This document shows positions 1 through 64,000 of a stretch of 64,000 bases of DNA, piece by piece. The stretch is from contig NZ_JAHKQH010000040.1 of the NCBI RefSeq assembly GCF_018861025.1, forward strand, positions 62,001 through 126,000, read 5' to 3'. Within the stretch, counting starts at the first letter, position 1. Every line of letters begins with the position of its first letter. The notes under the pieces were generated by a model. That model worked only from the letters and a program-made list of their open reading frames with translations, was not told where the DNA came from and did not search any database. This stretch comes from Psychrosphaera sp. B3R10 (GTDB taxonomy: Bacteria > Pseudomonadota > Gammaproteobacteria > Enterobacterales > Alteromonadaceae). The position numbers and the translations under genes are program-made.

Positions 1-1716
1 TAATGTTTTGCGCCAATCGCCTTGTTGCAAACCGGCATGAATTAACATTGTACCTGCCGCCAATTGCTGGTCACCTTGCTTTGTCGAAATATAAAGCGGC
101 TTCATCGCAGAACGAACCTTGATGTTTTTAGACAACAATTCATAAACTGCGGGCGCAGCACTAGAATCACGCCAATCGATGGCATAGGAGTAAACGTCAT
201 CTAGTGTGTTGTTGTTTGTTACTTTACGTTGCCAAAGGTTATTTGACACGTTTAAGCTTCTTTGTGACTTAACAGCGCGGTATTCAAGGTTAAAGGCCAT
301 TGCCAAGTTCCAACTAGATACGTCGTAGAATGTATTATCGTTAAAACTGGTGGCTTCAGAAAATATAGAGCGAATTAACCGAGCTTGTGGTTGTTGCAGT
401 GGAATGTACACACTGTTTTCGGCTGTAAATTGATGTTTGTCGATTTTAGCGTCTTTGTTTATCGCATAGGCTTGTATATTGTGTTGCTGCAACAAAGCCA
501 CAAAGTCGGCGACTCTTGATTTGTCAGCAATATCACCAACGATAAAACCATCTATGTCAGCTTTTTTAGCAACTTTTTTGGCATCTTGTTCAAATTGCCA
601 TTGGTAATCGAGTAATACTTGTTTGTTTTCCAAACTGCCTTTTAACGTAGAAAACGACGCAGTAATTTGATTTTTAATTGTTGCAGGGAAAGCAACATCG
701 CCGTTTATCGACTCCTGCAAATGGCCACGTGACGAACCTTGCTCAAACAAAATCCCTATCGTGCCGTGTAGGTCGGGGTAAGTTGAGCCCTTACCTGCAT
801 AAAAATCGTCAAATGCTTCTTCGGTAAAATACAGTTGCTCTTGTTGGTCAAATGCCGCGGCGTGATACGTTGCTAATTCTTTAGTGAGTTCTACGTTGCG
901 CTCAGGTGTAAATGGGTTTTTACGAGACGCTATGCCAGGTTGAAAAAAGAATGTGCTGTGTGTGCCCATTTCATGATGGTCAGTTAATACGTTTGGTCGC
1001 CATTGATGATACTGCGCGATACGAGCGCGAGATTCTGGATGTTGTAGCAATAACCAATCCCGATTTAAGTCAAACCAATAATGATTTACCCGTCCTCTGA
1101 TCCAGTCTTGTACATGCTCACGATTGTTCGGATCGCTATTTAAGTTCATGCCTTTATGTTGATTTGCCCATTGCGCAAAACGGCTTAATCCATCCGGATT
1201 TAAACTTGGGTCGAGTAATACCACCATTTGATCTAAATATTCCGCAACGGCAGGTGAACTCGATGCCGCTAAATAGTAGGCGACTAACATCGACGCATTA
1301 CTGCCAGACGATTCATCACCGTGCACGCTGTAATTAAGATTAACAATCAGTGGAAACGCATCGTGATTTGGTTTGTTTCTTTGTTGTAACCGCTGAATGT
1401 GGTTACTTTGTATAGAAGAAATATTAGATTGATTCTTTGGTGCTGTGATCACTAATTGCAAAAGCTGCCTTTGCTCGTGACTTTGCCCAATAACATTTAA
1501 TGTTACGCGGTCACTGCTCTTTGCTAATGCGTGATAATACTGTACTAGCTGATCATGTCTTACATGCCACTCGCCAACTTGATAACCTAAAACTGATTCT
1601 GGTGTTGGGATGTTTTTATTATAATCCTCATCTGGGAGGTAATAACTTAGCGGCACCGCATGCAGGCCAGAACTAAGAAAAAAAACTAAACTTATTGCTA
1701 AAACTCTAAGGTTCAT
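1..1716 (-). CDS. Secreted M14-family zinc carboxypeptidase-like protein (3' truncated by window edge)
   Basis: The minus-strand reading frame is open from an ATG at 1716 to the window edge (572 codons seen), so the C-terminus lies outside. It begins with a hydrophobic signal peptide ending near SSGLHA. The zinc-carboxypeptidase signature is visible as a HGDESSG motif (His and Glu zinc ligands), followed by LDPSLNPDG and a TDHHEMGT motif that resembles the family's later catalytic region. M14 enzymes remove C-terminal residues from peptides; in marine Alteromonadales such proteins are exported. The region after about residue 350 looks like a non-peptidase C-terminal extension. It is divergent from nfuA across about 200 bases. 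Family call is firm; substrate is unknown. Confidence 0.85.
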   Translation of the reverse strand, partial: MNLRVLAISLVFFLSSGLHAVPLSYYLPDEDYNKNIPTPESVLGYQVGEWHVRHDQLVQYYHALAKSSDRVTLNVIGQSHEQRQLLQLVITAPKNQSNISSIQSNHIQRLQQRNKPNHDAFPLIVNLNYSVHGDESSGSNASMLVAYYLAASSSPAVAEYLDQMVVLLDPSLNPDGLSRFAQWANQHKGMNLNSDPNNREHVQDWIRGRVNHYWFDLNRDWLLLQHPESRARIAQYHQWRPNVLTDHHEMGTHSTFFFQPGIASRKNPFTPERNVELTKELATYHAAAFDQQEQLYFTEEAFDDFYAGKGSTYPDLHGTIGILFEQGSSRGHLQESINGDVAFPATIKNQITASFSTLKGSLENKQVLLDYQWQFEQDAKKVAKKADIDGFIVGDIADKSRVADFVALLQQHNIQAYAINKDAKIDKHQFTAENSVYIPLQQPQARLIRSIFSEATSFNDNTFYDVSSWNLAMAFNLEYRAVKSQRSLNVSNNLWQRKVTNNNTLDDVYSYAIDWRDSSAAPAVYELLSKNIKVRSAMKPLYISTKQGDQQLAAGTMLIHAGLQQGDWRKTL

Positions 1717-1915
1717 TTTATCAATCTCTTTTATCAAACTTAACAACACATTAAACATAGCTATTGCCCATTCACAATACCAATTAGATAAATTCAAGGT
1801 TAATTACGACCACCGAGGGTCAGTACTATTGAAATTCGACATGTTGCACCCATATCTTTAACCAAGTATTATGCACGTAATTGCCAATAACCTAGTAAAT
1901 TAGTCGGATATTCTC

Positions 1916-2494
1916 ATGATCTCTATCTCCGAAGCGGCCCAAGAACACTTCGTAAAACTGTTAGAAAAACAAACACCAAAAACGCGTATTCGTATTTTTG
2001 TTGTTAACCCTGGAACAAAAAGCGCTGAATGCGGTGTGTCATATTGCCCTGAAGAATCATTAGAGGAAGACGACATTGTGCTTCCGTATACTGGCTTTGA
2101 AGCTGCGGTAGACAAAGAAAGCGAACCGTTTTTAGAAGACGCAGAAATCGATTTTGTTACCGACCAAATGGGCTCTCAGCTAACGCTTAAAGCACCAAAC
2201 GCTAAAGCGCGTAAAGTTTCTGAAAACGCAACTTTAAGAGAGCGCCTTCAGTACTTCATCGATACTGAAGTTAACCCAAGTTTAGCGGGTCACGGTGGCA
2301 ACTGCCAAATCGTTGAAATTACTAAAGAAGGTGTGGTTGTTCTGCAATTCGGTGGTGGTTGTAATGGTTGTTCAATGATTGACGTTACGTTAAAAGACGG
2401 CATCGAAAAACAATTATTGAAAGAATTTGAAGGTGAAGTGTCAGGTGTTGCAGACAGCACTGAACATGAAGCTGGCGAACACTCTTACTACTAA
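1916..2494 (+). CDS. nfuA: Fe-S biogenesis protein NfuA
   Basis: The 192-residue protein matches E. coli NfuA (191 residues) in length and layout: an N-terminal degenerate A-type scaffold domain (about 1-95) and a C-terminal Nfu domain. The CxxC that holds the bridging [4Fe-4S] cluster is C149 and C152 in the GGGCNGCSM motif. NfuA carries Fe-S clusters to apoproteins in the cytosol, especially under oxidative stress or iron limitation. The ATG start gives the usual MISISEAAQ opening. A hairpin directly downstream ends the transcript, so it is probably monocistronic. Confidence 0.97.
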
Positions 2495-2502
2495 ATTGCG
2501 AC

Positions 2503-2538
2503 AAAGGGACGGACATAAACTCAAGTTTGTCCCTTTTT
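2503..2538 (+). terminator. Rho-independent terminator after nfuA
   Basis: AAAGGGAC pairs with GTCCCTTT, with further inner pairing AAACT/AGTTT around a short loop, and is followed by a run of T. It sits 8 bases after the nfuA stop and before the next start. Confidence 0.8.
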
Positions 2539-2554
2539 CATTTCGAGAGCTAAT

Positions 2555-2836
2555 GTGACTCACGATAAACTGCAAGATTTTCTCCTTAAATATGGATCGA
2601 CTCCGCAGGCCAGCGCAAAATGGTTTGGGATTGGCATCTTTTTATTTTTTACCGGGATGATTGGTATCTATCTTTCGGTCAACGCACCAACTTGGATATC
2701 TGTTGTTAGTTTTGCCACCTTAGTCGTTGGTGTATTAATCGCATTAAAGGGCTATGTAGGTATTTTATTTAACCGCCTCGCTTATTTTCGCCATAACGCC
2801 GCTAAAAACAAAGCAAAATACAAACATATCAAATAA
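2555..2836 (+). CDS. Small two-helix membrane protein, function unknown
   Basis: I do not recognise a family. The 93-residue product has two hydrophobic stretches (about residues 23-42 and 48-70) and a very basic tail rich in Lys and Asn, which should lie in the cytoplasm. It starts at GTG, because the nearby ATG at 2553 is in another frame and meets a stop at once. It lies just after the nfuA terminator, so it probably has its own weak promoter or is reached by read-through. A gene is likely because the frame is clean and the topology sensible. Confidence 0.6.
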   Translation: MTHDKLQDFLLKYGSTPQASAKWFGIGIFLFFTGMIGIYLSVNAPTWISVVSFATLVVGVLIALKGYVGILFNRLAYFRHNAAKNKAKYKHIK

Positions 2837-2914
2837 TCTTTTTTTACAGTTCCGGCAATTTTAAAATCGCGCATTAGCAATATAAAAACTCGGTAATCAA
2901 TATCTACTCTAGGT

Positions 2915-4270
2915 TTATCCTTGTGAGTTAACTTTACCCATAACATATTGGCTGTTTTGCAACATTGTTAATTGACTTGCTCCTCTGGCAAACAAAAACA
3001 ACCAAAACGCTAGCCACAACCCTAGGTTTTCACCACCTAGTAAATGATTTAATGATACTGCGCAAACAAATACTATTGTAGCGATAAACATACTGTTGCG
3101 CATTGAACTAACCCAGCCTAATCCAATAAACACGCCATCAAAAATAAAACACATAAAACTGCCTAAGGGCATAAAAATGATTATCCAATAATAGCTACTC
3201 AGCGCTTGATGTAACTCTTCAATGTCGGTCATTAACTGAATAATGTCATTAGCAAATATCAAATAAACCAAGCTGTAAAAAATGGCAAACTTAGCCCCAA
3301 ACCGAAACCCTTTGGTGATGAATAATCGGACTTTTTTCGCTTGTTTAGCACCAACTTGTTGACCCACAAGCGACTCAAGAGCAAAAGCGACGCCGTCTAG
3401 GGCAAACGATAAAAACAGAAAAAACTGCATCATAATCGCATTTACCGCAACCGCATTAGGTCCAAATCGGCTGGCATAAAGAGTCATAAACGAAATGCAA
3501 AACTGCAATAACGCGCTTCGCATAAACAGCACTCGATTCATTGCGATAAGCCCTACGATGCCTGCATAACTTGCCGCAACAAAAGGCTTAAGCCGTTTTA
3601 GAACTGACAAGTTATAGCTAATCAGCAGAACAAACTGACACGTTTCGGCAATGACTGACGCAAGTGCAACGCCACTCACTTCCAAGCCAAGTATAGGGAC
3701 AAACACAATATCCCCAATTAAATTGACAAGGTTACAAACGATGACGGCAATAAGCACTTGTTTGGTTTTACCGATACCTATCAGGTAGCCCATAAATACA
3801 AGGTTAAGTAAGCTTACGGGGGCGATCCAAATTCGGATATCAAAATACTGTTGAGCGTAATACAGACTCGCTTCCATGTGCGCACCAGTGTCGACCAACA
3901 GTAACATGGCTTGAAACAACCAACTTTGTAGCGTCAAAATCACCACTGCTAATAAAATAGCGAGAACACAACCCTGTAATAAAACACGGCTTAAACCTTC
4001 ACTATCTTGTCGTCCCCAAGCTTGAGACGCTAGGGCAGTGGTCGACATTCTTAGGAAACCCAATAGCCAAAATGCAATAGTTACGACTAAACTACCTAAA
4101 GCGGTCCCAGATAAAAAATCGCTACTGTTTAAGTGACCTATTACGGCCGTATCAACAAATCCTAACAACGGCACCGTAATGTTTGCTAAAATCATAGGCC
4201 AGGCAAGTTGCCATATTTTTAAATTAGCATGACCGCGAGGTCGCCAGAGGTGTTGAATATTTTGAATCAT
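2915..4270 (-). CDS. dinF: MATE-family efflux transporter, DinF type
   Basis: This 451-residue protein has about 12 membrane segments and the DinF opening pattern (LAWPMILANITVPLLGFVDTAVIGHL) seen in E. coli DinF. MATE transporters export organic cations, drugs or oxidised metabolites in exchange for Na+ or H+ at the inner membrane; DinF has been linked to oxidative-stress and bile-salt tolerance. Its length is close to E. coli DinF (about 459). The 5' end overlaps the 5' end of the divergent deacetylase gene by about 40 bases, so each promoter must lie inside the other gene. No LexA operator was sought beyond eye inspection, and none was obvious. Confidence 0.88.
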   Translation of the reverse strand: MIQNIQHLWRPRGHANLKIWQLAWPMILANITVPLLGFVDTAVIGHLNSSDFLSGTALGSLVVTIAFWLLGFLRMSTTALASQAWGRQDSEGLSRVLLQGCVLAILLAVVILTLQSWLFQAMLLLVDTGAHMEASLYYAQQYFDIRIWIAPVSLLNLVFMGYLIGIGKTKQVLIAVIVCNLVNLIGDIVFVPILGLEVSGVALASVIAETCQFVLLISYNLSVLKRLKPFVAASYAGIVGLIAMNRVLFMRSALLQFCISFMTLYASRFGPNAVAVNAIMMQFFLFLSFALDGVAFALESLVGQQVGAKQAKKVRLFITKGFRFGAKFAIFYSLVYLIFANDIIQLMTDIEELHQALSSYYWIIIFMPLGSFMCFIFDGVFIGLGWVSSMRNSMFIATIVFVCAVSLNHLLGGENLGLWLAFWLFLFARGASQLTMLQNSQYVMGKVNSQG

Positions 4271-5296
4271 TTACTTTCTACTATTTTAACTGTGCTTTTA
4301 GCAATATTTGTTTTTGCTGTCAGTTCGACATCGGCCCAAGCCGCAACGGTTGTAATATACCATCATGTCAGTGAAAACACGCCAGCATCCACGAGTCTTT
4401 CACCGGAAGACTTTATTAAGCACTTAACTTTGTTCGAAGAGCTCGAGCTCGAAGTCGTGTCACTATCCAAATTAGTGAACGCTATTCAAGATAAGCAAGA
4501 TGTCCCATCTAATTGGGTCGCGATTACCTTTGACGATGGGTTTACTAGCGTTTATGACAACGCTATGCCTGAATTACAAAAACGTAAATACCCGTTCACT
4601 GTGTTTGTTAATCCAGATAAAGTTGGGCCAAGTAAGCTGTACATGGACTGGCAACAACTCAGAGAAATAACTAAGGCCGGTGGAGAGATTGCAAACCATA
4701 CGTTAGCCCATGAAAATTTGGTTCAAACCGGATTAACGCTAAACGAAATCAAAGCAAACCTCTCGGCGGCAGAAAAAGCCATCACCAAAAACACTGGGCA
4801 AGCCCACAATATGGTTGCCTATCCTTTTGGCGAGTATAACGACATCGTGAAAACCGCTTTAAAAGAATTAGGTATGGTCGGGTTTGCCCAGCATTCAGGG
4901 GCGATTGATAAATACAGTGACCTTCAAGCCTTAACGCGCTTTCCCGCTGCAGGTATTTACGCCAATCCTAATACGTTGAAAAATAAAGTGCTAAGTCTGC
5001 CTTTTTCGGTGAAATCCTACAGCCCAACAGATACGACGCCAATTAACAACCCGCCTAAATTTGTTGTTGAACTGGCTAAAAAAGACTTTTATCAAAGTCA
5101 ATTAGCCTGTTTTGTTTCAGGTTTTTCCGATCCAGTTAAACCAACTTGGATTGATGATTTAACATTTGAGATCACCGCAACAGATGTGATCGGACTTGGC
5201 CGAGTAAAATACAATTGTACCGCGCCTTCCATCAGCCACGCCGGTAAATACTACTGGATGTCCAAGTTATGGATTAACCTCGATGGTACAGACTGA
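4229..5296 (+). CDS. Secreted polysaccharide deacetylase (CE4, NodB-like)
   Basis: The NodB homology motifs are all present: TFDDG (residues 100-104 from the ATG) with the metal-binding Asp, the HTLAH metal-binding motif, and YPFGEY in place of the usual RxPYG segment. CE4 enzymes remove N-acetyl groups from sugars such as those in chitin, peptidoglycan or PNAG. A signal peptide ends near SSTSAQA. The ATG at 4229 has no visible ribosome site; a TTG at 4262 lies 9-11 bases after a GAGGTG/AGAGG site and would give a cleaner signal peptide, so I suspect that start. The last 90 residues are not part of the NodB fold. The natural substrate is not known. Confidence 0.85.
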   Translation: MTARSPEVLNILNHLLSTILTVLLAIFVFAVSSTSAQAATVVIYHHVSENTPASTSLSPEDFIKHLTLFEELELEVVSLSKLVNAIQDKQDVPSNWVAITFDDGFTSVYDNAMPELQKRKYPFTVFVNPDKVGPSKLYMDWQQLREITKAGGEIANHTLAHENLVQTGLTLNEIKANLSAAEKAITKNTGQAHNMVAYPFGEYNDIVKTALKELGMVGFAQHSGAIDKYSDLQALTRFPAAGIYANPNTLKNKVLSLPFSVKSYSPTDTTPINNPPKFVVELAKKDFYQSQLACFVSGFSDPVKPTWIDDLTFEITATDVIGLGRVKYNCTAPSISHAGKYYWMSKLWINLDGTD

Positions 5297-5350
5297 GTTT
5301 TTTTATACCAAGCGGATCTCGGCTGTTTTGTGGTTATATAGTTGGGATGG

Positions 5351-5376
5351 CGTGGCTAATCATAGAATTAGCCACG
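5351..5376. terminator. Hairpin between convergent genes, possible two-way terminator
   Basis: CGTGGCTAAT and ATTAGCCACG form a perfect 10-bp stem with a 6-base loop, midway between the deacetylase and sco stop codons. There is no T run beside it, so termination is plausible but not certain. Confidence 0.45.
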
Positions 5377-5402
5377 TACGGTCTCACTAAGTTAAAAATG
5401 CC

Positions 5403-6032
5403 TTACATCAACTTTTTGAAGTCTTCTAACATAGTTTGAGTATCGACAGTAGGAACTTGGTTTAATACAATTTCAGGCTTAAAAATAGCTTCTATTTGTG
5501 CGTCGGGGTTCACTAATATTATTGACGCACTGTGGTCAACAAAATAGCCATCTTCGATTTCCTGATCCGGTATTGAGTACATCAAACCTAAGTTTCTGAC
5601 GAAAGGGAATAGGTTTTTATGTTCCGCTCTAACGCCTTTGATATTGCCACCAAAGTAGTCAATGTATTTAGCCATGTTTTCTGGTGTGTCCCGTTTAGGA
5701 TCAACAGATACGAACACAATTCGCACGGGCTTGTCTGACACTTTCTGAAGCTCTGGTAAAATTCGACTGAGTTTAGCTAATGTCATAGGACATACATCAG
5801 GACAGGACAAGTAGCCTAAAAAGACTAAATCCCAATACCCTTTCAGGTTATCGTTAGTGAAAACGGTATTCGTTTCGTCCTGTAACTCAAAAGGTTGGAT
5901 CACGCGTTGGGGGTCGTATACAAACGTTGTTTCCGAAAACTCAATTTTGAAAGTAGATTGAAATACAAACACACCAACACAAACAGAGATTAGAGCCGCT
6001 AATACAAGCAATACATTTTGTTTTAAGTTCAT
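5403..6032 (-). CDS. sco: SCO1/SenC-type copper chaperone for cytochrome oxidase
   Basis: This 209-residue protein is anchored by an N-terminal helix (about 7-25) and has a thioredoxin-like periplasmic domain. The copper ligands of the Sco family are in place: C77 and C81 in SCPDVCPMT and H167 in VDHSAS. Sco proteins deliver copper to, and reduce, the CuA site of oxidase subunit II. It is the last gene of the minus-strand oxidase assembly cluster, 8 bases after ctaB. Family and role are clear. Confidence 0.95.
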   Translation of the reverse strand: MNLKQNVLLVLAALISVCVGVFVFQSTFKIEFSETTFVYDPQRVIQPFELQDETNTVFTNDNLKGYWDLVFLGYLSCPDVCPMTLAKLSRILPELQKVSDKPVRIVFVSVDPKRDTPENMAKYIDYFGGNIKGVRAEHKNLFPFVRNLGLMYSIPDQEIEDGYFVDHSASIILVNPDAQIEAIFKPEIVLNQVPTVDTQTMLEDFKKLM

Positions 6033-6040
6033 TCGAGGGC

Positions 6041-6940
6041 CTAAATAAAGTGGTCGACTAACAAGACCACAAATAACGCCAATAAATGCCAGATCGAAAA
6101 CTTAAAGGTTTCCATCGCTAATTGTTTATTTTCTGTGGTTTTTAACAACCAAGCATAACGTAAAAAGACAACGTTTAAGCCTAAGCTTACAACCAAATAC
6201 AGGATACCTGTCATACCCACCAGATACGGTAGAATACAAACTAAGGTCAGCAAAATGGTGTATAACATGATGGTATTTTTGGTAAATTCGTTGCCATGAG
6301 TTACGGGCAACATTGGGATATTAACCCGGGCGTAATCTTCTTTTCGGTGGATCGCTAACGCCCAAAAGTGCGGTGGTGTCCAAGTAAAAATGATCATTAC
6401 AAGTAATAACGCATGTGGATGAATTTCTCCGGTAATCGCACACCAACCAAGTAGCGGCGGCATCGCACCGGCTAAACCGCCAATGACGATATTCTGAGGT
6501 GTGAGACGTTTTAGAATAAGAGTATAGACAACCGCATAACCAAATAAACTGGCAAGTGTTAACCAAGCTGTTAGTGGATTAACTTCAAAATACAATAAAA
6601 CAAAGCCACTGAACGCCAAAAATAACGAAAATCCGATAGCTTGTTGATTAGTTAAACGCCCTTTGGCAATAGGTCTGTTGTATGTTCGAGCCATCTTGGC
6701 ATCGATTTTTTGGTCAACGATATGATTCATCGCAGCGGCTGCGGCAGACAGTAAACCTATTCCTAAACTCGCGACAAATAATAAACTAAGTGAAGGCAAT
6801 GTCGGTTGGGCTAAAACCATTCCAACGATAGCGGTAATCACTAACATAAAGACTACTTTTGGTTTGGTGATTTCATATAAATCTTTGACCAACCCAACTA
6901 AGCTAGTCAGTTGATTTGACTGTGTACGTTGTTCTATCAT
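6041..6940 (-). CDS. ctaB: Protoheme IX farnesyltransferase (heme O synthase)
   Basis: This UbiA-superfamily prenyltransferase has about nine membrane helices and 299 residues. The Asp-rich motif NHIVDQKIDAKMARTYNRP is typical of heme O synthases (CyoE/CtaB). It attaches a farnesyl group to protoheme, the first step of heme A synthesis. It lies one base after ctaA, which performs the next step, so the two are translationally close. It is also distinct from the second UbiA-type gene in this window (ubiA at 47192), whose neighbours belong to ubiquinone synthesis. Confidence 0.96.
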   Translation of the reverse strand: MIEQRTQSNQLTSLVGLVKDLYEITKPKVVFMLVITAIVGMVLAQPTLPSLSLLFVASLGIGLLSAAAAAMNHIVDQKIDAKMARTYNRPIAKGRLTNQQAIGFSLFLAFSGFVLLYFEVNPLTAWLTLASLFGYAVVYTLILKRLTPQNIVIGGLAGAMPPLLGWCAITGEIHPHALLLVMIIFTWTPPHFWALAIHRKEDYARVNIPMLPVTHGNEFTKNTIMLYTILLTLVCILPYLVGMTGILYLVVSLGLNVVFLRYAWLLKTTENKQLAMETFKFSIWHLLALFVVLLVDHFI

Positions 6941-6941
6941 T

Positions 6942-8003
6942 TCACGCTCCTTCCACCAAGGTTTGACTTGACCTTACTGGCTTTTCTTGTGGCTCTATCG
7001 TCGGGCGACGTAACTTAAAGCCCGATAAATACCAAGTGGCAATTAAACTCAACAACAGGCAGACAGCAACAAAATTGTGCATTACTGCGACGGCCAATGG
7101 CAGATGAAAAACCACATTAGAGATCCCTAGCAATATTTGCAATAGCAAAAGCCCCGAAATCCCAAGGGCCACTTTTCTATTCGCTTGAAAATCTCTTTTT
7201 AGAAGCATAAAGATCAGCGTTAAACACATCAAAGTAACGGCAATTGCACCAAAACGATGGAGAATATGGATACTCATTCGCGCTTCATAAGGGAAAACGC
7301 CAAACTCATAATTGGCATGCCCTGTTGGTATGGATAGGGCCTGACCTAAATCAAATCGTTGTTGCCAACCATCTTCACAAATAGGCAAATCTAAGCAAGC
7401 AACAGCAGAATAGTTGGCGGCTGTCCAACCGCCCAACGCAATTTGTAGAACCACAACAAACACCGCTGATTTAATCGCTAGATGAAGCTTTGATGAAGAT
7501 GAAAACTTAGAGTTTTCGAGCCAAGCCGGATAAAGTTTTCGTCGTAATTGAATGGTTAATAAAAACAATATTGCGAAGGTCGTGAATCCGCCTAACAGAT
7601 GACCCATTACAATTAGAGGCATAAGGTTCATAGTAACGGTTAACATGCCGAGTACGGCTTGCAGGGTAACTGTAATGAGTAGAATACTGGGGAGCAGGAG
7701 TATTTGTTTGGCTTTGATGCTTAAAACAAAGATAGCTAATATCAATAACCCTAATGAGCCAGCAAAATAGCGATGGATCATCTCATTCCACGCTTTATGC
7801 GCTTCGACTGGACGCTCTGGAAACGCCAACTCCGCTTTAGTAATGTCAACTTCCGCAGTAGGGACTGACAAAAATCCATAACAACCGGGCCAATCAGGGC
7901 AACCTAAACCGGCGTGGGTCAAACGTGTATACGCACCTAAAACTATCACTACAGACGTTACAAACAGTGCAACAACAGCTAATTTGTACAATGAACGAAG
8001 CAT
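6942..8003 (-). CDS. ctaA: Heme A synthase (COX15/CtaA)
   Basis: The 353-residue membrane protein has eight predicted helices and the COX15 opening GAYTRLTHAGLGCPDWPGCYGF. Conserved His residues are visible in EAHKAWNEMIHRY, MGHLLGG, HILHRFGA and MHNFVA and would bind heme. It oxidises the C8 methyl of heme O to a formyl group to give heme A for the aa3 oxidase. The Cys-rich loop AVACLDLPIC is the kind of loop cysteine pair found in these enzymes. Downstream ctaB starts one base later. Confidence 0.95.
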   Translation of the reverse strand: MLRSLYKLAVVALFVTSVVIVLGAYTRLTHAGLGCPDWPGCYGFLSVPTAEVDITKAELAFPERPVEAHKAWNEMIHRYFAGSLGLLILAIFVLSIKAKQILLLPSILLITVTLQAVLGMLTVTMNLMPLIVMGHLLGGFTTFAILFLLTIQLRRKLYPAWLENSKFSSSSKLHLAIKSAVFVVVLQIALGGWTAANYSAVACLDLPICEDGWQQRFDLGQALSIPTGHANYEFGVFPYEARMSIHILHRFGAIAVTLMCLTLIFMLLKRDFQANRKVALGISGLLLLQILLGISNVVFHLPLAVAVMHNFVAVCLLLSLIATWYLSGFKLRRPTIEPQEKPVRSSQTLVEGA

Positions 8004-8049
8004 GGCACACCTCTTTTATTATTCTTCTTATTTTGTTCTTTTAATACCG

Positions 8050-8550
8050 TTAACCGACTCGCGCATAATTCAGCAGCTTTTTGATGTCGGCCAAAATATC
8101 TTTGCTGGTATTTATCGTATGTTCCCTGTCAGCTGCACCGGCATACTGCATAATCACCTTACCAAATGGGTCCACAATGTATAGATACTGCGAGGATAAA
8201 TTTTTGTTCGTCAATTTTAGCGTTTTTAACATAGGGTATTCTGAGGGCAACTTGGCGCTACCTAACACGTAAGCATTGACTCTTTTTTGTAATTTACCAA
8301 GCGCAATATAAGTTTGATTTAGACCATAAAATTGCTCCACACAAACCGCGTCGCAACTTTCTGTTGGCTGATAAACAATTGACCAGGTCGGCACATCGTG
8401 ATGCAGGTCGAGTTCTGTTGTAAATTCAACAAACTCCCCCTTATTTGTCGCCCCGGGGGTGTACCATCCCATTTTTAAGACAACAAACGCGAGTATCAAG
8501 GGGACACCCGCCATAACTAAAAATATCGAGAAAAATGATTTGGTTTTCAT
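8050..8550 (-). CDS. Sco-like membrane-anchored protein of the oxidase locus
   Basis: The start is the ATG at 8550, chosen because a strong AGGAGAG site precedes it; a longer frame to 8610 would run into the SURF1 gene. The 166-residue product has one N-terminal helix (about 7-25) and then a short domain with C66 and C70 in ESCDAVC, which looks like the CxxxC copper site of Sco proteins, and ends with a YLYIVDPFGKV strand as in thioredoxin folds. I see no equivalent of the Sco copper-binding His. An unnamed gene occupies the same place between SURF1 and COX15 in Pseudomonas and Shewanella aa3 loci (from memory). A role in oxidase copper or thiol chemistry is inferred. Confidence 0.75.
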   Translation of the reverse strand: MKTKSFFSIFLVMAGVPLILAFVVLKMGWYTPGATNKGEFVEFTTELDLHHDVPTWSIVYQPTESCDAVCVEQFYGLNQTYIALGKLQKRVNAYVLGSAKLPSEYPMLKTLKLTNKNLSSQYLYIVDPFGKVIMQYAGAADREHTINTSKDILADIKKLLNYARVG

Positions 8551-8563
8551 TACTACAACTCTC

Positions 8564-9289
8564 CTAATTCGAATCCTGTGAATCGGGTTTGACCCGGCTA
8601 GCGAAAACAAAAATAACTAAACTGGCAAAGGCCAACAGAAACCACTGTAGCGCATACGCTTGATGTTTTTCAGGCATCATCACAACGGGCTTATACGTTT
8701 GAACTAAACCTTGAACTTGTTCATTATTTGCATAGACAATTAACGGCACCATTTTGGGCTGCCAATCATGTTCAAATACCATATTAATTGATTGGATCCG
8801 CTGAGGCCATTGGTCTGTTAAAGGGGGATTTTCTAATACAAACTGTTGTAACTGTGTCGACTTAATCACCCCATGTAATTCAACTTCTGAGGGTAAATTG
8901 AACGTTGGAAGTTCAGATCGGTTATTTGGTGCTTTTAGCCAACCAAAATCAACCAGTATAGATTGGTTATATTTACTTGATAATACAGGTGCCAGAACTT
9001 TATAGCCGGGCTGCCCTTGATGAACTCGGTTATCCAATAACATCATATACTGAGATAAGACTTGGCCCGTAATTACTGTATTTTGACCATTCAACAATTC
9101 GCTAGACTTGGCGTCAACGGGATTAAATAAATCATCCTGAGTTGCTAATTGTTCCGTGCCAAACGACAACAACCACTCGCGCTTCTCATCCGCACGCTGC
9201 AATTGCCAAAATCCCAACTTGCACAACAGAATAAAAGCGGTCAAAGTGACCAACACAGGCCAAAAAGATATCTTGATTCGTTTTAACAC
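8564..9289 (-). CDS. surf1: SURF1-family oxidase assembly protein
   Basis: This 241-residue protein has the SURF1 arrangement: one helix at the N-terminus (about 10-27), a periplasmic domain, and one helix near the C-terminus (about 210-230). The conserved FWQLQRADEK segment follows the first helix, and LDNRVHQGQPGYKVLAP is the SURF1 core motif. SURF1 helps insert heme A into subunit I. The start lies only 28 bases from the start of the divergent DUF2909 gene. Confidence 0.93.
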   Translation of the reverse strand: MLKRIKISFWPVLVTLTAFILLCKLGFWQLQRADEKREWLLSFGTEQLATQDDLFNPVDAKSSELLNGQNTVITGQVLSQYMMLLDNRVHQGQPGYKVLAPVLSSKYNQSILVDFGWLKAPNNRSELPTFNLPSEVELHGVIKSTQLQQFVLENPPLTDQWPQRIQSINMVFEHDWQPKMVPLIVYANNEQVQGLVQTYKPVVMMPEKHQAYALQWFLLAFASLVIFVFASRVKPDSQDSN

Positions 9290-9317
9290 TACGACTACAA
9301 CCTATAGGGAAAAACAT

Positions 9318-9533
9318 ATGCCATTGGTGATAAAAATTATTGCAGTAGCGCTACTACTACTTATTATTTTTAATTTATTTCGTGCCATGTTCAGTATGTT
9401 AAAACAAGATCCGAACAGACCACCAATGTCTTATTTTATTGGGCTAAGGTTAAAATTCACCGTTGCCTTAATTGTCTTATTGCTATGTTGTCTGGCGTTT
9501 GGCGTTATCACACCAAACCCCAGACCTTATTAA
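9318..9533 (+). CDS. DUF2909 twin-helix membrane protein of the oxidase locus
   Basis: The start is the ATG at 9318 (71 residues); an upstream extension of the frame would overlap SURF1 and has no membrane character. Two hydrophobic helices (about 2-20 and 44-66) flank a short loop with FRAMFSMLKQDP, typical of the DUF2909 twin-transmembrane family that accompanies SURF1 in many proteobacteria. It is the only plus-strand gene in a minus-strand locus and ends 3 bases from the coxC stop, so transcripts of the locus run antisense to it. Its function is unknown; a link to oxidase assembly is inferred from position. Confidence 0.75.
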   Translation: MPLVIKIIAVALLLLIIFNLFRAMFSMLKQDPNRPPMSYFIGLRLKFTVALIVLLLCCLAFGVITPNPRPY

Positions 9534-9536
9534 TGT

Positions 9537-10418
9537 TTATAGAATATAAACAAACAAGAACAACAGTACCCATACCACATCAACAAAGTGCCAGTACCAA
9601 CTTGCGGCCTGGAAACCAAAATGGCTTTGCGGCGTAAAGTGATCTTTTAACACGATTCTTAAGAACATAATCAATAACATGATTGTGCCTAAGGTTACGT
9701 GTAGTCCGTGAAAACCAGTTAACAGGAAGAAGGTATTACCGTAAATACCACTTGATAACATCAATCCCATTTCTTGATATGCATGAACGTACTCTTCAAC
9801 TTGTAGAATTAAGAAAATAAATCCTAATAATACCGTCGCGCCTAGGGCAATTTTGAGCTGTTTACGTTTATTTTGTTCTAAACCTACGTGCGCAAAATGA
9901 CAGGTAACTGACGACGTTAAAAGAATAATGGTATTGATTAGCGGTAAGCCATTCCAGCCCATTGCCTCTGTAACCGCACCTGAAGGGGTTGTTGTTAGCG
10001 GCCACATCGCTTCAAATGCAGGCCATAATACTTCGTGAGTCGATACGTTATTACTCGCTCCACCTAACCATGGAACCGAGAACACTCGGGCGTATAACAA
10101 GGCACCAAAAAAGGCACCAAAGAACATGACTTCGGAAAATATAAACCAGCTCATACCTTGCTTAAATGAACGGTCCATTTGCTTGCTGTACATGCCGCTC
10201 ATCGACTCGTCGATAACGTTTCTAAACCAACCCACCAGCATGAATATAATTATTGCGATACCAGCTAATAGTAGGTAACCGCTGTATCCTGAAACGCCTT
10301 TAGTTACATCATTAACATAACCACCTGCGCCAAACGCAATACAGAATAATCCGATTGCGCCAACAATTGGCCAGTGACTCTGCTCTGGCACATAATAACT
10401 TTCGTATTTTTCACTCAT
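9537..10418 (-). CDS. coxC: Cytochrome c oxidase subunit III
   Basis: This 293-residue protein has seven predicted membrane helices and the subunit III signatures WPIVGAIGLF, MSWFIFSEVMFFGAFF, GFHGLHVTLG and FGFQAASWYWHFVDVVWVLLF. Subunit III stabilises subunit I of the aa3 oxidase and its proton uptake path. It follows ctaG by 11 bases and precedes SURF1, the usual order. Confidence 0.97.
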   Translation of the reverse strand: MSEKYESYYVPEQSHWPIVGAIGLFCIAFGAGGYVNDVTKGVSGYSGYLLLAGIAIIIFMLVGWFRNVIDESMSGMYSKQMDRSFKQGMSWFIFSEVMFFGAFFGALLYARVFSVPWLGGASNNVSTHEVLWPAFEAMWPLTTTPSGAVTEAMGWNGLPLINTIILLTSSVTCHFAHVGLEQNKRKQLKIALGATVLLGFIFLILQVEEYVHAYQEMGLMLSSGIYGNTFFLLTGFHGLHVTLGTIMLLIMFLRIVLKDHFTPQSHFGFQAASWYWHFVDVVWVLLFLFVYIL

Positions 10419-10429
10419 TTTTTTGTCCC

Positions 10430-11014
10430 CTATGGTGCACTTAACGTGTCACCAGCAAACAATTGTTCAAATTCGTCATGCTCAATTTTTTCGCTGATAT
10501 CAAAAAGGGTATAGGACAAGGTTACGATTTTATATTCTTCAGGTAACGCATTGTCGATATAAAACTGCAAACCTAAATCTGCGGTTTCACCTTTTTCTAG
10601 CGGTTGACGATTAAAACAAAAACACTCGATTTTGTTGAAATAGGCTGCAGCTATACCCGGACTTACCGAAGGTACAGCCTGCACAACCATGTCGTTTACT
10701 GACTTATTTTTTACAATAAAATTAAGTTCGTGCATTTCACCTGGGTGAACTTCTATCCGTTTAACTTCTGGACGAAAGTCCCAAGGTAAGCTGCCTTGAG
10801 TACGAGCAATGAATTCCACCGTAATTGTGCGCGACGTATCGACAAAATCCGATGTAACAGCCGCCGTATTACTGGTTTTACCGTTGAGGCCCGTGATGTC
10901 GCAAAACACGTCATATAGCGGGACTAAGGCAAAACCAAATCCAAACATCAATGCCACTGTTAAGACTAATTTCTTAACAATTTTATTGTTATTTTTTGGC
11001 GAATTATTTTCCAT
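10430..11014 (-). CDS. ctaG: Cytochrome c oxidase assembly protein CtaG/Cox11
   Basis: This 194-residue protein has one N-terminal helix (about 14-34) and a periplasmic immunoglobulin-like domain. The copper-binding CFCF motif is seen in KIECFCFNRQPLEKGE. Cox11 delivers copper to the CuB centre of subunit I. The gene lies between subunits I and III, as in many proteobacteria. Confidence 0.96.
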   Translation of the reverse strand: MENNSPKNNNKIVKKLVLTVALMFGFGFALVPLYDVFCDITGLNGKTSNTAAVTSDFVDTSRTITVEFIARTQGSLPWDFRPEVKRIEVHPGEMHELNFIVKNKSVNDMVVQAVPSVSPGIAAAYFNKIECFCFNRQPLEKGETADLGLQFYIDNALPEEYKIVTLSYTLFDISEKIEHDEFEQLFAGDTLSAP

Positions 11015-11026
11015 TACGCGACTCGA

Positions 11027-12628
11027 CTACTTAATCTCAGGTGGTGTTGAGAATGTATGATAAGGCGCAGGTGAAGCAACCTCCCACTCTAAACCTTCAG
11101 CCCCTTCCCAAACTTGGTCAGACACTTTATCGCCACCTTTAATACATTTATAAACAACCACTACAAACAATATTTGAGATAAACCGAAGGCAAATCCACC
11201 AATACTGATAATGGCGTTAAAGTCAGCAAATTGCGTTGCGTAGTCAGGAATACGACGAGGCATACCCGCTAGTCCAACAAAGTGCATTGGGAAAAACAAC
11301 ACGTTCACTGAGATAAGTGACAACCAGAAATGCGCTTTAGCAAGACCGATATCAAACATATGCCCAGTCCACTTAGGCAACCAATAATACGCACCTGCCA
11401 TAATGGAGAATATCGCACCTGTCACTAATACATAGTGGAAGTGAGCAACTACAAAATAGGTATCATGGTATTGGAAATCCACTGGGGTAATGGCCAACAT
11501 AAGTCCTGAAAACCCACCTATCGTAAATAAGACAATAAAGGCGATTGAGAACATCATGGGGACTTCAAAAGTCAGTGCGCCGCGCCACATAGTTGCAACC
11601 CAGTTAAAGACTTTCACCCCAGTTGGCACCGATATCAGCATGGTACAGTACATAAAGAACAGTTCGCCCGCGAGTGGCATTCCTGTGGTAAACATATGGT
11701 GCGCCCAAACGACAAACGACAATAATGCGATTGACGCGGTGGCATAAACCATTGATGAATAACCAAACAGTTTTTTGCGGCTAAACGTCGGTACGATTTG
11801 TGACACAATACCAAAAGCAGGCAAGATCATGATGTAAACTTCAGGGTGTCCAAAGAACCAGAATATATGCTGGAACATAACCGGATCGCCGCCCCCTGCT
11901 GCGTCAAAGAAGGACGTAGCAAAGTATTTATCAGTTAACACCATAGTGACCGCACCGGCAAGTACAGGCATAACCGCAATCAATAGAAACGCAGTGATTA
12001 ACCATGTCCAAACAAACAACGGCATCTTCATGTAAGTCATACCTGGCGCTCGTAAGTTAACAATAGTGACGATGACATTAATCGCCCCCATAATTGACGA
12101 GATCCCCATGATATGAACAGAGAAAACAAAAAACGCGGTGCTGTCATTACTAAATGTTGTTGATAGTGGCGCGTAGAATGTCCAACCGAAGTTAGGACCG
12201 CCACCTTCCATAAACAATGACGATAACAAGATCAAAAACGCAAAAGGTAAAATCCAAAAGCTCCAGTTATTCATGCGTGGTAGGGCCATATCAGGCGCAC
12301 CAATCATCATTGGAACCATCCAGTTCGCTAAGCCAACAAACGCCGGCATTACCGCACCAAAGACCATAATCAAACCGTGAACGGTCGTCATTTGGTTAAA
12401 AAAGTCTGGTTCAACTATTTGCAAACCTGGTTGAAACAATTCTGCACGAATAACCATTGCCATCGCACCGCCGATGAAAAACATCACCAGTGAGAAGATC
12501 AGGTACATTGAACCGATGTCTTTGTGATTGGTTGTTAGAAACCAACGTTTTATGCCTTTAGGCGCGCCGTGATGATGATCATCTGCATGATGATTCGAAT
12601 CGACTGCATTGTTTTCAGTAGTACTCAT
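11027..12628 (-). CDS. ctaD: Cytochrome c oxidase subunit I (aa3 type)
   Basis: This 533-residue subunit carries the heme a and heme a3/CuB centres. Visible signatures include TTVHGLIMVF (low-spin heme ligand), FWFFGHPEVYIMILP (CuB His and the cross-linked Tyr, with the GHPEV Glu that marks A-type oxidases), WAHHMFTTG (CuB His pair) and YVVAHFHYV-like DTYFVVAHFHYVLVTG (heme a3 and heme a ligands). It reduces oxygen to water and pumps protons at the inner membrane. It starts with a His-rich cytoplasmic tail (HHADDHHHG). Confidence 0.98.
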   Translation of the reverse strand: MSTTENNAVDSNHHADDHHHGAPKGIKRWFLTTNHKDIGSMYLIFSLVMFFIGGAMAMVIRAELFQPGLQIVEPDFFNQMTTVHGLIMVFGAVMPAFVGLANWMVPMMIGAPDMALPRMNNWSFWILPFAFLILLSSLFMEGGGPNFGWTFYAPLSTTFSNDSTAFFVFSVHIMGISSIMGAINVIVTIVNLRAPGMTYMKMPLFVWTWLITAFLLIAVMPVLAGAVTMVLTDKYFATSFFDAAGGGDPVMFQHIFWFFGHPEVYIMILPAFGIVSQIVPTFSRKKLFGYSSMVYATASIALLSFVVWAHHMFTTGMPLAGELFFMYCTMLISVPTGVKVFNWVATMWRGALTFEVPMMFSIAFIVLFTIGGFSGLMLAITPVDFQYHDTYFVVAHFHYVLVTGAIFSIMAGAYYWLPKWTGHMFDIGLAKAHFWLSLISVNVLFFPMHFVGLAGMPRRIPDYATQFADFNAIISIGGFAFGLSQILFVVVVYKCIKGGDKVSDQVWEGAEGLEWEVASPAPYHTFSTPPEIK

Positions 12629-12639
12629 TGTAACGCCTC

Positions 12640-13773
12640 CTATTGTCCAGACATATATTTGATAACTTCAGCCGCTTGAACCGCGTCTCCCGTGCTATTA
12701 CCCCAAGCATTACGCTCATAGGTAATAATCGCCGCTAAGTCTTTCAAACCAAGTTGTTTGCCATACCCTTGCATTGCTGTGCCCGGCTTACCGTTAACAA
12801 CAATATCGATATGAGCACCAAGGTCACCTATGGCAATTGCACTGCCTTTAAGCGCTGGGAAAACTCCAGGGATACCTTGACCGTTTGGTTGGTGACATGC
12901 TGCACAATTTGCGTTGTAGGCTTTTTCACCATGAGCCATAAGTTCGTCAAACGACATATTCATCGCTAACAACTTTTGCTCTTCTTCTTTGGCTTTTTTA
13001 GCAATCTCAACTTGCTCGCTAACCCACTTATCAAATTCAGCTGGCTCTTTAGCAATAACCACAACCGGCATGAACCCGTGGTCTTTACCACATAATTCAG
13101 CACATTGGCCGCGATAAATGCCAGGGACATCGACACGAGTCCACGCTTCATTGATGAAACCTGGGTTTGCATCTTTTTTGATAGCAAATTCAGGAACCCA
13201 CCAAGAATGGATTACGTCGTCAGAGGTGATAAGGAAACGAACTTTTTGACCAGTAGGAATGACAAGAGGGCGGTCAACTTCTAGGAGGTAATTAACGGAT
13301 TTTTCACGTTTATCGTAAATTTCGTCTTTCGTGGTGGCTAACAAGCTGTAATATTCTAACTCGTGGTCAAAATATTTGTAATGCCATTTCCACTGGGAAC
13401 CTGTGACTTGCACCGTTAAATCCGCTTTGGAAGTGTCTTCCATTGCGATTAAGGTTTTAGTAGCAGGAAAAGCCATCGCAATCAAAATAACAAACGGAAT
13501 AGCCGTCCAGAGTATCTCAACTTTTGTGCTTTCGTGGAAATTAGCGGGGGCAACCCCTTTCGATTTGCGGTGGTATAACATCGACCAAAACATGATCCCG
13601 AATACCACTGCACCAATGACGCAACATATGTAAAAAATGATCATGTGTAAGTCGTAAACATTACGACTAATCTCAGTCACACCTTTTGTAAGGTTAAGCG
13701 GCATTTCTTCGGCTACAGCATTATTAGCAAATACGGCAGCTGACAACAGCCAACTAGATTGCTTAGCAGTCAC
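12640..13773 (-). CDS. coxB: Cytochrome c oxidase subunit II with fused C-terminal cytochrome c domain
   Basis: Subunit II receives electrons at the CuA site: H189, C224, C228, H232 and M235 (motif GQCAELCGKDHGFM). Two membrane helices precede the domain (about 43-65 and 84-104). After a charged linker (about 253-270) comes a c-type cytochrome domain with CAACH at 290-294, so the subunit can carry its own heme c (caa3 style). The start is a GTG preceded by GGGAGGA at good spacing; a signal sequence ends near NNAVAEE. First gene of the oxidase operon. Confidence 0.96.
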   Translation of the reverse strand: MTAKQSSWLLSAAVFANNAVAEEMPLNLTKGVTEISRNVYDLHMIIFYICCVIGAVVFGIMFWSMLYHRKSKGVAPANFHESTKVEILWTAIPFVILIAMAFPATKTLIAMEDTSKADLTVQVTGSQWKWHYKYFDHELEYYSLLATTKDEIYDKREKSVNYLLEVDRPLVIPTGQKVRFLITSDDVIHSWWVPEFAIKKDANPGFINEAWTRVDVPGIYRGQCAELCGKDHGFMPVVVIAKEPAEFDKWVSEQVEIAKKAKEEEQKLLAMNMSFDELMAHGEKAYNANCAACHQPNGQGIPGVFPALKGSAIAIGDLGAHIDIVVNGKPGTAMQGYGKQLGLKDLAAIITYERNAWGNSTGDAVQAAEVIKYMSGQ

Positions 13774-14153
13774 TCAGTATCCTCCCAATTATGGTCAAAC
13801 TTAAGAGGAGACTGTACAACCCAAACCAGTACAAAAACCGACTGTGTATTTAACACTAGACCGTTTTTTTATTCCCCGAAAATTTGATTTCATCTATTAA
13901 TTATTATTTTGTCCGTGTCCAATTTGTACTGTGACACCTGTTGATTTTTTATTATTTTATCGCTGATTTTTTATCCAACAAAAATAACCTATACCCTTTG
14001 TGAAACAAGTGCAAATTTAATTTGAACAAAAAAAAACCAACCGAACAATAATTGTTCAGTTGGTTTATTTTTAACTCGTATTGGAATAATTACTTTAAAT
14101 TACAGGATCTTCCAAACTCTATAAAAAGAAACAATGCGACTGACATCAAAAAA
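13774..14153 (-). other. Upstream region of the oxidase operon (380 bases without a gene)
   Basis: The stretch is AT-rich and holds the promoter region of coxB on the minus strand and, further up, the terminator of the ThrE-like gene. On the minus strand a TTGGAC followed 17 bases later by TAATAG could be a weak promoter (about 13905-13935), but this is only a suggestion. I see no open frame of interest. Confidence 0.4.
14025..14066 (-). terminator. Strong rho-independent terminator after the ThrE-like gene
   Basis: AAACCAAC(c)GAACAAT pairs with ATTGTTC(a)GTTGGTTT, a 16-position stem with a single mismatch, and on the minus strand it is followed by nine or more T. It separates the ThrE-like gene from the oxidase operon. 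Confidence 0.88.
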
Positions 14154-15380
14154 TCACAAACTTTTTCGAGGTGGCAATGCTGAGTTAGCGAAGATTAATC
14201 CCGCCACAAGCGACATAAAGATAACGAGCGACTGCTGCATTGCATGGTCACCGTAATCAAAACCACTACCTGCAATATAAGCATTTAAGCCAATAAACGT
14301 TTTGCTCCCAGGGACCAAAACAATCAAGCCAGGCATACCCACAATAACCGCAGGTGCCTTAGCGACTCGCGTAAATATATTGCCATATACCCCAACAACA
14401 AAAGCACCTAAAAATGCGCCCATGGCATAGTCGAAATATGAGGCCCCAAAGTTACTTGTACCAAAAGCAATAAAGCCAACGGCAAATGACCAAAGAATGT
14501 GCCTGCGTCTTGTTCTAAATGCAATAATTAGTGAAGTGGTTAACGCCGCAATAGCAATCCACGCCGTCCACGCAGGTAATACCGCTCGAGGTTGGAATGG
14601 CACTTCGCCAAATAACCAAAAACCAATTTCGAGACCTAAAAAAGCACCAAAATACAGTTTAAAGAGCATCATCATCGCATCCATGATCTTGGCTGTGCCC
14701 GACACTAAATGGCGCTCTGACAACTCTGCGAGCCCTATGGTTAATGCGAGTCCTGGTATAAACACAATAATCGACGACAACACGACCTTACGTATATCAA
14801 TACTCGGATCGACATAACTGGAAATTGCACACGCTAAAATTGCAGACACCATAGCAACCAACGGCTCTAGCATATTAGTGATGCCTTTGGAACGACCCGA
14901 CCACAGGACAAACACATAAACCACTATGCCCAATAAACCTGCCCAGATCACATCTCGAACACTACTGACCATGATCATTGAAAATGCGGCACTGGCCATC
15001 CAATAAGAAATGCCAGTAGCAACCTTGCCATAGGGATTTGGCATATTGTCGATTTCATCAAGGCGTAACGAAGCTTCTTCGATTGACAGAGTTTTATTTA
15101 ATACCTGCTCAACAACTTCATCGGTGCGAGACAAACTGCCCATATCCAAATCACCAGGTGCCACACGCGCTGCATGGGTATATTCGTCCTCATGTCCTTC
15201 TGTCCACAACACAAATGTCATAGAGGTGGGAGAAACAATAAATGCGGAGCGCAACTCAAGCGCATGGGCCAATTCCATCAAATGCGCTTCTAGGCGATAG
15301 ACCGGAGTACCGTATTTATGAAGCATCTTACCGATGCGAACAATAAATTTACGTCTGAGTTTAAAGAGATCACTTTGCAC
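14154..15380 (-). CDS. Threonine/serine exporter family protein (ThrE-like)
   Basis: The 408-residue protein joins the two ThrE halves: an N-terminal DUF1212-type domain with the early motif HKYGTPVYRLEAHL and about five helices, and a C-terminal DUF3815-type domain with about five helices. ThrE exports threonine and serine at the inner membrane in Corynebacterium; many bacteria have such fused proteins with unproven substrates. Length fits the fused form. The strong terminator downstream closes its transcript. Confidence 0.82.
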   Translation of the reverse strand: MQSDLFKLRRKFIVRIGKMLHKYGTPVYRLEAHLMELAHALELRSAFIVSPTSMTFVLWTEGHEDEYTHAARVAPGDLDMGSLSRTDEVVEQVLNKTLSIEEASLRLDEIDNMPNPYGKVATGISYWMASAAFSMIMVSSVRDVIWAGLLGIVVYVFVLWSGRSKGITNMLEPLVAMVSAILACAISSYVDPSIDIRKVVLSSIIVFIPGLALTIGLAELSERHLVSGTAKIMDAMMMLFKLYFGAFLGLEIGFWLFGEVPFQPRAVLPAWTAWIAIAALTTSLIIAFRTRRRHILWSFAVGFIAFGTSNFGASYFDYAMGAFLGAFVVGVYGNIFTRVAKAPAVIVGMPGLIVLVPGSKTFIGLNAYIAGSGFDYGDHAMQQSLVIFMSLVAGLIFANSALPPRKSL

Positions 15381-15394
15381 GTTTTTGTCCTGCG

Positions 15395-16024
15395 CTAATT
15401 ATGGGTTTTGTCACTATATCCCCAGGGAGCTGGTGGATTAATGATTCGCGATGTTAAATCAAAATCGACTCGAAACTCGCGCCCTTGTCTGATCAATCGG
15501 TAACTAAATTTATCTGGGTATACAAACATTTGCCATGTATTGCCTACCGATTGTGGAATGCCAAGTTCAACAAACAGTTCTTTTGAGTACTGATCTGCAG
15601 GGAACGATTGCACATTATCCCAACCAGCATCAACCGTATGTCCACCATACATCGTCGACTTGTCATGACTACCGTCGTCATGACGATGATCATGCTTTAG
15701 CGACAATCCAGAACCCGTTTTAGTGATAATCCAAGTACGTGATGCGTCTTCGCCAACATGAAATGGAATTTGCAGTTCCGAGTCAGTGCATTTTCTAACA
15801 TGCATCACCAATTTTTCTTCACTAAAACTACTTGGTCCGGCGTTATCCACCGTTACTTGGCCAACAAAAGATTGACCGCAAAGTTGTTTTATTTGATTAA
15901 AAAACGCATCTTGAGTGGCAATTGAAACAAGCGGTGCAGGTGAATAAGACATTTTAGCGTGGGCAAACGTCGGGCTAATCATAAGAACGTTAGCCAATAC
16001 CAATATACTAAGTAATTTTTTCAT
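15395..16024 (-). CDS. Secreted protein of unknown function
   Basis: I do not recognise a family. The 209-residue product has a clear signal peptide (cleavage near TFAHA) and a soluble periplasmic body. It contains two Cys (LCGQSF and RKCTDSE) that could form a disulphide and a His/Asp-rich loop LKHDHRHDDGSHDKSTMYGGH that looks able to bind metal or sit on a surface. It is 9 bases after the downstream end of the next gene on the same strand and 14 bases before the ThrE-like gene, so the three may be co-transcribed. Confidence 0.7.
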   Translation of the reverse strand: MKKLLSILVLANVLMISPTFAHAKMSYSPAPLVSIATQDAFFNQIKQLCGQSFVGQVTVDNAGPSSFSEEKLVMHVRKCTDSELQIPFHVGEDASRTWIITKTGSGLSLKHDHRHDDGSHDKSTMYGGHTVDAGWDNVQSFPADQYSKELFVELGIPQSVGNTWQMFVYPDKFSYRLIRQGREFRVDFDLTSRIINPPAPWGYSDKTHN

Positions 16025-16033
16025 TTAAGTGAC

Positions 16034-17095
16034 CTATCGTGTTTGTTCAAATTGTCTAAGTGCAATCGCGAGTTCTTCCGGTGTATCAACATTTAAATAT
16101 AATGTGGATACCTCGTCTTTTATCATCGCCATACCACTAAGGTAAAGTTGTGGCGTACTAAATGACAACTTAACATTAGCAGGCTGTGCACCAATATAAA
16201 CTTGCTCTTTGTCATCAGCTTTGTGCCAGTTTCCTGTTTCGACCGACTGAATATCGGCTTTGCTAATGACGCAGAATCCCCACCACGAGTTATTAACAAT
16301 CACTTTATCGTCAAATTCATAGAGTGAGTAATATCGGCTCACACGGTAATTCGCGACAAACATGACCAACAGGTAAAAGATAAATGTTGCAACAAAAGCA
16401 GCAACCAGTTCGCTCCATTCATATAACCACAAATAGCTTACAACGGTTGCTAACGATGTTCCAATCACAGTTAGCGCAAAATACCATCGACTAGCTGATC
16501 TCAGTTTAATATTGGCAAGGGCGGCAGTATGACGTCGAGAAAATCGTGGGATCGCATAATACCAACTTGCTGGTTCATGCGCCAAAGTCACGGCCAAGTC
16601 CATTTGAGTAGACGCTTTAGACGTGGAATTTCGCGCTTCGTCTGTATCATATTTGCTCAACATATGGATCCGTGGATCACCAGTCAAACTTCTTGCCTGC
16701 CACAATGCTTTTATAATCGTGACCAATAGGTAAAGTTCGATGACCAACAATACAGCAATAATTGGATAACGTAGCCAAGTTATAAATTCAAAATATTCCG
16801 CTAAATTTGCCGGATAAGTATACCGAGCAATCAAACTGCTTAACGACAATGAAACGATTATTTTCCACTTAGCTTGCTTGCCTATTTGGATCACCCAGAA
16901 CCAATACAGTATTGGTAATAAAGCGAAGTACCAAGCTGATATTCCCAGCACTTTTTGCCACGCCCCATCGGCTAATATTAACGACCAATCGCCGGTAAAC
17001 GCCATAACATGGTCAGGCATGAGTTGACTGCCAAGCCAATAACTTACAATAGCGACGACCACATAAATCAGTCTAAATTTTACAGGTGTTCTCAC
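16034..17095 (-). CDS. Multi-helix membrane protein of unknown function
   Basis: I do not recognise a family. The 353-residue product has about six membrane helices in two blocks (residues about 5-135 and 203-260). The C-terminal soluble part (about 265-353) has the look of a PH-like domain, with a VNNSWWGFCVISKADIQSVE segment typical of such folds. It lies between rmuC and the secreted unknown protein at 15395, and could form a small envelope operon with it. Confidence 0.65.
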   Translation of the reverse strand: MRTPVKFRLIYVVVAIVSYWLGSQLMPDHVMAFTGDWSLILADGAWQKVLGISAWYFALLPILYWFWVIQIGKQAKWKIIVSLSLSSLIARYTYPANLAEYFEFITWLRYPIIAVLLVIELYLLVTIIKALWQARSLTGDPRIHMLSKYDTDEARNSTSKASTQMDLAVTLAHEPASWYYAIPRFSRRHTAALANIKLRSASRWYFALTVIGTSLATVVSYLWLYEWSELVAAFVATFIFYLLVMFVANYRVSRYYSLYEFDDKVIVNNSWWGFCVISKADIQSVETGNWHKADDKEQVYIGAQPANVKLSFSTPQLYLSGMAMIKDEVSTLYLNVDTPEELAIALRQFEQTR

Positions 17096-17125
17096 TTTTT
17101 TTTTCCGTTCTTTTGATGAGTATTA

Positions 17126-18754
17126 TTATTTTGACGTTGTTGCTTTATTGTCGTCCGCCTCTAAAACGGCGGTAGTATGTTCGGCCAGTTTTTCATCTTC
17201 AGGTTCAGGCGCTGATGAAAAATCAGGGTTGTTTACGGGTTCTGCGATCAAATCCAATCGTTCATGTTCGACATCAATATGGCTTGGCTCAATCTTAGGC
17301 ATCGATTTGGAGACTTTATTCGACAAACGACTAAAACGTTCCACTTTGCCCGCTAGGCCTTGTTTTCCAGCGAGTCCCTTAACCGTATCATTGTATTGTT
17401 TGCCAACGGTATCCAGCGTGCGGCCAAGTTTTTGCAAACGTTCGGCAACTAAACAGACTTGATTGTATATCTCTCCGGCTCGTTCACTAATTTCACGAGC
17501 TTCTTGGTTGCCTTGTTCTATCCGCCACAAATTAGCAACAGTTTTTAAAATTGGCATCAAGGTTGTGTGTGATACTAGGATGACATTGCGTTCGTATCCG
17601 TAAGTAAACATATCTTTGTTGTGCTTTAACGCCTCTATGTATGCGGGTTCAATTGGCATAAACATCAATACAAAGCTCGGACTGCGCATGCCGATTAAAT
17701 TGGCATAATCTTTTTTAGTTAAATCGTCGATATGATTTTTAACGGCGCCGACATGTTCATCAAGGGCCACTTGAGTTTCAGCATCGGTTTTAGCGGAAAT
17801 AGCGCGGTCATAGGCGACTAAGGAAACTTTGCTGTCGATAACAATATGTTTATTATCTGGCAATTTGATCACAAAATCAGGCAAACGACGTTGACCTTCC
17901 GCGTCGACAAATTTTTCCTGACTATCGTAATGATCGCCTTTGACTAAACCCGCGAGTTGTAAGGTGCGCTCAAGTTGAATCTCTCCCCAGTTACCCGCCG
18001 TCTTTTTCTCACCTTTCAGTGCTGTTGCAAGGTTATTTGCCTCGTCAGACATTTGCACCCCAACGTCGAGTACTTTTTTCAACTCAGAGGCCAAATTAGC
18101 CTGACCTTTGACGGACTCGGAGTGCACTTCATTAACCCGCTTTTGAAAGCCTTCGACTTGTTCTTTAAACGGACGGAGAATGGCATCAAGTTCTGATTTA
18201 TTCGACAGACTAAAGGATTTACCTTTTTCTTCTAAGATCTGATTAGCCAGGTTAGAAAATTCCATTTTGAGCTGGCCTTTTTGCGCTTCGATGTCTTTTT
18301 TCTGCTGTTCAAATTGATCTTCTTTAGCACTTAAATTTGTTCTCAACTCGGTCAGTTCATTCGACAACTCAAGTTGGATCCCTTGCATCCTGTGCAATTG
18401 CACCGCTGATTCTTTATGCTGTTGATTGGCAATAACCAATTGCTCATCGCGCTCAGAAATACGCGTTAGTAAACCTTGATTATCAGCTTGCAGTTTAGCG
18501 ACTTCCTGCCGAGCTAGGTTGGTTTGCGTCTGAAAGTTTAAAACTGAATTGGTTTGTTGTGCCAGTTCGCTTTTTATCGCCTCTATTTGTGCGTCTTTTT
18601 CTATCAAATGCCGCTGTAATTGTTCGGCATGCATTTGTTGTTGCGCCATTTTAATTCGGCTCGTCACCAAAAGTATCAGCAATACAAAGACTACAACACC
18701 GCCCAAAAATGCGGGTAAATACGGGATAAATTGCTCAAGCACTCGGTTGTTCAC
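17126..18754 (-). CDS. rmuC: DNA recombination protein RmuC homologue
   Basis: The 542-residue protein has an N-terminal membrane helix (about 12-32), a long coiled coil (about 35-240) and the RmuC domain, with motifs GNWGEIQLERTLQLAGL, LPDFVIKLPDNKHIVIDSKVSL and FMPIEPAYIEALKHN. The domain resembles restriction-endonuclease-fold nucleases: the conserved D-x-K of VIDSKVSL fits. RmuC limits inversions at short inverted repeats in E. coli. The C-terminal 60 residues are acidic and low in complexity. Confidence 0.93.
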   Translation of the reverse strand: MNNRVLEQFIPYLPAFLGGVVVFVLLILLVTSRIKMAQQQMHAEQLQRHLIEKDAQIEAIKSELAQQTNSVLNFQTQTNLARQEVAKLQADNQGLLTRISERDEQLVIANQQHKESAVQLHRMQGIQLELSNELTELRTNLSAKEDQFEQQKKDIEAQKGQLKMEFSNLANQILEEKGKSFSLSNKSELDAILRPFKEQVEGFQKRVNEVHSESVKGQANLASELKKVLDVGVQMSDEANNLATALKGEKKTAGNWGEIQLERTLQLAGLVKGDHYDSQEKFVDAEGQRRLPDFVIKLPDNKHIVIDSKVSLVAYDRAISAKTDAETQVALDEHVGAVKNHIDDLTKKDYANLIGMRSPSFVLMFMPIEPAYIEALKHNKDMFTYGYERNVILVSHTTLMPILKTVANLWRIEQGNQEAREISERAGEIYNQVCLVAERLQKLGRTLDTVGKQYNDTVKGLAGKQGLAGKVERFSRLSNKVSKSMPKIEPSHIDVEHERLDLIAEPVNNPDFSSAPEPEDEKLAEHTTAVLEADDNKATTSK

Positions 18755-18820
18755 TTTTGAGAAATTAGAATAAGACTATTGTGCCTTGTCGGACACAAAA
18801 AGTCGTTAGCTATATCAAAG

Positions 18821-18907
18821 AATTAAAGGGACAGAACCACTTTCAAAAACCAGAGGTTGGGCAACTCTAGCGAGAACGAAATAAAGGTGGTTCTGACCCG
18901 TTAAATT
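18821..18907. repeat. REP/MITE-like palindromic element at the 3' end of hemN
   Basis: The left arm (18821-18843) and the right arm (18883-18907) are inverted copies that differ at about four positions; both carry the GGGaCAGAACCAC / GTGGTTCTGACCC core. An inner short hairpin (AGAG-GTT-GGGC-AAC-TCT, about 18852-18867) lies between them. GGGTCAGAaCCAC-type ends are familiar from REP elements moved by REP-associated tyrosine transposases. The hemN stop codon (18901-18903) is inside the right arm. No transposase is in the window. Confidence 0.7.
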
Positions 18908-20295
18908 ATGCGGGAAAAACGTTGTTGATTGAGTTGAGCCGCCATGTACTTATCGAACGTCATACAGATTGTACGTACAAATAACTTTCCGCTTTGAGTA
19001 ACTCGAATGTGGTTTTCTTCTAGCTGAAGCATATGGTCTTTTATCATAGGATCGAGTGCATTTAATTCGTTTTCAAAGTAGGTTTTAAAATCAATTTGCC
19101 ATCGTTTTTCGATATCTGAAATATTAACCAAAAAATTACACATTAACGTTTTAATCACATCGCCTCGAATTTGGTCATCTCGACTTAGCCACAACCCTTT
19201 TTCAACGGCATTTTTGTATGTATCAATAGAGGCATAATAGTCTGTTAACGACTTATAATTCTGGCTAAAACTATTCCCTATTGAACTTATCGAGGACACT
19301 CCAAGCCCTAGTAAGTCACTGCTGCCTAACGTGGTATATCCCTGAAAATTTCGATGCAATTGCCCAGATTGTTGCGCCTGTGCTAAATCGTCATTTGGTT
19401 TGGCAAAATGATCCATACCTATTGCGATATATCCTTTTTCGACAAACACATCCAATGCTCGCAACATTAATGACATTTTAACGTCTGGCGTTGGTAACCA
19501 TTCATCTTTGATCTTTCGTTGAGCGGCGAAACGAGACGGCATATGAGCATAACTAAACAGTGAGATTCGGTCAGGATCACAGTCTAAAATATCATTTAAT
19601 GTTTTCTCAAATAACACAGGCGATTGATGCGGCAACCCATATATCACGTCTAGATTAATTGAACAAAAACCAAGATCTCTTGCGCGACGCAGTAAACTTT
19701 TAATAAATGTTAAATCCTGCACCCGATTAATGGCTTCTTGTACTTGCAGATTGGTATCTTGAACACCAAAACTCAAACGAGTAAATCCAAGGGAATACAA
19801 ATGGTCTAAATAATCCAATTCGATTTCTCGCGGATCGATTTCAATGCTCATTTCCCACTTTTGGTCGAACTCAAATTGTGTATTGAGAAGTGCGATAATC
19901 CGTGAAAATTGCGCTTTTGATAAAAAACTGGGAGTTCCGCCTCCGAAATGAATTTGCACGACTTTGTGATCTTGAAATAAACTTGCCCGGCTTTCGATTT
20001 CTTTGGCTAAATAATCTAGGTATATATCTGCCTTATGTTTATGACGAGTCACTACTTTATTGCAACCACAGTAATAACAAAGCTTATGGCAAAATGGAAT
20101 GTGGATATAAATCGATAAGTTGTCGGTTTCGCTCTGTGCCACAGCTTGACAAAAATTTTTGTTAGAGAAGTCGTACTGAAACTCAAGTGCTGTTGGGTAA
20201 GAGGTATAGCGTGGGCCATTCATATTGTATTTGTTCATCAATGGTAGATGAGATGTCGACACGTTTTGCACTCTAAGTTCCCAATTGTTTTTCAC
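18901..20295 (-). CDS. hemN: Oxygen-independent coproporphyrinogen III oxidase
   Basis: This radical-SAM enzyme decarboxylates coproporphyrinogen III to protoporphyrinogen IX without oxygen. The cluster and extra Cys are C69, C73, C76 and C78 (FCHKLCYYCGC), after the family-typical GPRYTSYPTALEF. FGGGTPSFL and GVQDTNLQVQEAINR are further HemN motifs. The frame opens at a GTG (20295) with no ribosome site; a GTG at 20262 would align better with E. coli HemN and leave a leader after the FNR-like box. The last codons and the stop are supplied by the REP-like element, so the extreme C-terminus may be altered. Confidence 0.95.
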   Translation of the reverse strand: MKNNWELRVQNVSTSHLPLMNKYNMNGPRYTSYPTALEFQYDFSNKNFCQAVAQSETDNLSIYIHIPFCHKLCYYCGCNKVVTRHKHKADIYLDYLAKEIESRASLFQDHKVVQIHFGGGTPSFLSKAQFSRIIALLNTQFEFDQKWEMSIEIDPREIELDYLDHLYSLGFTRLSFGVQDTNLQVQEAINRVQDLTFIKSLLRRARDLGFCSINLDVIYGLPHQSPVLFEKTLNDILDCDPDRISLFSYAHMPSRFAAQRKIKDEWLPTPDVKMSLMLRALDVFVEKGYIAIGMDHFAKPNDDLAQAQQSGQLHRNFQGYTTLGSSDLLGLGVSSISSIGNSFSQNYKSLTDYYASIDTYKNAVEKGLWLSRDDQIRGDVIKTLMCNFLVNISDIEKRWQIDFKTYFENELNALDPMIKDHMLQLEENHIRVTQSGKLFVRTICMTFDKYMAAQLNQQRFSRII

Positions 20296-20333
20296 GATTG
20301 GCGCTACTTTAAAACAATAATAAATTGTCTGTG

Positions 20334-20347
20334 TTGATCAAGCTCAA
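20334..20347 (-). promoter_or_regulatory. FNR/ANR-type box upstream of hemN
   Basis: TTGATCAAGCTCAA matches the FNR consensus TTGAT-N4-ATCAA at nine of ten positions. It is centred 45 bases upstream of the first possible hemN codon. Anaerobic control of hemN by FNR-type regulators is well established in related bacteria. Confidence 0.65.
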
Positions 20348-20491
20348 CAAAATAACCGTTATTACTATTTGTGCTTAGCGCTTAAGCGACTTAACTTATT
20401 AGATTAATATCGAACTTAGAAGGGTATTGAAGTCTACGTTTGGGCTTAAAAAGTAACGTATTTATCAATAATACATAAAGGGCAAAATAGA

Positions 20492-21202
20492 ATGGTTATC
20501 AGCGACACACAAACTCTAGTTAATAGGTTAGCCGAATTAGCTTCTCCAGAAATAGCCAATACGTCTCAACGATTTTTTAAAACGCAAAAGGGGCAATATG
20601 GAGAGGGCGATCATTTTTATGGGATCCGAACCGCAACATTACGTGCCGTCGCCAAACAATGTAAATCTATGACCATTCCAAAGGTATTTGAATTACTTAA
20701 TCATGAATATCACGAAACCCGAATGGTTGCGGTGTTTATATTAGTCGAACGTTATCAAAAATCTAAAATCGACACAGATAAACAAACCATCGCAGATCTA
20801 TATATTCAACATTCTCAGAAAGTGAATAACTGGGATTTGGTCGATAGTTCAGCCTATAAGATTTTAGGCCCTCAGCTCCATGGCAAAGACACCGCAGTAC
20901 TGTATGAATTAGCTCAATCCTGTAACCTTTGGCAGCGTCGAATTGCCATAATCACGACGTTGTATTTTATCAAACAAGACGACTACGCAGACACTCTGGC
21001 GCTTGCAGAAATATTGTTACATGACAAAGAAGACTTAATGCATAAAGCTGTGGGGTGGATGTTGCGAGAAATCGGGAATCGCAATAAATCGCTCGAAGTG
21101 GCATTTTTAGATAAATACCACAAGACCATGCCACGCACGATGCTCCGTTATGCCATTGAGAAATTTACGCCGCAGGAACGACAACATTACATGAAAAAGT
21201 AA
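20492..21202 (+). CDS. AlkD-family DNA alkylation repair protein
   Basis: The 236-residue protein is built of HEAT-like helical repeats of the AlkD family. The W114 and D118 pair in NNWDLVDSSA has the same spacing as the Trp and catalytic Asp of Bacillus AlkD, and the GWMLREIGNR motif near the C-terminus is typical. AlkD excises 3-methyl- and 7-methylpurines from DNA without flipping the base. Note the FYGIRTATLR motif near the N-terminus. It is divergent from hemN and convergent with the NRAMP-like gene. Confidence 0.9.
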   Translation: MVISDTQTLVNRLAELASPEIANTSQRFFKTQKGQYGEGDHFYGIRTATLRAVAKQCKSMTIPKVFELLNHEYHETRMVAVFILVERYQKSKIDTDKQTIADLYIQHSQKVNNWDLVDSSAYKILGPQLHGKDTAVLYELAQSCNLWQRRIAIITTLYFIKQDDYADTLALAEILLHDKEDLMHKAVGWMLREIGNRNKSLEVAFLDKYHKTMPRTMLRYAIEKFTPQERQHYMKK

Positions 21203-21260
21203 CCCGCCATAGCTTGCCATTGAGCTTAAAACTGGGTTACAAGCGTCTTAACAGATGCAC

Positions 21261-22454
21261 TTAGCCAAATAACGATTTTGCTGAAAGCATCAGTGACACC
21301 AGTAATACCAAGCCACCCAAGATATTTTGACGTCGATTATTTTTATAAATACCAAGTAATTGACTATTCATGATCCATAGTAAAAACAACACAATCAAAG
21401 GCAACATGACGCCATTGGCAATTTGAGCAAACACAATTATAGATACCGGCTTAAAACCCAAACTCGCGGGAATAATGCCAATAATAAGTATGGTTGCCCA
21501 GACCAACTTAAATCGCTTGTCTGAAATATCAAACGCTTTACCTGTTAACCCTGTTAATGCAAATGCAGCAGCAAGAGGAGCGGTTACCGCAGAACTGACT
21601 CCGGCACAAAATAAACCAGTTGATAACAACCATTTTGCACTACTACCAAAAACCGGTTCTAAGGCTGGAGCGATATCCGCCGCGGATTGAATATTGATTT
21701 GATGTCCAAAAAATGCCGTGGCTGCGGTGGAAACAATGGCGATACTTAACACGCCGCCAATAGGTATCGAAAAATAAAGATCACGATTGGCTAATTTAAT
21801 GTCATCGGGGTTATGCCATTTTTTAGCAACACTCGCGGTATGTAAAAATAAATTGTACGGCACAACGGTTGTCCCGATAAGTGCAATTACGGTTAACATC
21901 GCGCCACTAGGCACTTGCCAGGTCGTTAGTCCAGACCACAGTTGACCAATGTCGACACCGACTAAAACCGCTGTTACCACAAACGCCGTGCTCATCACTA
22001 AAACAAGAGCAATAAGTGCTGACTCAATTAATCGATAGCTGCCTGTAATTAACAGGCCGAAGGCAACTATGCCAATAACCCAAGGCCATAAAGAAACGTC
22101 TGTTCCGAGCTTACCAAATAACCCTTCTAGCCCTAAACTGGCCCCAGCAATATTACCACCTTGATACGCGCCATTGCCAATAACAACTGCGCTTAAAATG
22201 AGACCACTGGCCGCCCACTTAAAGTACTTGTTTGGCATTGTTGCCACAATGTTCTCGGCCAATCCTCGTTGGGAGATAATGCCTAACCTTGCCGTCATGC
22301 CCTGTAAAATGATGGTGGCAATGACTGAAAATAATAGCGCCCAAACAAGGGCGTAACCATAATTGGCCCCCGCGAGTGTTGCGGTAATGACCGTGCCTGG
22401 CCCTATAAATGCCGCGGTCACTAAAAATGCCGGACCGATATTAAACTTTCTCAT
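21261..22454 (-). CDS. NRAMP-like divalent cation transporter with altered metal site
   Basis: The 397-residue protein has about 11 helices in the NRAMP pattern. The two unwound-helix motifs that bind metal in classic NRAMP/MntH are changed: helix 1 reads G18-P-G-T21 instead of DPGN, and helix 6 reads V198-P-Y-N instead of MPH. Classical Mn2+/Fe2+ ligands Asp, Asn and Met are therefore missing. Relatives with such changes have been shown to carry Mg2+ in other bacteria, and some may act on other solutes, so the substrate here should not be assumed to be Mn or Fe. It stands alone. Confidence 0.8.
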   Translation of the reverse strand: MRKFNIGPAFLVTAAFIGPGTVITATLAGANYGYALVWALLFSVIATIILQGMTARLGIISQRGLAENIVATMPNKYFKWAASGLILSAVVIGNGAYQGGNIAGASLGLEGLFGKLGTDVSLWPWVIGIVAFGLLITGSYRLIESALIALVLVMSTAFVVTAVLVGVDIGQLWSGLTTWQVPSGAMLTVIALIGTTVVPYNLFLHTASVAKKWHNPDDIKLANRDLYFSIPIGGVLSIAIVSTAATAFFGHQINIQSAADIAPALEPVFGSSAKWLLSTGLFCAGVSSAVTAPLAAAFALTGLTGKAFDISDKRFKLVWATILIIGIIPASLGFKPVSIIVFAQIANGVMLPLIVLFLLWIMNSQLLGIYKNNRRQNILGGLVLLVSLMLSAKSLFG

Positions 22455-22485
22455 GTCATCACCATTTTGTTTAGCGCTGCGTTAG

Positions 22486-24429
22486 TTATATATGTTTTTC
22501 CACAAATGTTTCAATTGCTTTTATCGCTTTCATTCTATTTTCTGCTTTGCTCAAATGATGATTACCGCCCTTCAACTCAATTAAAGTGACATCTTTATCT
22601 TCATCTTCCAATTCATCTGCCATCTCTCTCGATTGCTCTACAGGGACCACTTCATCAAATTGGCCATGGATAAGTAAAATTGGCGCTTTAACATTTTTGA
22701 CATGATTAATTGGCGATATTTGGTCTAAATGATCATCATCAAATTTGCCATTGGCAATCGCTTTTTCCCAATAGGAGATAACCCAATGATCTGACCCATA
22801 ATCACGACGTTCCGATTCCATCATTTCTGAAATATCTGAAACGCCATTAATTGAAACCACACACTTGTATAAATCTGGCGTGAATGTGGCACCGGCTAAA
22901 GCGGCATAACCGCCATAGCTAGAACCGACAATGCAAACTCGTTCATCATCAACAAGCCCTTCTTTGGCCAGAGTTGTGACTGAGTCCGTGAGATCATCTT
23001 GCATTTTTCGACCCCATTCACCGTTGCCAGCTCGAATAAAATTTAATCCAAAACCTGTGCTACCTCTAAATTGCGGTTGCACAACCAAATAACCTTTTGA
23101 CGCAAAAAATTGAGCAAAATAATTAAACCCTTTTGTATCGTGGGATTTAGGTCCACCGTGGGGCATTATTATGGTCGGTAAATTAGTCGGTTCTTTGCCA
23201 TTAGGCATAGTGAGCAACGTCGGAATGGTAATTCCATCTCTGGCTTTAAATTCGGTTTCTACTACAGCATGCACAGCCTCCGGAGGGATCTTGGGACGAC
23301 GTTGAGCCAACATTGAGATTTCTCCTTTTGAATAAAGGATATAATCGCCCGAACTAAGTTCACCATCCATATAAAATACAATATTGTCCCAGCTTGGGGT
23401 GTAATCTCTAATGGAAAACCAGTTGTTAGGCAATGCCTTATTTATGCCTTTTATTCGAGCATTTAATTTAGGATCAAAAAATTCGTAAGCTGGCGTCATA
23501 CCGGAGTATGATACGCCATATACGGTGCGAGTAAGATCCGTTAGCAATCCACTTACATCCATTTTGTCATGGATAAATATAGGTTCTGAAATTGCACCGT
23601 CTTTTAAAGACATAGTGTAATAAGCACGACGGCCATCTGAGTTATACGTTCTAAAAACTAAGCTCTTTTTATCCGGTGTTAGACCATTAAAACCTTTGGT
23701 TCTTATGTCAGTCACTTCGCGATAAATTTCGACCCAATCATCATCGTGACGGGCTTCTATGCGGTGCAGGTCAGACTTATTGTTATATCGTTCACGTGCG
23801 AGTACCTCGCCATCGTTTCCGACAAAAAAATCTACAGTATCCCCTGATCCTTTTTGGTGGATTCGAGGTTTACGACGCTTTTCCAAACTAACACGATACA
23901 AATTATATGAACCTGGATTTTCATAAGCTGGCATAAAAGCGTATTTTTTATCTTTGGATATACCTAAGATTCGGCCCAAGCGCGTTTGGCCTTTATATAT
24001 CCCGTAATCTTGCTCTAATAATGCGTGGATTTTGCCAGTTTCAATATTAAACGCATAAGCCCAACTTGAGTCATGTCGGCCTCGATAGCCGCCAATTCGT
24101 ACATTTTTAGTCGCCACAAAAATGACAATATTTTCACTAACAAAATATATATTATTCGGGTTGATATTTTCGATCGACGCCGCTTGAAGTAACTTGCCTT
24201 CAACCATGTCAACGGCCACAAGTAAATCGCGATCTTTTGATGTTGTGCGATACGCCATGCGATTAGCGCTCGGCGATATAGCGATTAGGCTTTTTTCAGG
24301 CAGCTCACCATACACTTCTGATGGCACAGACACCGATTGGGGGTAAGCAGAAAATGCTGACAATAATAAACTTGCTATAGCAAACCCACTGAATTTTATT
24401 GCTTTTAATCTCTTTCGAATTGACATCAT
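22486..24429 (-). CDS. Secreted S9-family peptidase (acylaminoacyl-peptidase/DPP-like)
   Basis: The 647-residue protein has a signal peptide (cleavage near AYPQS), a long beta-propeller region (about 30-370) and a C-terminal alpha/beta hydrolase. The catalytic triad is visible: Ser in GSSYGGYAAL, Asp in GQFDEVVPVEQS, and His in KGGNHHLS. Family members cleave short peptides or N-terminal dipeptides. It begins with MMSIRKR, so either Met may be the start. It is on the same strand as tmcA and uvrD but separated by 126 bases. Confidence 0.9.
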   Translation of the reverse strand: MMSIRKRLKAIKFSGFAIASLLLSAFSAYPQSVSVPSEVYGELPEKSLIAISPSANRMAYRTTSKDRDLLVAVDMVEGKLLQAASIENINPNNIYFVSENIVIFVATKNVRIGGYRGRHDSSWAYAFNIETGKIHALLEQDYGIYKGQTRLGRILGISKDKKYAFMPAYENPGSYNLYRVSLEKRRKPRIHQKGSGDTVDFFVGNDGEVLARERYNNKSDLHRIEARHDDDWVEIYREVTDIRTKGFNGLTPDKKSLVFRTYNSDGRRAYYTMSLKDGAISEPIFIHDKMDVSGLLTDLTRTVYGVSYSGMTPAYEFFDPKLNARIKGINKALPNNWFSIRDYTPSWDNIVFYMDGELSSGDYILYSKGEISMLAQRRPKIPPEAVHAVVETEFKARDGITIPTLLTMPNGKEPTNLPTIIMPHGGPKSHDTKGFNYFAQFFASKGYLVVQPQFRGSTGFGLNFIRAGNGEWGRKMQDDLTDSVTTLAKEGLVDDERVCIVGSSYGGYAALAGATFTPDLYKCVVSINGVSDISEMMESERRDYGSDHWVISYWEKAIANGKFDDDHLDQISPINHVKNVKAPILLIHGQFDEVVPVEQSREMADELEDEDKDVTLIELKGGNHHLSKAENRMKAIKAIETFVEKHI

Positions 24430-24555
24430 TAGTCCTTTAAATACTATTTTCGCGTCTCAACTGTATAGAAAATTAACTTATAAATAAATTAAACTAATCA
24501 AAATACCTAATACATACGTATCAATAAGTTGCTAGGTGCTTTCTCATTATGTTTG

Positions 24556-26832
24556 CTACATTAAATTCATTCGATATTGTACTGCCTGTCGGACTGCGCT
24601 TTGCCATTGTTTGTCAGACGATAAACCAAACTGAGATTGCAACTCTGCTCGGCTGAGTCCGTCATTAAACCAGGCAGAAAGTAGGTCATTTGCTTTTGAC
24701 TGTTTCGTCAGGCGATACAACGCCAATAGGCAGTTATCTGGTAATCGAAAATGCTGGGTCAGGTAGGTTAAATCCACCATGTCCTGATTTGTCAACGTAT
24801 GGGGGATTTCTGGGCACTTATTTGACTGCGTAATATCGAGTTCAAATAATGCCGTAAACCAAGATTCGGTTAACCATTTTTTTCGTTCATCTATAAATTT
24901 TAACTCTGTCGTTAATGATGCAACAAAACGTTGATTGACTGTGTTGTAAAACGCACTTGATGCCGAAGTTAGACATTTCCACATCATTAACGATAGCTCA
25001 CCCGTTGAGGCTTCGGGCTTTAATCCTAACCTCGCCGCAACAAATCGATTATTTTTCCAAAAACGCAATAAACTCTCTGTTAACCCAAAACTGGTACACA
25101 AAAAATCTACGCCTGTTGCTATCGAATATGCTTCGATTGTAGAGACTAATTTACTGCCAATGCCAAAGCTCTGCAGTTTAGGGTGCACAGCAATACGCAC
25201 AATTCGGCTGTAGTGGTAATTACCGGCGTGTTTAAACCCTCCGTGATTAAGTAAGGATTGAGGGAATAAATGGCCTCTTGGCCGACGTCGACCCTGACAG
25301 ATCTGCTCAGCAAGCTGCCCTTCAATTTCACCTTCTTTAGCCACGAGTGCCGCAGCAACGACAACGCCTTGGTCCTCGGCAAGCCAAACGGTCGTATTTG
25401 GACTGTCCAACAGTAGCCTTAAGTCGTTAGGTGATGTTCGATAATGGGCATGCACTAACAGCGCAAATATCTGATCAGTTAACGTTATATTGTTAGCGAG
25501 TTCTGCTTGTTCAACAGGATAAATATTGAGTTGGGTTAGGGCATTAGCCTCAGATCCAGTTGTCGCCGGTACATGTGGCGTTAATCGAGTATGTATCGCC
25601 GTAATATCCGCTAACTCAACGTCTAATGCCAACAGGCGGTTTACAATCGGCTCTAAGTTGTCATGTGCTGACCATCGTATTGGCTGACTGAGTTCAATGT
25701 ATTCGACAGTCTCAAAATAGGTGTGCAGCGCTGGCTTAAGTTTATATTCAAACCCGCGCCCTGTGCCTTCATAACCATGTTGGGTAGAAGCCAAAATACA
25801 ACAGCTGTAATGATTAAAAACAGGCGACAGCATTTGAATTGGAATGGCGGCAGCTTCATCTATCAAAACATAATTTGCGTCAGGTAATAACAAGGCGAGT
25901 TGATCAGGTGCAACAAACATCACTTGCCATTCATAAGGAGACTGACGGTTCGAATAAATCGAATTTCCTGAGCGCTCAACTGCTGACTGGCTTGCGCAAG
26001 CTAAGTGATAAAAGTGCGACATTAATCCCGATACAGAATCAACAAGTGGACACGTTATAACAATTGTTAAGTCCGTTTTACGCGTTGAACAAGTGCTTAA
26101 CTTTGCTTCAATTAACTGCCAAGCGGCAATCGCCAAACTTGTGGACTTACCCCTGCCTCGGTCGGCAGTTAATACCATCGCCCGTTTTTGATTTTGGTTT
26201 GCTAACGCTAATATCGATGTAACAGCGTTGGTTTGATCGGTAGTAATACAACCAAAATCTAAACCTTGTTTTACGTTTATATCGGTTTTTACATCAATGC
26301 TTTGAAGCCGTACTGGCGCCAGTTGGTCGACTATAGAATGCTCAGATTGAAAGATCTTAATTACCGAAGGTGCGGCAGTCAAAAGGGTAATCAACCGCTG
26401 GATAAAATGATGTTCGATTTGGTCAAATTTAAACGGTTCAACACAAACTCGGTTCAATTCGGGATCTGCAAACATAGGCCAGTGTTCAATACTTGGCGTC
26501 ACCAGAATAACCAAACCACCTCGTCGTACTGTGCCCGCCAATGCCCCAAAAGCATCGGGATTAAACCCAGCAAAGGCATCAAACATTATGATGTCCGATT
26601 CTTGGCCTAATTGCTTTTTATACTGCTTAGTTCGAATATCGTGAACTTGGTGGAAGGTACTTTGGTTATTTTCACGCGAACCAAAACGCACAATATCAAG
26701 GGGTTTGTCGCTATCAATTGCATTGAATTCACGAGATAACCAATTTAAAGTCCAATCCGCCTCGCCTGCGAGCCAAAGTAACCCACGCTGCTGACTGAGC
26801 CGCAATTGCGATAGGATACCTGGCAAGTACAT
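24556..26832 (-). CDS. tmcA: tRNA(Met) cytidine acetyltransferase TmcA
   Basis: The 758-residue protein has the full TmcA set: N-terminal domain, an RNA-helicase-like ATPase with Walker A ADRGRGKST (223-231) and Walker B YVLIDEAAAIP, and a GNAT acetyltransferase domain with IRIAVHPKLQSFGIGSKL, followed by a tail domain. It makes N4-acetylcytidine at the wobble position of elongator tRNA-Met. The protein is longer than E. coli TmcA (671), mostly through a longer middle part. Six bases separate it from the end of uvrD. Confidence 0.95.
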   Translation of the reverse strand: MYLPGILSQLRLSQQRGLLWLAGEADWTLNWLSREFNAIDSDKPLDIVRFGSRENNQSTFHQVHDIRTKQYKKQLGQESDIIMFDAFAGFNPDAFGALAGTVRRGGLVILVTPSIEHWPMFADPELNRVCVEPFKFDQIEHHFIQRLITLLTAAPSVIKIFQSEHSIVDQLAPVRLQSIDVKTDINVKQGLDFGCITTDQTNAVTSILALANQNQKRAMVLTADRGRGKSTSLAIAAWQLIEAKLSTCSTRKTDLTIVITCPLVDSVSGLMSHFYHLACASQSAVERSGNSIYSNRQSPYEWQVMFVAPDQLALLLPDANYVLIDEAAAIPIQMLSPVFNHYSCCILASTQHGYEGTGRGFEYKLKPALHTYFETVEYIELSQPIRWSAHDNLEPIVNRLLALDVELADITAIHTRLTPHVPATTGSEANALTQLNIYPVEQAELANNITLTDQIFALLVHAHYRTSPNDLRLLLDSPNTTVWLAEDQGVVVAAALVAKEGEIEGQLAEQICQGRRRPRGHLFPQSLLNHGGFKHAGNYHYSRIVRIAVHPKLQSFGIGSKLVSTIEAYSIATGVDFLCTSFGLTESLLRFWKNNRFVAARLGLKPEASTGELSLMMWKCLTSASSAFYNTVNQRFVASLTTELKFIDERKKWLTESWFTALFELDITQSNKCPEIPHTLTNQDMVDLTYLTQHFRLPDNCLLALYRLTKQSKANDLLSAWFNDGLSRAELQSQFGLSSDKQWQSAVRQAVQYRMNLM

Positions 26833-26837
26833 CGAGG

Positions 26838-29198
26838 TTAGATTTTTGTTAATTTAGCGTAAGTTGTCACAAGCCACTTAGCACCAAACTGATCAAAATT
26901 AACCTGAATACGGGAGTTGTCACCATCTCCTTCACAGTTTAACACTGTACCTTCACCAAATTTTGCATGTTGCACGCGTTGGCCTAGACCAAAGGCACTT
27001 TCAGAAAACTTTATGTGGCTGGCAGAAGCACCATAGTTGCTTTTCGATTTTGATTGGCCAGATCCGTAGCCCGTCGAACTACCATACTGAGAACTCGGTT
27101 TGTAACCGCTGTTAGCATTTCCTGAGCCACTGCCGCCTTGACCGTAACTCGACTGTCTTGGCTGACTGGTAGTTAGCTTGATTTCATAAAGACACTCTTT
27201 TGGGATCTCTGAAATAAATCGCGATGGTCGGTGATAATGCTCTTGTCCATACATCCGGCGAGATTCGGCGTGTGTTATGAATAATTTTTCCATCGCACGG
27301 GTCATACCGACATACGCTAAACGACGTTCTTCTTCTAGTCGTTCCGGCGCATCCGAGCTTTGTTGACTCGGGAACATACCTTCTTCAACGCCAACCAAAA
27401 ACACCATTGGGAATTCAAGTCCTTTTGCACTGTGCAATGTCATTAACTGCACCGCATCTTCAAAGGCGTCAGCTTGAGATTCACCAGACTCTAATGATGC
27501 GTGGGATAAAAATGCCGCTAACAGAGGCATTTCCTGCATGTTTTCGTCAGGTTCATATTGGCGACACGCGGTGACTAATTCCTCTAAGTTTTCGACTCGA
27601 GTTTGTCCTTTTTCGCCTTTTTCGGCTTGGTACATTGCTTTTAAACCAGACGACTGAATGACTTGGTCAGCTTGTTCATGTAGCGGTAAATCGGCAACAC
27701 CAGTTTCTAGGTTTTGTACTAAATCCATAAATCCACGCACAGCCGTCATTGCTCTTGCTGCCATGGCTTTTTCGTCTATTAGTCGGCCAGCGGCCTGCCA
27801 CATAGTTAAATTTTGGCTACGTGCGGCATCACGGATGGTTTGCAGTGATTTTTCACCGATACCACGGGCCGGAGTATTAATAACACGTTCAAATGCAGCG
27901 TCATCGTCACGGTTAGATACCATACGTAAATAGGCGAGTGCATCTTTGATTTCTTGACGTTCAAAAAATCGTAAACCACCGTAAATTCGGTACTTAATGC
28001 CACTTTGTAACAAGGCTTCTTCCAGCACACGTGACTGAGCATTGTTACGATACAATATGGCGGTTTCTGATAATGAACCACCTTCTTCCTGCCATTTTTT
28101 AATATTACCCGCCACAAAACGAGCTTCGTCTAAGTCGTTAAATGCGGTATAAAGCCCAATCGGGTCGCCTTCACGCCCTTCCGTCCACAAGTCTTTGCCA
28201 AGTCTGTCACTATTATTAGCAATAACTGCATTGGCCGCTTTTAGAATATTGGCGGTAGAACGATAGTTCTGTTCGAGCCGGATCATTTCTACCGATTCGA
28301 ATTCTTTTTGGAAATTGTGAATATTTTCAACACGAGCCCCGCGCCAACCATAGATTGATTGGTCATCGTCGCCAACAATCATCACATGTGCTGCTGGAAT
28401 ATCATCTACCATTGCACCGGGGTTACTCCCAGACAACAATCTGATCCAGGCATACTGAATGCTATTGGTATCTTGAAACTCGTCCACCAATATATGGCGG
28501 AATCGCTTGCGGTAGTGATTTAAAATATCGCTATGCGTGGCCAATATCTCATGACTGCGGAGCAGTATTTCGGCAAAGTCGACTAAGCCAGCACGGTCAC
28601 AGGCTTCTTGATACGTTTTGTACACCTGCAACATGACCTGTTCCGTTGGATCAAACGACTCGATATGTTTTGGTCGTAGCCCTTCATCTTTTTTGCCATT
28701 GATGTACCACATGCATTGTTTTGGCGGATAGCGCTTTTCATCCAAATTTAGGCTTTTCATTACACGGCGAATTAACCGATGCTGATCGTCAGAATCCAAA
28801 ACTTGAAAGCTTTCAGGTAAGTTGGCTTCACGAAAGTGCGTTCGTAAAAAGCGATGCGCCAAACCATGGAATGTGCCTATCCACATGCCACTTGAACCAT
28901 AAGCAGAGCCCACCGCTCCCTGGCCTAATAGTGACTCTAAACGATGGCGCATCTCCGCCGCCGCTTTATTGGTAAACGTTACTGCCATAATTGAAAATGG
29001 CGAAACTTGATGAGCGCGGATCAAAAAACCAATACGGGAAATCAATACTTTGGTCTTTCCCGAACCCGCACCTGCCAAGATCAGCATATTTTGCGGTGCC
29101 GCAGTCACGGCTTCATATTGACGTTCATTGAGTTCGTTGAGCTTTAAAGTCTGAGTATCTGCCGAACCTGTATCGGCCGACGGAATATAAACGTCCAT
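26838..29198 (-). CDS. uvrD: DNA helicase II (UvrD)
   Basis: This superfamily 1 helicase unwinds DNA in nucleotide excision and mismatch repair. All motifs are seen: AGAGSGKT (Walker A), VDEFQDTN, GDDDQSIYGWRGA, LEQNYRST, TLHSAKGLEFP and EERRLAYVGMTRA. I chose the ATG at 29198, which gives MDVYIP, like the MDVS start of E. coli UvrD; the frame extends to a TTG at 29222. A Ser/Gly/Tyr-rich linker leads to the Tudor-like C-terminal domain (GLGQRVQHAKFGEGTV). The product is 786 residues, against 720 in E. coli. yigB just upstream matches E. coli synteny. Confidence 0.96.
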   Translation of the reverse strand: MDVYIPSADTGSADTQTLKLNELNERQYEAVTAAPQNMLILAGAGSGKTKVLISRIGFLIRAHQVSPFSIMAVTFTNKAAAEMRHRLESLLGQGAVGSAYGSSGMWIGTFHGLAHRFLRTHFREANLPESFQVLDSDDQHRLIRRVMKSLNLDEKRYPPKQCMWYINGKKDEGLRPKHIESFDPTEQVMLQVYKTYQEACDRAGLVDFAEILLRSHEILATHSDILNHYRKRFRHILVDEFQDTNSIQYAWIRLLSGSNPGAMVDDIPAAHVMIVGDDDQSIYGWRGARVENIHNFQKEFESVEMIRLEQNYRSTANILKAANAVIANNSDRLGKDLWTEGREGDPIGLYTAFNDLDEARFVAGNIKKWQEEGGSLSETAILYRNNAQSRVLEEALLQSGIKYRIYGGLRFFERQEIKDALAYLRMVSNRDDDAAFERVINTPARGIGEKSLQTIRDAARSQNLTMWQAAGRLIDEKAMAARAMTAVRGFMDLVQNLETGVADLPLHEQADQVIQSSGLKAMYQAEKGEKGQTRVENLEELVTACRQYEPDENMQEMPLLAAFLSHASLESGESQADAFEDAVQLMTLHSAKGLEFPMVFLVGVEEGMFPSQQSSDAPERLEEERRLAYVGMTRAMEKLFITHAESRRMYGQEHYHRPSRFISEIPKECLYEIKLTTSQPRQSSYGQGGSGSGNANSGYKPSSQYGSSTGYGSGQSKSKSNYGASASHIKFSESAFGLGQRVQHAKFGEGTVLNCEGDGDNSRIQVNFDQFGAKWLVTTYAKLTKI

Positions 29199-29256
29199 AC
29201 AAAAATAACCTTTTAATGGCAAAAAGAGATCGAAAAACTGGATCTATAAACAGGTA

Positions 29257-29973
29257 TTATAACAGCTGTAACAAATCATCCAAGTCTGAATATTCACCAT
29301 CGGCTAAATGGCTTAAAGGATTGATTTTTTGCTCAGGGTTAAACCACAAACTTGAACAACCCGCATTTAGCGCGGCACCTACATCTGTCTCTGAGTTATC
29401 ACCCAAGTGCAGAATATGTTGTGGAGCAATATCCAGCTGCTCTGCCGCTTGAATTAACATATCAGGATAAGGCTTCATTCGAATACCAGGCTGCCCCGCT
29501 CGATAATACGCCGCAAAATAAGGCGCAAGGCCAATGCGTTCAATGTCAGCATTACCATTTGTTGCGGCGATCAATGGAAAGCGCTCAGCCAGTTTCGCTA
29601 GCACATCAAAAGTCTGTTGCGGCACCACAAAATCAGAACGCGCAGTGTAAAACACATCAAATATGTGACTATTCAGCGCTTCTATATCATGACCGGATAA
29701 GTCAAACATAGCTAAACCTTGTCTAATCATGGTTTTTCGCCAATGCGTAACATCGTGACGAATTTCAGGATCGTCAATTGCCAGCTGCCACTTTAACGCT
29801 ATCCAAGGGTCAATGCCCACTTCCTTAGCCGCGGGAACCCGTTCACAAACCGCGTCAAATTGGGCCTGTTCTGCACGGACAATCACTTCGTCGTTGTAAT
29901 AAAGGGTGTCGTCCAAATCAAAGCTAATCGCTTTAATTTGCGAACCAAAGGGTCGATTAAAACGCAGTGCCAC
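29257..29973 (-). CDS. yigB: HAD-family phosphatase YigB (FMN/ARPP phosphatase type)
   Basis: The 238-residue protein has the same length as E. coli YigB and follows it along its sequence (RPFG..I.A..FDLDDTLY, RHDVTHWR, VPQQTFD, ATNGNADIERIGL, LHLGDNSETDVGAALNAG). HAD motif I is DLDDT and motif IV is GDNSETDVGAA. YigB dephosphorylates ARPP and FMN in riboflavin synthesis. It starts at GTG with a GAGAGG site. The yigB-uvrD pair is conserved in gammaproteobacteria. Confidence 0.9.
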   Translation of the reverse strand: MALRFNRPFGSQIKAISFDLDDTLYYNDEVIVRAEQAQFDAVCERVPAAKEVGIDPWIALKWQLAIDDPEIRHDVTHWRKTMIRQGLAMFDLSGHDIEALNSHIFDVFYTARSDFVVPQQTFDVLAKLAERFPLIAATNGNADIERIGLAPYFAAYYRAGQPGIRMKPYPDMLIQAAEQLDIAPQHILHLGDNSETDVGAALNAGCSSLWFNPEQKINPLSHLADGEYSDLDDLLQLL

Positions 29974-30286
29974 AAAAACCTCTCATTAAGAAATCAAATT
30001 CGCGTCAGTCTAACACGGCCGATTCGTCGACAACACTGTACTTGTAAGTGATAAATCTCATTTAACAGCTGAGCTTAAATGGCCTATAGATACGGCGCAA
30101 AGGCGTCAAAAACCGTGTATTTTTAAAATGAAAATGGCATTTAACCCGATACTGGCACGTTTGTTGAAGATTTGTTCACTATCAGATTTATTAAGTTCAC
30201 TAATTTGTTGTGGCAACTGAGATACTCAGAATCTAACGAAAAGCCCTAAATCAGTAGGCAGAGACGCCAATAAAGGCGGAGGACAG
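29974..30286 (+). other. Promoter region and leader of the glucosylglycerate operon (313 bases)
   Basis: The stretch separates divergent yigB and the kinase gene. Short hairpin-forming segments are visible: ACGG-CGC-AAAG-GCG...CCGT (about 30092-30116), CTGAG-ATA-CTCAG (30217-30229), and CGCC-AATAAA-GGCG that borders the GGAGG ribosome site (30278-30282). I recognise no known riboswitch and no clear promoter. The dyads could be operators or RNA structure. Confidence 0.4.
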
Positions 30287-31174
30287 ATGGAAAATAGTTT
30301 TATAAAAGACTTTATCGCTAAACATAAACTCGGTGGATCATTTTGTGACATTGCACCAAAATGGTTCATTCCAGTAGCAAAACAAGTCTTACTTAAATCC
30401 ACGACGAAATCTGCACCTCTGTTTATCGGTATTAATGGCTGCCAAGGTTCGGGCAAGTCAACTTTGACCGACTTTATTGCCGATTACCTTAGACAATCTG
30501 CAGGATTAACGGTTGCTGTTTTATCTCTTGACGACTTTTATCTAGATAAAGACGACCGCAATAAACTTGCAACGACAATCCATCCCTTATTTAAAACCCG
30601 TGGTGTGCCTGGTACACATAATACAAAATTAATGCGCCAAGTATTAATGGGATTACGACAAAACAACTTACCCATTGCGCTGCCTCGATTTAATAAGGCC
30701 ACTGACAATCCACATCCAAAATCTAGCTGGCCGGTGATTTCTGAGACACCTGACATTGTAATCTTTGAAGGCTGGTGCTGGGGCGTTCCCCCACAGACTG
30801 AGGAAGAACTTGCCTCTCCAACAAATACATTGGAAACCGATTTAGATAACACCGGGGCTTGGCGAACATACAGTAACTCAATGATTGAGAAAGAATATTC
30901 GCCCCTTTATTTAATTATGGATTATTGGCTGATGTTAAAGGCACCTTCTTTCGAATGTGTCTCCCATTGGCGAAAAGAACAAGAACATAAACTTGCGGAA
31001 AAAACGCAAGGAACCGGTACTGCAGTGATGTCCGATAGCGAAGTAGAAACTTTTATCCAACACTATCAACGCCTTACTGAACACAGCTTAGAGCACGTGC
31101 CATTTATCTCTAATATCGTACTAGAGCTAGATCACAATCGAAATATTTTGTCCGCCAACGGACTGGAGCAATAA
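30287..31174 (+). CDS. D-glycerate 3-kinase-like P-loop kinase
   Basis: The 295-residue protein has a Walker A GCQGSGKST (51-59) and the layout of the plant/yeast glycerate kinase family (GLYK, Tda10): SLDDFYL after the P-loop, RGVPGTHN and IFEGWCWGVPP. These enzymes phosphorylate D-glycerate to 3-phosphoglycerate with ATP in the cytosol. It is the first gene of the four-gene operon and is followed by the phosphatase after 2 bases. In this setting it would recover the glycerate freed by the phosphorylase. A GGAGG site lies 4 bases before the ATG. Confidence 0.85.
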   Translation: MENSFIKDFIAKHKLGGSFCDIAPKWFIPVAKQVLLKSTTKSAPLFIGINGCQGSGKSTLTDFIADYLRQSAGLTVAVLSLDDFYLDKDDRNKLATTIHPLFKTRGVPGTHNTKLMRQVLMGLRQNNLPIALPRFNKATDNPHPKSSWPVISETPDIVIFEGWCWGVPPQTEEELASPTNTLETDLDNTGAWRTYSNSMIEKEYSPLYLIMDYWLMLKAPSFECVSHWRKEQEHKLAEKTQGTGTAVMSDSEVETFIQHYQRLTEHSLEHVPFISNIVLELDHNRNILSANGLEQ

Positions 31175-31176
31175 AG

Positions 31177-32007
31177 TTGTACAGACAATTAATCATATTC
31201 ACCGACCTCGATGGCACATTACTTGACCATCACAGCTACAGTTATGCTGCTGCATTGCCAATGCTAGAGAAGTTACAAGAACACCATATTTCGGTTATCC
31301 CAAATACATCTAAGACTTTTGCAGAAGTACAACAACTACGTAATGAATTAGCGCTGCAAACTCCTTTTGTCGTCGAAAACGGCGCGGCAATTTATATTCC
31401 CGACGGATTTTTTGACCAACCACCAGCAGATTGTGAGTTAAAAAATGGGTATTGGCGAAAAGCCTTTAGCCGGGAACGTAATTACTGGCTTGAGCTTATA
31501 ACTGCCAATAGCAAAGACTTAGACGGTGCGTTTAAAGGCTTCTCCAAAATGTCGGATGAAGAACTGAGCTTAGCGACTGGGCTGTCAACAATCGATGCGA
31601 GCCAAGCCAATGACCGTCAATTCAGCGAACCCTTACATTGGTTGGGCACAGAACAACAAAAAACCTTATTTAGTAATCGCATGAAAAGTGCCGGTGCAAA
31701 CGTGCTACAGGGCGGTCGATTTCTACACATTAGCGGTCAGTCGAATAAAGGCATAGCACTGCGTTGGTTAACTCAAGAATTTTCGCGTCAAAATACAAAT
31801 ACTCAATTCAAGTCTGTTGCTTTGGGGGACAGCTTTAACGACAACGACATGTTAGAAAGCGCTGACATAGCCGTACAGATCAAGACATCCAAACACGATT
31901 TTCCAAAGCTCTTTCGCACTGATGCCATTTGGCAGAGTACCAAGATGGGCCCCAAGGGCTGGGCCGAATGTCTGGATCAAATATTAACTCAAGAATTACA
32001 AATCTAA
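31177..32007 (+). CDS. gpgP: Glucosyl/mannosyl-3-phosphoglycerate phosphatase (HAD, MPGP family)
   Basis: The 276-residue HAD phosphatase has motif I TDLDGTLLDHHSY (nucleophile D10, D12) and motif IV LGDSFNDNDML. It belongs to the MPGP-like Cof family that removes phosphate from glycosyl-3-phosphoglycerate. Because the next gene is a GT81-like synthase, glucosyl-3-phosphoglycerate is the likely substrate, giving glucosylglycerate. It starts at TTG with a GGAG site. The mannosyl version is not excluded by sequence alone. Confidence 0.82.
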   Translation: MYRQLIIFTDLDGTLLDHHSYSYAAALPMLEKLQEHHISVIPNTSKTFAEVQQLRNELALQTPFVVENGAAIYIPDGFFDQPPADCELKNGYWRKAFSRERNYWLELITANSKDLDGAFKGFSKMSDEELSLATGLSTIDASQANDRQFSEPLHWLGTEQQKTLFSNRMKSAGANVLQGGRFLHISGQSNKGIALRWLTQEFSRQNTNTQFKSVALGDSFNDNDMLESADIAVQIKTSKHDFPKLFRTDAIWQSTKMGPKGWAECLDQILTQELQI

Positions 32008-32019
32008 TGGAGCAATAAC

Positions 32020-33264
32020 ATGGCTGACTTTTATCAAAACGGTATAGTTACAACACTGCATAACCTGACAAATCGCAGTATCGAAGATCTCGAGTCAGAA
32101 CTTACCGAGTTCTCTAAAAAGCGGCCTCTAGGTCTCATTTTACCTTCACTTTTTTCTGAATTAGAAGGTAAAGCATTACCCGATATCATCAGTAAAATAG
32201 CTGAAGTCCCTTATCTTTCTCAAATTGTAATCGGCCTCGACCGTGCAAGCCTTGACGAATACAAACACGCAATCAACTTCTTCTCTACCTTGCCTCAACA
32301 CCACAGGATCCTATGGAATGATGGTCCAAGATTGCAAGCACTAGACAAAAAATTACAAGCATTAAATCTAGCACCTACGGAGTTAGGTAAAGGCCGAAAT
32401 GTTTGGTATTGCATGGGTTATGTATTGGCCTCTGGTAAAGCAGAATCGGTCGCCCTGCATGACTGCGATATTTTAACCTATGAACGCAGCCTACTGGCTC
32501 GTTTGATTTATCCAGTGGCAAATCCACAATTTAACTACGAATTTAGTAAAGGCTATTACGCCCGCGTCGCTGACAAAAAACTCAATGGCCGAGTCGCTCG
32601 ACTACTCGTTACTCCGCTGTTAAAAGCCCTCAAAAAGGTATTAGGCGACAATGATTATTTAGAATATATGGACAGTTTCCGATATTCATTATCTGGCGAA
32701 TTTTCGTTCCGTCGTGATGTATTAACTGACTTAAGAATTCCAAGTGACTGGGGCTTAGAGATTGGGGTGTTATCTGAAATGCACCGCAACTTTGCATCAA
32801 ACCGCATTTGTCAGGTCGATATTGCAAATAACTACGACCATAAACATCAGGACTTATCACTTGAGTCTACCGATGGTGGTCTAAGTAAAATGTCGATAGA
32901 CATTTCCAAAGCACTGTTTAGAAAATTGGCGACTCAAGGTTATATTATCAATGCTGAAAACATGCGTACCATTAAAGCGACTTACTTCAGAATTGCATTA
33001 GACTATATAGAAACCTATCGAAATGACGCGATGATTAACGGCTTAACGTTAGACACTCATACCGAAGAAAAGTCAGTTGAGATGTTCGCACGTAATATCA
33101 TCGAAGCCGGTGAGAGCTTTATCGCTAACCCAATGGAAACGCCATTTATTCCGTCTTGGAATCGTGTCGTGAGCGCCATGCCAAATGTATTAGAAGAATT
33201 GAAGCAAGCTGTTGAAGAAGACTTTGAAGAGTTTTCCAAGATAGCACAACCAAACGCAGTATAA
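32020..33264 (+). CDS. gpgS: Glucosyl-3-phosphoglycerate synthase-like glycosyltransferase (GT81)
   Basis: The 414-residue glycosyltransferase of the GT-A fold has the DxD-type metal motif D148-C-D150 in ALHDCDIL, preceded by GKGRNVWYCMGY and followed by ARLIYPV and EFSKGYYAR. It resembles the GpgS enzymes of bacteria such as Persephonella, which transfer glucose from NDP-glucose to 3-phosphoglycerate. Product would be glucosyl-3-phosphoglycerate. It sits after its phosphatase (12-base gap) and before the phosphorylase (12-base gap). Family is quite sure; glucose rather than mannose is inferred from context. Confidence 0.82.
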   Translation: MADFYQNGIVTTLHNLTNRSIEDLESELTEFSKKRPLGLILPSLFSELEGKALPDIISKIAEVPYLSQIVIGLDRASLDEYKHAINFFSTLPQHHRILWNDGPRLQALDKKLQALNLAPTELGKGRNVWYCMGYVLASGKAESVALHDCDILTYERSLLARLIYPVANPQFNYEFSKGYYARVADKKLNGRVARLLVTPLLKALKKVLGDNDYLEYMDSFRYSLSGEFSFRRDVLTDLRIPSDWGLEIGVLSEMHRNFASNRICQVDIANNYDHKHQDLSLESTDGGLSKMSIDISKALFRKLATQGYIINAENMRTIKATYFRIALDYIETYRNDAMINGLTLDTHTEEKSVEMFARNIIEAGESFIANPMETPFIPSWNRVVSAMPNVLEELKQAVEEDFEEFSKIAQPNAV

Positions 33265-33276
33265 AAAGGAGCCACT

Positions 33277-35037
33277 ATGAACGACGCTGTTACCGAGCTT
33301 AGTCAAAAGTTAGAACATCAGTTAGGGCTCATCTATGCCGATGTTACATTGGACCGTTCTATCCAAGAATTTCGCCAGCAATTGCTAGACGAAATGCGAT
33401 TAGGTGCCGAGGTAAAATCCCCGGTTCCTTTTGCCAATCATTGGGACGAAAAAGACATGATCTTGATCACCTACGGTGACAGTGTCATTCAGTTAGGTGA
33501 AAAGCCATTAAAAACCCTTGATGGCTTTATGGATAAACACTTTGGCTCAAGTATTAACAGTGTTCATATATTGCCGTTTTTTCCTTATAGTTCAGACGAT
33601 GGGTTTTCCGTCATAGACTATTCGAGTGTTAACGAATCACTCGGTGATTGGTCTGATATCTCAGCTATCGCTGGCAAACGAAAGCTAATGTCCGATCTGG
33701 TAATCAACCACTGTTCTAGTCGTAGTGTGTGGTTTGAAAACTTCATAAAAGGCGAGGGCAAAGGTAGCGATTACTTTTTTACGGCCCAACCAGACGATGA
33801 CTTATCTGCTGTAGTTCGGCCTAGAACCAGCCCTCTGCTTAGAGAAACAGAAACAGCACAAGGCACAAAACATGTTTGGTGTACCTTTAGTCACGATCAG
33901 GTCGATTTAGATTTCCGCAATCCCGACGTCTTGATCGCGTTTGTTTCCATTATTCGCCAGTATCTCGATGCTGGCGTATGTATTTTCCGCATGGATGCCG
34001 TGGCGTTTTTATGGAAAATTGTTGGTTCAAACTCAATAAACTTAATGCAAACCCATGAAATTATTAGGTTATTGAGAACCCTGATCGAACATGCCGTTCC
34101 AGAAGCCGTGATCATTACCGAAACCAATATCCCTAACACCCAAAACTTAACTTACTTTGGCAACGCCAATGAAGCGCATTGTATCTATAATTTCTCGTTG
34201 CCGCCGTTACTGGTCAATACGTTAATTACCGGCAGTTGTTTGTACCTTAAACGTTGGTTAATGAGTATGCCACCTGCACAAAATGGCACATCGTATTTCA
34301 ACTTTATCGCATCGCACGATGGGATCGGTTTAAGGCCTGCAGAGGGCTTGTTGAGCGATCAAGAGCTCAATAGTCTCGTTAGCACAATGCAAAACTTTGG
34401 TGGTCGCGTCAGTTGGCGGACAAGTGAAGATGGTGAGCAAAAAGCCTATGAAATTAACATTGCCTTATATGATGCATTGCAGGGCACAGTAAATGGTGAA
34501 GATAAATGGGGATTGGAGCGTTTCATCTGTGCACATGCCGTCATGTTTGGCTTAGAAGGGATCCCAGGGATTTACCTCCACAGTATGCTGGGTACTCGTA
34601 ATGACTATGAAAAGTTAAAAAATACTCATCATAATCGTGCGATTAATCGACATCGTTGGGATTTACCAAGCTTAAACGAGCAATTGAAACAACCTAAAAA
34701 CGCACACTCTAAAGTGTTGTCACGGATGTTAGAGCTTATCGACATCAGAACAGCACAACCGGCGTTTCACCCAAATGCCACCCAGTTTGTTTTGCACTTA
34801 GGATTACAATTATTTGGTTTTTGGCGACAAAGCTTAGACCGAAAACAAAGTATCTTTTGTGTCAGTAACATTAGCGATCAACCACAAACTCTCAGATTAA
34901 GTGAAATCAATTTAATCGCAACAGATCCATGGGTTGATTTAATAACAGCACAAACCATTGAAGACACAACAGAAGATGTGACGTTAACACCATATCAAAC
35001 GGTGTGGCTGACAAATTACGCAGGTGAGAATAGCTAA
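33277..35037 (+). CDS. ggaP: GH13_18 phosphorylase, probable glucosylglycerate phosphorylase
   Basis: This 586-residue GH13 protein is of the sucrose phosphorylase subfamily 18. Conserved regions: DLVINHC (I), [12 protein letters not shown] with nucleophile D240 (II), ITETN with acid/base E282 (III), and [13 protein letters not shown] with D348 (IV). It is longer than sucrose phosphorylases (about 490-500) and carries the SHDGIGLRP segment I associate with glucosylglycerate phosphorylases such as E. coli YcjM, rather than the sucrose enzyme. Expected reaction: glucosylglycerate plus phosphate gives glucose-1-phosphate and glycerate. The neighbouring kinase, phosphatase and synthase support this over sucrose. 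Confidence 0.8.
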
Positions 35038-35063
35038 AAAGTCGCTATTTGATTTTTGAGATT

Positions 35064-35094
35064 GCCGCGATAGTAGTAAATTCACTGTCGCGGC
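35064..35094. terminator. Hairpin between convergent operons, probable two-way terminator
   Basis: GCCGCGATAGT and ACTGTCGCGGC form an 11-bp stem with one wobble pair and a 9-base loop. It lies 27 bases after the phosphorylase stop, between convergent genes; the T run is weak. Confidence 0.6.
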
Positions 35095-35117
35095 TTATTA
35101 AAGAAGCTTTTAACAAG

Positions 35118-35582
35118 TTATATCCAGCGTCGAACTCGAGTTACATACTCGTCATATTCCTCACCAAACATCTGCCTTAATATTTTTTCCTCTGGCTTAA
35201 TTTGAAACTGAACCATATACAGAACAAATACCACCAAAAATGCTAGGTTAGCAATAATGCCGAGATAAACACACCAGCCCGTCAATACAAACAACATTCC
35301 AAGATACATTGGATTACGAGTAATACTGTATATGCCGGTCGATACAACTCGGCTTGTTTCATTAGGCTTAACTGGGTTTACTGTGGTTTTAGCTTGATCA
35401 AATTGCATCACACCTGCGGCAATTACAACAAGTCCAAACCCAGCTAAAATACCGCCAACTTCTGTCTGTCGTGCAAATTCAAATAAACTGAGATCCAATG
35501 TTTTAACAAGTGTCATAACTACCATCAAAATAATGACTAATAACACGGGTGGCAATTTCAGCTCTAACCAAGTTAACTTCAT
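35118..35582 (-). CDS. Isoprenylcysteine methyltransferase-like (ICMT/PEMT family) membrane protein
   Basis: The 154-residue protein has about four membrane helices and the ICMT-type SAM-binding motif near the end: TGIYSITRNPMYLGML, then KPEEKILRQMFGEEYDEYVTRVRRWI. Bacterial members methylate small or lipid-like substrates, mostly unknown. No prenylated protein target is expected in this organism. Stands alone with 61 bases to the next gene. Confidence 0.82.
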   Translation of the reverse strand: MKLTWLELKLPPVLLVIILMVVMTLVKTLDLSLFEFARQTEVGGILAGFGLVVIAAGVMQFDQAKTTVNPVKPNETSRVVSTGIYSITRNPMYLGMLFVLTGWCVYLGIIANLAFLVVFVLYMVQFQIKPEEKILRQMFGEEYDEYVTRVRRWI

Positions 35583-35643
35583 ATACTTCCTTGCTTGTTG
35601 TTCAATTTTTAATATTTAAGTTTCTAATGCTTACGAATGGCAC

Positions 35644-35838
35644 TTATTCGTTTATCTGATTCGGCTTATTTTCCCTTGTTGGTCTAAGTACCAGTGTTCC
35701 TTGACAATTGGGGCACACGTTCGCCATTGCCGCTGTACAGTCTTCACAAAAGGTACATTCGTATGAGCAAATATACGCTTTTTTTTGTTCTAACAGTGAG
35801 CCAGTGCATTTTTCACACGCGGATTTCATTTCTAACAT
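35644..35838 (-). CDS. DUF1272 small zinc-ribbon-like protein
   Basis: The 64-residue protein has eight Cys in paired motifs (CEKC, CSYEC, CEDC, CPNC), the spacing of the DUF1272 family, which probably binds zinc. Function is unknown. It lies between the ICMT-like gene and the DUF1439 gene on one strand, 15 bases from the latter, so it may be transcribed with it. Confidence 0.82.
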   Translation of the reverse strand: MLEMKSACEKCTGSLLEQKKAYICSYECTFCEDCTAAMANVCPNCQGTLVLRPTRENKPNQINE

Positions 35839-35853
35839 ATGTGCCTCTATTTG

Positions 35854-36378
35854 TTAAAACAGACTCAGTTCAACTTCAACAGCTTCGTCAATAACCTTAA
35901 TGCTTTTGATGGTCGACTTAGCTAATTTTTGTTTCATGTCGGTATCGTCTAATTGATAAATTGGGTATTTTTTTAACGCTTTAGCGACTAGCTTCTCTAC
36001 CGATTTTTTAATCTTAGGTTGTATAGCCGTTGGCACATCATTAAACGCCAATTTTGCGACCTTAGGGTTTTGTAAATAAAACGCACCTTCTTTGGTGCGA
36101 TATTCAACATCACCTGTAACTCCAACCAAACCTGAACCGCCTAAACCACCAGGGCCAGAAGCGGTGATCGTCGCTTCAATATATAGCGCGTCCTGGCCAG
36201 ATTTCAAGGCGATTTTGGGGTCGCTTATTTTCACCTTAACAAAGTACTTTGTGCGTTCCAGCGGCATCATTTGATCTAACTTTTGTTGGATCTCACTTTG
36301 CTGAATTGTTTTAGTCAATCCCAAAGCCCACAAATTACAACTAGCGACTAACAACAAGAAAACGAATACAACTTTCAT
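35854..36378 (-). CDS. DUF1439 secreted protein (YceB-like)
   Basis: The 174-residue product has a signal peptide (cleavage near LWALG, or a lipid anchor at the Cys in VASC) and the DUF1439 body with alternating strands, matching E. coli YceB in size and general pattern. Such proteins resemble lipid-binding tubular folds; the function is not established. Its start overlaps the stop of the HD gene by 4 bases, so the two are translationally coupled. Confidence 0.78.
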   Translation of the reverse strand: MKVVFVFLLLVASCNLWALGLTKTIQQSEIQQKLDQMMPLERTKYFVKVKISDPKIALKSGQDALYIEATITASGPGGLGGSGLVGVTGDVEYRTKEGAFYLQNPKVAKLAFNDVPTAIQPKIKKSVEKLVAKALKKYPIYQLDDTDMKQKLAKSTIKSIKVIDEAVEVELSLF

Positions 36379-37043
36379 AAATTACTCTCCAACACCTTTT
36401 CGGCGTCTATCTCTTTACTTAACTGGGACAAAAACAATTTCATAAAACGCACCCTTTTATCGGCTTCGGTCTTACCAGCATTTGTTTTCATGGTTTCAGC
36501 GGTTTTAAATAGTTTCTCATAAAAATGGTCTACCGCCGCTATTTTGCTATTGGGTTCGCGTTGTTGACAGAACGGATCGTCATTGCTGTATATTTTACTG
36601 TCGAGCTTACCCGCCACCAGCATACACCGGCTTACACCTATGGCGCCTAATCCATCAAGCCTGTCAGCGTCCTGTACTACTTGCGCCTCTAAAGTTTCAG
36701 TCGGTATTTTAGCACTGTAACTATGGGCACAAATTGCGTGATGAATCGCTTCATTATATTGGCTGTCGTAGTTCACCGAAGTTAAAAACTCAATGGCCTT
36801 ATCTGCAGCACATACCGATGCACGCTTGTTATCTGGATGATTTTTAGGAAATGACACGCAATCGTGTAACCAAGCCGCAGGAACAACAACATTCAAATCA
36901 GCGTTTTCAGCATAGGCAATTTGTTTAGCTGATTGCACCACACGTTTTATATGATTTAGGTCATGGGCAGCGTCGTGAATTTGTTGCTGTTGAATAAAGT
37001 CGGCAAATTGAAGTTCGAACTGAGATAAATTCATAACTACCAT
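36375..37043 (-). CDS. HD-domain phosphohydrolase (YedJ-like)
   Basis: The 222-residue protein has the HD-superfamily metal ligands: H in DAAHDLNHIKRV, HD in AAWLHDCVSF, and a later D in QDADRLDGLG. The pattern is that of YedJ-type phosphohydrolases of unknown substrate. It may start at the ATG at 37034 (MNLSQFELQF) rather than 37043; neither has a strong ribosome site. It is coupled with the DUF1439 gene. Confidence 0.85.
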   Translation of the reverse strand: MVVMNLSQFELQFADFIQQQQIHDAAHDLNHIKRVVQSAKQIAYAENADLNVVVPAAWLHDCVSFPKNHPDNKRASVCAADKAIEFLTSVNYDSQYNEAIHHAICAHSYSAKIPTETLEAQVVQDADRLDGLGAIGVSRCMLVAGKLDSKIYSNDDPFCQQREPNSKIAAVDHFYEKLFKTAETMKTNAGKTEADKRVRFMKLFLSQLSKEIDAEKVLESNL

Positions 37044-37169
37044 TTATCAAGAAAGAGATGACGTTATGGTAATCCTTACTGAATTGTGGGTAAATAAAAA
37101 AACACCACATCGAGTAATTATACCCGATGCGGCGCTATACAATTTGCGCTCTAATCACATTTATTTAAG

Positions 37170-39416
37170 CTATTTTGTTATACCAACAAGCTCGAAGAAA
37201 AACGCAGTTTCCAAAGCTCGCTCTTTATAGGCTCGAAAACGACCTGACGAACCACCGTGTCCCGCCTCCATGTTAGTGACAAACAACAATTTGTTATTGT
37301 CTGTTTTGTATTCTCTTAATTTTGCTACCCATTTCATTGGCTCAAAATATTGCACCTGGGAGTCATGTAAACCAGTTGTCACTATCATGTGCGGATAATC
37401 TTGTTTAGCGACTTGGTCATAAGGAGAGTAGGACAGCATATACTCATAAGCTGCTTTATCTGCCGGATCTCCCCACTCGCCATATTCACCCGTAGTTAAT
37501 GGGATCGTGGCGTCAGACATAGTAGTTACGACATCCACAAACGGGACTTGCGCGCCAATCCCCAAATATAGCTCTGGTGCCATGTTGGCAATCGCGCCCA
37601 TCAGTAATCCACCAGCACTGCCGCCATCGGCGTAAACCTTGTTTTTGTCGGCGTAACCTAAGGTGGTTAATCCTTTTGTCACGTCTATAAAGTCATTAAA
37701 GGTATTCATTTTATTCATCATTTTGCCATCTTCATACCAAGCACGGCCGAGTATCTGACCACCTCTAACATGGGCAATGGCAAACACTACGCCTCGGTCG
37801 AGCAAGCTAATTCGCGATGCGGAGAAATACGGATCTATAGTTGAGCCATAGGAACCATAGGCATATTGATAAAGCGGATTGGTACCGTCCTTTTTAAATT
37901 TATTTTTGCGATAAACCAAAGACACTGGAACTTCTTTTCCATCCCGGGCCTTAACAAAAACACGCTCACTGCCGTACCAATTGGAATCAAAGTCGCCAAT
38001 GATTTTATCTTGTTTTAAGGTTGTTGCTTGAAGTGTGGTTAAATCATATTCCAATACCATATCCGGAGTTGTCATCGAACTATATTCCAACCGCAATTTT
38101 TGGCTGTCCATTTGCCTATTAACTGAAAACGTCGCGTAATACGCCGGATCATTAAAAGGCAACATTGACGTCTTGCCCGTCGCAGACTCAATCACTCTAA
38201 TTTGCGTCAAACCACGCTCTTTTTCTTCGACAATCAAATAGTCATTTAGCAGAATAAAATTTTCAATGAAGACATCATCGCGATGCGCCAGAACCTCCTG
38301 CCACTTGCTTTTATCGCCACTATCTTCTGCTTTTACTTTCATTATTTTGAAGTTTTTGGCCTTGTCGTTGGTATATATGTAAAACCAATCTTCTTTGTTT
38401 TCAAACGCGTATTCGTGACCCTCCACCAGAGGATACAGTAATTCAAATTGACCTAAAGGGTTGTTAGCATCGAGCAAACTTACGCCTAACGTTGTATTGG
38501 CACTGTGGTAAATTTGCACAAAACGACCGTCACGACTTTTCGAAATACTGGTATAAAAGGTTTCGTCTTTTTCTTCGTACATCAGAACATCTTGGCTTTG
38601 TTCTGTACCAATCTTGTGGCGATATACCTGATACGCTAATAAGGTTTGTGGATGCCTTTTGATATAAAAGAGATGTTGATTGTCGTTCGCCCAAACGAGT
38701 GAGCCATTCGACCCCGTTAATTTGTCTGAGTATAACTTTCCAGTCACTAAGTCTTTAAATTGGATATCATAAATACGGCGTCCGACAGTGTCCGACGAGT
38801 ACGCCATAATGTTGTTATTGGTACTTACGGAATAACGACCAATATTAAAATAATCATGCCCCTCAGCGAGCTCATTAACATTAAGCAATACTTCTACTGT
38901 GGCGTCTTTGACATCTTTTTTACGACTATAAATAGGATATTCGGACTCGCCTTCATAAGTCGTTATCCACCAATAACCTTGTTGTAAAAACGGAACGGAC
39001 GAGTCGTCTTTTTCAATTCGGCCAATCATTTCATCAAATAAAATTTGTTGAAAAGCTTCTGTGTGAGCCATTTGCGATTTGGCATAGGCGTTTTCAGCCT
39101 CAAGGTGCGCCAATACTTCTGGGTTTTCGCGCTTATCGTCGCGCATCCAATAATAGTCATCTACCCGAGTATGTTCATGTTGGGTCATCGGATATGGGAT
39201 TTTTTTCGCCACCGGTGGGGTTAATGGCGTCGATGATTGTTCGACCGAGTCAGTAGTTGATTGTTGCGTCATATTAGTAGCTTGGTTACATCCAATTAGT
39301 GAAATACTCAACGCGCTAAGCATTAAAATATTAAGCGCCTTAACATTGCGTCGAGTTAAGAATAAGGATTGGGTGAATAATGTTTTCACTATTATTTTCC
39401 AATGTCTGGATCGCAT
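37170..39416 (-). CDS. Oligopeptidase B-like S9A lipoprotein
   Basis: The 748-residue protein is a prolyl oligopeptidase/oligopeptidase B with a propeller domain and a C-terminal hydrolase. The catalytic Ser is in GGSAGGLLMGA, Asp in GLHDSQVQYFEP (adjacent to the family's Asp), and His in EAGHGGSSGRF. It has a lipoprotein box SLIGC with the anchor at C43, so it should be membrane-anchored in the periplasm, unlike cytosolic E. coli PtrB. The long N-terminus is supported by an AAGGA site before the ATG. Such enzymes cleave peptides after basic or prolyl residues. Confidence 0.9.
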   Translation of the reverse strand: MRSRHWKIIVKTLFTQSLFLTRRNVKALNILMLSALSISLIGCNQATNMTQQSTTDSVEQSSTPLTPPVAKKIPYPMTQHEHTRVDDYYWMRDDKRENPEVLAHLEAENAYAKSQMAHTEAFQQILFDEMIGRIEKDDSSVPFLQQGYWWITTYEGESEYPIYSRKKDVKDATVEVLLNVNELAEGHDYFNIGRYSVSTNNNIMAYSSDTVGRRIYDIQFKDLVTGKLYSDKLTGSNGSLVWANDNQHLFYIKRHPQTLLAYQVYRHKIGTEQSQDVLMYEEKDETFYTSISKSRDGRFVQIYHSANTTLGVSLLDANNPLGQFELLYPLVEGHEYAFENKEDWFYIYTNDKAKNFKIMKVKAEDSGDKSKWQEVLAHRDDVFIENFILLNDYLIVEEKERGLTQIRVIESATGKTSMLPFNDPAYYATFSVNRQMDSQKLRLEYSSMTTPDMVLEYDLTTLQATTLKQDKIIGDFDSNWYGSERVFVKARDGKEVPVSLVYRKNKFKKDGTNPLYQYAYGSYGSTIDPYFSASRISLLDRGVVFAIAHVRGGQILGRAWYEDGKMMNKMNTFNDFIDVTKGLTTLGYADKNKVYADGGSAGGLLMGAIANMAPELYLGIGAQVPFVDVVTTMSDATIPLTTGEYGEWGDPADKAAYEYMLSYSPYDQVAKQDYPHMIVTTGLHDSQVQYFEPMKWVAKLREYKTDNNKLLFVTNMEAGHGGSSGRFRAYKERALETAFFFELVGITK

Positions 39417-39702
39417 ATAGCTCGTCCTTTTTGTCCAAATTTAAACAAACTAGATCATAGACGTTAGCGCCATTATTACCTAGCCCATTGCTCGTATAAT
39501 GCATGCAATCCATCATTGAAAAGTTAGCAAAGTGTAAATAAATCGTATTTATTTACACTTTCAGCTGAAATTCTGCTAAAAATAACTAGAACGTATAATA
39601 AAGAAGAAAGTTTTTAGGGCATTTTAAAATTAGAGCTTGCACTCCAATTTCATGAATGTTAAAAATTAGGTTCTCAATAGAAAAGAATATTTATTTAAAA
39701 AA
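39417..39702. other. Divergent upstream region between the peptidase and leu leader
   Basis: The stretch carries the promoters of the minus-strand peptidase and of the leu operon. A TATAAT at 39594-39599 could be the leu -10 box; the -35 match is poor. It also contains the 33-base palindrome listed separately. I see no gene besides the leader peptide. Confidence 0.45.
39529..39561. repeat. Near-perfect 33-base AT-rich palindrome upstream of leu
   Basis: AAAGTGTAAATAAAT and ATTTATTTACACTTT form perfect 15-base arms around CGT. It lies between the divergent peptidase and leu promoters, so it may be an operator for one or both. No matching known site is recognised; the outer TGTAAA/TTTACA resembles part of the TyrR consensus but the spacing is wrong. 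Confidence 0.65.
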
Positions 39703-39786
39703 ATGACACATTTATTCAATACAACATCTTTTTTACTACTCAACCTGCTGCTGTTATCTAAGCGCGGGTCGTTTGTTGTTGTTTGA
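39703..39786 (+). CDS. leuL: leu operon leader peptide (leuL-like)
   Basis: A 27-codon frame reads M-T-H-L-F-N-T-T-S-F-L-L-L-N-L-L-L-L-S-K-R-G-S-F-V-V-V and stops at 39784-39786. Leu codons occupy 39733-39741 and 39745-39756, seven of eight consecutive codons, and three Val codons end it. It is followed within 20 bases by a terminator hairpin before leuA. This is the classical arrangement of leucine attenuation: ribosome stalling on Leu codons when charged tRNA-Leu is scarce prevents the terminator from forming. Confidence 0.9.
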   Translation: MTHLFNTTSFLLLNLLLLSKRGSFVVV

Positions 39787-39805
39787 GATAAAAACAAATT
39801 CAATG

Positions 39806-39834
39806 AAACCCCGCCTAAGCAGCGGGGTTTTTTT
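39806..39834 (+). terminator. Attenuator terminator of the leu operon
   Basis: AAACCCCGC (39806-39814) pairs with GCGGGGTTT (39822-39830) around a 7-base loop and is followed by a T run. A GCGGG at 39764-39768, inside the leader frame, copies the 3' arm in a CTAAGCGCGGGT context and could compete for the CCCCGC arm as an antiterminator. Confidence 0.9.
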
Positions 39835-39945
39835 ATACCGAAAGTAGAATCCTCGCCGCTTTAGACAAAGTGTATAAACGACAGTCAATACACAAAAGAT
39901 AGGGTATAGATCAAAACGTCTTTGGCGAACTACAGGAGAAGTAAC

Positions 39946-41508
39946 ATGGCTACAATAGAACAAGATAAGGTTGTCATCTTTGACACCACATTACGCGACG
40001 GTGAACAGGCCCTTCGAGCCAGTTTAAGTAAGCGTGAAAAACTGCAAATTGCCCATGCAATCGCCCGCCTTGGTGTGGACGTTATGGAGGTCGGATTTCC
40101 AGTTTCATCACCGGGTGACTTTGACGCCGTGCAATCCATTGCCAGAGAAGTTAAAGGCCCAACAATTTGTGGTTTAGCTCGTGCTGTTGATAAAGACATC
40201 ATTGCCTGTGGTGAAGCCTTAGCGCCTGCGGAGAAACGTCGTATTCATACGTTTATCGCTACCTCCCCAATACATTTAGAACACAAATTACAGAAGACCT
40301 TAGCCCAGGCAACCGACATGGCTGTGAAAGCCATCAAGTTAGCAAAAACGTATACCGACGACGTTGAGTTTTCCTGTGAAGATGCGGGCCGTACACCGGT
40401 TGCCGACTTAGCATATATCATCGAACGCGCTATTGACGCCGGTGCAACAACTATTAATATCCCAGATACCGTTGGTTATACCGAACCGACTGAGTTTGCC
40501 GAAATCATCCGTGGTATTCGCGAATTAACCCCTAACATCGACAAAGCAGTGATCTCTGTTCATTGTCATAATGACTTAGGCTTGGCAGTCGCCAACTCCG
40601 TCGCGGCAGTTCAAGCGGGGGCACGTCAAATTGAATGTACGGTAAATGGTATCGGAGAACGCGCAGGTAATTGTGCTCTTGAAGAAGTTGCCATGATATT
40701 GCGGACCCGCGCAGAACGTTTTGGGGTTTCAACTAATATCAAATCGGAAGAAATTTTCCGGACATCAAAATTAGTCAGTCAACTTTGTAATATGCCAGTG
40801 CAACAAAACAAAGCGATTGTAGGTGCCAATGCCTTTGCCCACTCATCTGGTATCCACCAAGACGGTATTTTAAAGGCACAAAATACCTATGAAATCATGA
40901 AACCAGAACACATTGGTATGCAAAGTAATGAATTAAACATGACGTCTCGTTCAGGTCGTCACGTGATCCAACATCGTATGTCAGAAATGGGATATGACAA
41001 AAATGACTATGACTTAAACGACATATACGACGCCTTTTTGAAATTGGCCGACAAAAAAGGTCAAGTCCACGACTATGACTTAGAGGCGATTGTCTTTAAT
41101 CAACAGTTGGAAGAAGAGTCGGATTATTATCAATTGACGTCTTTGCAAGGTTTGTCGAGCAACTTACCCGTTAACACGGCAACCGTTGGTATTCGTACTG
41201 GTGGCGAAGAGATTATCTACAAATCAGAAACGGGTAACGGTCCAATCGAGGCCTCCTATAAAGCCATGCGCCATATCACGGGTGTTGAATTAAACATCAT
41301 TGATTTTAAATTGGGTTCAAAAGGCGAAGGGGCTGATGCAATTGGCCAAGTGGATATTATTGCCGAGTTTATGGGCCGTAATTTCCACGGAACGGGATTA
41401 GCAACCGACATCATCCATGCCGGGGTAAAAGCGTATATCCACGTATTAAATTTGATCCGCCGAGCGCAACAGGTGGAAGACATTAAAGAAAAGCACCAAG
41501 GTGTTTAA
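39946..41508 (+). CDS. leuA: 2-isopropylmalate synthase
   Basis: The start is the ATG at 39946, preceded by AGGAGAAG; the frame is open further upstream but that part is outside the homologous region. The 520-residue product begins [15 protein letters not shown], the family signature, has [13 protein letters not shown], and a C-terminal LeuA regulatory domain where leucine binds. It condenses acetyl-CoA with 2-oxoisovalerate. First structural gene of leuABCD, controlled by the attenuator above. Confidence 0.98.
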
Positions 41509-42597
<1,089 letters not shown>

Positions 42598-42611
42598 TAA
42601 AGGCAATCAAC

Positions 42612-44009
42612 ATGGCAAAAACATTATATGAAAAAATCTGGGATGCACATTACATCTCAGAAATTAACGGCGAAACGAGCTTGATATATATCGACCGTCA
42701 TTTGGTACACGAGGTTACATCTCCACAGGCATTTGCTGGACTACGCGAAAAAAACCGCCCAGTTCGTCGATTAGACAAAACATTTGCCACCATGGATCAC
42801 AACGTATCGACCCAAGTACGATCGTTTGACGCCGCCGGTGAAACCTCGCGTAAACAGTTAGAAGCATTGGCTAAAAACTGTGAAGAGTTTGGCGTGACGT
42901 TGTTCGACTTAAACCATAAGAACCAAGGTATTGTGCACGTCATTGGTCCTGAACTAGGGATCACCTTGCCAGGTCATACTATTGTCTGTGGTGACTCTCA
43001 TACTGCGACTCACGGCGCGTTTGGTGCATTAGCATTTGGTATCGGTACGTCTGAAGTTGAACACGTATTAGCAACTCAAACCTTGCAACAGAAAAAAGCC
43101 AAAACGTTAAAAATTGAAGTAAACGGTCCACTGCGTACTGACATTACTGCAAAAGACATCATCTTAGCGGTAATTGAAATTTTAGGTACGGCTGGTGGTA
43201 CAGGTTATGTCGCGGAATTTTGTGGTCAGGCTATAGAAGAATTGTCGATGGAAGGTCGCATGACCTTGTGTAATATGGCGATCGAAATGGGTGCCAAAGC
43301 AGGTTTGGTTGCACCGGATCAAACAACTTATGACTACGTAGAGGGTCTTGATTACGCGCCTAAAGGGGACGACTTTACCCAGGCCGTTAAATATTGGTCG
43401 TCATTAAAATCCGACAACGACGCAACATTTGACCATACAATTACGTTACATAGCGACAACATCATTCCTAAAGTGACCTGGGGCACTAGCCCAGAACAAG
43501 TCGTGAGCATTGATGCGATTGTGCCTAATCCAGATAAAGAAGCCGATTTAGTCAAAGCCGACGCCATTCGTCGAGCAATTGCCTACATGGGATTAGAAGC
43601 GGAACAAAAGATCACCGACATTCATGTCAACACTGTATTTATTGGTTCTTGCACCAATTCACGCATCGAAGACATGCGTGCGGCTGCTGATATTGCCAAA
43701 GACAAAAAAGTCGCCTCTGGCGTACGTGCATTAGTGGTACCAGGCTCCATGCGAGTCAAACACCAGGCCGAACAAGAAGGTTTAGACCAAATATTCAAAG
43801 ACGCTGGTTTTGAATGGCGCGAGCCGGGTTGTTCAATGTGTTTAGCCATGAACGACGACCGCTTAGAACCAGGCGACCGTTGTGCATCAACGTCAAACCG
43901 TAACTTTGAAGGTCGTCAAGGCCGTGGTGGTCGTACGCATTTAGTCAGCCCAGCAATGGCCGCTGCCGCTGCTATTCATGGTCACTTTGTTGACATTCGT
44001 AACGCGTAA
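42612..44009 (+). CDS. leuC: 3-isopropylmalate dehydratase large subunit
   Basis: The 465-residue aconitase-family subunit holds a [4Fe-4S] cluster through Cys in [12 protein letters not shown] and GCSMC (two Cys). [28 protein letters not shown] is the substrate-side motif. With LeuD it isomerises 2- to 3-isopropylmalate. Spacing to leuD is 11 bases. Confidence 0.98.
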
Positions 44010-44020
44010 GGAGCAAGACA

Positions 44021-44626
44021 ATGACTGAAGCTGTTTTTCATCAGGGTATTGTATGCCCATTAGACAAAAATAATGTCGATACTGACCAAATTATTCCTAA
44101 GCAATTTTTAACTTCGGTTGAACGTGATGGATTCGACAAAGCGCTGTTTTTTGACTGGCGTTATTTAGACAACGGCGAACCAAATCCTGAGTTTGTTTTG
44201 AACTTTCCTCAATATCAGGGTGCGTCGGTGCTATTGACTCGCGAAAACTTTGGTTGTGGTTCGAGCCGTGAACATGCTCCTTGGGCATTGAAACAATATG
44301 GTTTTCAAGTGGTTATCGCTCCAAGCTTTGCGGATATTTTTTACAATAACTGCATTAACAATCAAATTGTTCCAGCAAAAATTAGCAACGCTCAAATCGA
44401 TGCGTTGTTTGATTTAGGCCAATCTGGTGAACCATTTGAATTAAAAGTGGATCTTAAAAACCAACAGTTATTGGTTGATGGCCAAGCGGCTATTGATTTT
44501 GAAATTGCTGAAGATGTGCGTGAACGTTTACTTAAAAACTTAGATTTTATCGGTGTAACCGAAGAGTTTAACGACCAAATAAGTGCATTTGAGCAAAACT
44601 TAGAAGCGCAACGAGCGTGGCAATAA
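44021..44626 (+). CDS. leuD: 3-isopropylmalate dehydratase small subunit
   Basis: The 201-residue small subunit matches E. coli LeuD in length. Motifs NVDTDQIIPKQFL and NFGCGSSREHAPWAL are diagnostic. It pairs with LeuC. The operon ends with a clear terminator about 75 bases downstream. Confidence 0.98.
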   Translation: MTEAVFHQGIVCPLDKNNVDTDQIIPKQFLTSVERDGFDKALFFDWRYLDNGEPNPEFVLNFPQYQGASVLLTRENFGCGSSREHAPWALKQYGFQVVIAPSFADIFYNNCINNQIVPAKISNAQIDALFDLGQSGEPFELKVDLKNQQLLVDGQAAIDFEIAEDVRERLLKNLDFIGVTEEFNDQISAFEQNLEAQRAWQ

Positions 44627-44701
44627 GCCACTCCTTGAGTCAGTATTTCAACTGATAACAAGACAATTTGAGGTGCTCTTCCCCTGATCGTCTTGTCACT
44701 T

Positions 44702-44736
44702 AAACCGCATCCTATTAAGGGTTGCGGTTTTTTTTC
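44702..44736 (+). terminator. Rho-independent terminator of leuABCD
   Basis: AAACCGCA pairs with TGCGGTTT, with inner CCT/AGG pairing, and is followed by eight T. It lies between leuD and glpE. Confidence 0.9.
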
Positions 44737-44813
44737 ATCTAAGCTGCGGTGAACAATCGACAAATACGTGGGTTTTGGTACTATTTGATCAATCTCGCTT
44801 ATAGGAAAAAATT

Positions 44814-45137
44814 ATGACTGACTTTAAACGGATCAGCGTTACTGAAGCAAACGACTTGATTGCAAAAGGCCATGTTGTCATCGCTGATATACGTGACGAC
44901 CAGTCATTTGCAAACGGTCACATCGCCAATTCATTCCATTTATCTAATGGCTCTATGACTTCGTTTAGCCAGAAATACGATTACGATGTTCCTGTATTGG
45001 TTTTTTGCTATCACGGCAACAGCTCGCAAGGTGCGGCGCAATACTTGGTTCAACAAGGATACGAAGAAGTCTATTCTGTTGATGGTGGTTTTGAAATGTG
45101 GAAGCAAAACTTCCCATTTGTTACGTTAAGCGAATAA
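44814..45137 (+). CDS. glpE: Thiosulfate sulfurtransferase GlpE (rhodanese)
   Basis: The 107-residue single-domain rhodanese has active-site C65 in the loop CYHGNSSQGAAQYL, the same position and loop as E. coli GlpE. It moves sulfane sulfur from thiosulfate to cyanide or thioredoxin in vitro; its cell role is not settled. It precedes glpG by 7 bases. Confidence 0.95.
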   Translation: MTDFKRISVTEANDLIAKGHVVIADIRDDQSFANGHIANSFHLSNGSMTSFSQKYDYDVPVLVFCYHGNSSQGAAQYLVQQGYEEVYSVDGGFEMWKQNFPFVTLSE

Positions 45138-45144
45138 TTTATAG

Positions 45145-45975
45145 ATGCTATTACTTGCCAGTATCCCTAATCAACGTGCCGCTCAGGCATTTATCGATTA
45201 CCTGAAACTACAGCACATTCACGCAAATTTACAAAACGAGTCAGCTAATGAACTGGGACGGCTCGAATGGGAGATTTGGGTTGACCCCGATGGATTTCAT
45301 CAGGCACAAACGTTTTATCAAGAGTTTGTTAGCAACCCAAATGACCCTAAGTATTTAGATGCCTCTTGGCAAGTGGGGCAACCGCAAACACAGCAAACAC
45401 AATCATTTGGCATGGCCCGTATTTGGCGAAGTGCTGGACCACTTACTCGATTTATCACCTTGTTGTGTGCCTCTGTCTTTTTATTATCTTGGTTTGGTTT
45501 TTACGGATTTTTTAAAGCTCACTTTAGTTTTTCGTTTGAACTTACTGAGTTTTACCGTGTAGTAACCCCCGCATTTATCCACTTAAGCGCAATGCATATT
45601 GCATTTAACTTATGCTGGTGGTGGTATTTAGGTGGTCGAATTGAGAAGGTCTTGGGTAAACAAACTTTACTCATCGTTGTGTTATTAAGTGCCGCCTCGT
45701 CTAATATTGCACAGGCTTTATTAGTCAATGCTAACTTTGCTGGTTTATCTGGAGTTAACTACGCGTTGGCTGGTTTTACATGGTACTGCGGAACCTTCCA
45801 CCAATCTAAGAGCATTTTCCTACCGAATAATATTTTTATCTTTTTAGTGGGTTGGATGATTTTAGGCTTTCTCGAAATATTACCCGTCGCAATGGCAAAC
45901 TGGGCGCATTTGTTTGGCTTAATATCAGGCATAGCGTTAGCTCAAATCATGGTAAAACCTGAACCTCGAACCTAG
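45145..45975 (+). CDS. glpG: Rhomboid intramembrane serine protease GlpG
   Basis: The 276-residue protein equals E. coli GlpG in length. The catalytic Ser is S202 in GLSGVNYAL and the His is H255 in NWAHLFGL; H151 and N155 (HIAFNL) form the oxyanion site, all one residue later than in E. coli. An N-terminal soluble domain precedes six helices. It cleaves membrane proteins within the bilayer. The glpEG pair is present without glpR or glpD, so it is not part of a glycerol operon here. Confidence 0.96.
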   Translation: MLLLASIPNQRAAQAFIDYLKLQHIHANLQNESANELGRLEWEIWVDPDGFHQAQTFYQEFVSNPNDPKYLDASWQVGQPQTQQTQSFGMARIWRSAGPLTRFITLLCASVFLLSWFGFYGFFKAHFSFSFELTEFYRVVTPAFIHLSAMHIAFNLCWWWYLGGRIEKVLGKQTLLIVVLLSAASSNIAQALLVNANFAGLSGVNYALAGFTWYCGTFHQSKSIFLPNNIFIFLVGWMILGFLEILPVAMANWAHLFGLISGIALAQIMVKPEPRT

Positions 45976-46000
45976 CACAGTTGATAAACACTGTGCTTTT
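45974..46000 (+). terminator. Rho-independent terminator of glpEG
   Basis: AGCACAGT pairs with ACTGTGCT across an 8-base loop and is followed by TTTT. The stem begins within the glpG stop codon. Confidence 0.75.
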
Positions 46001-46076
46001 GCAAGCGCGTGTGGTTGAGTTATCGAGTTATTTATAAAGAACCTTGGCTAACGTTCGCCGAGTTGTCTGGGTGTTA

Positions 46077-46472
46077 TTAATGATAAAGATATTTAGTAAA
46101 CAAAATATCTTTCACTAAAGTCTGGCCCGTTTCTTTCTTCATTAATTCTTGTAAGCGGTCCAATATTTTTAATCGAATTTCTTCACGTCCCGTCATAGAT
46201 TTAACTTTCTGTTCAGGTTGTCTCATTAAAATATCAATAATTGCGTCGCGCAATAGTGGTGAATGATGTTCAACAATGCCAACATTGGCAACGTCGGTTA
46301 TCATCAACTCCGCCGTGATACGAATAAACCCAATGTTACGTTTATTACTGACATAATTTGTGATGATGTCCGGTTCAAAACCAAAGTAACCTATGTTTTT
46401 AGGCTCAGCTTGCGCCGGTGCGGTAAATAACAAAACAAAACTGGCAATTGAAACAAGCAGTAAACGCAACAT
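46077..46472 (-). CDS. FliL-like periplasmic protein
   Basis: The 131-residue product has a signal peptide (cleavage near APAQA) and a FliL-type body (FGFEPDIITNYVS, IRITAELMITD, HHSPLLRDAIIDILMRQ, KILDRLQELMKKETG). True FliL has a membrane anchor and works at the flagellar motor; this one appears soluble or secreted and stands beside ubiC, away from flagellar genes. A similar gene occurs next to ubiC in Vibrio and Shewanella (from memory). Role unknown. Confidence 0.82.
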   Translation of the reverse strand: MLRLLLVSIASFVLLFTAPAQAEPKNIGYFGFEPDIITNYVSNKRNIGFIRITAELMITDVANVGIVEHHSPLLRDAIIDILMRQPEQKVKSMTGREEIRLKILDRLQELMKKETGQTLVKDILFTKYLYH

Positions 46473-46600
46473 GTAGGTTTCTCTAAGATGGCTTTAAGTA
46501 TAATGTCTAATTTTAGTGAATTAATTAACAACTACCAGCCTTAATGCCAATTTGTTGCAATAAATATTATTCTGCGACCTTTGAGCTTTAGCAACATTGT

Positions 46601-47188
46601 TTGTTAACATGTGCCCAGACTCATAAATGGAAGACGCTGTTGCACCCTTTAACTTTACCGGAAACTTGGTTTTCGCTGGATTCCGAACAATTTACAAAGC
46701 TCCGATCCGACGTCGCCCAATGGATAAAGGGTGAAAGCTCACTAACGGTTAAAATTAAAGAGCTAGGCATCGCATTTAATGTTGCCGTACTGGCGCAAAC
46801 GACATTGCCAAACAGGGCACTTTTACATCCAGCCTTACCCAGTCAAGAAGGTAGCGCCTTATTTCGAGAGGTTTTGTTACAGCAAGGTGATGTGCCGTTA
46901 GTTTATGCCCAAACCATTATGCCTGACACCACCACGACCGGCACAGAAACGATGTTAACAGAGCTTGGTAATCAATCCCTAGGCCAAGTGTTATTTCAGT
47001 CCCCACAGGCGATACGAGGCGATATAGAGTTTGCAGAGGTCACTCCAACGTCACAACTCGGGCTGTATATCCAACAAGAACTGCAACAAACGATTAACGA
47101 GCCGTGTTATATTCGTCGTTCGTTATTCCATCTCAATCGTAAGCCACTTTTGGTTTGTGAATGTTTTTTACCGTCATTGTTCCAATAG
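46601..47188 (+). CDS. ubiC: Chorismate lyase
   Basis: The 195-residue protein has the UbiC pattern: RREV-type FREVLL at mid-length, LGQVLF, YIRRSLFHLNRKPLLVCECFLP at the end with the catalytic Glu in CECFLP. It cuts chorismate to 4-hydroxybenzoate and pyruvate, the entry to ubiquinone. The frame opens at TTG (46601) with no evident ribosome site and the N-terminus is longer than E. coli UbiC (165), so the true start is unsure. It precedes ubiA by 3 bases. Confidence 0.9.
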   Translation: MLTCAQTHKWKTLLHPLTLPETWFSLDSEQFTKLRSDVAQWIKGESSLTVKIKELGIAFNVAVLAQTTLPNRALLHPALPSQEGSALFREVLLQQGDVPLVYAQTIMPDTTTTGTETMLTELGNQSLGQVLFQSPQAIRGDIEFAEVTPTSQLGLYIQQELQQTINEPCYIRRSLFHLNRKPLLVCECFLPSLFQ

Positions 47189-47191
47189 CTT

Positions 47192-48079
47192 ATGAAATTA
47201 CTCCTAACGTTTTCTAATTACCCTGCGTACCACCGTTTAATGCGGATGGATAAACCCATCGGTATTTATTTATTATTATGGCCGACGTTTTGGGCCCTGT
47301 GGATAGCAACAGAAGGTGTTCCTAGTCTGCACCTTTTTACTGTTTTTACCTTAGGTGTGATTGTCATGCGGGCGGCGGGCTGTGTGATCAATGACTACGC
47401 AGACCGAGAAATAGATGGTCATGTTAAGCGCACACAACAACGACCTATACCAGCGGGGGAAGCCACTGCAATAGAAGCATTACAACTGTTCGTTTTATTA
47501 CTATTGATAGCCTTTGCTCTGGTAATGACCCTAAATATTGAAACTATTGTATTGTCGTTTGGAGCCTTGATATTGGCGTCTGTGTATCCGTTTATGAAAC
47601 GTTACACTCATTTTCCACAAGTCGTATTAGGGGCCGCCTTTAGCTGGTCAATACCAATGGCATTTATGGCCGCAACGGCGCAACTTCCTGCGGTGGTTTG
47701 GTATCTATATGGGGCGAACCTGTTATGGACCGTGGCCTATGACACATATTATGCCATGGTAGATAAAGACGATGATCTCAAACTTGGCGTTAAATCAACG
47801 GCCATCGCTTTTGGCCGTTTTGAACTACAGGCTATTGTATTGTGTCAGTTATTAACGGTTGCAATATTTGCTGTGTTGTATCATCAATTGGGTTGGCAAT
47901 GGCCAATGGACATTGCCTTGACTGTGGTTATCGTATTGTTTGCTCAACAACTATGGCAAGCTAGAGAAAAACAACGAGATGCGTGTTTTCGCGCTTTTCT
48001 AGCTAATCATTATGTTGGTTTAGTTGTCTTTATTGGCCTGATTGGTCAATACAATCTGTTGCCTCTACTAGCGAACTAA
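47192..48079 (+). CDS. ubiA: 4-hydroxybenzoate octaprenyltransferase
   Basis: The 295-residue prenyltransferase has about nine helices and the two Asp-rich motifs NDYADREIDGHVKRTQQRP and YDTYYAMVDKDDDLKLG. It attaches the polyprenyl tail to 4-hydroxybenzoate made by UbiC. Gene pair ubiCA is the usual gammaproteobacterial order. Its stop codon lies within the hairpin listed below. Confidence 0.97.
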   Translation: MKLLLTFSNYPAYHRLMRMDKPIGIYLLLWPTFWALWIATEGVPSLHLFTVFTLGVIVMRAAGCVINDYADREIDGHVKRTQQRPIPAGEATAIEALQLFVLLLLIAFALVMTLNIETIVLSFGALILASVYPFMKRYTHFPQVVLGAAFSWSIPMAFMAATAQLPAVVWYLYGANLLWTVAYDTYYAMVDKDDDLKLGVKSTAIAFGRFELQAIVLCQLLTVAIFAVLYHQLGWQWPMDIALTVVIVLFAQQLWQAREKQRDACFRAFLANHYVGLVVFIGLIGQYNLLPLLAN

Positions 48080-48097
48080 AGTTATCTCTTTAGTTCG
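48072..48097. terminator. Hairpin shared by two convergent stop codons
   Basis: CGAACTAAAG and CTTTAGTTCG make a perfect 10-bp stem with loop TTATCT. The ubiA stop (48077-48079) and the ACT-protein stop (48090-48092, minus strand) are both within the arms. It is likely a two-way terminator, though T runs are short. Confidence 0.65.
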
Positions 48098-48509
48098 TCA
48101 TGTCGGCACTGTTTTTACTCAACAAACGTAAGGTGTTAAGCGCTTTTTCAGCGTCGTTTTTATTTACAAATACGTGGTCGTGGTAATAAGCTGCAACGAC
48201 ATTTGCACTTATGCCTTGCTCCCCTAATGCCGTTGCTATTGCCGCTGTCAGGCCAACCGCGTCCAAACTTGAATGCACATTTAACGTAATGCAACTGAAA
48301 ACACTTTCTATCAACATTTGATGTTCTTGCGCTATCGTCAACGGCACTATCGCTGTCATGCCTTCAGATTCCATAAACGTTCCTATCGGCTTTAGGTCCT
48401 TGAGGGACGACAAATCATCCGTTTTAATATGGCTAAATACATAATCAATTGTATGTAATTCAGGTTCCATCGTTGCGATAAGTTTATGTAAATCGGTCTC
48501 ACCTGTCAT
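48090..48509 (-). CDS. ACT-domain protein
   Basis: The 139-residue protein has a DUF2241-like N-terminal part (about 1-65) and an ACT-type C-terminal part with LNVHSSLDAVGLTAAIATALGEQGISANVVAAYYHDHVFV. ACT domains bind small ligands such as amino acids; this family has no assigned role. It is convergent with ubiA. Confidence 0.85.
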   Translation of the reverse strand: MTGETDLHKLIATMEPELHTIDYVFSHIKTDDLSSLKDLKPIGTFMESEGMTAIVPLTIAQEHQMLIESVFSCITLNVHSSLDAVGLTAAIATALGEQGISANVVAAYYHDHVFVNKNDAEKALNTLRLLSKNSADMTN

Positions 48510-48594
48510 GATTAAATTTGTCCTATTTGTTTTGTTAGATGTTTAAGTTCACCTAACGCAAAGTTACTCTTGATAGGATCTTGTCTTAAAGCCA

Positions 48595-48966
48595 CTAGAC
48601 GTGTTGGTCGATTAAAATAACATTGCCGTCTGGATCCTTTAACGCGAAACTTGCAGGCCCCTTTGAGTCAGGGTCAACAGTACTGTCAAGCTCACAACCG
48701 GCTTGTTGTAAATGGTTTTGAATTGCCCTCACATCGTCAAATTCGGCTAAGGCTTGAGCATCCTGATCCCAACCTGGGTTGAAAGTCATGATGTTACTTT
48801 CAAACATGCCTTGAAACAAACCAATGATATGATCCCCGTTTTTAAGAATAAGCCAGTTTTGATGCTCGACCCCACCAAAAACCGTAAACCCTAAATTTTC
48901 ATAAAAGGCCTTTGACTTGGCTAAATCTTTTACCGCCAAACTCACTGAAAATGCACCTAATTTCAT
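48595..48966 (-). CDS. VOC-family (glyoxalase/bleomycin-resistance-like) protein
   Basis: The 123-residue protein shows the paired beta-alpha-beta-beta-beta fold: SVSLAVKDLAKSKAFYENLGFTVF at the start and SFALKDPDGNVILI at the end. Members bind metal and act on diverse small molecules. It ends the minus-strand run after the sensor kinase (9-base gap), so it may be co-transcribed with it. No substrate can be named. Confidence 0.82.
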   Translation of the reverse strand: MKLGAFSVSLAVKDLAKSKAFYENLGFTVFGGVEHQNWLILKNGDHIIGLFQGMFESNIMTFNPGWDQDAQALAEFDDVRAIQNHLQQAGCELDSTVDPDSKGPASFALKDPDGNVILIDQHV

Positions 48967-48975
48967 ATTCGTTTC

Positions 48976-50793
48976 CTATCCATTATCCTGCTGTTTATTT
49001 TTGTTTTCGATGTTATCAACAGACAATAAAGGCATAGTGACAATAAATCGACAGTATTCATCGTGTTTGCTGCGGCATACCACCTGTCCGTTCAGTTTTT
49101 GCGTTACTAGGTTATAAACAATACTGAGCCCTAAACCTGAGCCTTTATTATGATTCACAGAAGTTGAATAAAAAGGTTCAAATATTTTAGTTTGAAGCGT
49201 TTCATCAATTCCACGCCCATTGTCTTCAACGGTAAATTCTAAGGTGTCTTTAAGAAGTTTATAGCCAATTTTAATTTGCCCGACCTCTATCCCTTCGAAG
49301 CCATGTATAAATGCATTTTCTATCAAGCTTGAAATAATTTGTGCCGTTGTAACCGGATAAACTGATACAGAAAGGTTTTCATCACCTGTTAATATTATCT
49401 TTATATTTTTTTCTTCGGCATTCGGCGCCTGAGCAGCGACGATATTATGCAAATATGAACTCAGAACGACATTCTCTGGTTTATCGCTGGATTGATCAAC
49501 AGCTATCATTTTGAAGTTTCTAACCAGATCCGCCGCACGTTCCAGGTTTCGTAGGATTAAGTCGCTACTCATCTCAATTTCGTCACAGTTACTGGTAAAT
49601 ACCTTTTTACTAAGGTTGCCACCGAGCACATTTTGTTTCAGTTCTTTAGCCAAAACCCCTAAATGACTCGCCCCAGTTACTGCGATACCCAGTGGGGTGT
49701 TGATTTCATGAGCAACACCTGCAACGAGATTGCCTAACGCGGCCATTTTTTCGGTTTCAACTAAATGATCTTGAGTTGCTTTTAGCTCCTCAATGACCAC
49801 TTCAAGTTTTTTATGGGATTCGGTTAATTCCGTTGTACGGTCTTTAACTCTTTGTTCTAATTCGTTTTTAGCGACACCAAGTTCATGTTGTATTGTTTTT
49901 AGTTGGGTAATGTCATCGTAAGTCCCTACTAATCCTACAACAACATTTTCATCAGTAACAATTGGACGTTTTGATGTTCTTAACCAAATCGTTTTGCCAT
50001 TTTTATGGGTTTGTGGCTCTTCTGAACACAAAAGGTGCTCTCGTGTTGACATTGTTACTGCATCATCAGAGCGATATAATTCCGCTTGTTCGGGGAATAT
50101 ATCGTGATCTGTAACGCCGATAATCGAGGCTGGGTTTGGTAAAGATGCGTCTTTAGAAAACGCTTCGTTACAACCTAAATACATCGAATCACGGTTTTTC
50201 CAAAACACCCGCTGTGGCATCAAATCAAGTACGGTTTGGTAAGTTTGCAGTTGAATTTCCGCTTTTGATAAACGATAACTCCCGCCCAATATCGACTTTA
50301 AAACATAATAAGCGGAACTAAAGATTTCTTTAAACTGTGCTGTTTTTGGCGCGACATAGCTTAATAAGCCAACAATATCACCTTGAGAAACAAAAGGGAT
50401 TACAAATATCTGCTCTGAGTCTCCCCGAAAAATATTAGTTAAATGATCAGGCAATAGACAAGAGAGCACATATTGTTTGTCCATTACCTGCTCAATGTCA
50501 TTTTGCAACCAATCTTCCAACTGCGGTGGGCAATCACTAAAGCGATACTTAACAAATAGGTGCTTGTCTGAATTATTGGGCTTACCCGTAGCATAAAGGT
50601 GACTTTTAAACTGATATTCAAGATTGTGTTCGTCTTTAAAAACAGTAGTTAACATGACAAAAGATGCATTTAATATTTCACTTAGGCACTCAATTGCCCG
50701 CGGAAAATCTTCCATTTTAGTAAAGGACGCTGTGGCATCATGTGAAATCAGCCGGATAAAATCCAATTGGTCCTGTAAATGTTTGTCGTCCAC
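48976..50793 (-). CDS. Orphan PAS sensor histidine kinase
   Basis: The 605-residue protein has no membrane helix. Residues 1-175 look like a GAF-type sensor, 180-305 a PAS domain (LMPQRVFWKNRDSMYLGCNEAF, TYDDITQLK), 300-350 a coiled coil, then the H-box with H362 in VAHEINTPLG and an ATPase with NAFIHGF, DNGRGID and GSGLGLSIVYNLV. It should autophosphorylate in the cytosol. No response regulator adjoins it, so its partner is elsewhere. The VOC gene follows. Confidence 0.88.
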   Translation of the reverse strand: MDDKHLQDQLDFIRLISHDATASFTKMEDFPRAIECLSEILNASFVMLTTVFKDEHNLEYQFKSHLYATGKPNNSDKHLFVKYRFSDCPPQLEDWLQNDIEQVMDKQYVLSCLLPDHLTNIFRGDSEQIFVIPFVSQGDIVGLLSYVAPKTAQFKEIFSSAYYVLKSILGGSYRLSKAEIQLQTYQTVLDLMPQRVFWKNRDSMYLGCNEAFSKDASLPNPASIIGVTDHDIFPEQAELYRSDDAVTMSTREHLLCSEEPQTHKNGKTIWLRTSKRPIVTDENVVVGLVGTYDDITQLKTIQHELGVAKNELEQRVKDRTTELTESHKKLEVVIEELKATQDHLVETEKMAALGNLVAGVAHEINTPLGIAVTGASHLGVLAKELKQNVLGGNLSKKVFTSNCDEIEMSSDLILRNLERAADLVRNFKMIAVDQSSDKPENVVLSSYLHNIVAAQAPNAEEKNIKIILTGDENLSVSVYPVTTAQIISSLIENAFIHGFEGIEVGQIKIGYKLLKDTLEFTVEDNGRGIDETLQTKIFEPFYSTSVNHNKGSGLGLSIVYNLVTQKLNGQVVCRSKHDEYCRFIVTMPLLSVDNIENKNKQQDNG

Positions 50794-50887
50794 TGGAACT
50801 CCTAACTGTGTCTTCTCGTCTTAGATTAGCCCTGCTTGTTTATTTGTTCAAATCACTTTTGATTCAAAAACAAACTATTGCGACAGA

Positions 50888-51100
50888 TTAGTCTTGCTCA
50901 ACTTCCTTTTTTTGCTTCTGATAATCTTCAAAGGGCACCGTTTCGAGTTTATCGCACTCTTCTAACTGCCACGCTGTTTTCGCTTCTTTAATACACTCGT
51001 TTTTTTGATAATTTTTACCAAACTGATACATAGATTTATTTGTACAAGCCACTGCCGATAAGGCAACAATAACTACTAATGCGTTTCTAAAGTGTTTCAT
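50888..51100 (-). CDS. Small lipoprotein of unknown function
   Basis: The 70-residue product has a lipoprotein signal with box LSAVAC (anchor Cys 19) and a short hydrophilic body rich in Lys and Glu. I know no family. It faces away from the TPR gene, sharing the 200-base upstream region that holds the palindromes. Confidence 0.65.
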   Translation of the reverse strand: MKHFRNALVVIVALSAVACTNKSMYQFGKNYQKNECIKEAKTAWQLEECDKLETVPFEDYQKQKKEVEQD

Positions 51101-51203
51101 TAACTCTATCTCCTTTTATATTTCTACCTCAAAGAGTAACGAAAGGATCAATAAGTTCATAAAATAATTTCAACAATACGGTTCACTAAATACCGTCCAA
51201 CGT

Positions 51204-51242
51204 CAAATGTCATGACATTTGTCACATCAAATTGGTGACAAA
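51204..51242. promoter_or_regulatory. Double palindromic operator upstream of the TPR gene
   Basis: CAAATGTCATGACATTTG (51204-51221) is a perfect 18-base palindrome and overlaps a second dyad, TTTGTCAC-N9-GTGACAAA (51218-51242). Together they give four TGTCA half-sites in about 33 bases. A TACAAT (51249-51254) follows with a poor -35 box, which would suit an activator-dependent promoter. The nearby NarL-type regulator is a candidate binder. Confidence 0.7.
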
Positions 51243-51306
51243 CCTCTCTACAATCATTTCATCGAATAACGAATACTTATCCCGTCAAACAAACAGGAGA
51301 ACTGAC

Positions 51307-51999
51307 ATGAACATTAAATCTAAATTACTTACTTTATCAATGACAATCGCAATCTCTGGTAGTGCACTTGCTGGACAAGCTGAAATAGACCGCATCGAGC
51401 AAGCAGCAGGTGTATTGGACATTACACAACTCAAAACAATCGCGGCGGATTTATCCGGTTATGACCTTGCTTTAGCATATTATCGAATTGCTTTAAGCGC
51501 TAATTTAAAAGGCCAAACTCCCGTTGCTAAAGAGTCTATCGACCAAGCTATGGAATTACTTGAAAAACTAGATGAATCGTCACCAGATAATGTAGAAATC
51601 AAAGCCTTACTTGCTCAGGTTTACGGATACAAAATTGCGTTAGACCCAATCAAAGGGATGTATTACGGTCCAAAATCAAATTCAACGCTTTCATCTGCTG
51701 AAACCATACAACCAAATAACCCAAGAGTGTTATTAGTTAAGGGGATAAGCAAATTTAATACCCCGGGTGTTTTTGGGGGCAGTACAGAAGCAGCTTACCA
51801 AGCATTTGATCAAGCGATAACGGCGTATTCAGAAGACCAATACTCTGATTATCACTGGGGCCAGGCAGAAACGTACACTTGGCGCGGATTGATTTCGATG
51901 CAACAAGGTGACGTAGAAAAAGCCAAAAATGATTGGGAACAGGCTCTAACCATTAATCCTGATTATGGCTGGGCGAAAATGTTACTCGCAGCACAATAA
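51307..51999 (+). CDS. Secreted tetratricopeptide-repeat protein
   Basis: The start is the ATG at 51307, after an AGGAGAAC site; the longer frame begins at 51232 within the promoter region. The 230-residue product has a signal peptide (cleavage near SALA) and several TPR-like helix pairs, with WGQAETYTWRGLISMQQGDVEKAKNDWEQALTINPDYGWAKMLL the clearest. TPR proteins scaffold protein contacts; this should be periplasmic. It is followed by the kinase-regulator pair and may be its target or its sensor helper. Confidence 0.8.
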   Translation: MNIKSKLLTLSMTIAISGSALAGQAEIDRIEQAAGVLDITQLKTIAADLSGYDLALAYYRIALSANLKGQTPVAKESIDQAMELLEKLDESSPDNVEIKALLAQVYGYKIALDPIKGMYYGPKSNSTLSSAETIQPNNPRVLLVKGISKFNTPGVFGGSTEAAYQAFDQAITAYSEDQYSDYHWGQAETYTWRGLISMQQGDVEKAKNDWEQALTINPDYGWAKMLLAAQ

Positions 52000-52103
52000 T
52001 CATCATGCAGAAATCGTGAGGGCGACACCACTTCTTGTATCGCCCATCACCTAATATTGGTAATACGCTCAACCAAAATTACCGGCTAATTTCATTTTAA
52101 CAT

Positions 52104-52140
52104 TGACCATAGTGACCATTGTGGTCGACACTAAGTGTCG
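52104..52140. promoter_or_regulatory. Tandem and palindromic sites before the DesK-like kinase
   Basis: Two TGACCAT copies at 52104 and 52113 (9-base period) abut GACCA-TTG-TGGTC, and CGACACT-A-AGTGTCG (52126-52140) is a perfect 15-base palindrome. The ATG of the kinase is at 52159. This looks like an operator for the kinase-regulator pair. Confidence 0.5.
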
Positions 52141-52158
52141 GAAAAAATAGGAAAAAAA

Positions 52159-53310
52159 ATGACTCAAAACAGTTCAGAAACAATACTTACGCCAGCAGGC
52201 AGCGCTGCCGCTTTTTCGGTAAGTCCGATTGCCGCGACAGGTGCGGCTAAGTGGAGTTATTTTTCACTTGTTTTTTCGGTGTTCTATTTTTTCAATTTAG
52301 TCGCCCAATTTGAACACTTTTCCACAAAAGAAGTTGCCATATCGTTTTTCATTTACGCTGTATTTATTGTGTTGTTCTTCCAAGCAACTCGCTTAACCGG
52401 TATAGCGGTAATTCGTCCTATCTTGGCTATTATTCTTTTATCTGCTGTTGGCGCGTCTGTGCAGCCTGGAACCAATGCGTTATTTGGCTATGCGGCATTT
52501 TTTGCGGGATACTATTTTCAATTCAGAGGTTCATTCACACTTTTACTATGCAACCTTGGATGCCAATTTGCGTCAGCTTATGCCTTTGACTTACTTAGCC
52601 CTTATTATTTGGGACCATCGATAGCCGTATCCACAAGTCTGTTTGTATATGGGGTGTTTAGTCAAAAAGAATATTTAAACGCCTGTTTGCAAAATAAAAA
52701 GAATCAGCAAATTGAGCAACTTGCGGCCATCGCTGAGCGGGAACGAATTGCCCGTGATATGCACGACTTACTCGGGCATTCACTTTCGTCATTGGCATTA
52801 AAGTCCGAACTCGCTGAAAAACTGGCACACAGAGCGCAATTTGACGCAGCAAAAAAAGAAATAACCGAAGTGGCAGAACTTGCGAGGCAAACCCTTACAG
52901 AGGTTCGTTATGCCGTAACTGGATTAAAACAGCGAGGGATAAACGGCTCGTTAGAAAAACTCACGAAACAACTACAACATATGAATTTTGAAACCCAAAC
53001 ATTTATTGAAGTCACCACCCTGCCGCCAAAAGTCGAGTCGACCGTGATCATGTTATGCACCGAATGGATCACGAATATATTACGCCACAGTAACGGTGAT
53101 CGAGTTTCAATTTCAATAACAAATACCTCTGACTCTGTAGAGCTTAATATTGGGGACAACGGAAAAACCTCAACATTAACACCGGGCAATGGCATAGACG
53201 GCATGAAATCTAGAGTTGCAGAGCATGGTGGCACCATTGATATCCAGCAAAATGGTGGGGTTAAATTGCGAATTGTTATTCCACTCGGCCTAGAGGAACA
53301 AACAATATGA
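52159..53310 (+). CDS. DesK-type sensor histidine kinase
   Basis: The start is the ATG at 52159, after an AGGA site (a GTG at 52135 would overlap the palindrome). The 383-residue kinase has five to six helices (about 32-170), then the HisKA_3 box with H202 in ARDMHDLLGHSLS and an HATPase (NILRHSNGDRVS, NGIDGMKSRVAEHGG). The sensor region has no extracytoplasmic domain, as in membrane-fluidity sensors of the DesK group. Its stop overlaps the regulator start by 4 bases. Confidence 0.9.
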   Translation: MTQNSSETILTPAGSAAAFSVSPIAATGAAKWSYFSLVFSVFYFFNLVAQFEHFSTKEVAISFFIYAVFIVLFFQATRLTGIAVIRPILAIILLSAVGASVQPGTNALFGYAAFFAGYYFQFRGSFTLLLCNLGCQFASAYAFDLLSPYYLGPSIAVSTSLFVYGVFSQKEYLNACLQNKKNQQIEQLAAIAERERIARDMHDLLGHSLSSLALKSELAEKLAHRAQFDAAKKEITEVAELARQTLTEVRYAVTGLKQRGINGSLEKLTKQLQHMNFETQTFIEVTTLPPKVESTVIMLCTEWITNILRHSNGDRVSISITNTSDSVELNIGDNGKTSTLTPGNGIDGMKSRVAEHGGTIDIQQNGGVKLRIVIPLGLEEQTI

Positions 53311-53918
53311 GCCAGGTGGTAAAAGTCTTAGTTGTTGAAGACCAAGCATTGGTGCGCGGCGCAATTTGCAGCTTGTTAGGTTTAGAAGACAACATTGAAG
53401 TTGTTGGTCAGGCCGAAAATGGCGCTGTAGCACTGCAAATGTTAGAACAACTTAATGTCGATTATGTGCTCAGTGACATTGAAATGCCGGTAATGTCTGG
53501 CCTTGAGCTTGCTGAAGAGATACACGATAAACACCCTAAAATTGGGGTATTAATCATGACAACTTTTTCCAAATCGGGTTATATAAAACGTGCGATGGCG
53601 TTAGGTGTTAAAGCATTTATTTTAAAAGAATCACCTACTGAATACTTAGTAAACGCAATTGGTAAAGTCCAAAAAGGACAACGAGTTATCGACCCCGAAC
53701 TGGCACTTATGGCACTTGACGATAACGATCCGTTAACTGAAAAAGAACGCAAAGCTATCAAATTAGCAGGGGACGGATTAAAAACTGCAGAGATCGCACA
53801 GGCGCTATTTTTATCAGAAGGTACGGTGCGCAATTATTTATCAGAAGCCATTTCAAAACTAAATGCCGCAAATAGAGTTGACGCTGCAAGAATTGCAAAA
53901 CAAAAGGGCTGGATTTAG
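53307..53918 (+). CDS. NarL/DesR-type response regulator
   Basis: The 203-residue protein has a receiver domain (phospho-acceptor D57 in LSDIEMP, Lys in FILKES) and a C-terminal LuxR-type helix-turn-helix (DPLTEKERKAIKLAGDGLKTAEIAQALFLSEGTVRNYLSEAISKL). It is translationally coupled to the kinase and should bind an inverted repeat. The palindromes at 51204 and 52126 are the obvious candidates. Confidence 0.92.
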   Translation: MSQVVKVLVVEDQALVRGAICSLLGLEDNIEVVGQAENGAVALQMLEQLNVDYVLSDIEMPVMSGLELAEEIHDKHPKIGVLIMTTFSKSGYIKRAMALGVKAFILKESPTEYLVNAIGKVQKGQRVIDPELALMALDDNDPLTEKERKAIKLAGDGLKTAEIAQALFLSEGTVRNYLSEAISKLNAANRVDAARIAKQKGWI

Positions 53919-54058
53919 CCCATTTGAAACCCTTAAACTGGGTTAGACGTTCAATCTGATTATCGTAAAAAAAAGTTGGTTTGTGATCCAAGTCCCGTTA
54001 AAGTAGGGCTTAGCTGATTTTATTGGCCCACAGGAATCTATGTAGAAAGGATGGAACC

Positions 54059-54325
54059 ATGATTATAAAAGCGTTACTTATTGTCGCAGCCCTAAAGCTC
54101 CACAATCAATTAGATGAACCAATCGCACCTACTTTAGTTTATCTCATCCCTATGTTCATCATTTCCCTGTTTGCAGGTGCATCATTTTTTTGGCTTTTAC
54201 TCACAAGCATTGTTTTAGGATGTTGTTTGTTCTGCTATTTTTTATTGTTGTCTCGATGGAATAGTGGACTGAACTATTATGGGATCATGGCCCTTGGGAT
54301 CGCAGTTTTATTGTTTTTGTTTTAA
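54059..54325 (+). CDS. Small membrane protein of unknown function
   Basis: The start is the ATG at 54059 after an AAAGGATGG site (88 residues); the longer frame from 54023 lacks such a site. It has three hydrophobic segments and no family I know. It lies after the regulator (140-base gap) and before the serine hydrolase. Confidence 0.6.
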   Translation: MIIKALLIVAALKLHNQLDEPIAPTLVYLIPMFIISLFAGASFFWLLLTSIVLGCCLFCYFLLLSRWNSGLNYYGIMALGIAVLLFLF

Positions 54326-54394
54326 ATCACCTCGATCAAATAAAACGGTCAAACAAGAACATTCAAGGCCCCAGTTGGTAAAACAGGAAACATC

Positions 54395-55435
54395 ATGAAG
54401 ATAACAAGAACGACGTTAATTGTAAGAATTGTATTATTTGTCGGTACCTTTACGTCAATGTTTTTTGTCCCTTGGATTTTAGTCAAAGCTTGGTTGATAC
54501 CACTACCAAACACTGTTCAAGAGCAAGTCATCGAGGCGATAAACTACGACTTTGATGGCATGGTTGTTTATGTCGATAAAGCGGGGAAGCCACCAGCGTG
54601 GTATACCGCAGGGTGGAAAGACCGAAACAATAAAATTCCTGCAGATCCAAACGCCTTATTCAAAATCGCCAGCATCAGCAAATTGTACGTTTCAGTCGCG
54701 ACGGCAAAACTCGTCAACGCCAACCGCTTGTCACTGGATAAAACCCTGGCTGACTATTTTCCAGAACTGGTTGGCCGAATAGAAAACGCCGACAAAATAA
54801 CGTTACGATTAATGGTTCAGCATCGCAGCGGCATTCCAAATTATACCGACACACCGGCTTATTGGGATGCACCTCCGGATACCAGCGATGAAAAGCTCGC
54901 CCTTGCACTTGATTTACCCGCGACATTTGCCCCAGGTTCGAGTTACGAATATTCAAATACCAACTACTTATTATTGGCAGAACTTATAAAAAAAGTGGTG
55001 GGTTACAGCCATCACCAATTTATCAAAGAAGAAATTTTAATACCTCTTGGGCTTACAAATACGTTCAGCTCGTTAAGCGAAGTTGATATTGATGACGTTA
55101 TGGGGGGTTATTATGTTGGTGTTGAGCAAGATATTAAAGCAAACGACTACGGGTCGATGTTAGCCACGGTAGAAGATGTCGGTATTTTTCTGCGTGCGTT
55201 AAATGATGGCTCGGTATTTAAAGAGGGTGAAAAAGAAATCTACTCTTCTATTTATGTCTATGAACATGGCGGGTTAATTCCCGGCTATCAAAGTTTAGCA
55301 GAGTATCACAAAGACATTGACACCATAGTTGTCCAAGTGATTAATACCACAGACTTTAATGGCTACGACTGGAATTTGTCGCAAATTTTATACAGCCGTA
55401 TAGTGAAAATTTTAAGAAACCAGCACGCTAATTAA
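54395..55435 (+). CDS. Class C beta-lactamase-like serine hydrolase
   Basis: The 346-residue protein has a membrane helix (about 8-30) and the penicillin-binding fold: SISK at 93-96, YSN at 186-188, and HGG near residue 290. Such proteins are often D-alanyl-carboxypeptidases or esterases (family beta-lactamase/transpeptidase-like). It is about 70 bases after the small membrane protein. Substrate is unknown. Confidence 0.85.
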   Translation: MKITRTTLIVRIVLFVGTFTSMFFVPWILVKAWLIPLPNTVQEQVIEAINYDFDGMVVYVDKAGKPPAWYTAGWKDRNNKIPADPNALFKIASISKLYVSVATAKLVNANRLSLDKTLADYFPELVGRIENADKITLRLMVQHRSGIPNYTDTPAYWDAPPDTSDEKLALALDLPATFAPGSSYEYSNTNYLLLAELIKKVVGYSHHQFIKEEILIPLGLTNTFSSLSEVDIDDVMGGYYVGVEQDIKANDYGSMLATVEDVGIFLRALNDGSVFKEGEKEIYSSIYVYEHGGLIPGYQSLAEYHKDIDTIVVQVINTTDFNGYDWNLSQILYSRIVKILRNQHAN

Positions 55436-55527
55436 CAAGCGTATAAAAACGAGCTTGCTGTTCGACAAACTTAAAACAACAAAGCGACTTTCGAGTCGTA
55501 CTTACTGACCATAGTGAAGGATTATCG

Positions 55528-56229
55528 ATGTACCGAATTTTAATTATTTCCTTATCAATATTTATTGGCGCTTGTTCTAGCGTGGCTTCTAAAGACCGGC
55601 CTAGCAGTTATTATCAGGGTAATACAAACACAAAAGGCATTGCCAGTGACTCGTTATTAGGTGAAAACGACCAAAAGATCAACGAATTACTTTATTACCA
55701 AGTAAAGCTACCAGCCAAAAATAGAATCGCGATTTTGAAATTAAGTCGAGACAATCAGTGGCAATTTTACTCTAACGACTTTACGACCCTTACGACATCT
55801 TTAATTGACGGGTTTATTTCTGAGCTACGTTCGTCTGCTCGGGTATATGACGCTTCGTTTTTACCGGCCATGTTAGTTCCTGATAAAAGAACGGTTCCCT
55901 CTTTAAGAGAAGCGGCAGCAAGGTTCCAAGCCGACTTACTACTGGCTTATAGAAGCTCATGTAATTCCTATAATAAATATCGATTTATGGACCCGAACGA
56001 AACCAAAGCTTATTGCTCTGTAGAAGCCGTATTGCTCGATGTTCGCTCTGGCGTAATTACCAAGTCTGTTGTGAGTACTCAAGATTTTGTTGCAGTAAAA
56101 CAAAAAGACGATGTTAATTTTTCGGAAACAATAAAAAAAGCGGAATTAGAAGCGGTCGCCAAATCGCTATTAGACGTCGCTAAAGGCGTTAACAACTATT
56201 TGTTAACCGTACCAACTATCAACAATTAA
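55528..56229 (+). CDS. Lipoprotein of unknown function
   Basis: The 233-residue product has a lipoprotein signal with box IGAC (anchor Cys 16) and a soluble body with Cys at SSCNSY and AYCSVE. I do not recognise a family; the pattern of a GDN-like body (ILKLSRDNQWQFYS, LRSSARVYDASFLP) suggests an alpha/beta periplasmic domain. It ends the plus-strand run after the serine hydrolase. Confidence 0.7.
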   Translation: MYRILIISLSIFIGACSSVASKDRPSSYYQGNTNTKGIASDSLLGENDQKINELLYYQVKLPAKNRIAILKLSRDNQWQFYSNDFTTLTTSLIDGFISELRSSARVYDASFLPAMLVPDKRTVPSLREAAARFQADLLLAYRSSCNSYNKYRFMDPNETKAYCSVEAVLLDVRSGVITKSVVSTQDFVAVKQKDDVNFSETIKKAELEAVAKSLLDVAKGVNNYLLTVPTINN

Positions 56230-56303
56230 TTGAAAAAACAAATACCAAGAGGTTGCTCGTTACTGAATATCAGCACAAGTAACCTCTGTTTTTTGTTGCA
56301 GGT

Positions 56304-57737
56304 CTATTTAGGTTCAACTGTGATAACAATCCGTTTATAACTCGACAAAGCTGGCGTGCCCTTATCAGACACTTTTAAAATAATATGTACCGTTTTTGTT
56401 TCGGTTACTTCTGGCGCTGTTATGTATATCGCGTGCGCATTATTGGCAGCACCGGTAGAAACCGTTTTTTTATAAGTGCCCGCTTCTGGGTAGTCAAACC
56501 AAATAAAGCTCAAGTTATCACCATCTGGATCGTAGGAATCACTGGCATCCAATGCCAAACTTTGTCCAGACTTTACGGTCATACGATCTGAGCTTTTTAA
56601 TACCGCTATTGGTGCGTGATTCGCTTGTTGATAACTTTGAGTTGTCCAATCCATTCGTGCCGCAAAATCATTTTGCAAATCATCTCGCCAGCGCCATAGC
56701 GTTTCTTTATAACCTTCAAAGCTACGCTTACCGGGGATGGTTGCCCGGCCATATTCTCCCGCCACATAAGGGGTAAACGTATCTGTGGCATTGGTCCAAA
56801 TTGCCCGGGTTTCTGGGGCGATAATCACATCCGATCCCCCTTCCTTAGTTTTTGAAAAGTCTGGGATATAGAGTTCATATCGTCCCCCCCAGCCTCCCCA
56901 GTTCGGTTTTTCTGCATGATTTAACCCATTCGGGATTAAAGATAAAAAAGCCGGTGTATCGCCTTCCACGCCCCAAGCCACATCTGGATATCGAGCGCCT
57001 AAAGGACCGTGACCTTGCTGAATGTTAGTAGCAAACCACTTATTACTTATTGTGCTGTTATCTATACCGTCGATAACTGAATTAATGCCTGTCCATGTTG
57101 CGCTACCATAGTCATCACCTGGGCTCACAATATAAAATAAATTAGGGAAATTGTTTCTGATCCAAATCCCGCTATCGTCTTGGTCAGAAATGGTATAAAC
57201 CCTAATTTTAGCAATCAGCGCCTTGGCTTCATGAGCGGGTTTGGTTTTGCGTATTTTATACAACGCCTGAGCAAGGGTATTTACGCCTCCCCAGGTTGAT
57301 ATCCATAGCGGACGTTTATCATTTTTTTCAAGCTCCGCAATGATCAAATCTGAACCTTGAGAATCATGACCATCTCCAACCCCCTTCATACCGTAAAGAG
57401 GCAAACCAGATTTAACCAGTTGCAAAAGTGCTTTGCCACTTGGGTAACCCGATTGATGATTTACTAAATTAGGCTGAACTTCACTATAAGCATTAATCAC
57501 CTTAACAATCGACTCCGGTTCAACCGAGTTTTTGTGCCAAACAGACGTTGTTGCGACAATCCCTTTAATGTCGATTTCATTGGCGTACAAAAACAGCCGG
57601 ACTAATGACTGCGTATCGTCAGGATCTGCTTCTATGTCTGTTAAAATGATCACTCTATGTTTTTCATAATCTTGAGCGTAACCAAGATTAAGTGTCACGG
57701 TTAAACATATCATTATTAAAAGGAATAAATATCTCAT
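56304..57737 (-). CDS. Secreted DUF1593 nucleoside hydrolase-like protein with Ig-like tail
   Basis: The 477-residue product has a signal peptide (cleavage near GYAQ), a DUF1593 domain (about 25-330) that resembles nucleoside hydrolases, with ILTDIEADPDDTQSLVRLF supplying the DxDxxxDD calcium-type motif, and a C-terminal Ig-like domain (about 380-477). DUF1593 proteins occur with carbohydrate-degradation genes in marine bacteria; the actual substrate is unproven. It is an isolated gene. Confidence 0.82.
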   Translation of the reverse strand: MRYLFLLIMICLTVTLNLGYAQDYEKHRVIILTDIEADPDDTQSLVRLFLYANEIDIKGIVATTSVWHKNSVEPESIVKVINAYSEVQPNLVNHQSGYPSGKALLQLVKSGLPLYGMKGVGDGHDSQGSDLIIAELEKNDKRPLWISTWGGVNTLAQALYKIRKTKPAHEAKALIAKIRVYTISDQDDSGIWIRNNFPNLFYIVSPGDDYGSATWTGINSVIDGIDNSTISNKWFATNIQQGHGPLGARYPDVAWGVEGDTPAFLSLIPNGLNHAEKPNWGGWGGRYELYIPDFSKTKEGGSDVIIAPETRAIWTNATDTFTPYVAGEYGRATIPGKRSFEGYKETLWRWRDDLQNDFAARMDWTTQSYQQANHAPIAVLKSSDRMTVKSGQSLALDASDSYDPDGDNLSFIWFDYPEAGTYKKTVSTGAANNAHAIYITAPEVTETKTVHIILKVSDKGTPALSSYKRIVITVEPK

Positions 57738-57915
57738 CGATTAAACCCACAGCCAATTACAATGGGGATAAATTAAACCTCCTATGCACTATTGGTCTAT
57801 TACGGTTTTTTATTTATTACGTATTATTACTTTTATATTTATTTAATTTGGTAAAATTGCTAAATCAATTTAGCCGTCAAACAAACATTCAACCCTGTTA
57901 GTAATTAAGGATTTC

Positions 57916-58326
57916 ATGTCAAAGTCAGTGCAACATATTGGGGCAATATCTCTGGTCGTAGAAAACTACGATGAAGCAATTGAGTTTTATACGTCAAAAC
58001 TGCAATTTACGTTAGTCGCCGACACCGACTTAGGCGATGGCAAACGCTGGGTTTTGGTATCCCCGCCAAACTCAAATGGCACTAACTTACTGTTAGCGGA
58101 AGCGAGCAGTGAGGCGCAAAATAAAGCGGTTGGTAATCAAACTGGGGGGAGGGTATTTCTGTTCCTACAAACCAATAACTTTTGGTACGACTACGAATTG
58201 ATGAAAGCAAATGGCGTGGTATTTGACGAAGAACCCCGTGTTGAAGAGTATGGTACGGTAGTTGTTTTTCAAGACTTGTACGGCAACAAATGGGACTTGT
58301 TACAACTGGTTATTCCAACACTCTGA
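57916..58326 (+). CDS. VOC-family protein
   Basis: The 136-residue protein shows the VOC pattern (HIGAISLVVENYDEAIEFYTSKLQFTLV, then VVFQDLYGNKWDLLQLV). It is not close to the VOC protein at 48595 by eye. Metal ligands are likely H7 and the Glu near the end. Substrate unknown. Confidence 0.83.
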   Translation: MSKSVQHIGAISLVVENYDEAIEFYTSKLQFTLVADTDLGDGKRWVLVSPPNSNGTNLLLAEASSEAQNKAVGNQTGGRVFLFLQTNNFWYDYELMKANGVVFDEEPRVEEYGTVVVFQDLYGNKWDLLQLVIPTL

Positions 58327-58441
58327 CACAGTTAAGTAGTTAGCAACATGGATTTTACATACCCGTTTAGTCGCCACCTTGTTTAAGTCCTGTATCAAAT
58401 GTTTTAATTAATACTTAAACAAGGCGACAGAAAATGCTTAA

Positions 58442-59836
58442 TTATTTACCCGTTAGCGCTTTGAGTATAATTGTCCAATGATCTAAACCACCGTAAAATG
58501 CTTTAATCGGTAAACGCTCATTTAATCCGTGTGCGAACATGTCATCTGGATTCATAAACGCGCTAGATATCGCCCAAGTTGGGATCCCAGCTTTACGAAA
58601 ATGCATGCCGTCGGTGCCACCAGACTCCATATAAACAACTATATCTACTTTTGGATAGCGACTATGAACTGCCTTACTAATCGCCGCCATCACATCTGCT
58701 CTTGGTTCTGAAATTGGGCTTTCAACTGGTGAGCCAGTCACGACAAACTCAACTGCGTCATTGTTAATCGCTTGTTTGAGTTGCTTTTGCACCTGCGCCA
58801 CCGTTGTCCCAGGGAATATCCGGCAGTTTACGGTAACCATTGCTGATTGAGGCAGGGCATTTTCTGCATGTCCCGCTTTTAACATCGTAGGCACACATGT
58901 GGTACGGGTAGAACCGACATAAGACGGTTCGATTTCCAACCGGTCTGATGCCGCTTTATTATTGGGGTTATTGGCAAATTGCATCATTGCTTGACCCAAC
59001 TCTCCCCCTAGCTTTTGTCCTGATATCCGAAAAAAATCACGGGTCATTTCACTATATTGAACAGGAAAATGGTATCCCTGAATTTTAGTAATCGCATCTG
59101 CGAGATCATAAATCGCATTATCCATTTTAGGTCGCGAGCTATGGCCACCAGCATTACGAATAGTAAGTTCGAACGTGGCGTAGGTTTTTTCTGCGGCTTG
59201 AACCAAATAGGCAACAGGCTTTCCGTCTGCACTCAAGTCTCCACCTCCGGCGTCCGAGTTAAGCGCAAACTCAGCTTCTGCCAGTTCTGGCATGTCGTTC
59301 GCTAACATTTGGGTAGTTGTCATGCCGGTTTCTTCGTCACCAGAAAAGGCAATTATCAAGTCACGATTTGGTATAAAACCTTCATTTTTTAGCCGAATAA
59401 AGGTCGCTGATAACATAGTAATACCGTATTTGTTATCAATGGTACCGCGACCATAAAAATAGTTATCATCTTGGGTTAATTTAAACGGTGGGCGCTCCCA
59501 GTCTTTAGCTAATGCTTCAACAACGTCCATGTGCCCAATAAGTAAGATGGGCTTTTTACCCGAAGAACCATCGCCTCTGTAACGTACAATTAACGAAGCT
59601 GTTTCCCCCTTGGGAATAATTTGAATGTCTTTTGCTGCAAAGCCTGCTGCAGTAAATTCACTTGCCAAATATTTAGCCATTTTAGGAACATTACCGCGAC
59701 CCGCTACGGTTGGGATTTCTATTATCGTTTGATATATTTCCAGGGCTTTTTTAGCATGGTTTGAATCCGCATTAGGGACACTCAAAACCGAAAACGTAGC
59801 GCTAAGTAGCACAAAAATGCCTAACAATTTTTTCAT
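58442..59836 (-). CDS. Secreted M20-family metallopeptidase
   Basis: The start is taken as the ATG at 59836 (MKKLLGIF), giving a normal signal peptide; the frame extends five codons further. The zinc ligands are in LIGHMDVVEA, GRGTIDNKYG, FSGDEETG (catalytic Glu), NSDAGGG and the C-terminal FAHGLNERLP. M20 enzymes trim peptides or deacylate N-acyl amino acids. With the S9 and M14 proteins it adds to an exported peptidase set. Confidence 0.9.
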   Translation of the reverse strand: MKKLLGIFVLLSATFSVLSVPNADSNHAKKALEIYQTIIEIPTVAGRGNVPKMAKYLASEFTAAGFAAKDIQIIPKGETASLIVRYRGDGSSGKKPILLIGHMDVVEALAKDWERPPFKLTQDDNYFYGRGTIDNKYGITMLSATFIRLKNEGFIPNRDLIIAFSGDEETGMTTTQMLANDMPELAEAEFALNSDAGGGDLSADGKPVAYLVQAAEKTYATFELTIRNAGGHSSRPKMDNAIYDLADAITKIQGYHFPVQYSEMTRDFFRISGQKLGGELGQAMMQFANNPNNKAASDRLEIEPSYVGSTRTTCVPTMLKAGHAENALPQSAMVTVNCRIFPGTTVAQVQKQLKQAINNDAVEFVVTGSPVESPISEPRADVMAAISKAVHSRYPKVDIVVYMESGGTDGMHFRKAGIPTWAISSAFMNPDDMFAHGLNERLPIKAFYGGLDHWTIILKALTGK

Positions 59837-60164
59837 AATTAACTTATACATATCCTAAATGAACAACTAGCATATACCCGTTTATACAAAAACGATAGCG
59901 TGTCGTTTTTCACATACATAACCATTGTAAAACTCGAATCATTGCACTTATTGTTTCGGGGTTATCTATCGGGCTTGGTTGGCACGGCCATTTTGTATGT
60001 CTAAAAGGGAACGCCAACAAGCGGTGATCCAATAACAATTGTCAGGTGTGTGACAAACTCTTTGGATTATTGCCTTCGCTTCGCTAAAGTAGAACCAATT
60101 TTTACGTGTAATAAAAATATAGCGTGACCTGTTTTGGACTAAATCGGCATAAGGAACAATAATT
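59837..60164 (+). other. Intergenic stretch of about 330 bases before the 60165 gene
   Basis: No gene is seen. A hairpin AAAAACGA-TAGCGTG-TCGTTTTT lies at 59888-59910; it looks like a terminator but stands upstream of both flanking genes, so it may end a short transcript or be an operator. Confidence 0.4.
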
Positions 60165-60623
60165 GTGATAATTGATTGGGGTGTTGTCAGCTCTGCGGCT
60201 ACCGCTGTGGGTTCGTTGGTTACGGCGCTTGGCGTTGGTTTTGGTGCGTGGCAAATTAAAGTCGGTAAAGAGCAAGCGCAAGCGACATTCGAAGATAGTT
60301 TAGATCAACAGTACCGCTCGTTATCAATGGAACTGCCAGTAAGTGTGCTAATTGGTGAACCGGTTGAAGAAAGTGATAGAAACCAGGTACGTGAGCTCAT
60401 TTATAATTACCTTGATTTGAGCAACGAACAAGTCTATTTAAGGGCCAAAGGGCGTATTTCTAAACATACATGGACCTCTTGGTCTCAGGGAATAAAATTA
60501 CATTTAGCGAAACCATCATTTGCCGAAGTGTACTCAGAAATAAAAGATAAATGTGACTTTACCTACTTAAATCGACTCGTAGCATCGGATTTTCAATCTG
60601 ATCCAAAAAGTTGGTATCGCTAA
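60165..60623 (+). CDS. Membrane-anchored protein of unknown function
   Basis: The 152-residue product starts at GTG and has one N-terminal helix (about 7-30, VSSAATAVGSLVTALGVGFGAW), then a cytosolic or periplasmic helical body with Trp at KHTWTSWSQG and WYR at the end. I know no family. It resembles in plan the protein at 61555 (helix plus soluble domain) but not in sequence. Confidence 0.6.
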   Translation: MIIDWGVVSSAATAVGSLVTALGVGFGAWQIKVGKEQAQATFEDSLDQQYRSLSMELPVSVLIGEPVEESDRNQVRELIYNYLDLSNEQVYLRAKGRISKHTWTSWSQGIKLHLAKPSFAEVYSEIKDKCDFTYLNRLVASDFQSDPKSWYR

Positions 60624-60697
60624 GTCAGAAATGTCAATAAACCTATGATTCTTAAGTTATCTATTCCTCGACTTAAGGTGGGTTTTAAATGCTGTTT

Positions 60698-61393
60698 CTA
60701 TTTAAGGTTAATCTGGTTATACGCATCTATGATGTGCTGTGCCTTGTTGTTCCCCTTTTGAATACGCTGATAATGGCTAAGCGTTTTATGTAGATACCTT
60801 TGGGCAACCTTCTCTTGTTCTGCGGACTCCCCCTGCCAAATACTATCGCCGACAGGACTGATATCATGCTGGATATCGCTTGCGAGAGAAACATGGAGGA
60901 TTTCATAAAAGCGTTTATTGTCTTCGACTAAAACTTCATCGTTTAAACTGAAACCAAGCTCGATTAATTTCTGACGTAAAGAAAATTGATGATGTACGGG
61001 ACACAATAAAAAGTCGAGTTTCAGGTTTTTATGTTCTTGCTGTTTTTTGTGCAGCGCTTCAATAAATTCAATCATTAAATCGCCACCCACACCTGCGATA
61101 ATGACTAACTGTTGACCGTTAAAATCCCCTATAGGCAACTTTGCAACATCCAAGCAATGTGTTTTCCACAATGCGCTTTGAAGTGGGTAATGACGTTGTA
61201 GTTTAGTTTCTACCTCAGTCATTAGCGTCGGCACTATATCGACAAAATGTATTGTCGAACCCAAATTACGATCTAATAAAGCGGCACCTAAATAGCCATG
61301 ATCGCAGCAACAGTCCCAAATATGAGCATATCTAGAAGACACCATCTGTTCTATTTGCTTTAATCTTTTACTGAGTTTCAAAAAATGGTCCAT
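60698..61393 (-). CDS. TrmK-like tRNA (adenine22-N1)-methyltransferase family protein
   Basis: The 231-residue SAM-dependent methyltransferase has the motif I-like IWDCCCDHGYLGAALL and IIAGVGGDLMIEFIEAL, and LLCPVHHQFSLRQKLIELGF, the marks of the TrmK/COG2384 family. TrmK methylates A22 of tRNA in Bacillus; gammaproteobacterial members are less studied. It is a single gene. Confidence 0.85.
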   Translation of the reverse strand: MDHFLKLSKRLKQIEQMVSSRYAHIWDCCCDHGYLGAALLDRNLGSTIHFVDIVPTLMTEVETKLQRHYPLQSALWKTHCLDVAKLPIGDFNGQQLVIIAGVGGDLMIEFIEALHKKQQEHKNLKLDFLLCPVHHQFSLRQKLIELGFSLNDEVLVEDNKRFYEILHVSLASDIQHDISPVGDSIWQGESAEQEKVAQRYLHKTLSHYQRIQKGNNKAQHIIDAYNQINLK

Positions 61394-61554
61394 TTAGCTA
61401 TTCGACTGCCCGCATTGTATAGGGGATTGGGCAACGCCGACAAGTAACCATCAGGAACTCGACTTAGTATTAAACTTGTCGTTTTAACTAAAATTGCCAA
61501 TAATGGCAAAAGCTTTAAGATAATGAATGATATACCGACCTAGGAATCGTAAAC

Positions 61555-62070
61555 ATGGACCAACAAAAGTGGTATAAAAACCCTGAGATGATAGTGGCAT
61601 TATCGGCGCTTCTAATTGGCCTAGTAACCGCTTTCACATCTATTTATTCTGCTTATATTGACCGGGAATATTCTAGAGCCTCTGTATGGCCAAGATTGGA
61701 GATATTCAGAAGTCACAATCATGATTCCTTCAGTTACACGATAAAAAATAATGGCACTGGACCCGCGTTAATACATGATGCCAAAGTATTAAACGGCACC
61801 ACATATATAAAATACTGGCAAGAAATCCCACAATTTAAAAGCTTTGTGCAGTCGCATATAAGCAACCGTACCTTATCACCTCAAAATACAATAAGTCCGC
61901 TTGTGTACAATGGCGAACATGCAAAAGAATTTAAAATGGCCGATGAGTCAATTCAAATTGAGCTTTGTTATTGTTCAATCTATGACGAGTGCTGGGTAGT
62001 TGACAGAAATAATCAACCAACGCCAATTGAATACTGCGAAGTAAACGAAGCGCAAAAGTTTCTGCAATAA
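61555..62070 (+). CDS. Membrane-anchored protein of unknown function
   Basis: The 171-residue product has one N-terminal helix (about 10-33) and a soluble domain that looks beta-rich (FSYTIKNNGTGPALIHDAKVLNGTTY) with several Cys near the end (CYCSIYDECWV). I know no family. It is followed by a membrane protein gene after 44 bases. Confidence 0.6.
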   Translation: MDQQKWYKNPEMIVALSALLIGLVTAFTSIYSAYIDREYSRASVWPRLEIFRSHNHDSFSYTIKNNGTGPALIHDAKVLNGTTYIKYWQEIPQFKSFVQSHISNRTLSPQNTISPLVYNGEHAKEFKMADESIQIELCYCSIYDECWVVDRNNQPTPIEYCEVNEAQKFLQ

Positions 62071-62114
62071 CACAATGTGAGTTCACGATTTACAAACAAA
62101 AGGATGCGTTAACC

Positions 62115-62516
62115 GTGACATTCCCCATTATTTCAACCTATATATTTGGCATTTTTATTGCCGTCGTTGTGCTTTTCCAGTTTGCATTAATATTTGGTGC
62201 CCCGTGGGGAGAAATGGCGATGGGTGGAAAATTTCCAGGACGTTTACCTGTTAAAATACGCATCGCAGCGGTGATGCAAATCATACTGCTTTTATTAATG
62301 GCTGAAGTTGTATTCTCTCATTCGGGACTAGTTAACGATGTAAACTTTGGTTTTTTTCATATGGTCTTTCCAGACTATGCTATTTGGGTGGTCGTCGCTT
62401 TATGTTTATTAAGTTGTGTTGCAAATACCATTACCCCGAGTAAAAAAGAACGAGCATTATGGGCCCCGGTTTCGACCATTTTACTAATTTGTGTTTTAGT
62501 CGTTGCTCTCAAATAG
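62115..62516 (+). CDS. Four-helix membrane protein of unknown function
   Basis: The 133-residue protein has about four hydrophobic segments and a loop with PWGEMAMGGKFPGRLPVKIR. I do not recognise a named family with certainty. It starts at GTG (62115) after an AAAGGA site with long spacing. The next gene starts 53 bases later. Confidence 0.65.
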   Translation: MTFPIISTYIFGIFIAVVVLFQFALIFGAPWGEMAMGGKFPGRLPVKIRIAAVMQIILLLLMAEVVFSHSGLVNDVNFGFFHMVFPDYAIWVVVALCLLSCVANTITPSKKERALWAPVSTILLICVLVVALK

Positions 62517-62569
62517 GCAAACAACTAGGTAAACAACTACCGTTATCAAGCACCGCAAGGAGAACTAAA

Positions 62570-63001
62570 ATGGTTACCGGTTACTGGGTAAGTAATAACT
62601 TAAAGGATATGGATCTCAATGCCATTCATGGTTATATATCTCAATCTTATTGGGCGAAAGGCATTCCGATTGAAACGATGGAAAAAGCGATTAACAACTC
62701 TGTGTGTTTTGGTATTTTTACCGATTCAGGTGAGCAAATCGCCTTCGCTAGAATGATAACAGACCGTGCAACGTTCGCGTATTTAGCCGACGTTTTTGTA
62801 TTAGAGCATCACCGAGGCATTGGTCTAAGTAAATGGCTAATGGAAGAAGTGGTTAAACACCCTGAGTTACAAGGATTACGTCGAATAGCGTTAGCAACTC
62901 GAGACGCCCACGAGTTATATAAACAGTTTGGTTTTACCGAATTACATTCGCCACAATCGTTTATGGAATTACACCAACCAGACGTTTACAAAAAGACATG
63001 A
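62570..63001 (+). CDS. GNAT-family N-acetyltransferase
   Basis: The start is the ATG at 62570 after AAGGAGAAC; the frame extends upstream into the previous gene. The 143-residue protein has the GNAT acetyl-CoA core LADVFVLEHHRGIGLSKWLM and ends with YKQFGFTELHSPQSFMEL. Substrate is unknown. Confidence 0.88.
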   Translation: MVTGYWVSNNLKDMDLNAIHGYISQSYWAKGIPIETMEKAINNSVCFGIFTDSGEQIAFARMITDRATFAYLADVFVLEHHRGIGLSKWLMEEVVKHPELQGLRRIALATRDAHELYKQFGFTELHSPQSFMELHQPDVYKKT

Positions 63002-63234
63002 CGTTAAACGTTTAATTATTTTAACATCTCATATCCGGCAATTTACCATTGTTAAATGCAACCTTTTACGACACAGATACCTTGTATTCTTTATTGCCAA
63101 TCATCCAAAAGTTAGGCATGTTAGCGTGTCTTATTTGGTTTTTGGCTATATATTATTGCCATATTGAAAACCCTCAAACAACTTCCCCTTCGTCTTAAGG
63201 GTTATCGCTTAATCACAAAAAGTAGGAAATAATT

Positions 63235-63609
63235 TTGGATATTGCTGCAAACATACTCGTGCTGTTCATGGCCGTGCTTCATATTTACATATTAGTTATC
63301 GAAATGTGGTTTTGGGATAAACCACCGGGGCTAAGAGCATTTGGATTTAAAAAAGATTTTGCAACCGCCACTAAGGTATTAGCTGCCAATCAAGGTTTGT
63401 ACAATGGCTTTTTAGCGGCAGGGTTAATATGGGGCTTAGTGCATCAAGATCCGTTTTTTGGCCTGCAAATTCAATTGTTTTTCTTATCCTGTATTTTTGT
63501 CGCCGGTATTTTTGGCGCAATAACATCGTCAAGAAAGATCCTCTTTGTGCAAAGTGTACCTTCGTTAATTACGATAATATTTGTACTGTTTAATTATTTA
63601 GGACTTTAA
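63235..63609 (+). CDS. DUF1304 membrane protein
   Basis: The 124-residue protein has four helices and the DUF1304 pattern (AVLHIYILVIEMWFWDKP, AANQGLYNGFLAAGLIWG). Function is unknown. It starts at TTG with an AGGA site upstream. A terminator-like hairpin follows. The 230 bases before it hold no clear gene. Confidence 0.83.
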   Translation: MDIAANILVLFMAVLHIYILVIEMWFWDKPPGLRAFGFKKDFATATKVLAANQGLYNGFLAAGLIWGLVHQDPFFGLQIQLFFLSCIFVAGIFGAITSSRKILFVQSVPSLITIIFVLFNYLGL

Positions 63610-63633
63610 TTTTACTTAATATTAGAAAAAAAC

Positions 63634-63652
63634 AAGGCCAACATGGCCTTTT
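63634..63652 (+). terminator. Terminator-like hairpin after the DUF1304 gene
   Basis: AAGGCC-AACAT-GGCCTT followed by TT is a 6-bp stem; an ATG at 63643 lies in it, which argues for the later start of the next gene. Confidence 0.55.
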
Positions 63653-63666
63653 CAAGTGATGATGAA

Positions 63667-63945
63667 ATGCTTAAAAAAGTGATATTGCAGGGCTATATAA
63701 TAATTCCAGACGCAGATTTAAAGGAAGTGAATTCAGAATTGGATTTGCACATAAAATTAACACTCGGCGAACCTGGGTGCTTAATATTTGAAGTAATACA
63801 TGATCAACAAAACCCGAACAAACTGCATGTCTACGAGGAATTTGTTGACGAACATGCATTTGAATATCATCAAAATCGAGTAAAATCTTCGAAATGGGGC
63901 AAAGTTACCACACGGGTTGAGCGACATTATAAGATTACTCACTGA
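63667..63945 (+). CDS. Antibiotic biosynthesis monooxygenase (ABM) domain protein
   Basis: The start is taken as the ATG at 63667 (MLKKVILQGYIIIPDADL), which fits the family's beginning and avoids the hairpin at 63634; an in-frame ATG at 63643 lies inside that hairpin. The 92-residue product has the ABM ferredoxin-like pattern, with GCLIFEVIHDQQNPNKLHVYEEFVDEHAFEYHQ and a final HY. Members are small quinol-type monooxygenases of varied roles. Confidence 0.82.
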   Translation: MLKKVILQGYIIIPDADLKEVNSELDLHIKLTLGEPGCLIFEVIHDQQNPNKLHVYEEFVDEHAFEYHQNRVKSSKWGKVTTRVERHYKITH

Positions 63946-64000
63946 CTTCAAGATTAAAAATGGGCGACACCCAATATAGTAATAAGACGCACCGATTGTG

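Follow-up and report, generated by a model that had tools for sequence, protein, structure and literature searches.

A predicted NtrC/sigma-54-controlled operon for making and recycling glucosylglycerate in marine Gammaproteobacteria, with an NtrC-type box inside its first gene

What controls an operon that appears to encode both the synthesis and the breakdown of one solute? This question is raised by four plus-strand ORFs at 30287-35037 of the 64-kb window (the whole stretch of Psychrosphaera DNA analysed here), which form one operon with gaps of 2, 12 and 12 nt (Table 1). The ORF coordinates and family searches confirmed the single-strand gene set, the families and the 2-12 nt spacing described in the original prediction, which had read the genes as a closed glucosylglycerate cycle and had taken their single transcript to imply regulation of the enzymes themselves, with salt or phosphate as possible signals, or else a role of the solute as a carbon buffer. 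Folding of 35036-35110 gave a hairpin of -24.2 kcal/mol (z -3.87) behind the last gene, which is absent from the list of a terminator scan based on T-runs. An Rfam search of 29000-36000 returned no match up to E 1 and thus no member of a known riboswitch family.

Table 1. Predicted genes and signals of the operon, with positions in the window
Feature	Position	Strand	Details	Remarks
Sigma-54-like -24/-12 element TGGCACGTTTGTTGAA	30153..30168	+	-12 has TTGAA in place of TTGCW	
GLYK-like D-glycerate 3-kinase	30287..31174	+	295 aa, ATG	predicted glycerate to 3-phosphoglycerate
NtrC-type box TGCACCAAAATGGTTCA	30352..30368	.	inside kinase ORF from codon 22	13/14 consensus positions
GpgP, MPGP-type HAD phosphatase	31177..32007	+	276 aa, TTG start	NF001218, PDB MpgP matches
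GpgS-like glucosyl-3-phosphoglycerate synthase	32020..33264	+	414 aa, ATG	GT81-like fold, HDCDI DxD-type motif
GH13_18 glucosylglycerate phosphorylase (predicted)	33277..35037	+	586 aa, ATG	TETN 281-284, loop-A Glu 392
Stable hairpin 3' of last gene, possible transcript end	35064..35094	+	fold of 35036-35110	

In the predicted cycle, GpgS would join UDP-glucose and 3-phosphoglycerate, and GpgP would then remove the phosphate to give 2-O-alpha-glucosyl-D-glycerate; the phosphorylase would split this solute with phosphate into glucose-1-phosphate and D-glycerate, and GLYK would convert the freed D-glycerate to 3-phosphoglycerate. The kinase, whose P-loop reads GSGKST, matched the solved D-glycerate 3-kinases 6ckg (E 7.4e-23) and 7xpc (E 8.7e-19) in the PDB. 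No Pfam or NCBIfam model scored above its cut-off, the Pfam PRK model, which describes a broader family than GLYK, reaching 21.3 bits (cut-off 22). It is the only GLYK-type match in the genome, and searches for two other glycerate kinase families, PF02595 and PF13660, found no member there. The phosphatase is a HAD-IIB protein that scored 373.4 bits against NF001218, above the cut-off of 362. The synthase gave no Pfam match, 372.5 bits over nearly its full length against NF040724 (GpgS_Meth, cut-off 700) and 66 bits against NF010496 (cut-off 262); being under both cut-offs, it is named GpgS-like and not a member of those models. Its sequence matched GpgS in the PDB (E 2.6e-5), its HDCDI DxD-type motif was invariant in 19 of 19 cases, and a Foldseek search with its structural model (mean pLDDT 68.5) returned mycobacterial GpgS as the best match (E 1.3e-8), as well as a mannosyl enzyme of R. 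xylanophilus.

The GH13 protein encoded by the last gene is nearest to the GH13_18 phosphorylases and shares 38% identity (212/557) with E. coli YcjM. According to the available part of PMC7178133, glucosylglycerate phosphorylases (EC 2.4.1.352) are marked by (T/S)ETN and by a loop-A Glu, which is Gln in most other clades. The window phosphorylase carries both markers, TETN (residue 281) and the loop-A Glu (KAYE), and so do all 108 of 108 aligned rows (the window protein, E. coli YcjM and 106 sequences from the loci, which include duplicates); in the solved relatives 7qqi and 7xdq, Gln aligns at the loop-A position. Its activity is predicted from this sequence comparison, and the glucosyl donor preference of the GpgS-like synthase would follow indirectly, from the phosphorylase. 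That the product is mannosylglycerate instead, as the NCBIfam name MPGP for GpgP and the mannosyl enzyme of the same fold among the structure matches might suggest, is highly improbable in the face of the phosphorylase markers, the GpgS identity of the synthase's best curated match and a genome in which no GT55 mannosyl-3-phosphoglycerate synthase was found.

A survey of relatives revealed that the same gene order was kept in 65 of 80 named gammaproteobacterial loci, many of which are close relatives and not independent, and the four-gene arrangement is therefore far beyond chance. The operon lacks GLYK in 13 of the 80 loci, where the nearest upstream plus-strand ORFs of at least 150 aa, examined by eye, are not kinases. 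Single-ORF GLYK-GpgP fusions were found in four of the named loci, and also in L012 and L017 among 29 loci of relatives. Of 60 relatives, 29 have GpgS, and 28 of these also encode a phosphorylase scoring more than 500 bits; the 31 genomes lacking GpgS have no such phosphorylase. This co-occurrence and the phosphorylase markers support the make-and-recycle cycle, which is also backed by the absence of PF02595, PF13660 and GT55 from the genome. The gene association itself is not new, having been described in the available parts of PMC7178133 and PMC11631117. With synthesis and recycling in one operon already in print, the enzymology is ordinary.

Analysis of the DNA in front of the kinase gene revealed a -24/-12-like element. 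Sigma-54 promoters have the consensus TGGCACG-N4-TTGCW, and the element agrees with it at 11 of 12 positions, having A for C in the GC of the -12 part. TGGCACRN4TTGWW matches the 64-kb window once (0.16 expected; at least one match in 15 of 100 shuffles). A sigma-70 scan found no site upstream of the operon, its stretch holding 8 sites against 12.4 in shuffles, and the genome encodes both RpoN and NtrC. The element is common to all six same-genus genomes with the operon, the window included, and to two further genomes (G022 and G023). A score of at least 10/12 against the consensus was reached in 44 of 80 loci versus 68 of 3695 control segments. The -24/-12 pattern, picked after that result was known, occurred in 69 of 80 named loci versus 25 of 4492 control segments. 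Its spacing is fixed: a gap of 4 was found in 69 of 79 loci, and each of the remaining gap lengths (0-10) in between 0 and 7. Under the consensus score, the wrong gap 1 still reached 17 of 79 loci and other wrong gaps up to 9. Most Alteromonadales loci, like the window, lack the canonical C at -12; Halieaceae-type loci have the canonical CTGCT, and the E. coli pspA promoter, which is sigma-54-dependent, has the same TTGTA variant.

Using an NtrC consensus with 14 scored positions, a pattern search of the whole window found its best NtrC-type box at 30352-30368; this is the only box here, and a search confined to the part of the window upstream of the operon found none. Activation is therefore assumed to proceed from inside the ORF. 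Only two places in the 4.7-Mb genome match with at most one mismatch, this operon and the region before the organism's own glnA (a glutamine synthetase gene), where a 13/14 box lies 143 nt 5' of the ATG; the reversed pattern gave no such match over the genome. Three PII loci of the same genome, taken as extra positive controls, showed no box of at least 11. The intragenic box occupies the same gene position in five same-genus relatives. Boxes of at least 12/14 were found in 44 of 79 loci versus 12 of 1725 control tiles, and of at least 11/14 in 66 of 79 versus 56 of 1725, the tiles being mostly coding DNA and hence unmatched for upstream composition. In the remaining 35 loci no box reached 12; after clustering of GpgS at 85%, 14 of 27 clusters had one in any member. 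A k-mer search blind to NtrC had TGCACCA and GCAC-N7-GTGC in its leading group, which was headed by a different motif, GAAA-N3-TTTC.

Chance palindromes or protein constraint as the source of the intragenic boxes were rejected for the set by synonymous recoding, with a box in 30 of 66 kinase N-termini (2.36 expected) and 40 boxes seen (2.4 expected); the intragenic boxes belong to 3 and 4 clusters. For the window the rejection is weak: its own box is matched by 1.25% of synonymous recodings, a modest result against its protein, since part of the box is already given by the A-P-K-W-F stretch. Boxes of at least 11 were present in 19 of 20 operon kinases of relatives versus 0 of 8 stand-alone kinases. 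In Alteromonas, a GAAAGATTTTC palindrome lies about 120 nt above the -24/-12 element.

The element and the palindromes could belong to a regulator other than sigma-54/NtrC, as would agree with the deviation of -12 from TTGCW, the Alteromonas palindrome and the PII loci without a box. We consider this improbable, given the fixed spacing, the canonical CTGCT of Halieaceae-type loci, the variant shared with pspA and the position of the genome's only equally good box before glnA. Read as sigma-54/NtrC signals, the element and boxes point to nitrogen limitation as a putative transcriptional signal and strengthen a low-nitrogen role of the solute, which the original prediction had named among its proposed checks. 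Its step from one transcript to enzyme-level control is not supported; its make-and-recycle cycle stands. With both arms in one operon, the direction would be at least partly set by metabolites, and flux may still be decided by enzyme-level control. This arrangement would also suit a constitutive or salt- or phosphate-controlled operon regulated at the enzyme level only, with the solute as a general osmolyte or carbon buffer, which we hold to be unlikely against the conserved element and boxes and their strong controls.

The site of the box differs by lineage, lying inside the first gene in Psychrosphaera, Alteromonas and others, and above the element in Shewanella, Thalassotalea, Colwellia, Marinomonas and others. 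A -24 element is present in 69 named loci; 34 of these carry boxes of at least 12 on its downstream side, mostly inside the first ORF, and 10 carry them above it. None of the 79 named loci has both placements at this score, and G030 has both at 11 or more. The preponderance below the element would suit real NtrC sites that, when intragenic, repress, pause transcription or serve another promoter. This reading appears doubtful, since the 10 loci carry boxes at the usual enhancer place above the same element type and no named locus has both placements, which would fit the relocation of a single function. Flagellar activators, moreover, are known to use enhancers that lie downstream of sigma-54 promoters.

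In the activation model that we prefer, nitrogen scarcity would switch on the whole gene set through an NtrC-activated sigma-54 promoter, and a nitrogen-free anionic solute would replace nitrogen-bearing ones. Phosphate, glucosylglycerate and 3-phosphoglycerate would set the filling or draining of the pool. In the window's genus, NtrC would bind within the first gene, at a site downstream of the promoter, from where it would act by DNA looping. Such induction of a nitrogen-free osmolyte at nitrogen shortage, with metabolites setting make versus recycle, is predicted from sequence and is in our judgement likely. It also seems reasonably probable that marine Gammaproteobacteria keep the full cycle under NtrC/sigma-54 and that several lineages have relocated the enhancer to within the first gene's coding sequence. 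An ectoine synthase search gave no match in the genome and none in control genomes either. If the model is true, the operon gains a defined signal, nitrogen shortage, that allows a simple test in culturable Alteromonas, Shewanella and Colwellia, and osmolyte choice in nitrogen-poor seas becomes a regulated nitrogen-saving response. One DNA stretch would then encode glycerate kinase and switch on its own operon from downstream, offering a natural case of an enhancer in coding sequence at fixed codons, with the upstream version in relatives for comparison.

Glucosylglycerate phosphorylase gene neighbourhoods were reportedly treated by Franceus et al. in 2017. In the available part of PMC7178133, a GH13_18 phosphorylase whose gene neighbours those for glycerate kinase, GpgS or GpgP is proposed to regulate the solute level, its metabolic function lacking experimental confirmation. 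Those neighbourhoods show the same gene company, TETN and loop-A Glu as here, but transcriptional control is absent from that part of the account. The open-access literature, a scope outside which most subscription papers lie, yielded no description of sigma-54/NtrC control of a glucosylglycerate operon, and the available parts of PMC3870243, PMC3662644 and PMC4950008 name glucosylglycerate in their reference lists only. The E. coli ycjM operon (L119) encodes a homologous phosphorylase (38% identity) with the same markers, but the genes listed in an 18-kb stretch include neither GpgS nor GpgP nor a glycerate kinase, and ABC transporter genes after ycjM suggest uptake and breakdown. Prochlorococcus is a cyanobacterium, in which, to our knowledge, sigma-54/NtrC control is not expected. 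Its operon, in the available part of PMC11631117, joins synthesis with a recycling route that yields glucose-1-phosphate and 3-phosphoglycerate, as predicted here, and includes a putative transporter, whereas there is none among the four genes here. If true, our model would supply a further link between nitrogen shortage and glucosylglycerate, independent of the ones that have been suggested for cyanobacteria and mycobacteria. With the glnA-like NtrC/sigma-54 enhancer-promoters the operon shares the type of box; the difference is that the window has it within the first ORF, 3' of the promoter element.

Four + strand ORFs encode, in order, a glycerate kinase (GLYK), GpgP, a GpgS-like synthase and a GH13_18 phosphorylase, with gaps of 2, 12 and 12 nt, and lie where the original prediction placed them. 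The genome measures 4.74 Mb; a divergent HAD-type ORF lies 313 nt from the kinase, and a stable hairpin is found 3′ of the last operon gene. The phosphorylase matched GH13_18 enzymes of known structure, is identical to E. coli YcjM at 212 of 557 positions, and possesses both the (T/S)ETN motif and the loop-A Glu, given as glucosylglycerate phosphorylase markers in the review PMC7178133. Both occur in all 108 aligned rows, comprising the window, YcjM, 80 named loci (the best 80 of at least 575 found via the phosphorylase) and 26 sequences from relatives, which include the window again and some named genomes. These markers support its assignment as a probable glucosylglycerate phosphorylase. GpgP scored above the NF001218 cut-off, and the kinase is related in sequence to D-glycerate 3-kinases. 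Because the synthase, GpgS-like by profile and by fold, fell below the cut-offs of both curated GpgS models and its fold search also matched mannosyl enzymes, we infer its glucosyl donor from the phosphorylase. Neither two other glycerate kinase families nor the GT55 synthase was detected in the genome (positive in 5, 4 and 1 of 14 control genomes, respectively).

Coordinates and positions of the operon, its candidate control elements and related features
Sequence	Feature	Position	Detail
Window	GLYK-like kinase	30287-31174	+ strand
Window	GpgP	31177-32007	+ strand
Window	GpgS-like synthase	32020-33264	+ strand
Window	GH13_18 phosphorylase	33277-35037	+ strand
Window	sigma-54-like -24/-12 element	30153-30168	
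Window	NtrC-type box	30352-30368	one mismatch, within kinase ORF
L059, L062, L063, L067, L068, L070, L071, L074, L075, L077, L082	palindrome GAAAGATTTTC	~120 nt above -24 element	
L065	palindrome GAAAGATTTTC	233 nt above -24 element	
Relatives' operon kinases	NtrC-type boxes	65 and/or 106 nt into gene, or 97-233 nt upstream	
G036	NtrC-type boxes	23 and 64 nt into gene	by projected start
L033	GLYK and phosphorylase	5075-7740	Thalassotalea MAG
G009:C1	GpgS	1931548-1932767	broken into two matches
G013:C1	phosphorylase match	1962325-1964058	one stop
G036:C1	phosphorylase match	3031709-3033532	one stop
L102	type III glutamine synthetase	1356-3551	PF12437 223.9 bits

Alignment of the upstream DNA across the genus revealed a single conserved block, TGGCAC[AG]N4TTG. 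Scored against the sigma-54 consensus, 44 of the best 80 of at least 575 loci reached at least 10/12 within 400 nt, versus 68 of 3695 random segments drawn from the same loci; a pattern derived from the sites of this scoring was found in 69 of the 80 versus 25 of 4492 segments. The sigma-54-like element is spacing-specific: among 79 usable loci of these best 80, the derived pattern occurred at gap 4 in 69, was absent from 10, and reached at most 7 at other gaps from 0 to 10, and by clusters of 85% GpgS identity it occurred in 20 of 27 at gap 4 versus at most 3 at others. The consensus score gave a weaker contrast (44 of the same 79 at gap 4, 17 at gap 1 and at most 9 elsewhere; by clusters, 14 of 27 and at most 5). 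The -12 half is the canonical CTGCT in Halieaceae-type loci and TTGAA, TTGTA or similar in the window and most Alteromonadales loci; TTGTA is also found at -12 of the E. coli pspA promoter, which is sigma-54 dependent. RpoN is encoded in the genome.

A k-mer search above the -24/-12 element returned TGCACCA (27/68 versus 34/521) and GCAC-N7-GTGC (11/68 versus 5/521), which we take to be the NtrC box. The highest gapped motif, GAAA-N3-TTTC, is an Alteromonas feature, and all 12 sequences (of 77) that carry the palindrome GAAAGATTTTC belong to Alteromonas. Between -300 and +220 of the first ORF's match, boxes of at least 12/14 were present in 44 of 79 loci of the best 80 of at least 575 versus 12 of 1725 control tiles, and in 14 of 27 GpgS clusters; at 11/14 or more, the counts were 66 of these 79 and 56 of 1725. 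In the genome containing the window, only two places match the NtrC pattern with at most one mismatch, the window box and one 143 nt before the glutamine synthetase gene glnA, adjoining ntrBC; the reversed pattern gave 0 genome-wide matches at that threshold, and no box of 11 or more was found at the three PII loci. Full-length NtrC is encoded as well (752.8 bits, cut-off 558.6).

Among those 79 of the best 80, boxes of at least 12 lay only before the ORF match in 15, only inside it in 29, in both in none and in neither in 35; of the 69 named loci compared by the -24 element, the box was above it in 10, below it in 34 and on both sides in none. For boxes inside the kinase, the main rival to activation is repression from within the gene. 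Since the intragenic boxes overlie the kinase N-terminus, synonymous recoding was applied (70 codons, 400 recodings per sequence, 66 sequences). Boxes of at least 12 occurred in 30 of 66 N-termini versus 2.36 expected, 40 boxes in total versus 2.38, with 21 at the first position (0.68 expected, 3 clusters) and 19 at the second (1.69 expected, 4 clusters); the score of the window box alone was reached by 1.25% of recodings. Among the operon kinases of relatives, a box of at least 11 was present in 19 of 20 and one of at least 12 in 17, versus none of 8 stand-alone kinases at 11 or more, and the sigma-54 pattern was found in 17 of 20 versus 2 of 8. This comparison covered 20 of 26 relatives' operon kinases (the window, G002, G003, G022 and G023 were examined separately, and G051 was omitted), and it is not independent of the named loci since some genomes occur in both sets (e.g. 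G018 = L090, G010 = L078). The stand-alone GLYK of G036 (L148), a second copy outside the operon, has the sigma-54-like element and no NtrC box.

We infer activation via the NtrC box, and the comparison across loci makes a nitrogen switch the probable mode of operon control. Nitrogen shortage would yield phosphorylated NtrC, which would loop to sigma-54 polymerase at the -24/-12 element so that all four enzymes are expressed and glucosylglycerate replaces nitrogen-bearing solutes; when nitrogen returns, the pool would be open to phosphorolysis, giving glucose-1-phosphate and 3-phosphoglycerate. If the four enzymes worked at once, each turn would by pathway arithmetic cost about one UTP and one ATP, so some metabolite control of flux direction is likely. 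The original prediction of enzyme-level control may therefore be right as to direction, but the operon itself is predicted to be switched by nitrogen, a control of which no description was found in the literature searched.

The gene-order survey proposed at the outset recovered GLYK-GpgP-GpgS-phosphorylase in 65 of the best 80 of at least 575 loci. GLYK was absent from the operon in 13 of these 80 (Shewanella L031, L032, L036, L046, L047 and eight others), one (L033) shows GLYK and phosphorylase but neither GpgP nor GpgS, as though breakdown were all that remained, and one (L079) is interrupted by a contig end. A recycling and a synthesis enzyme, GLYK and GpgP, are fused into one ORF in L037, L087, L104 and L110 of the same 80 and in L012 and L017 among 29 loci of relatives. 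GpgS was found in 29 of 60 relatives' genomes; by overlaps hand-counted from tables, phosphorylase (>500 bits) accompanied it in 28 of 29 versus 0 of 31 genomes without GpgS, and GLYK (>100 bits) in 26 of 29 versus 6 of 31. The operon in G009, G013 and G036 may be decaying or mis-sequenced. The glutamine synthetase gene upstream of the kinase-less L102 operon is in keeping with a nitrogen link.

The predicted make-and-recycle cycle is supported by sequence, but it is of a known type, because PMC7178133 reports the association of the phosphorylase with these genes at the enzyme's discovery and a Prochlorococcus operon has been published. Titles of cited works name glucosylglycerate as a nitrogen-stress marker in mycobacteria and as a solute in cyanobacteria of nitrogen-poor waters. 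As is predicted for the window operon, that of Prochlorococcus (PMC11631117) joins synthesis with recycling to glucose-1-phosphate and 3-phosphoglycerate.
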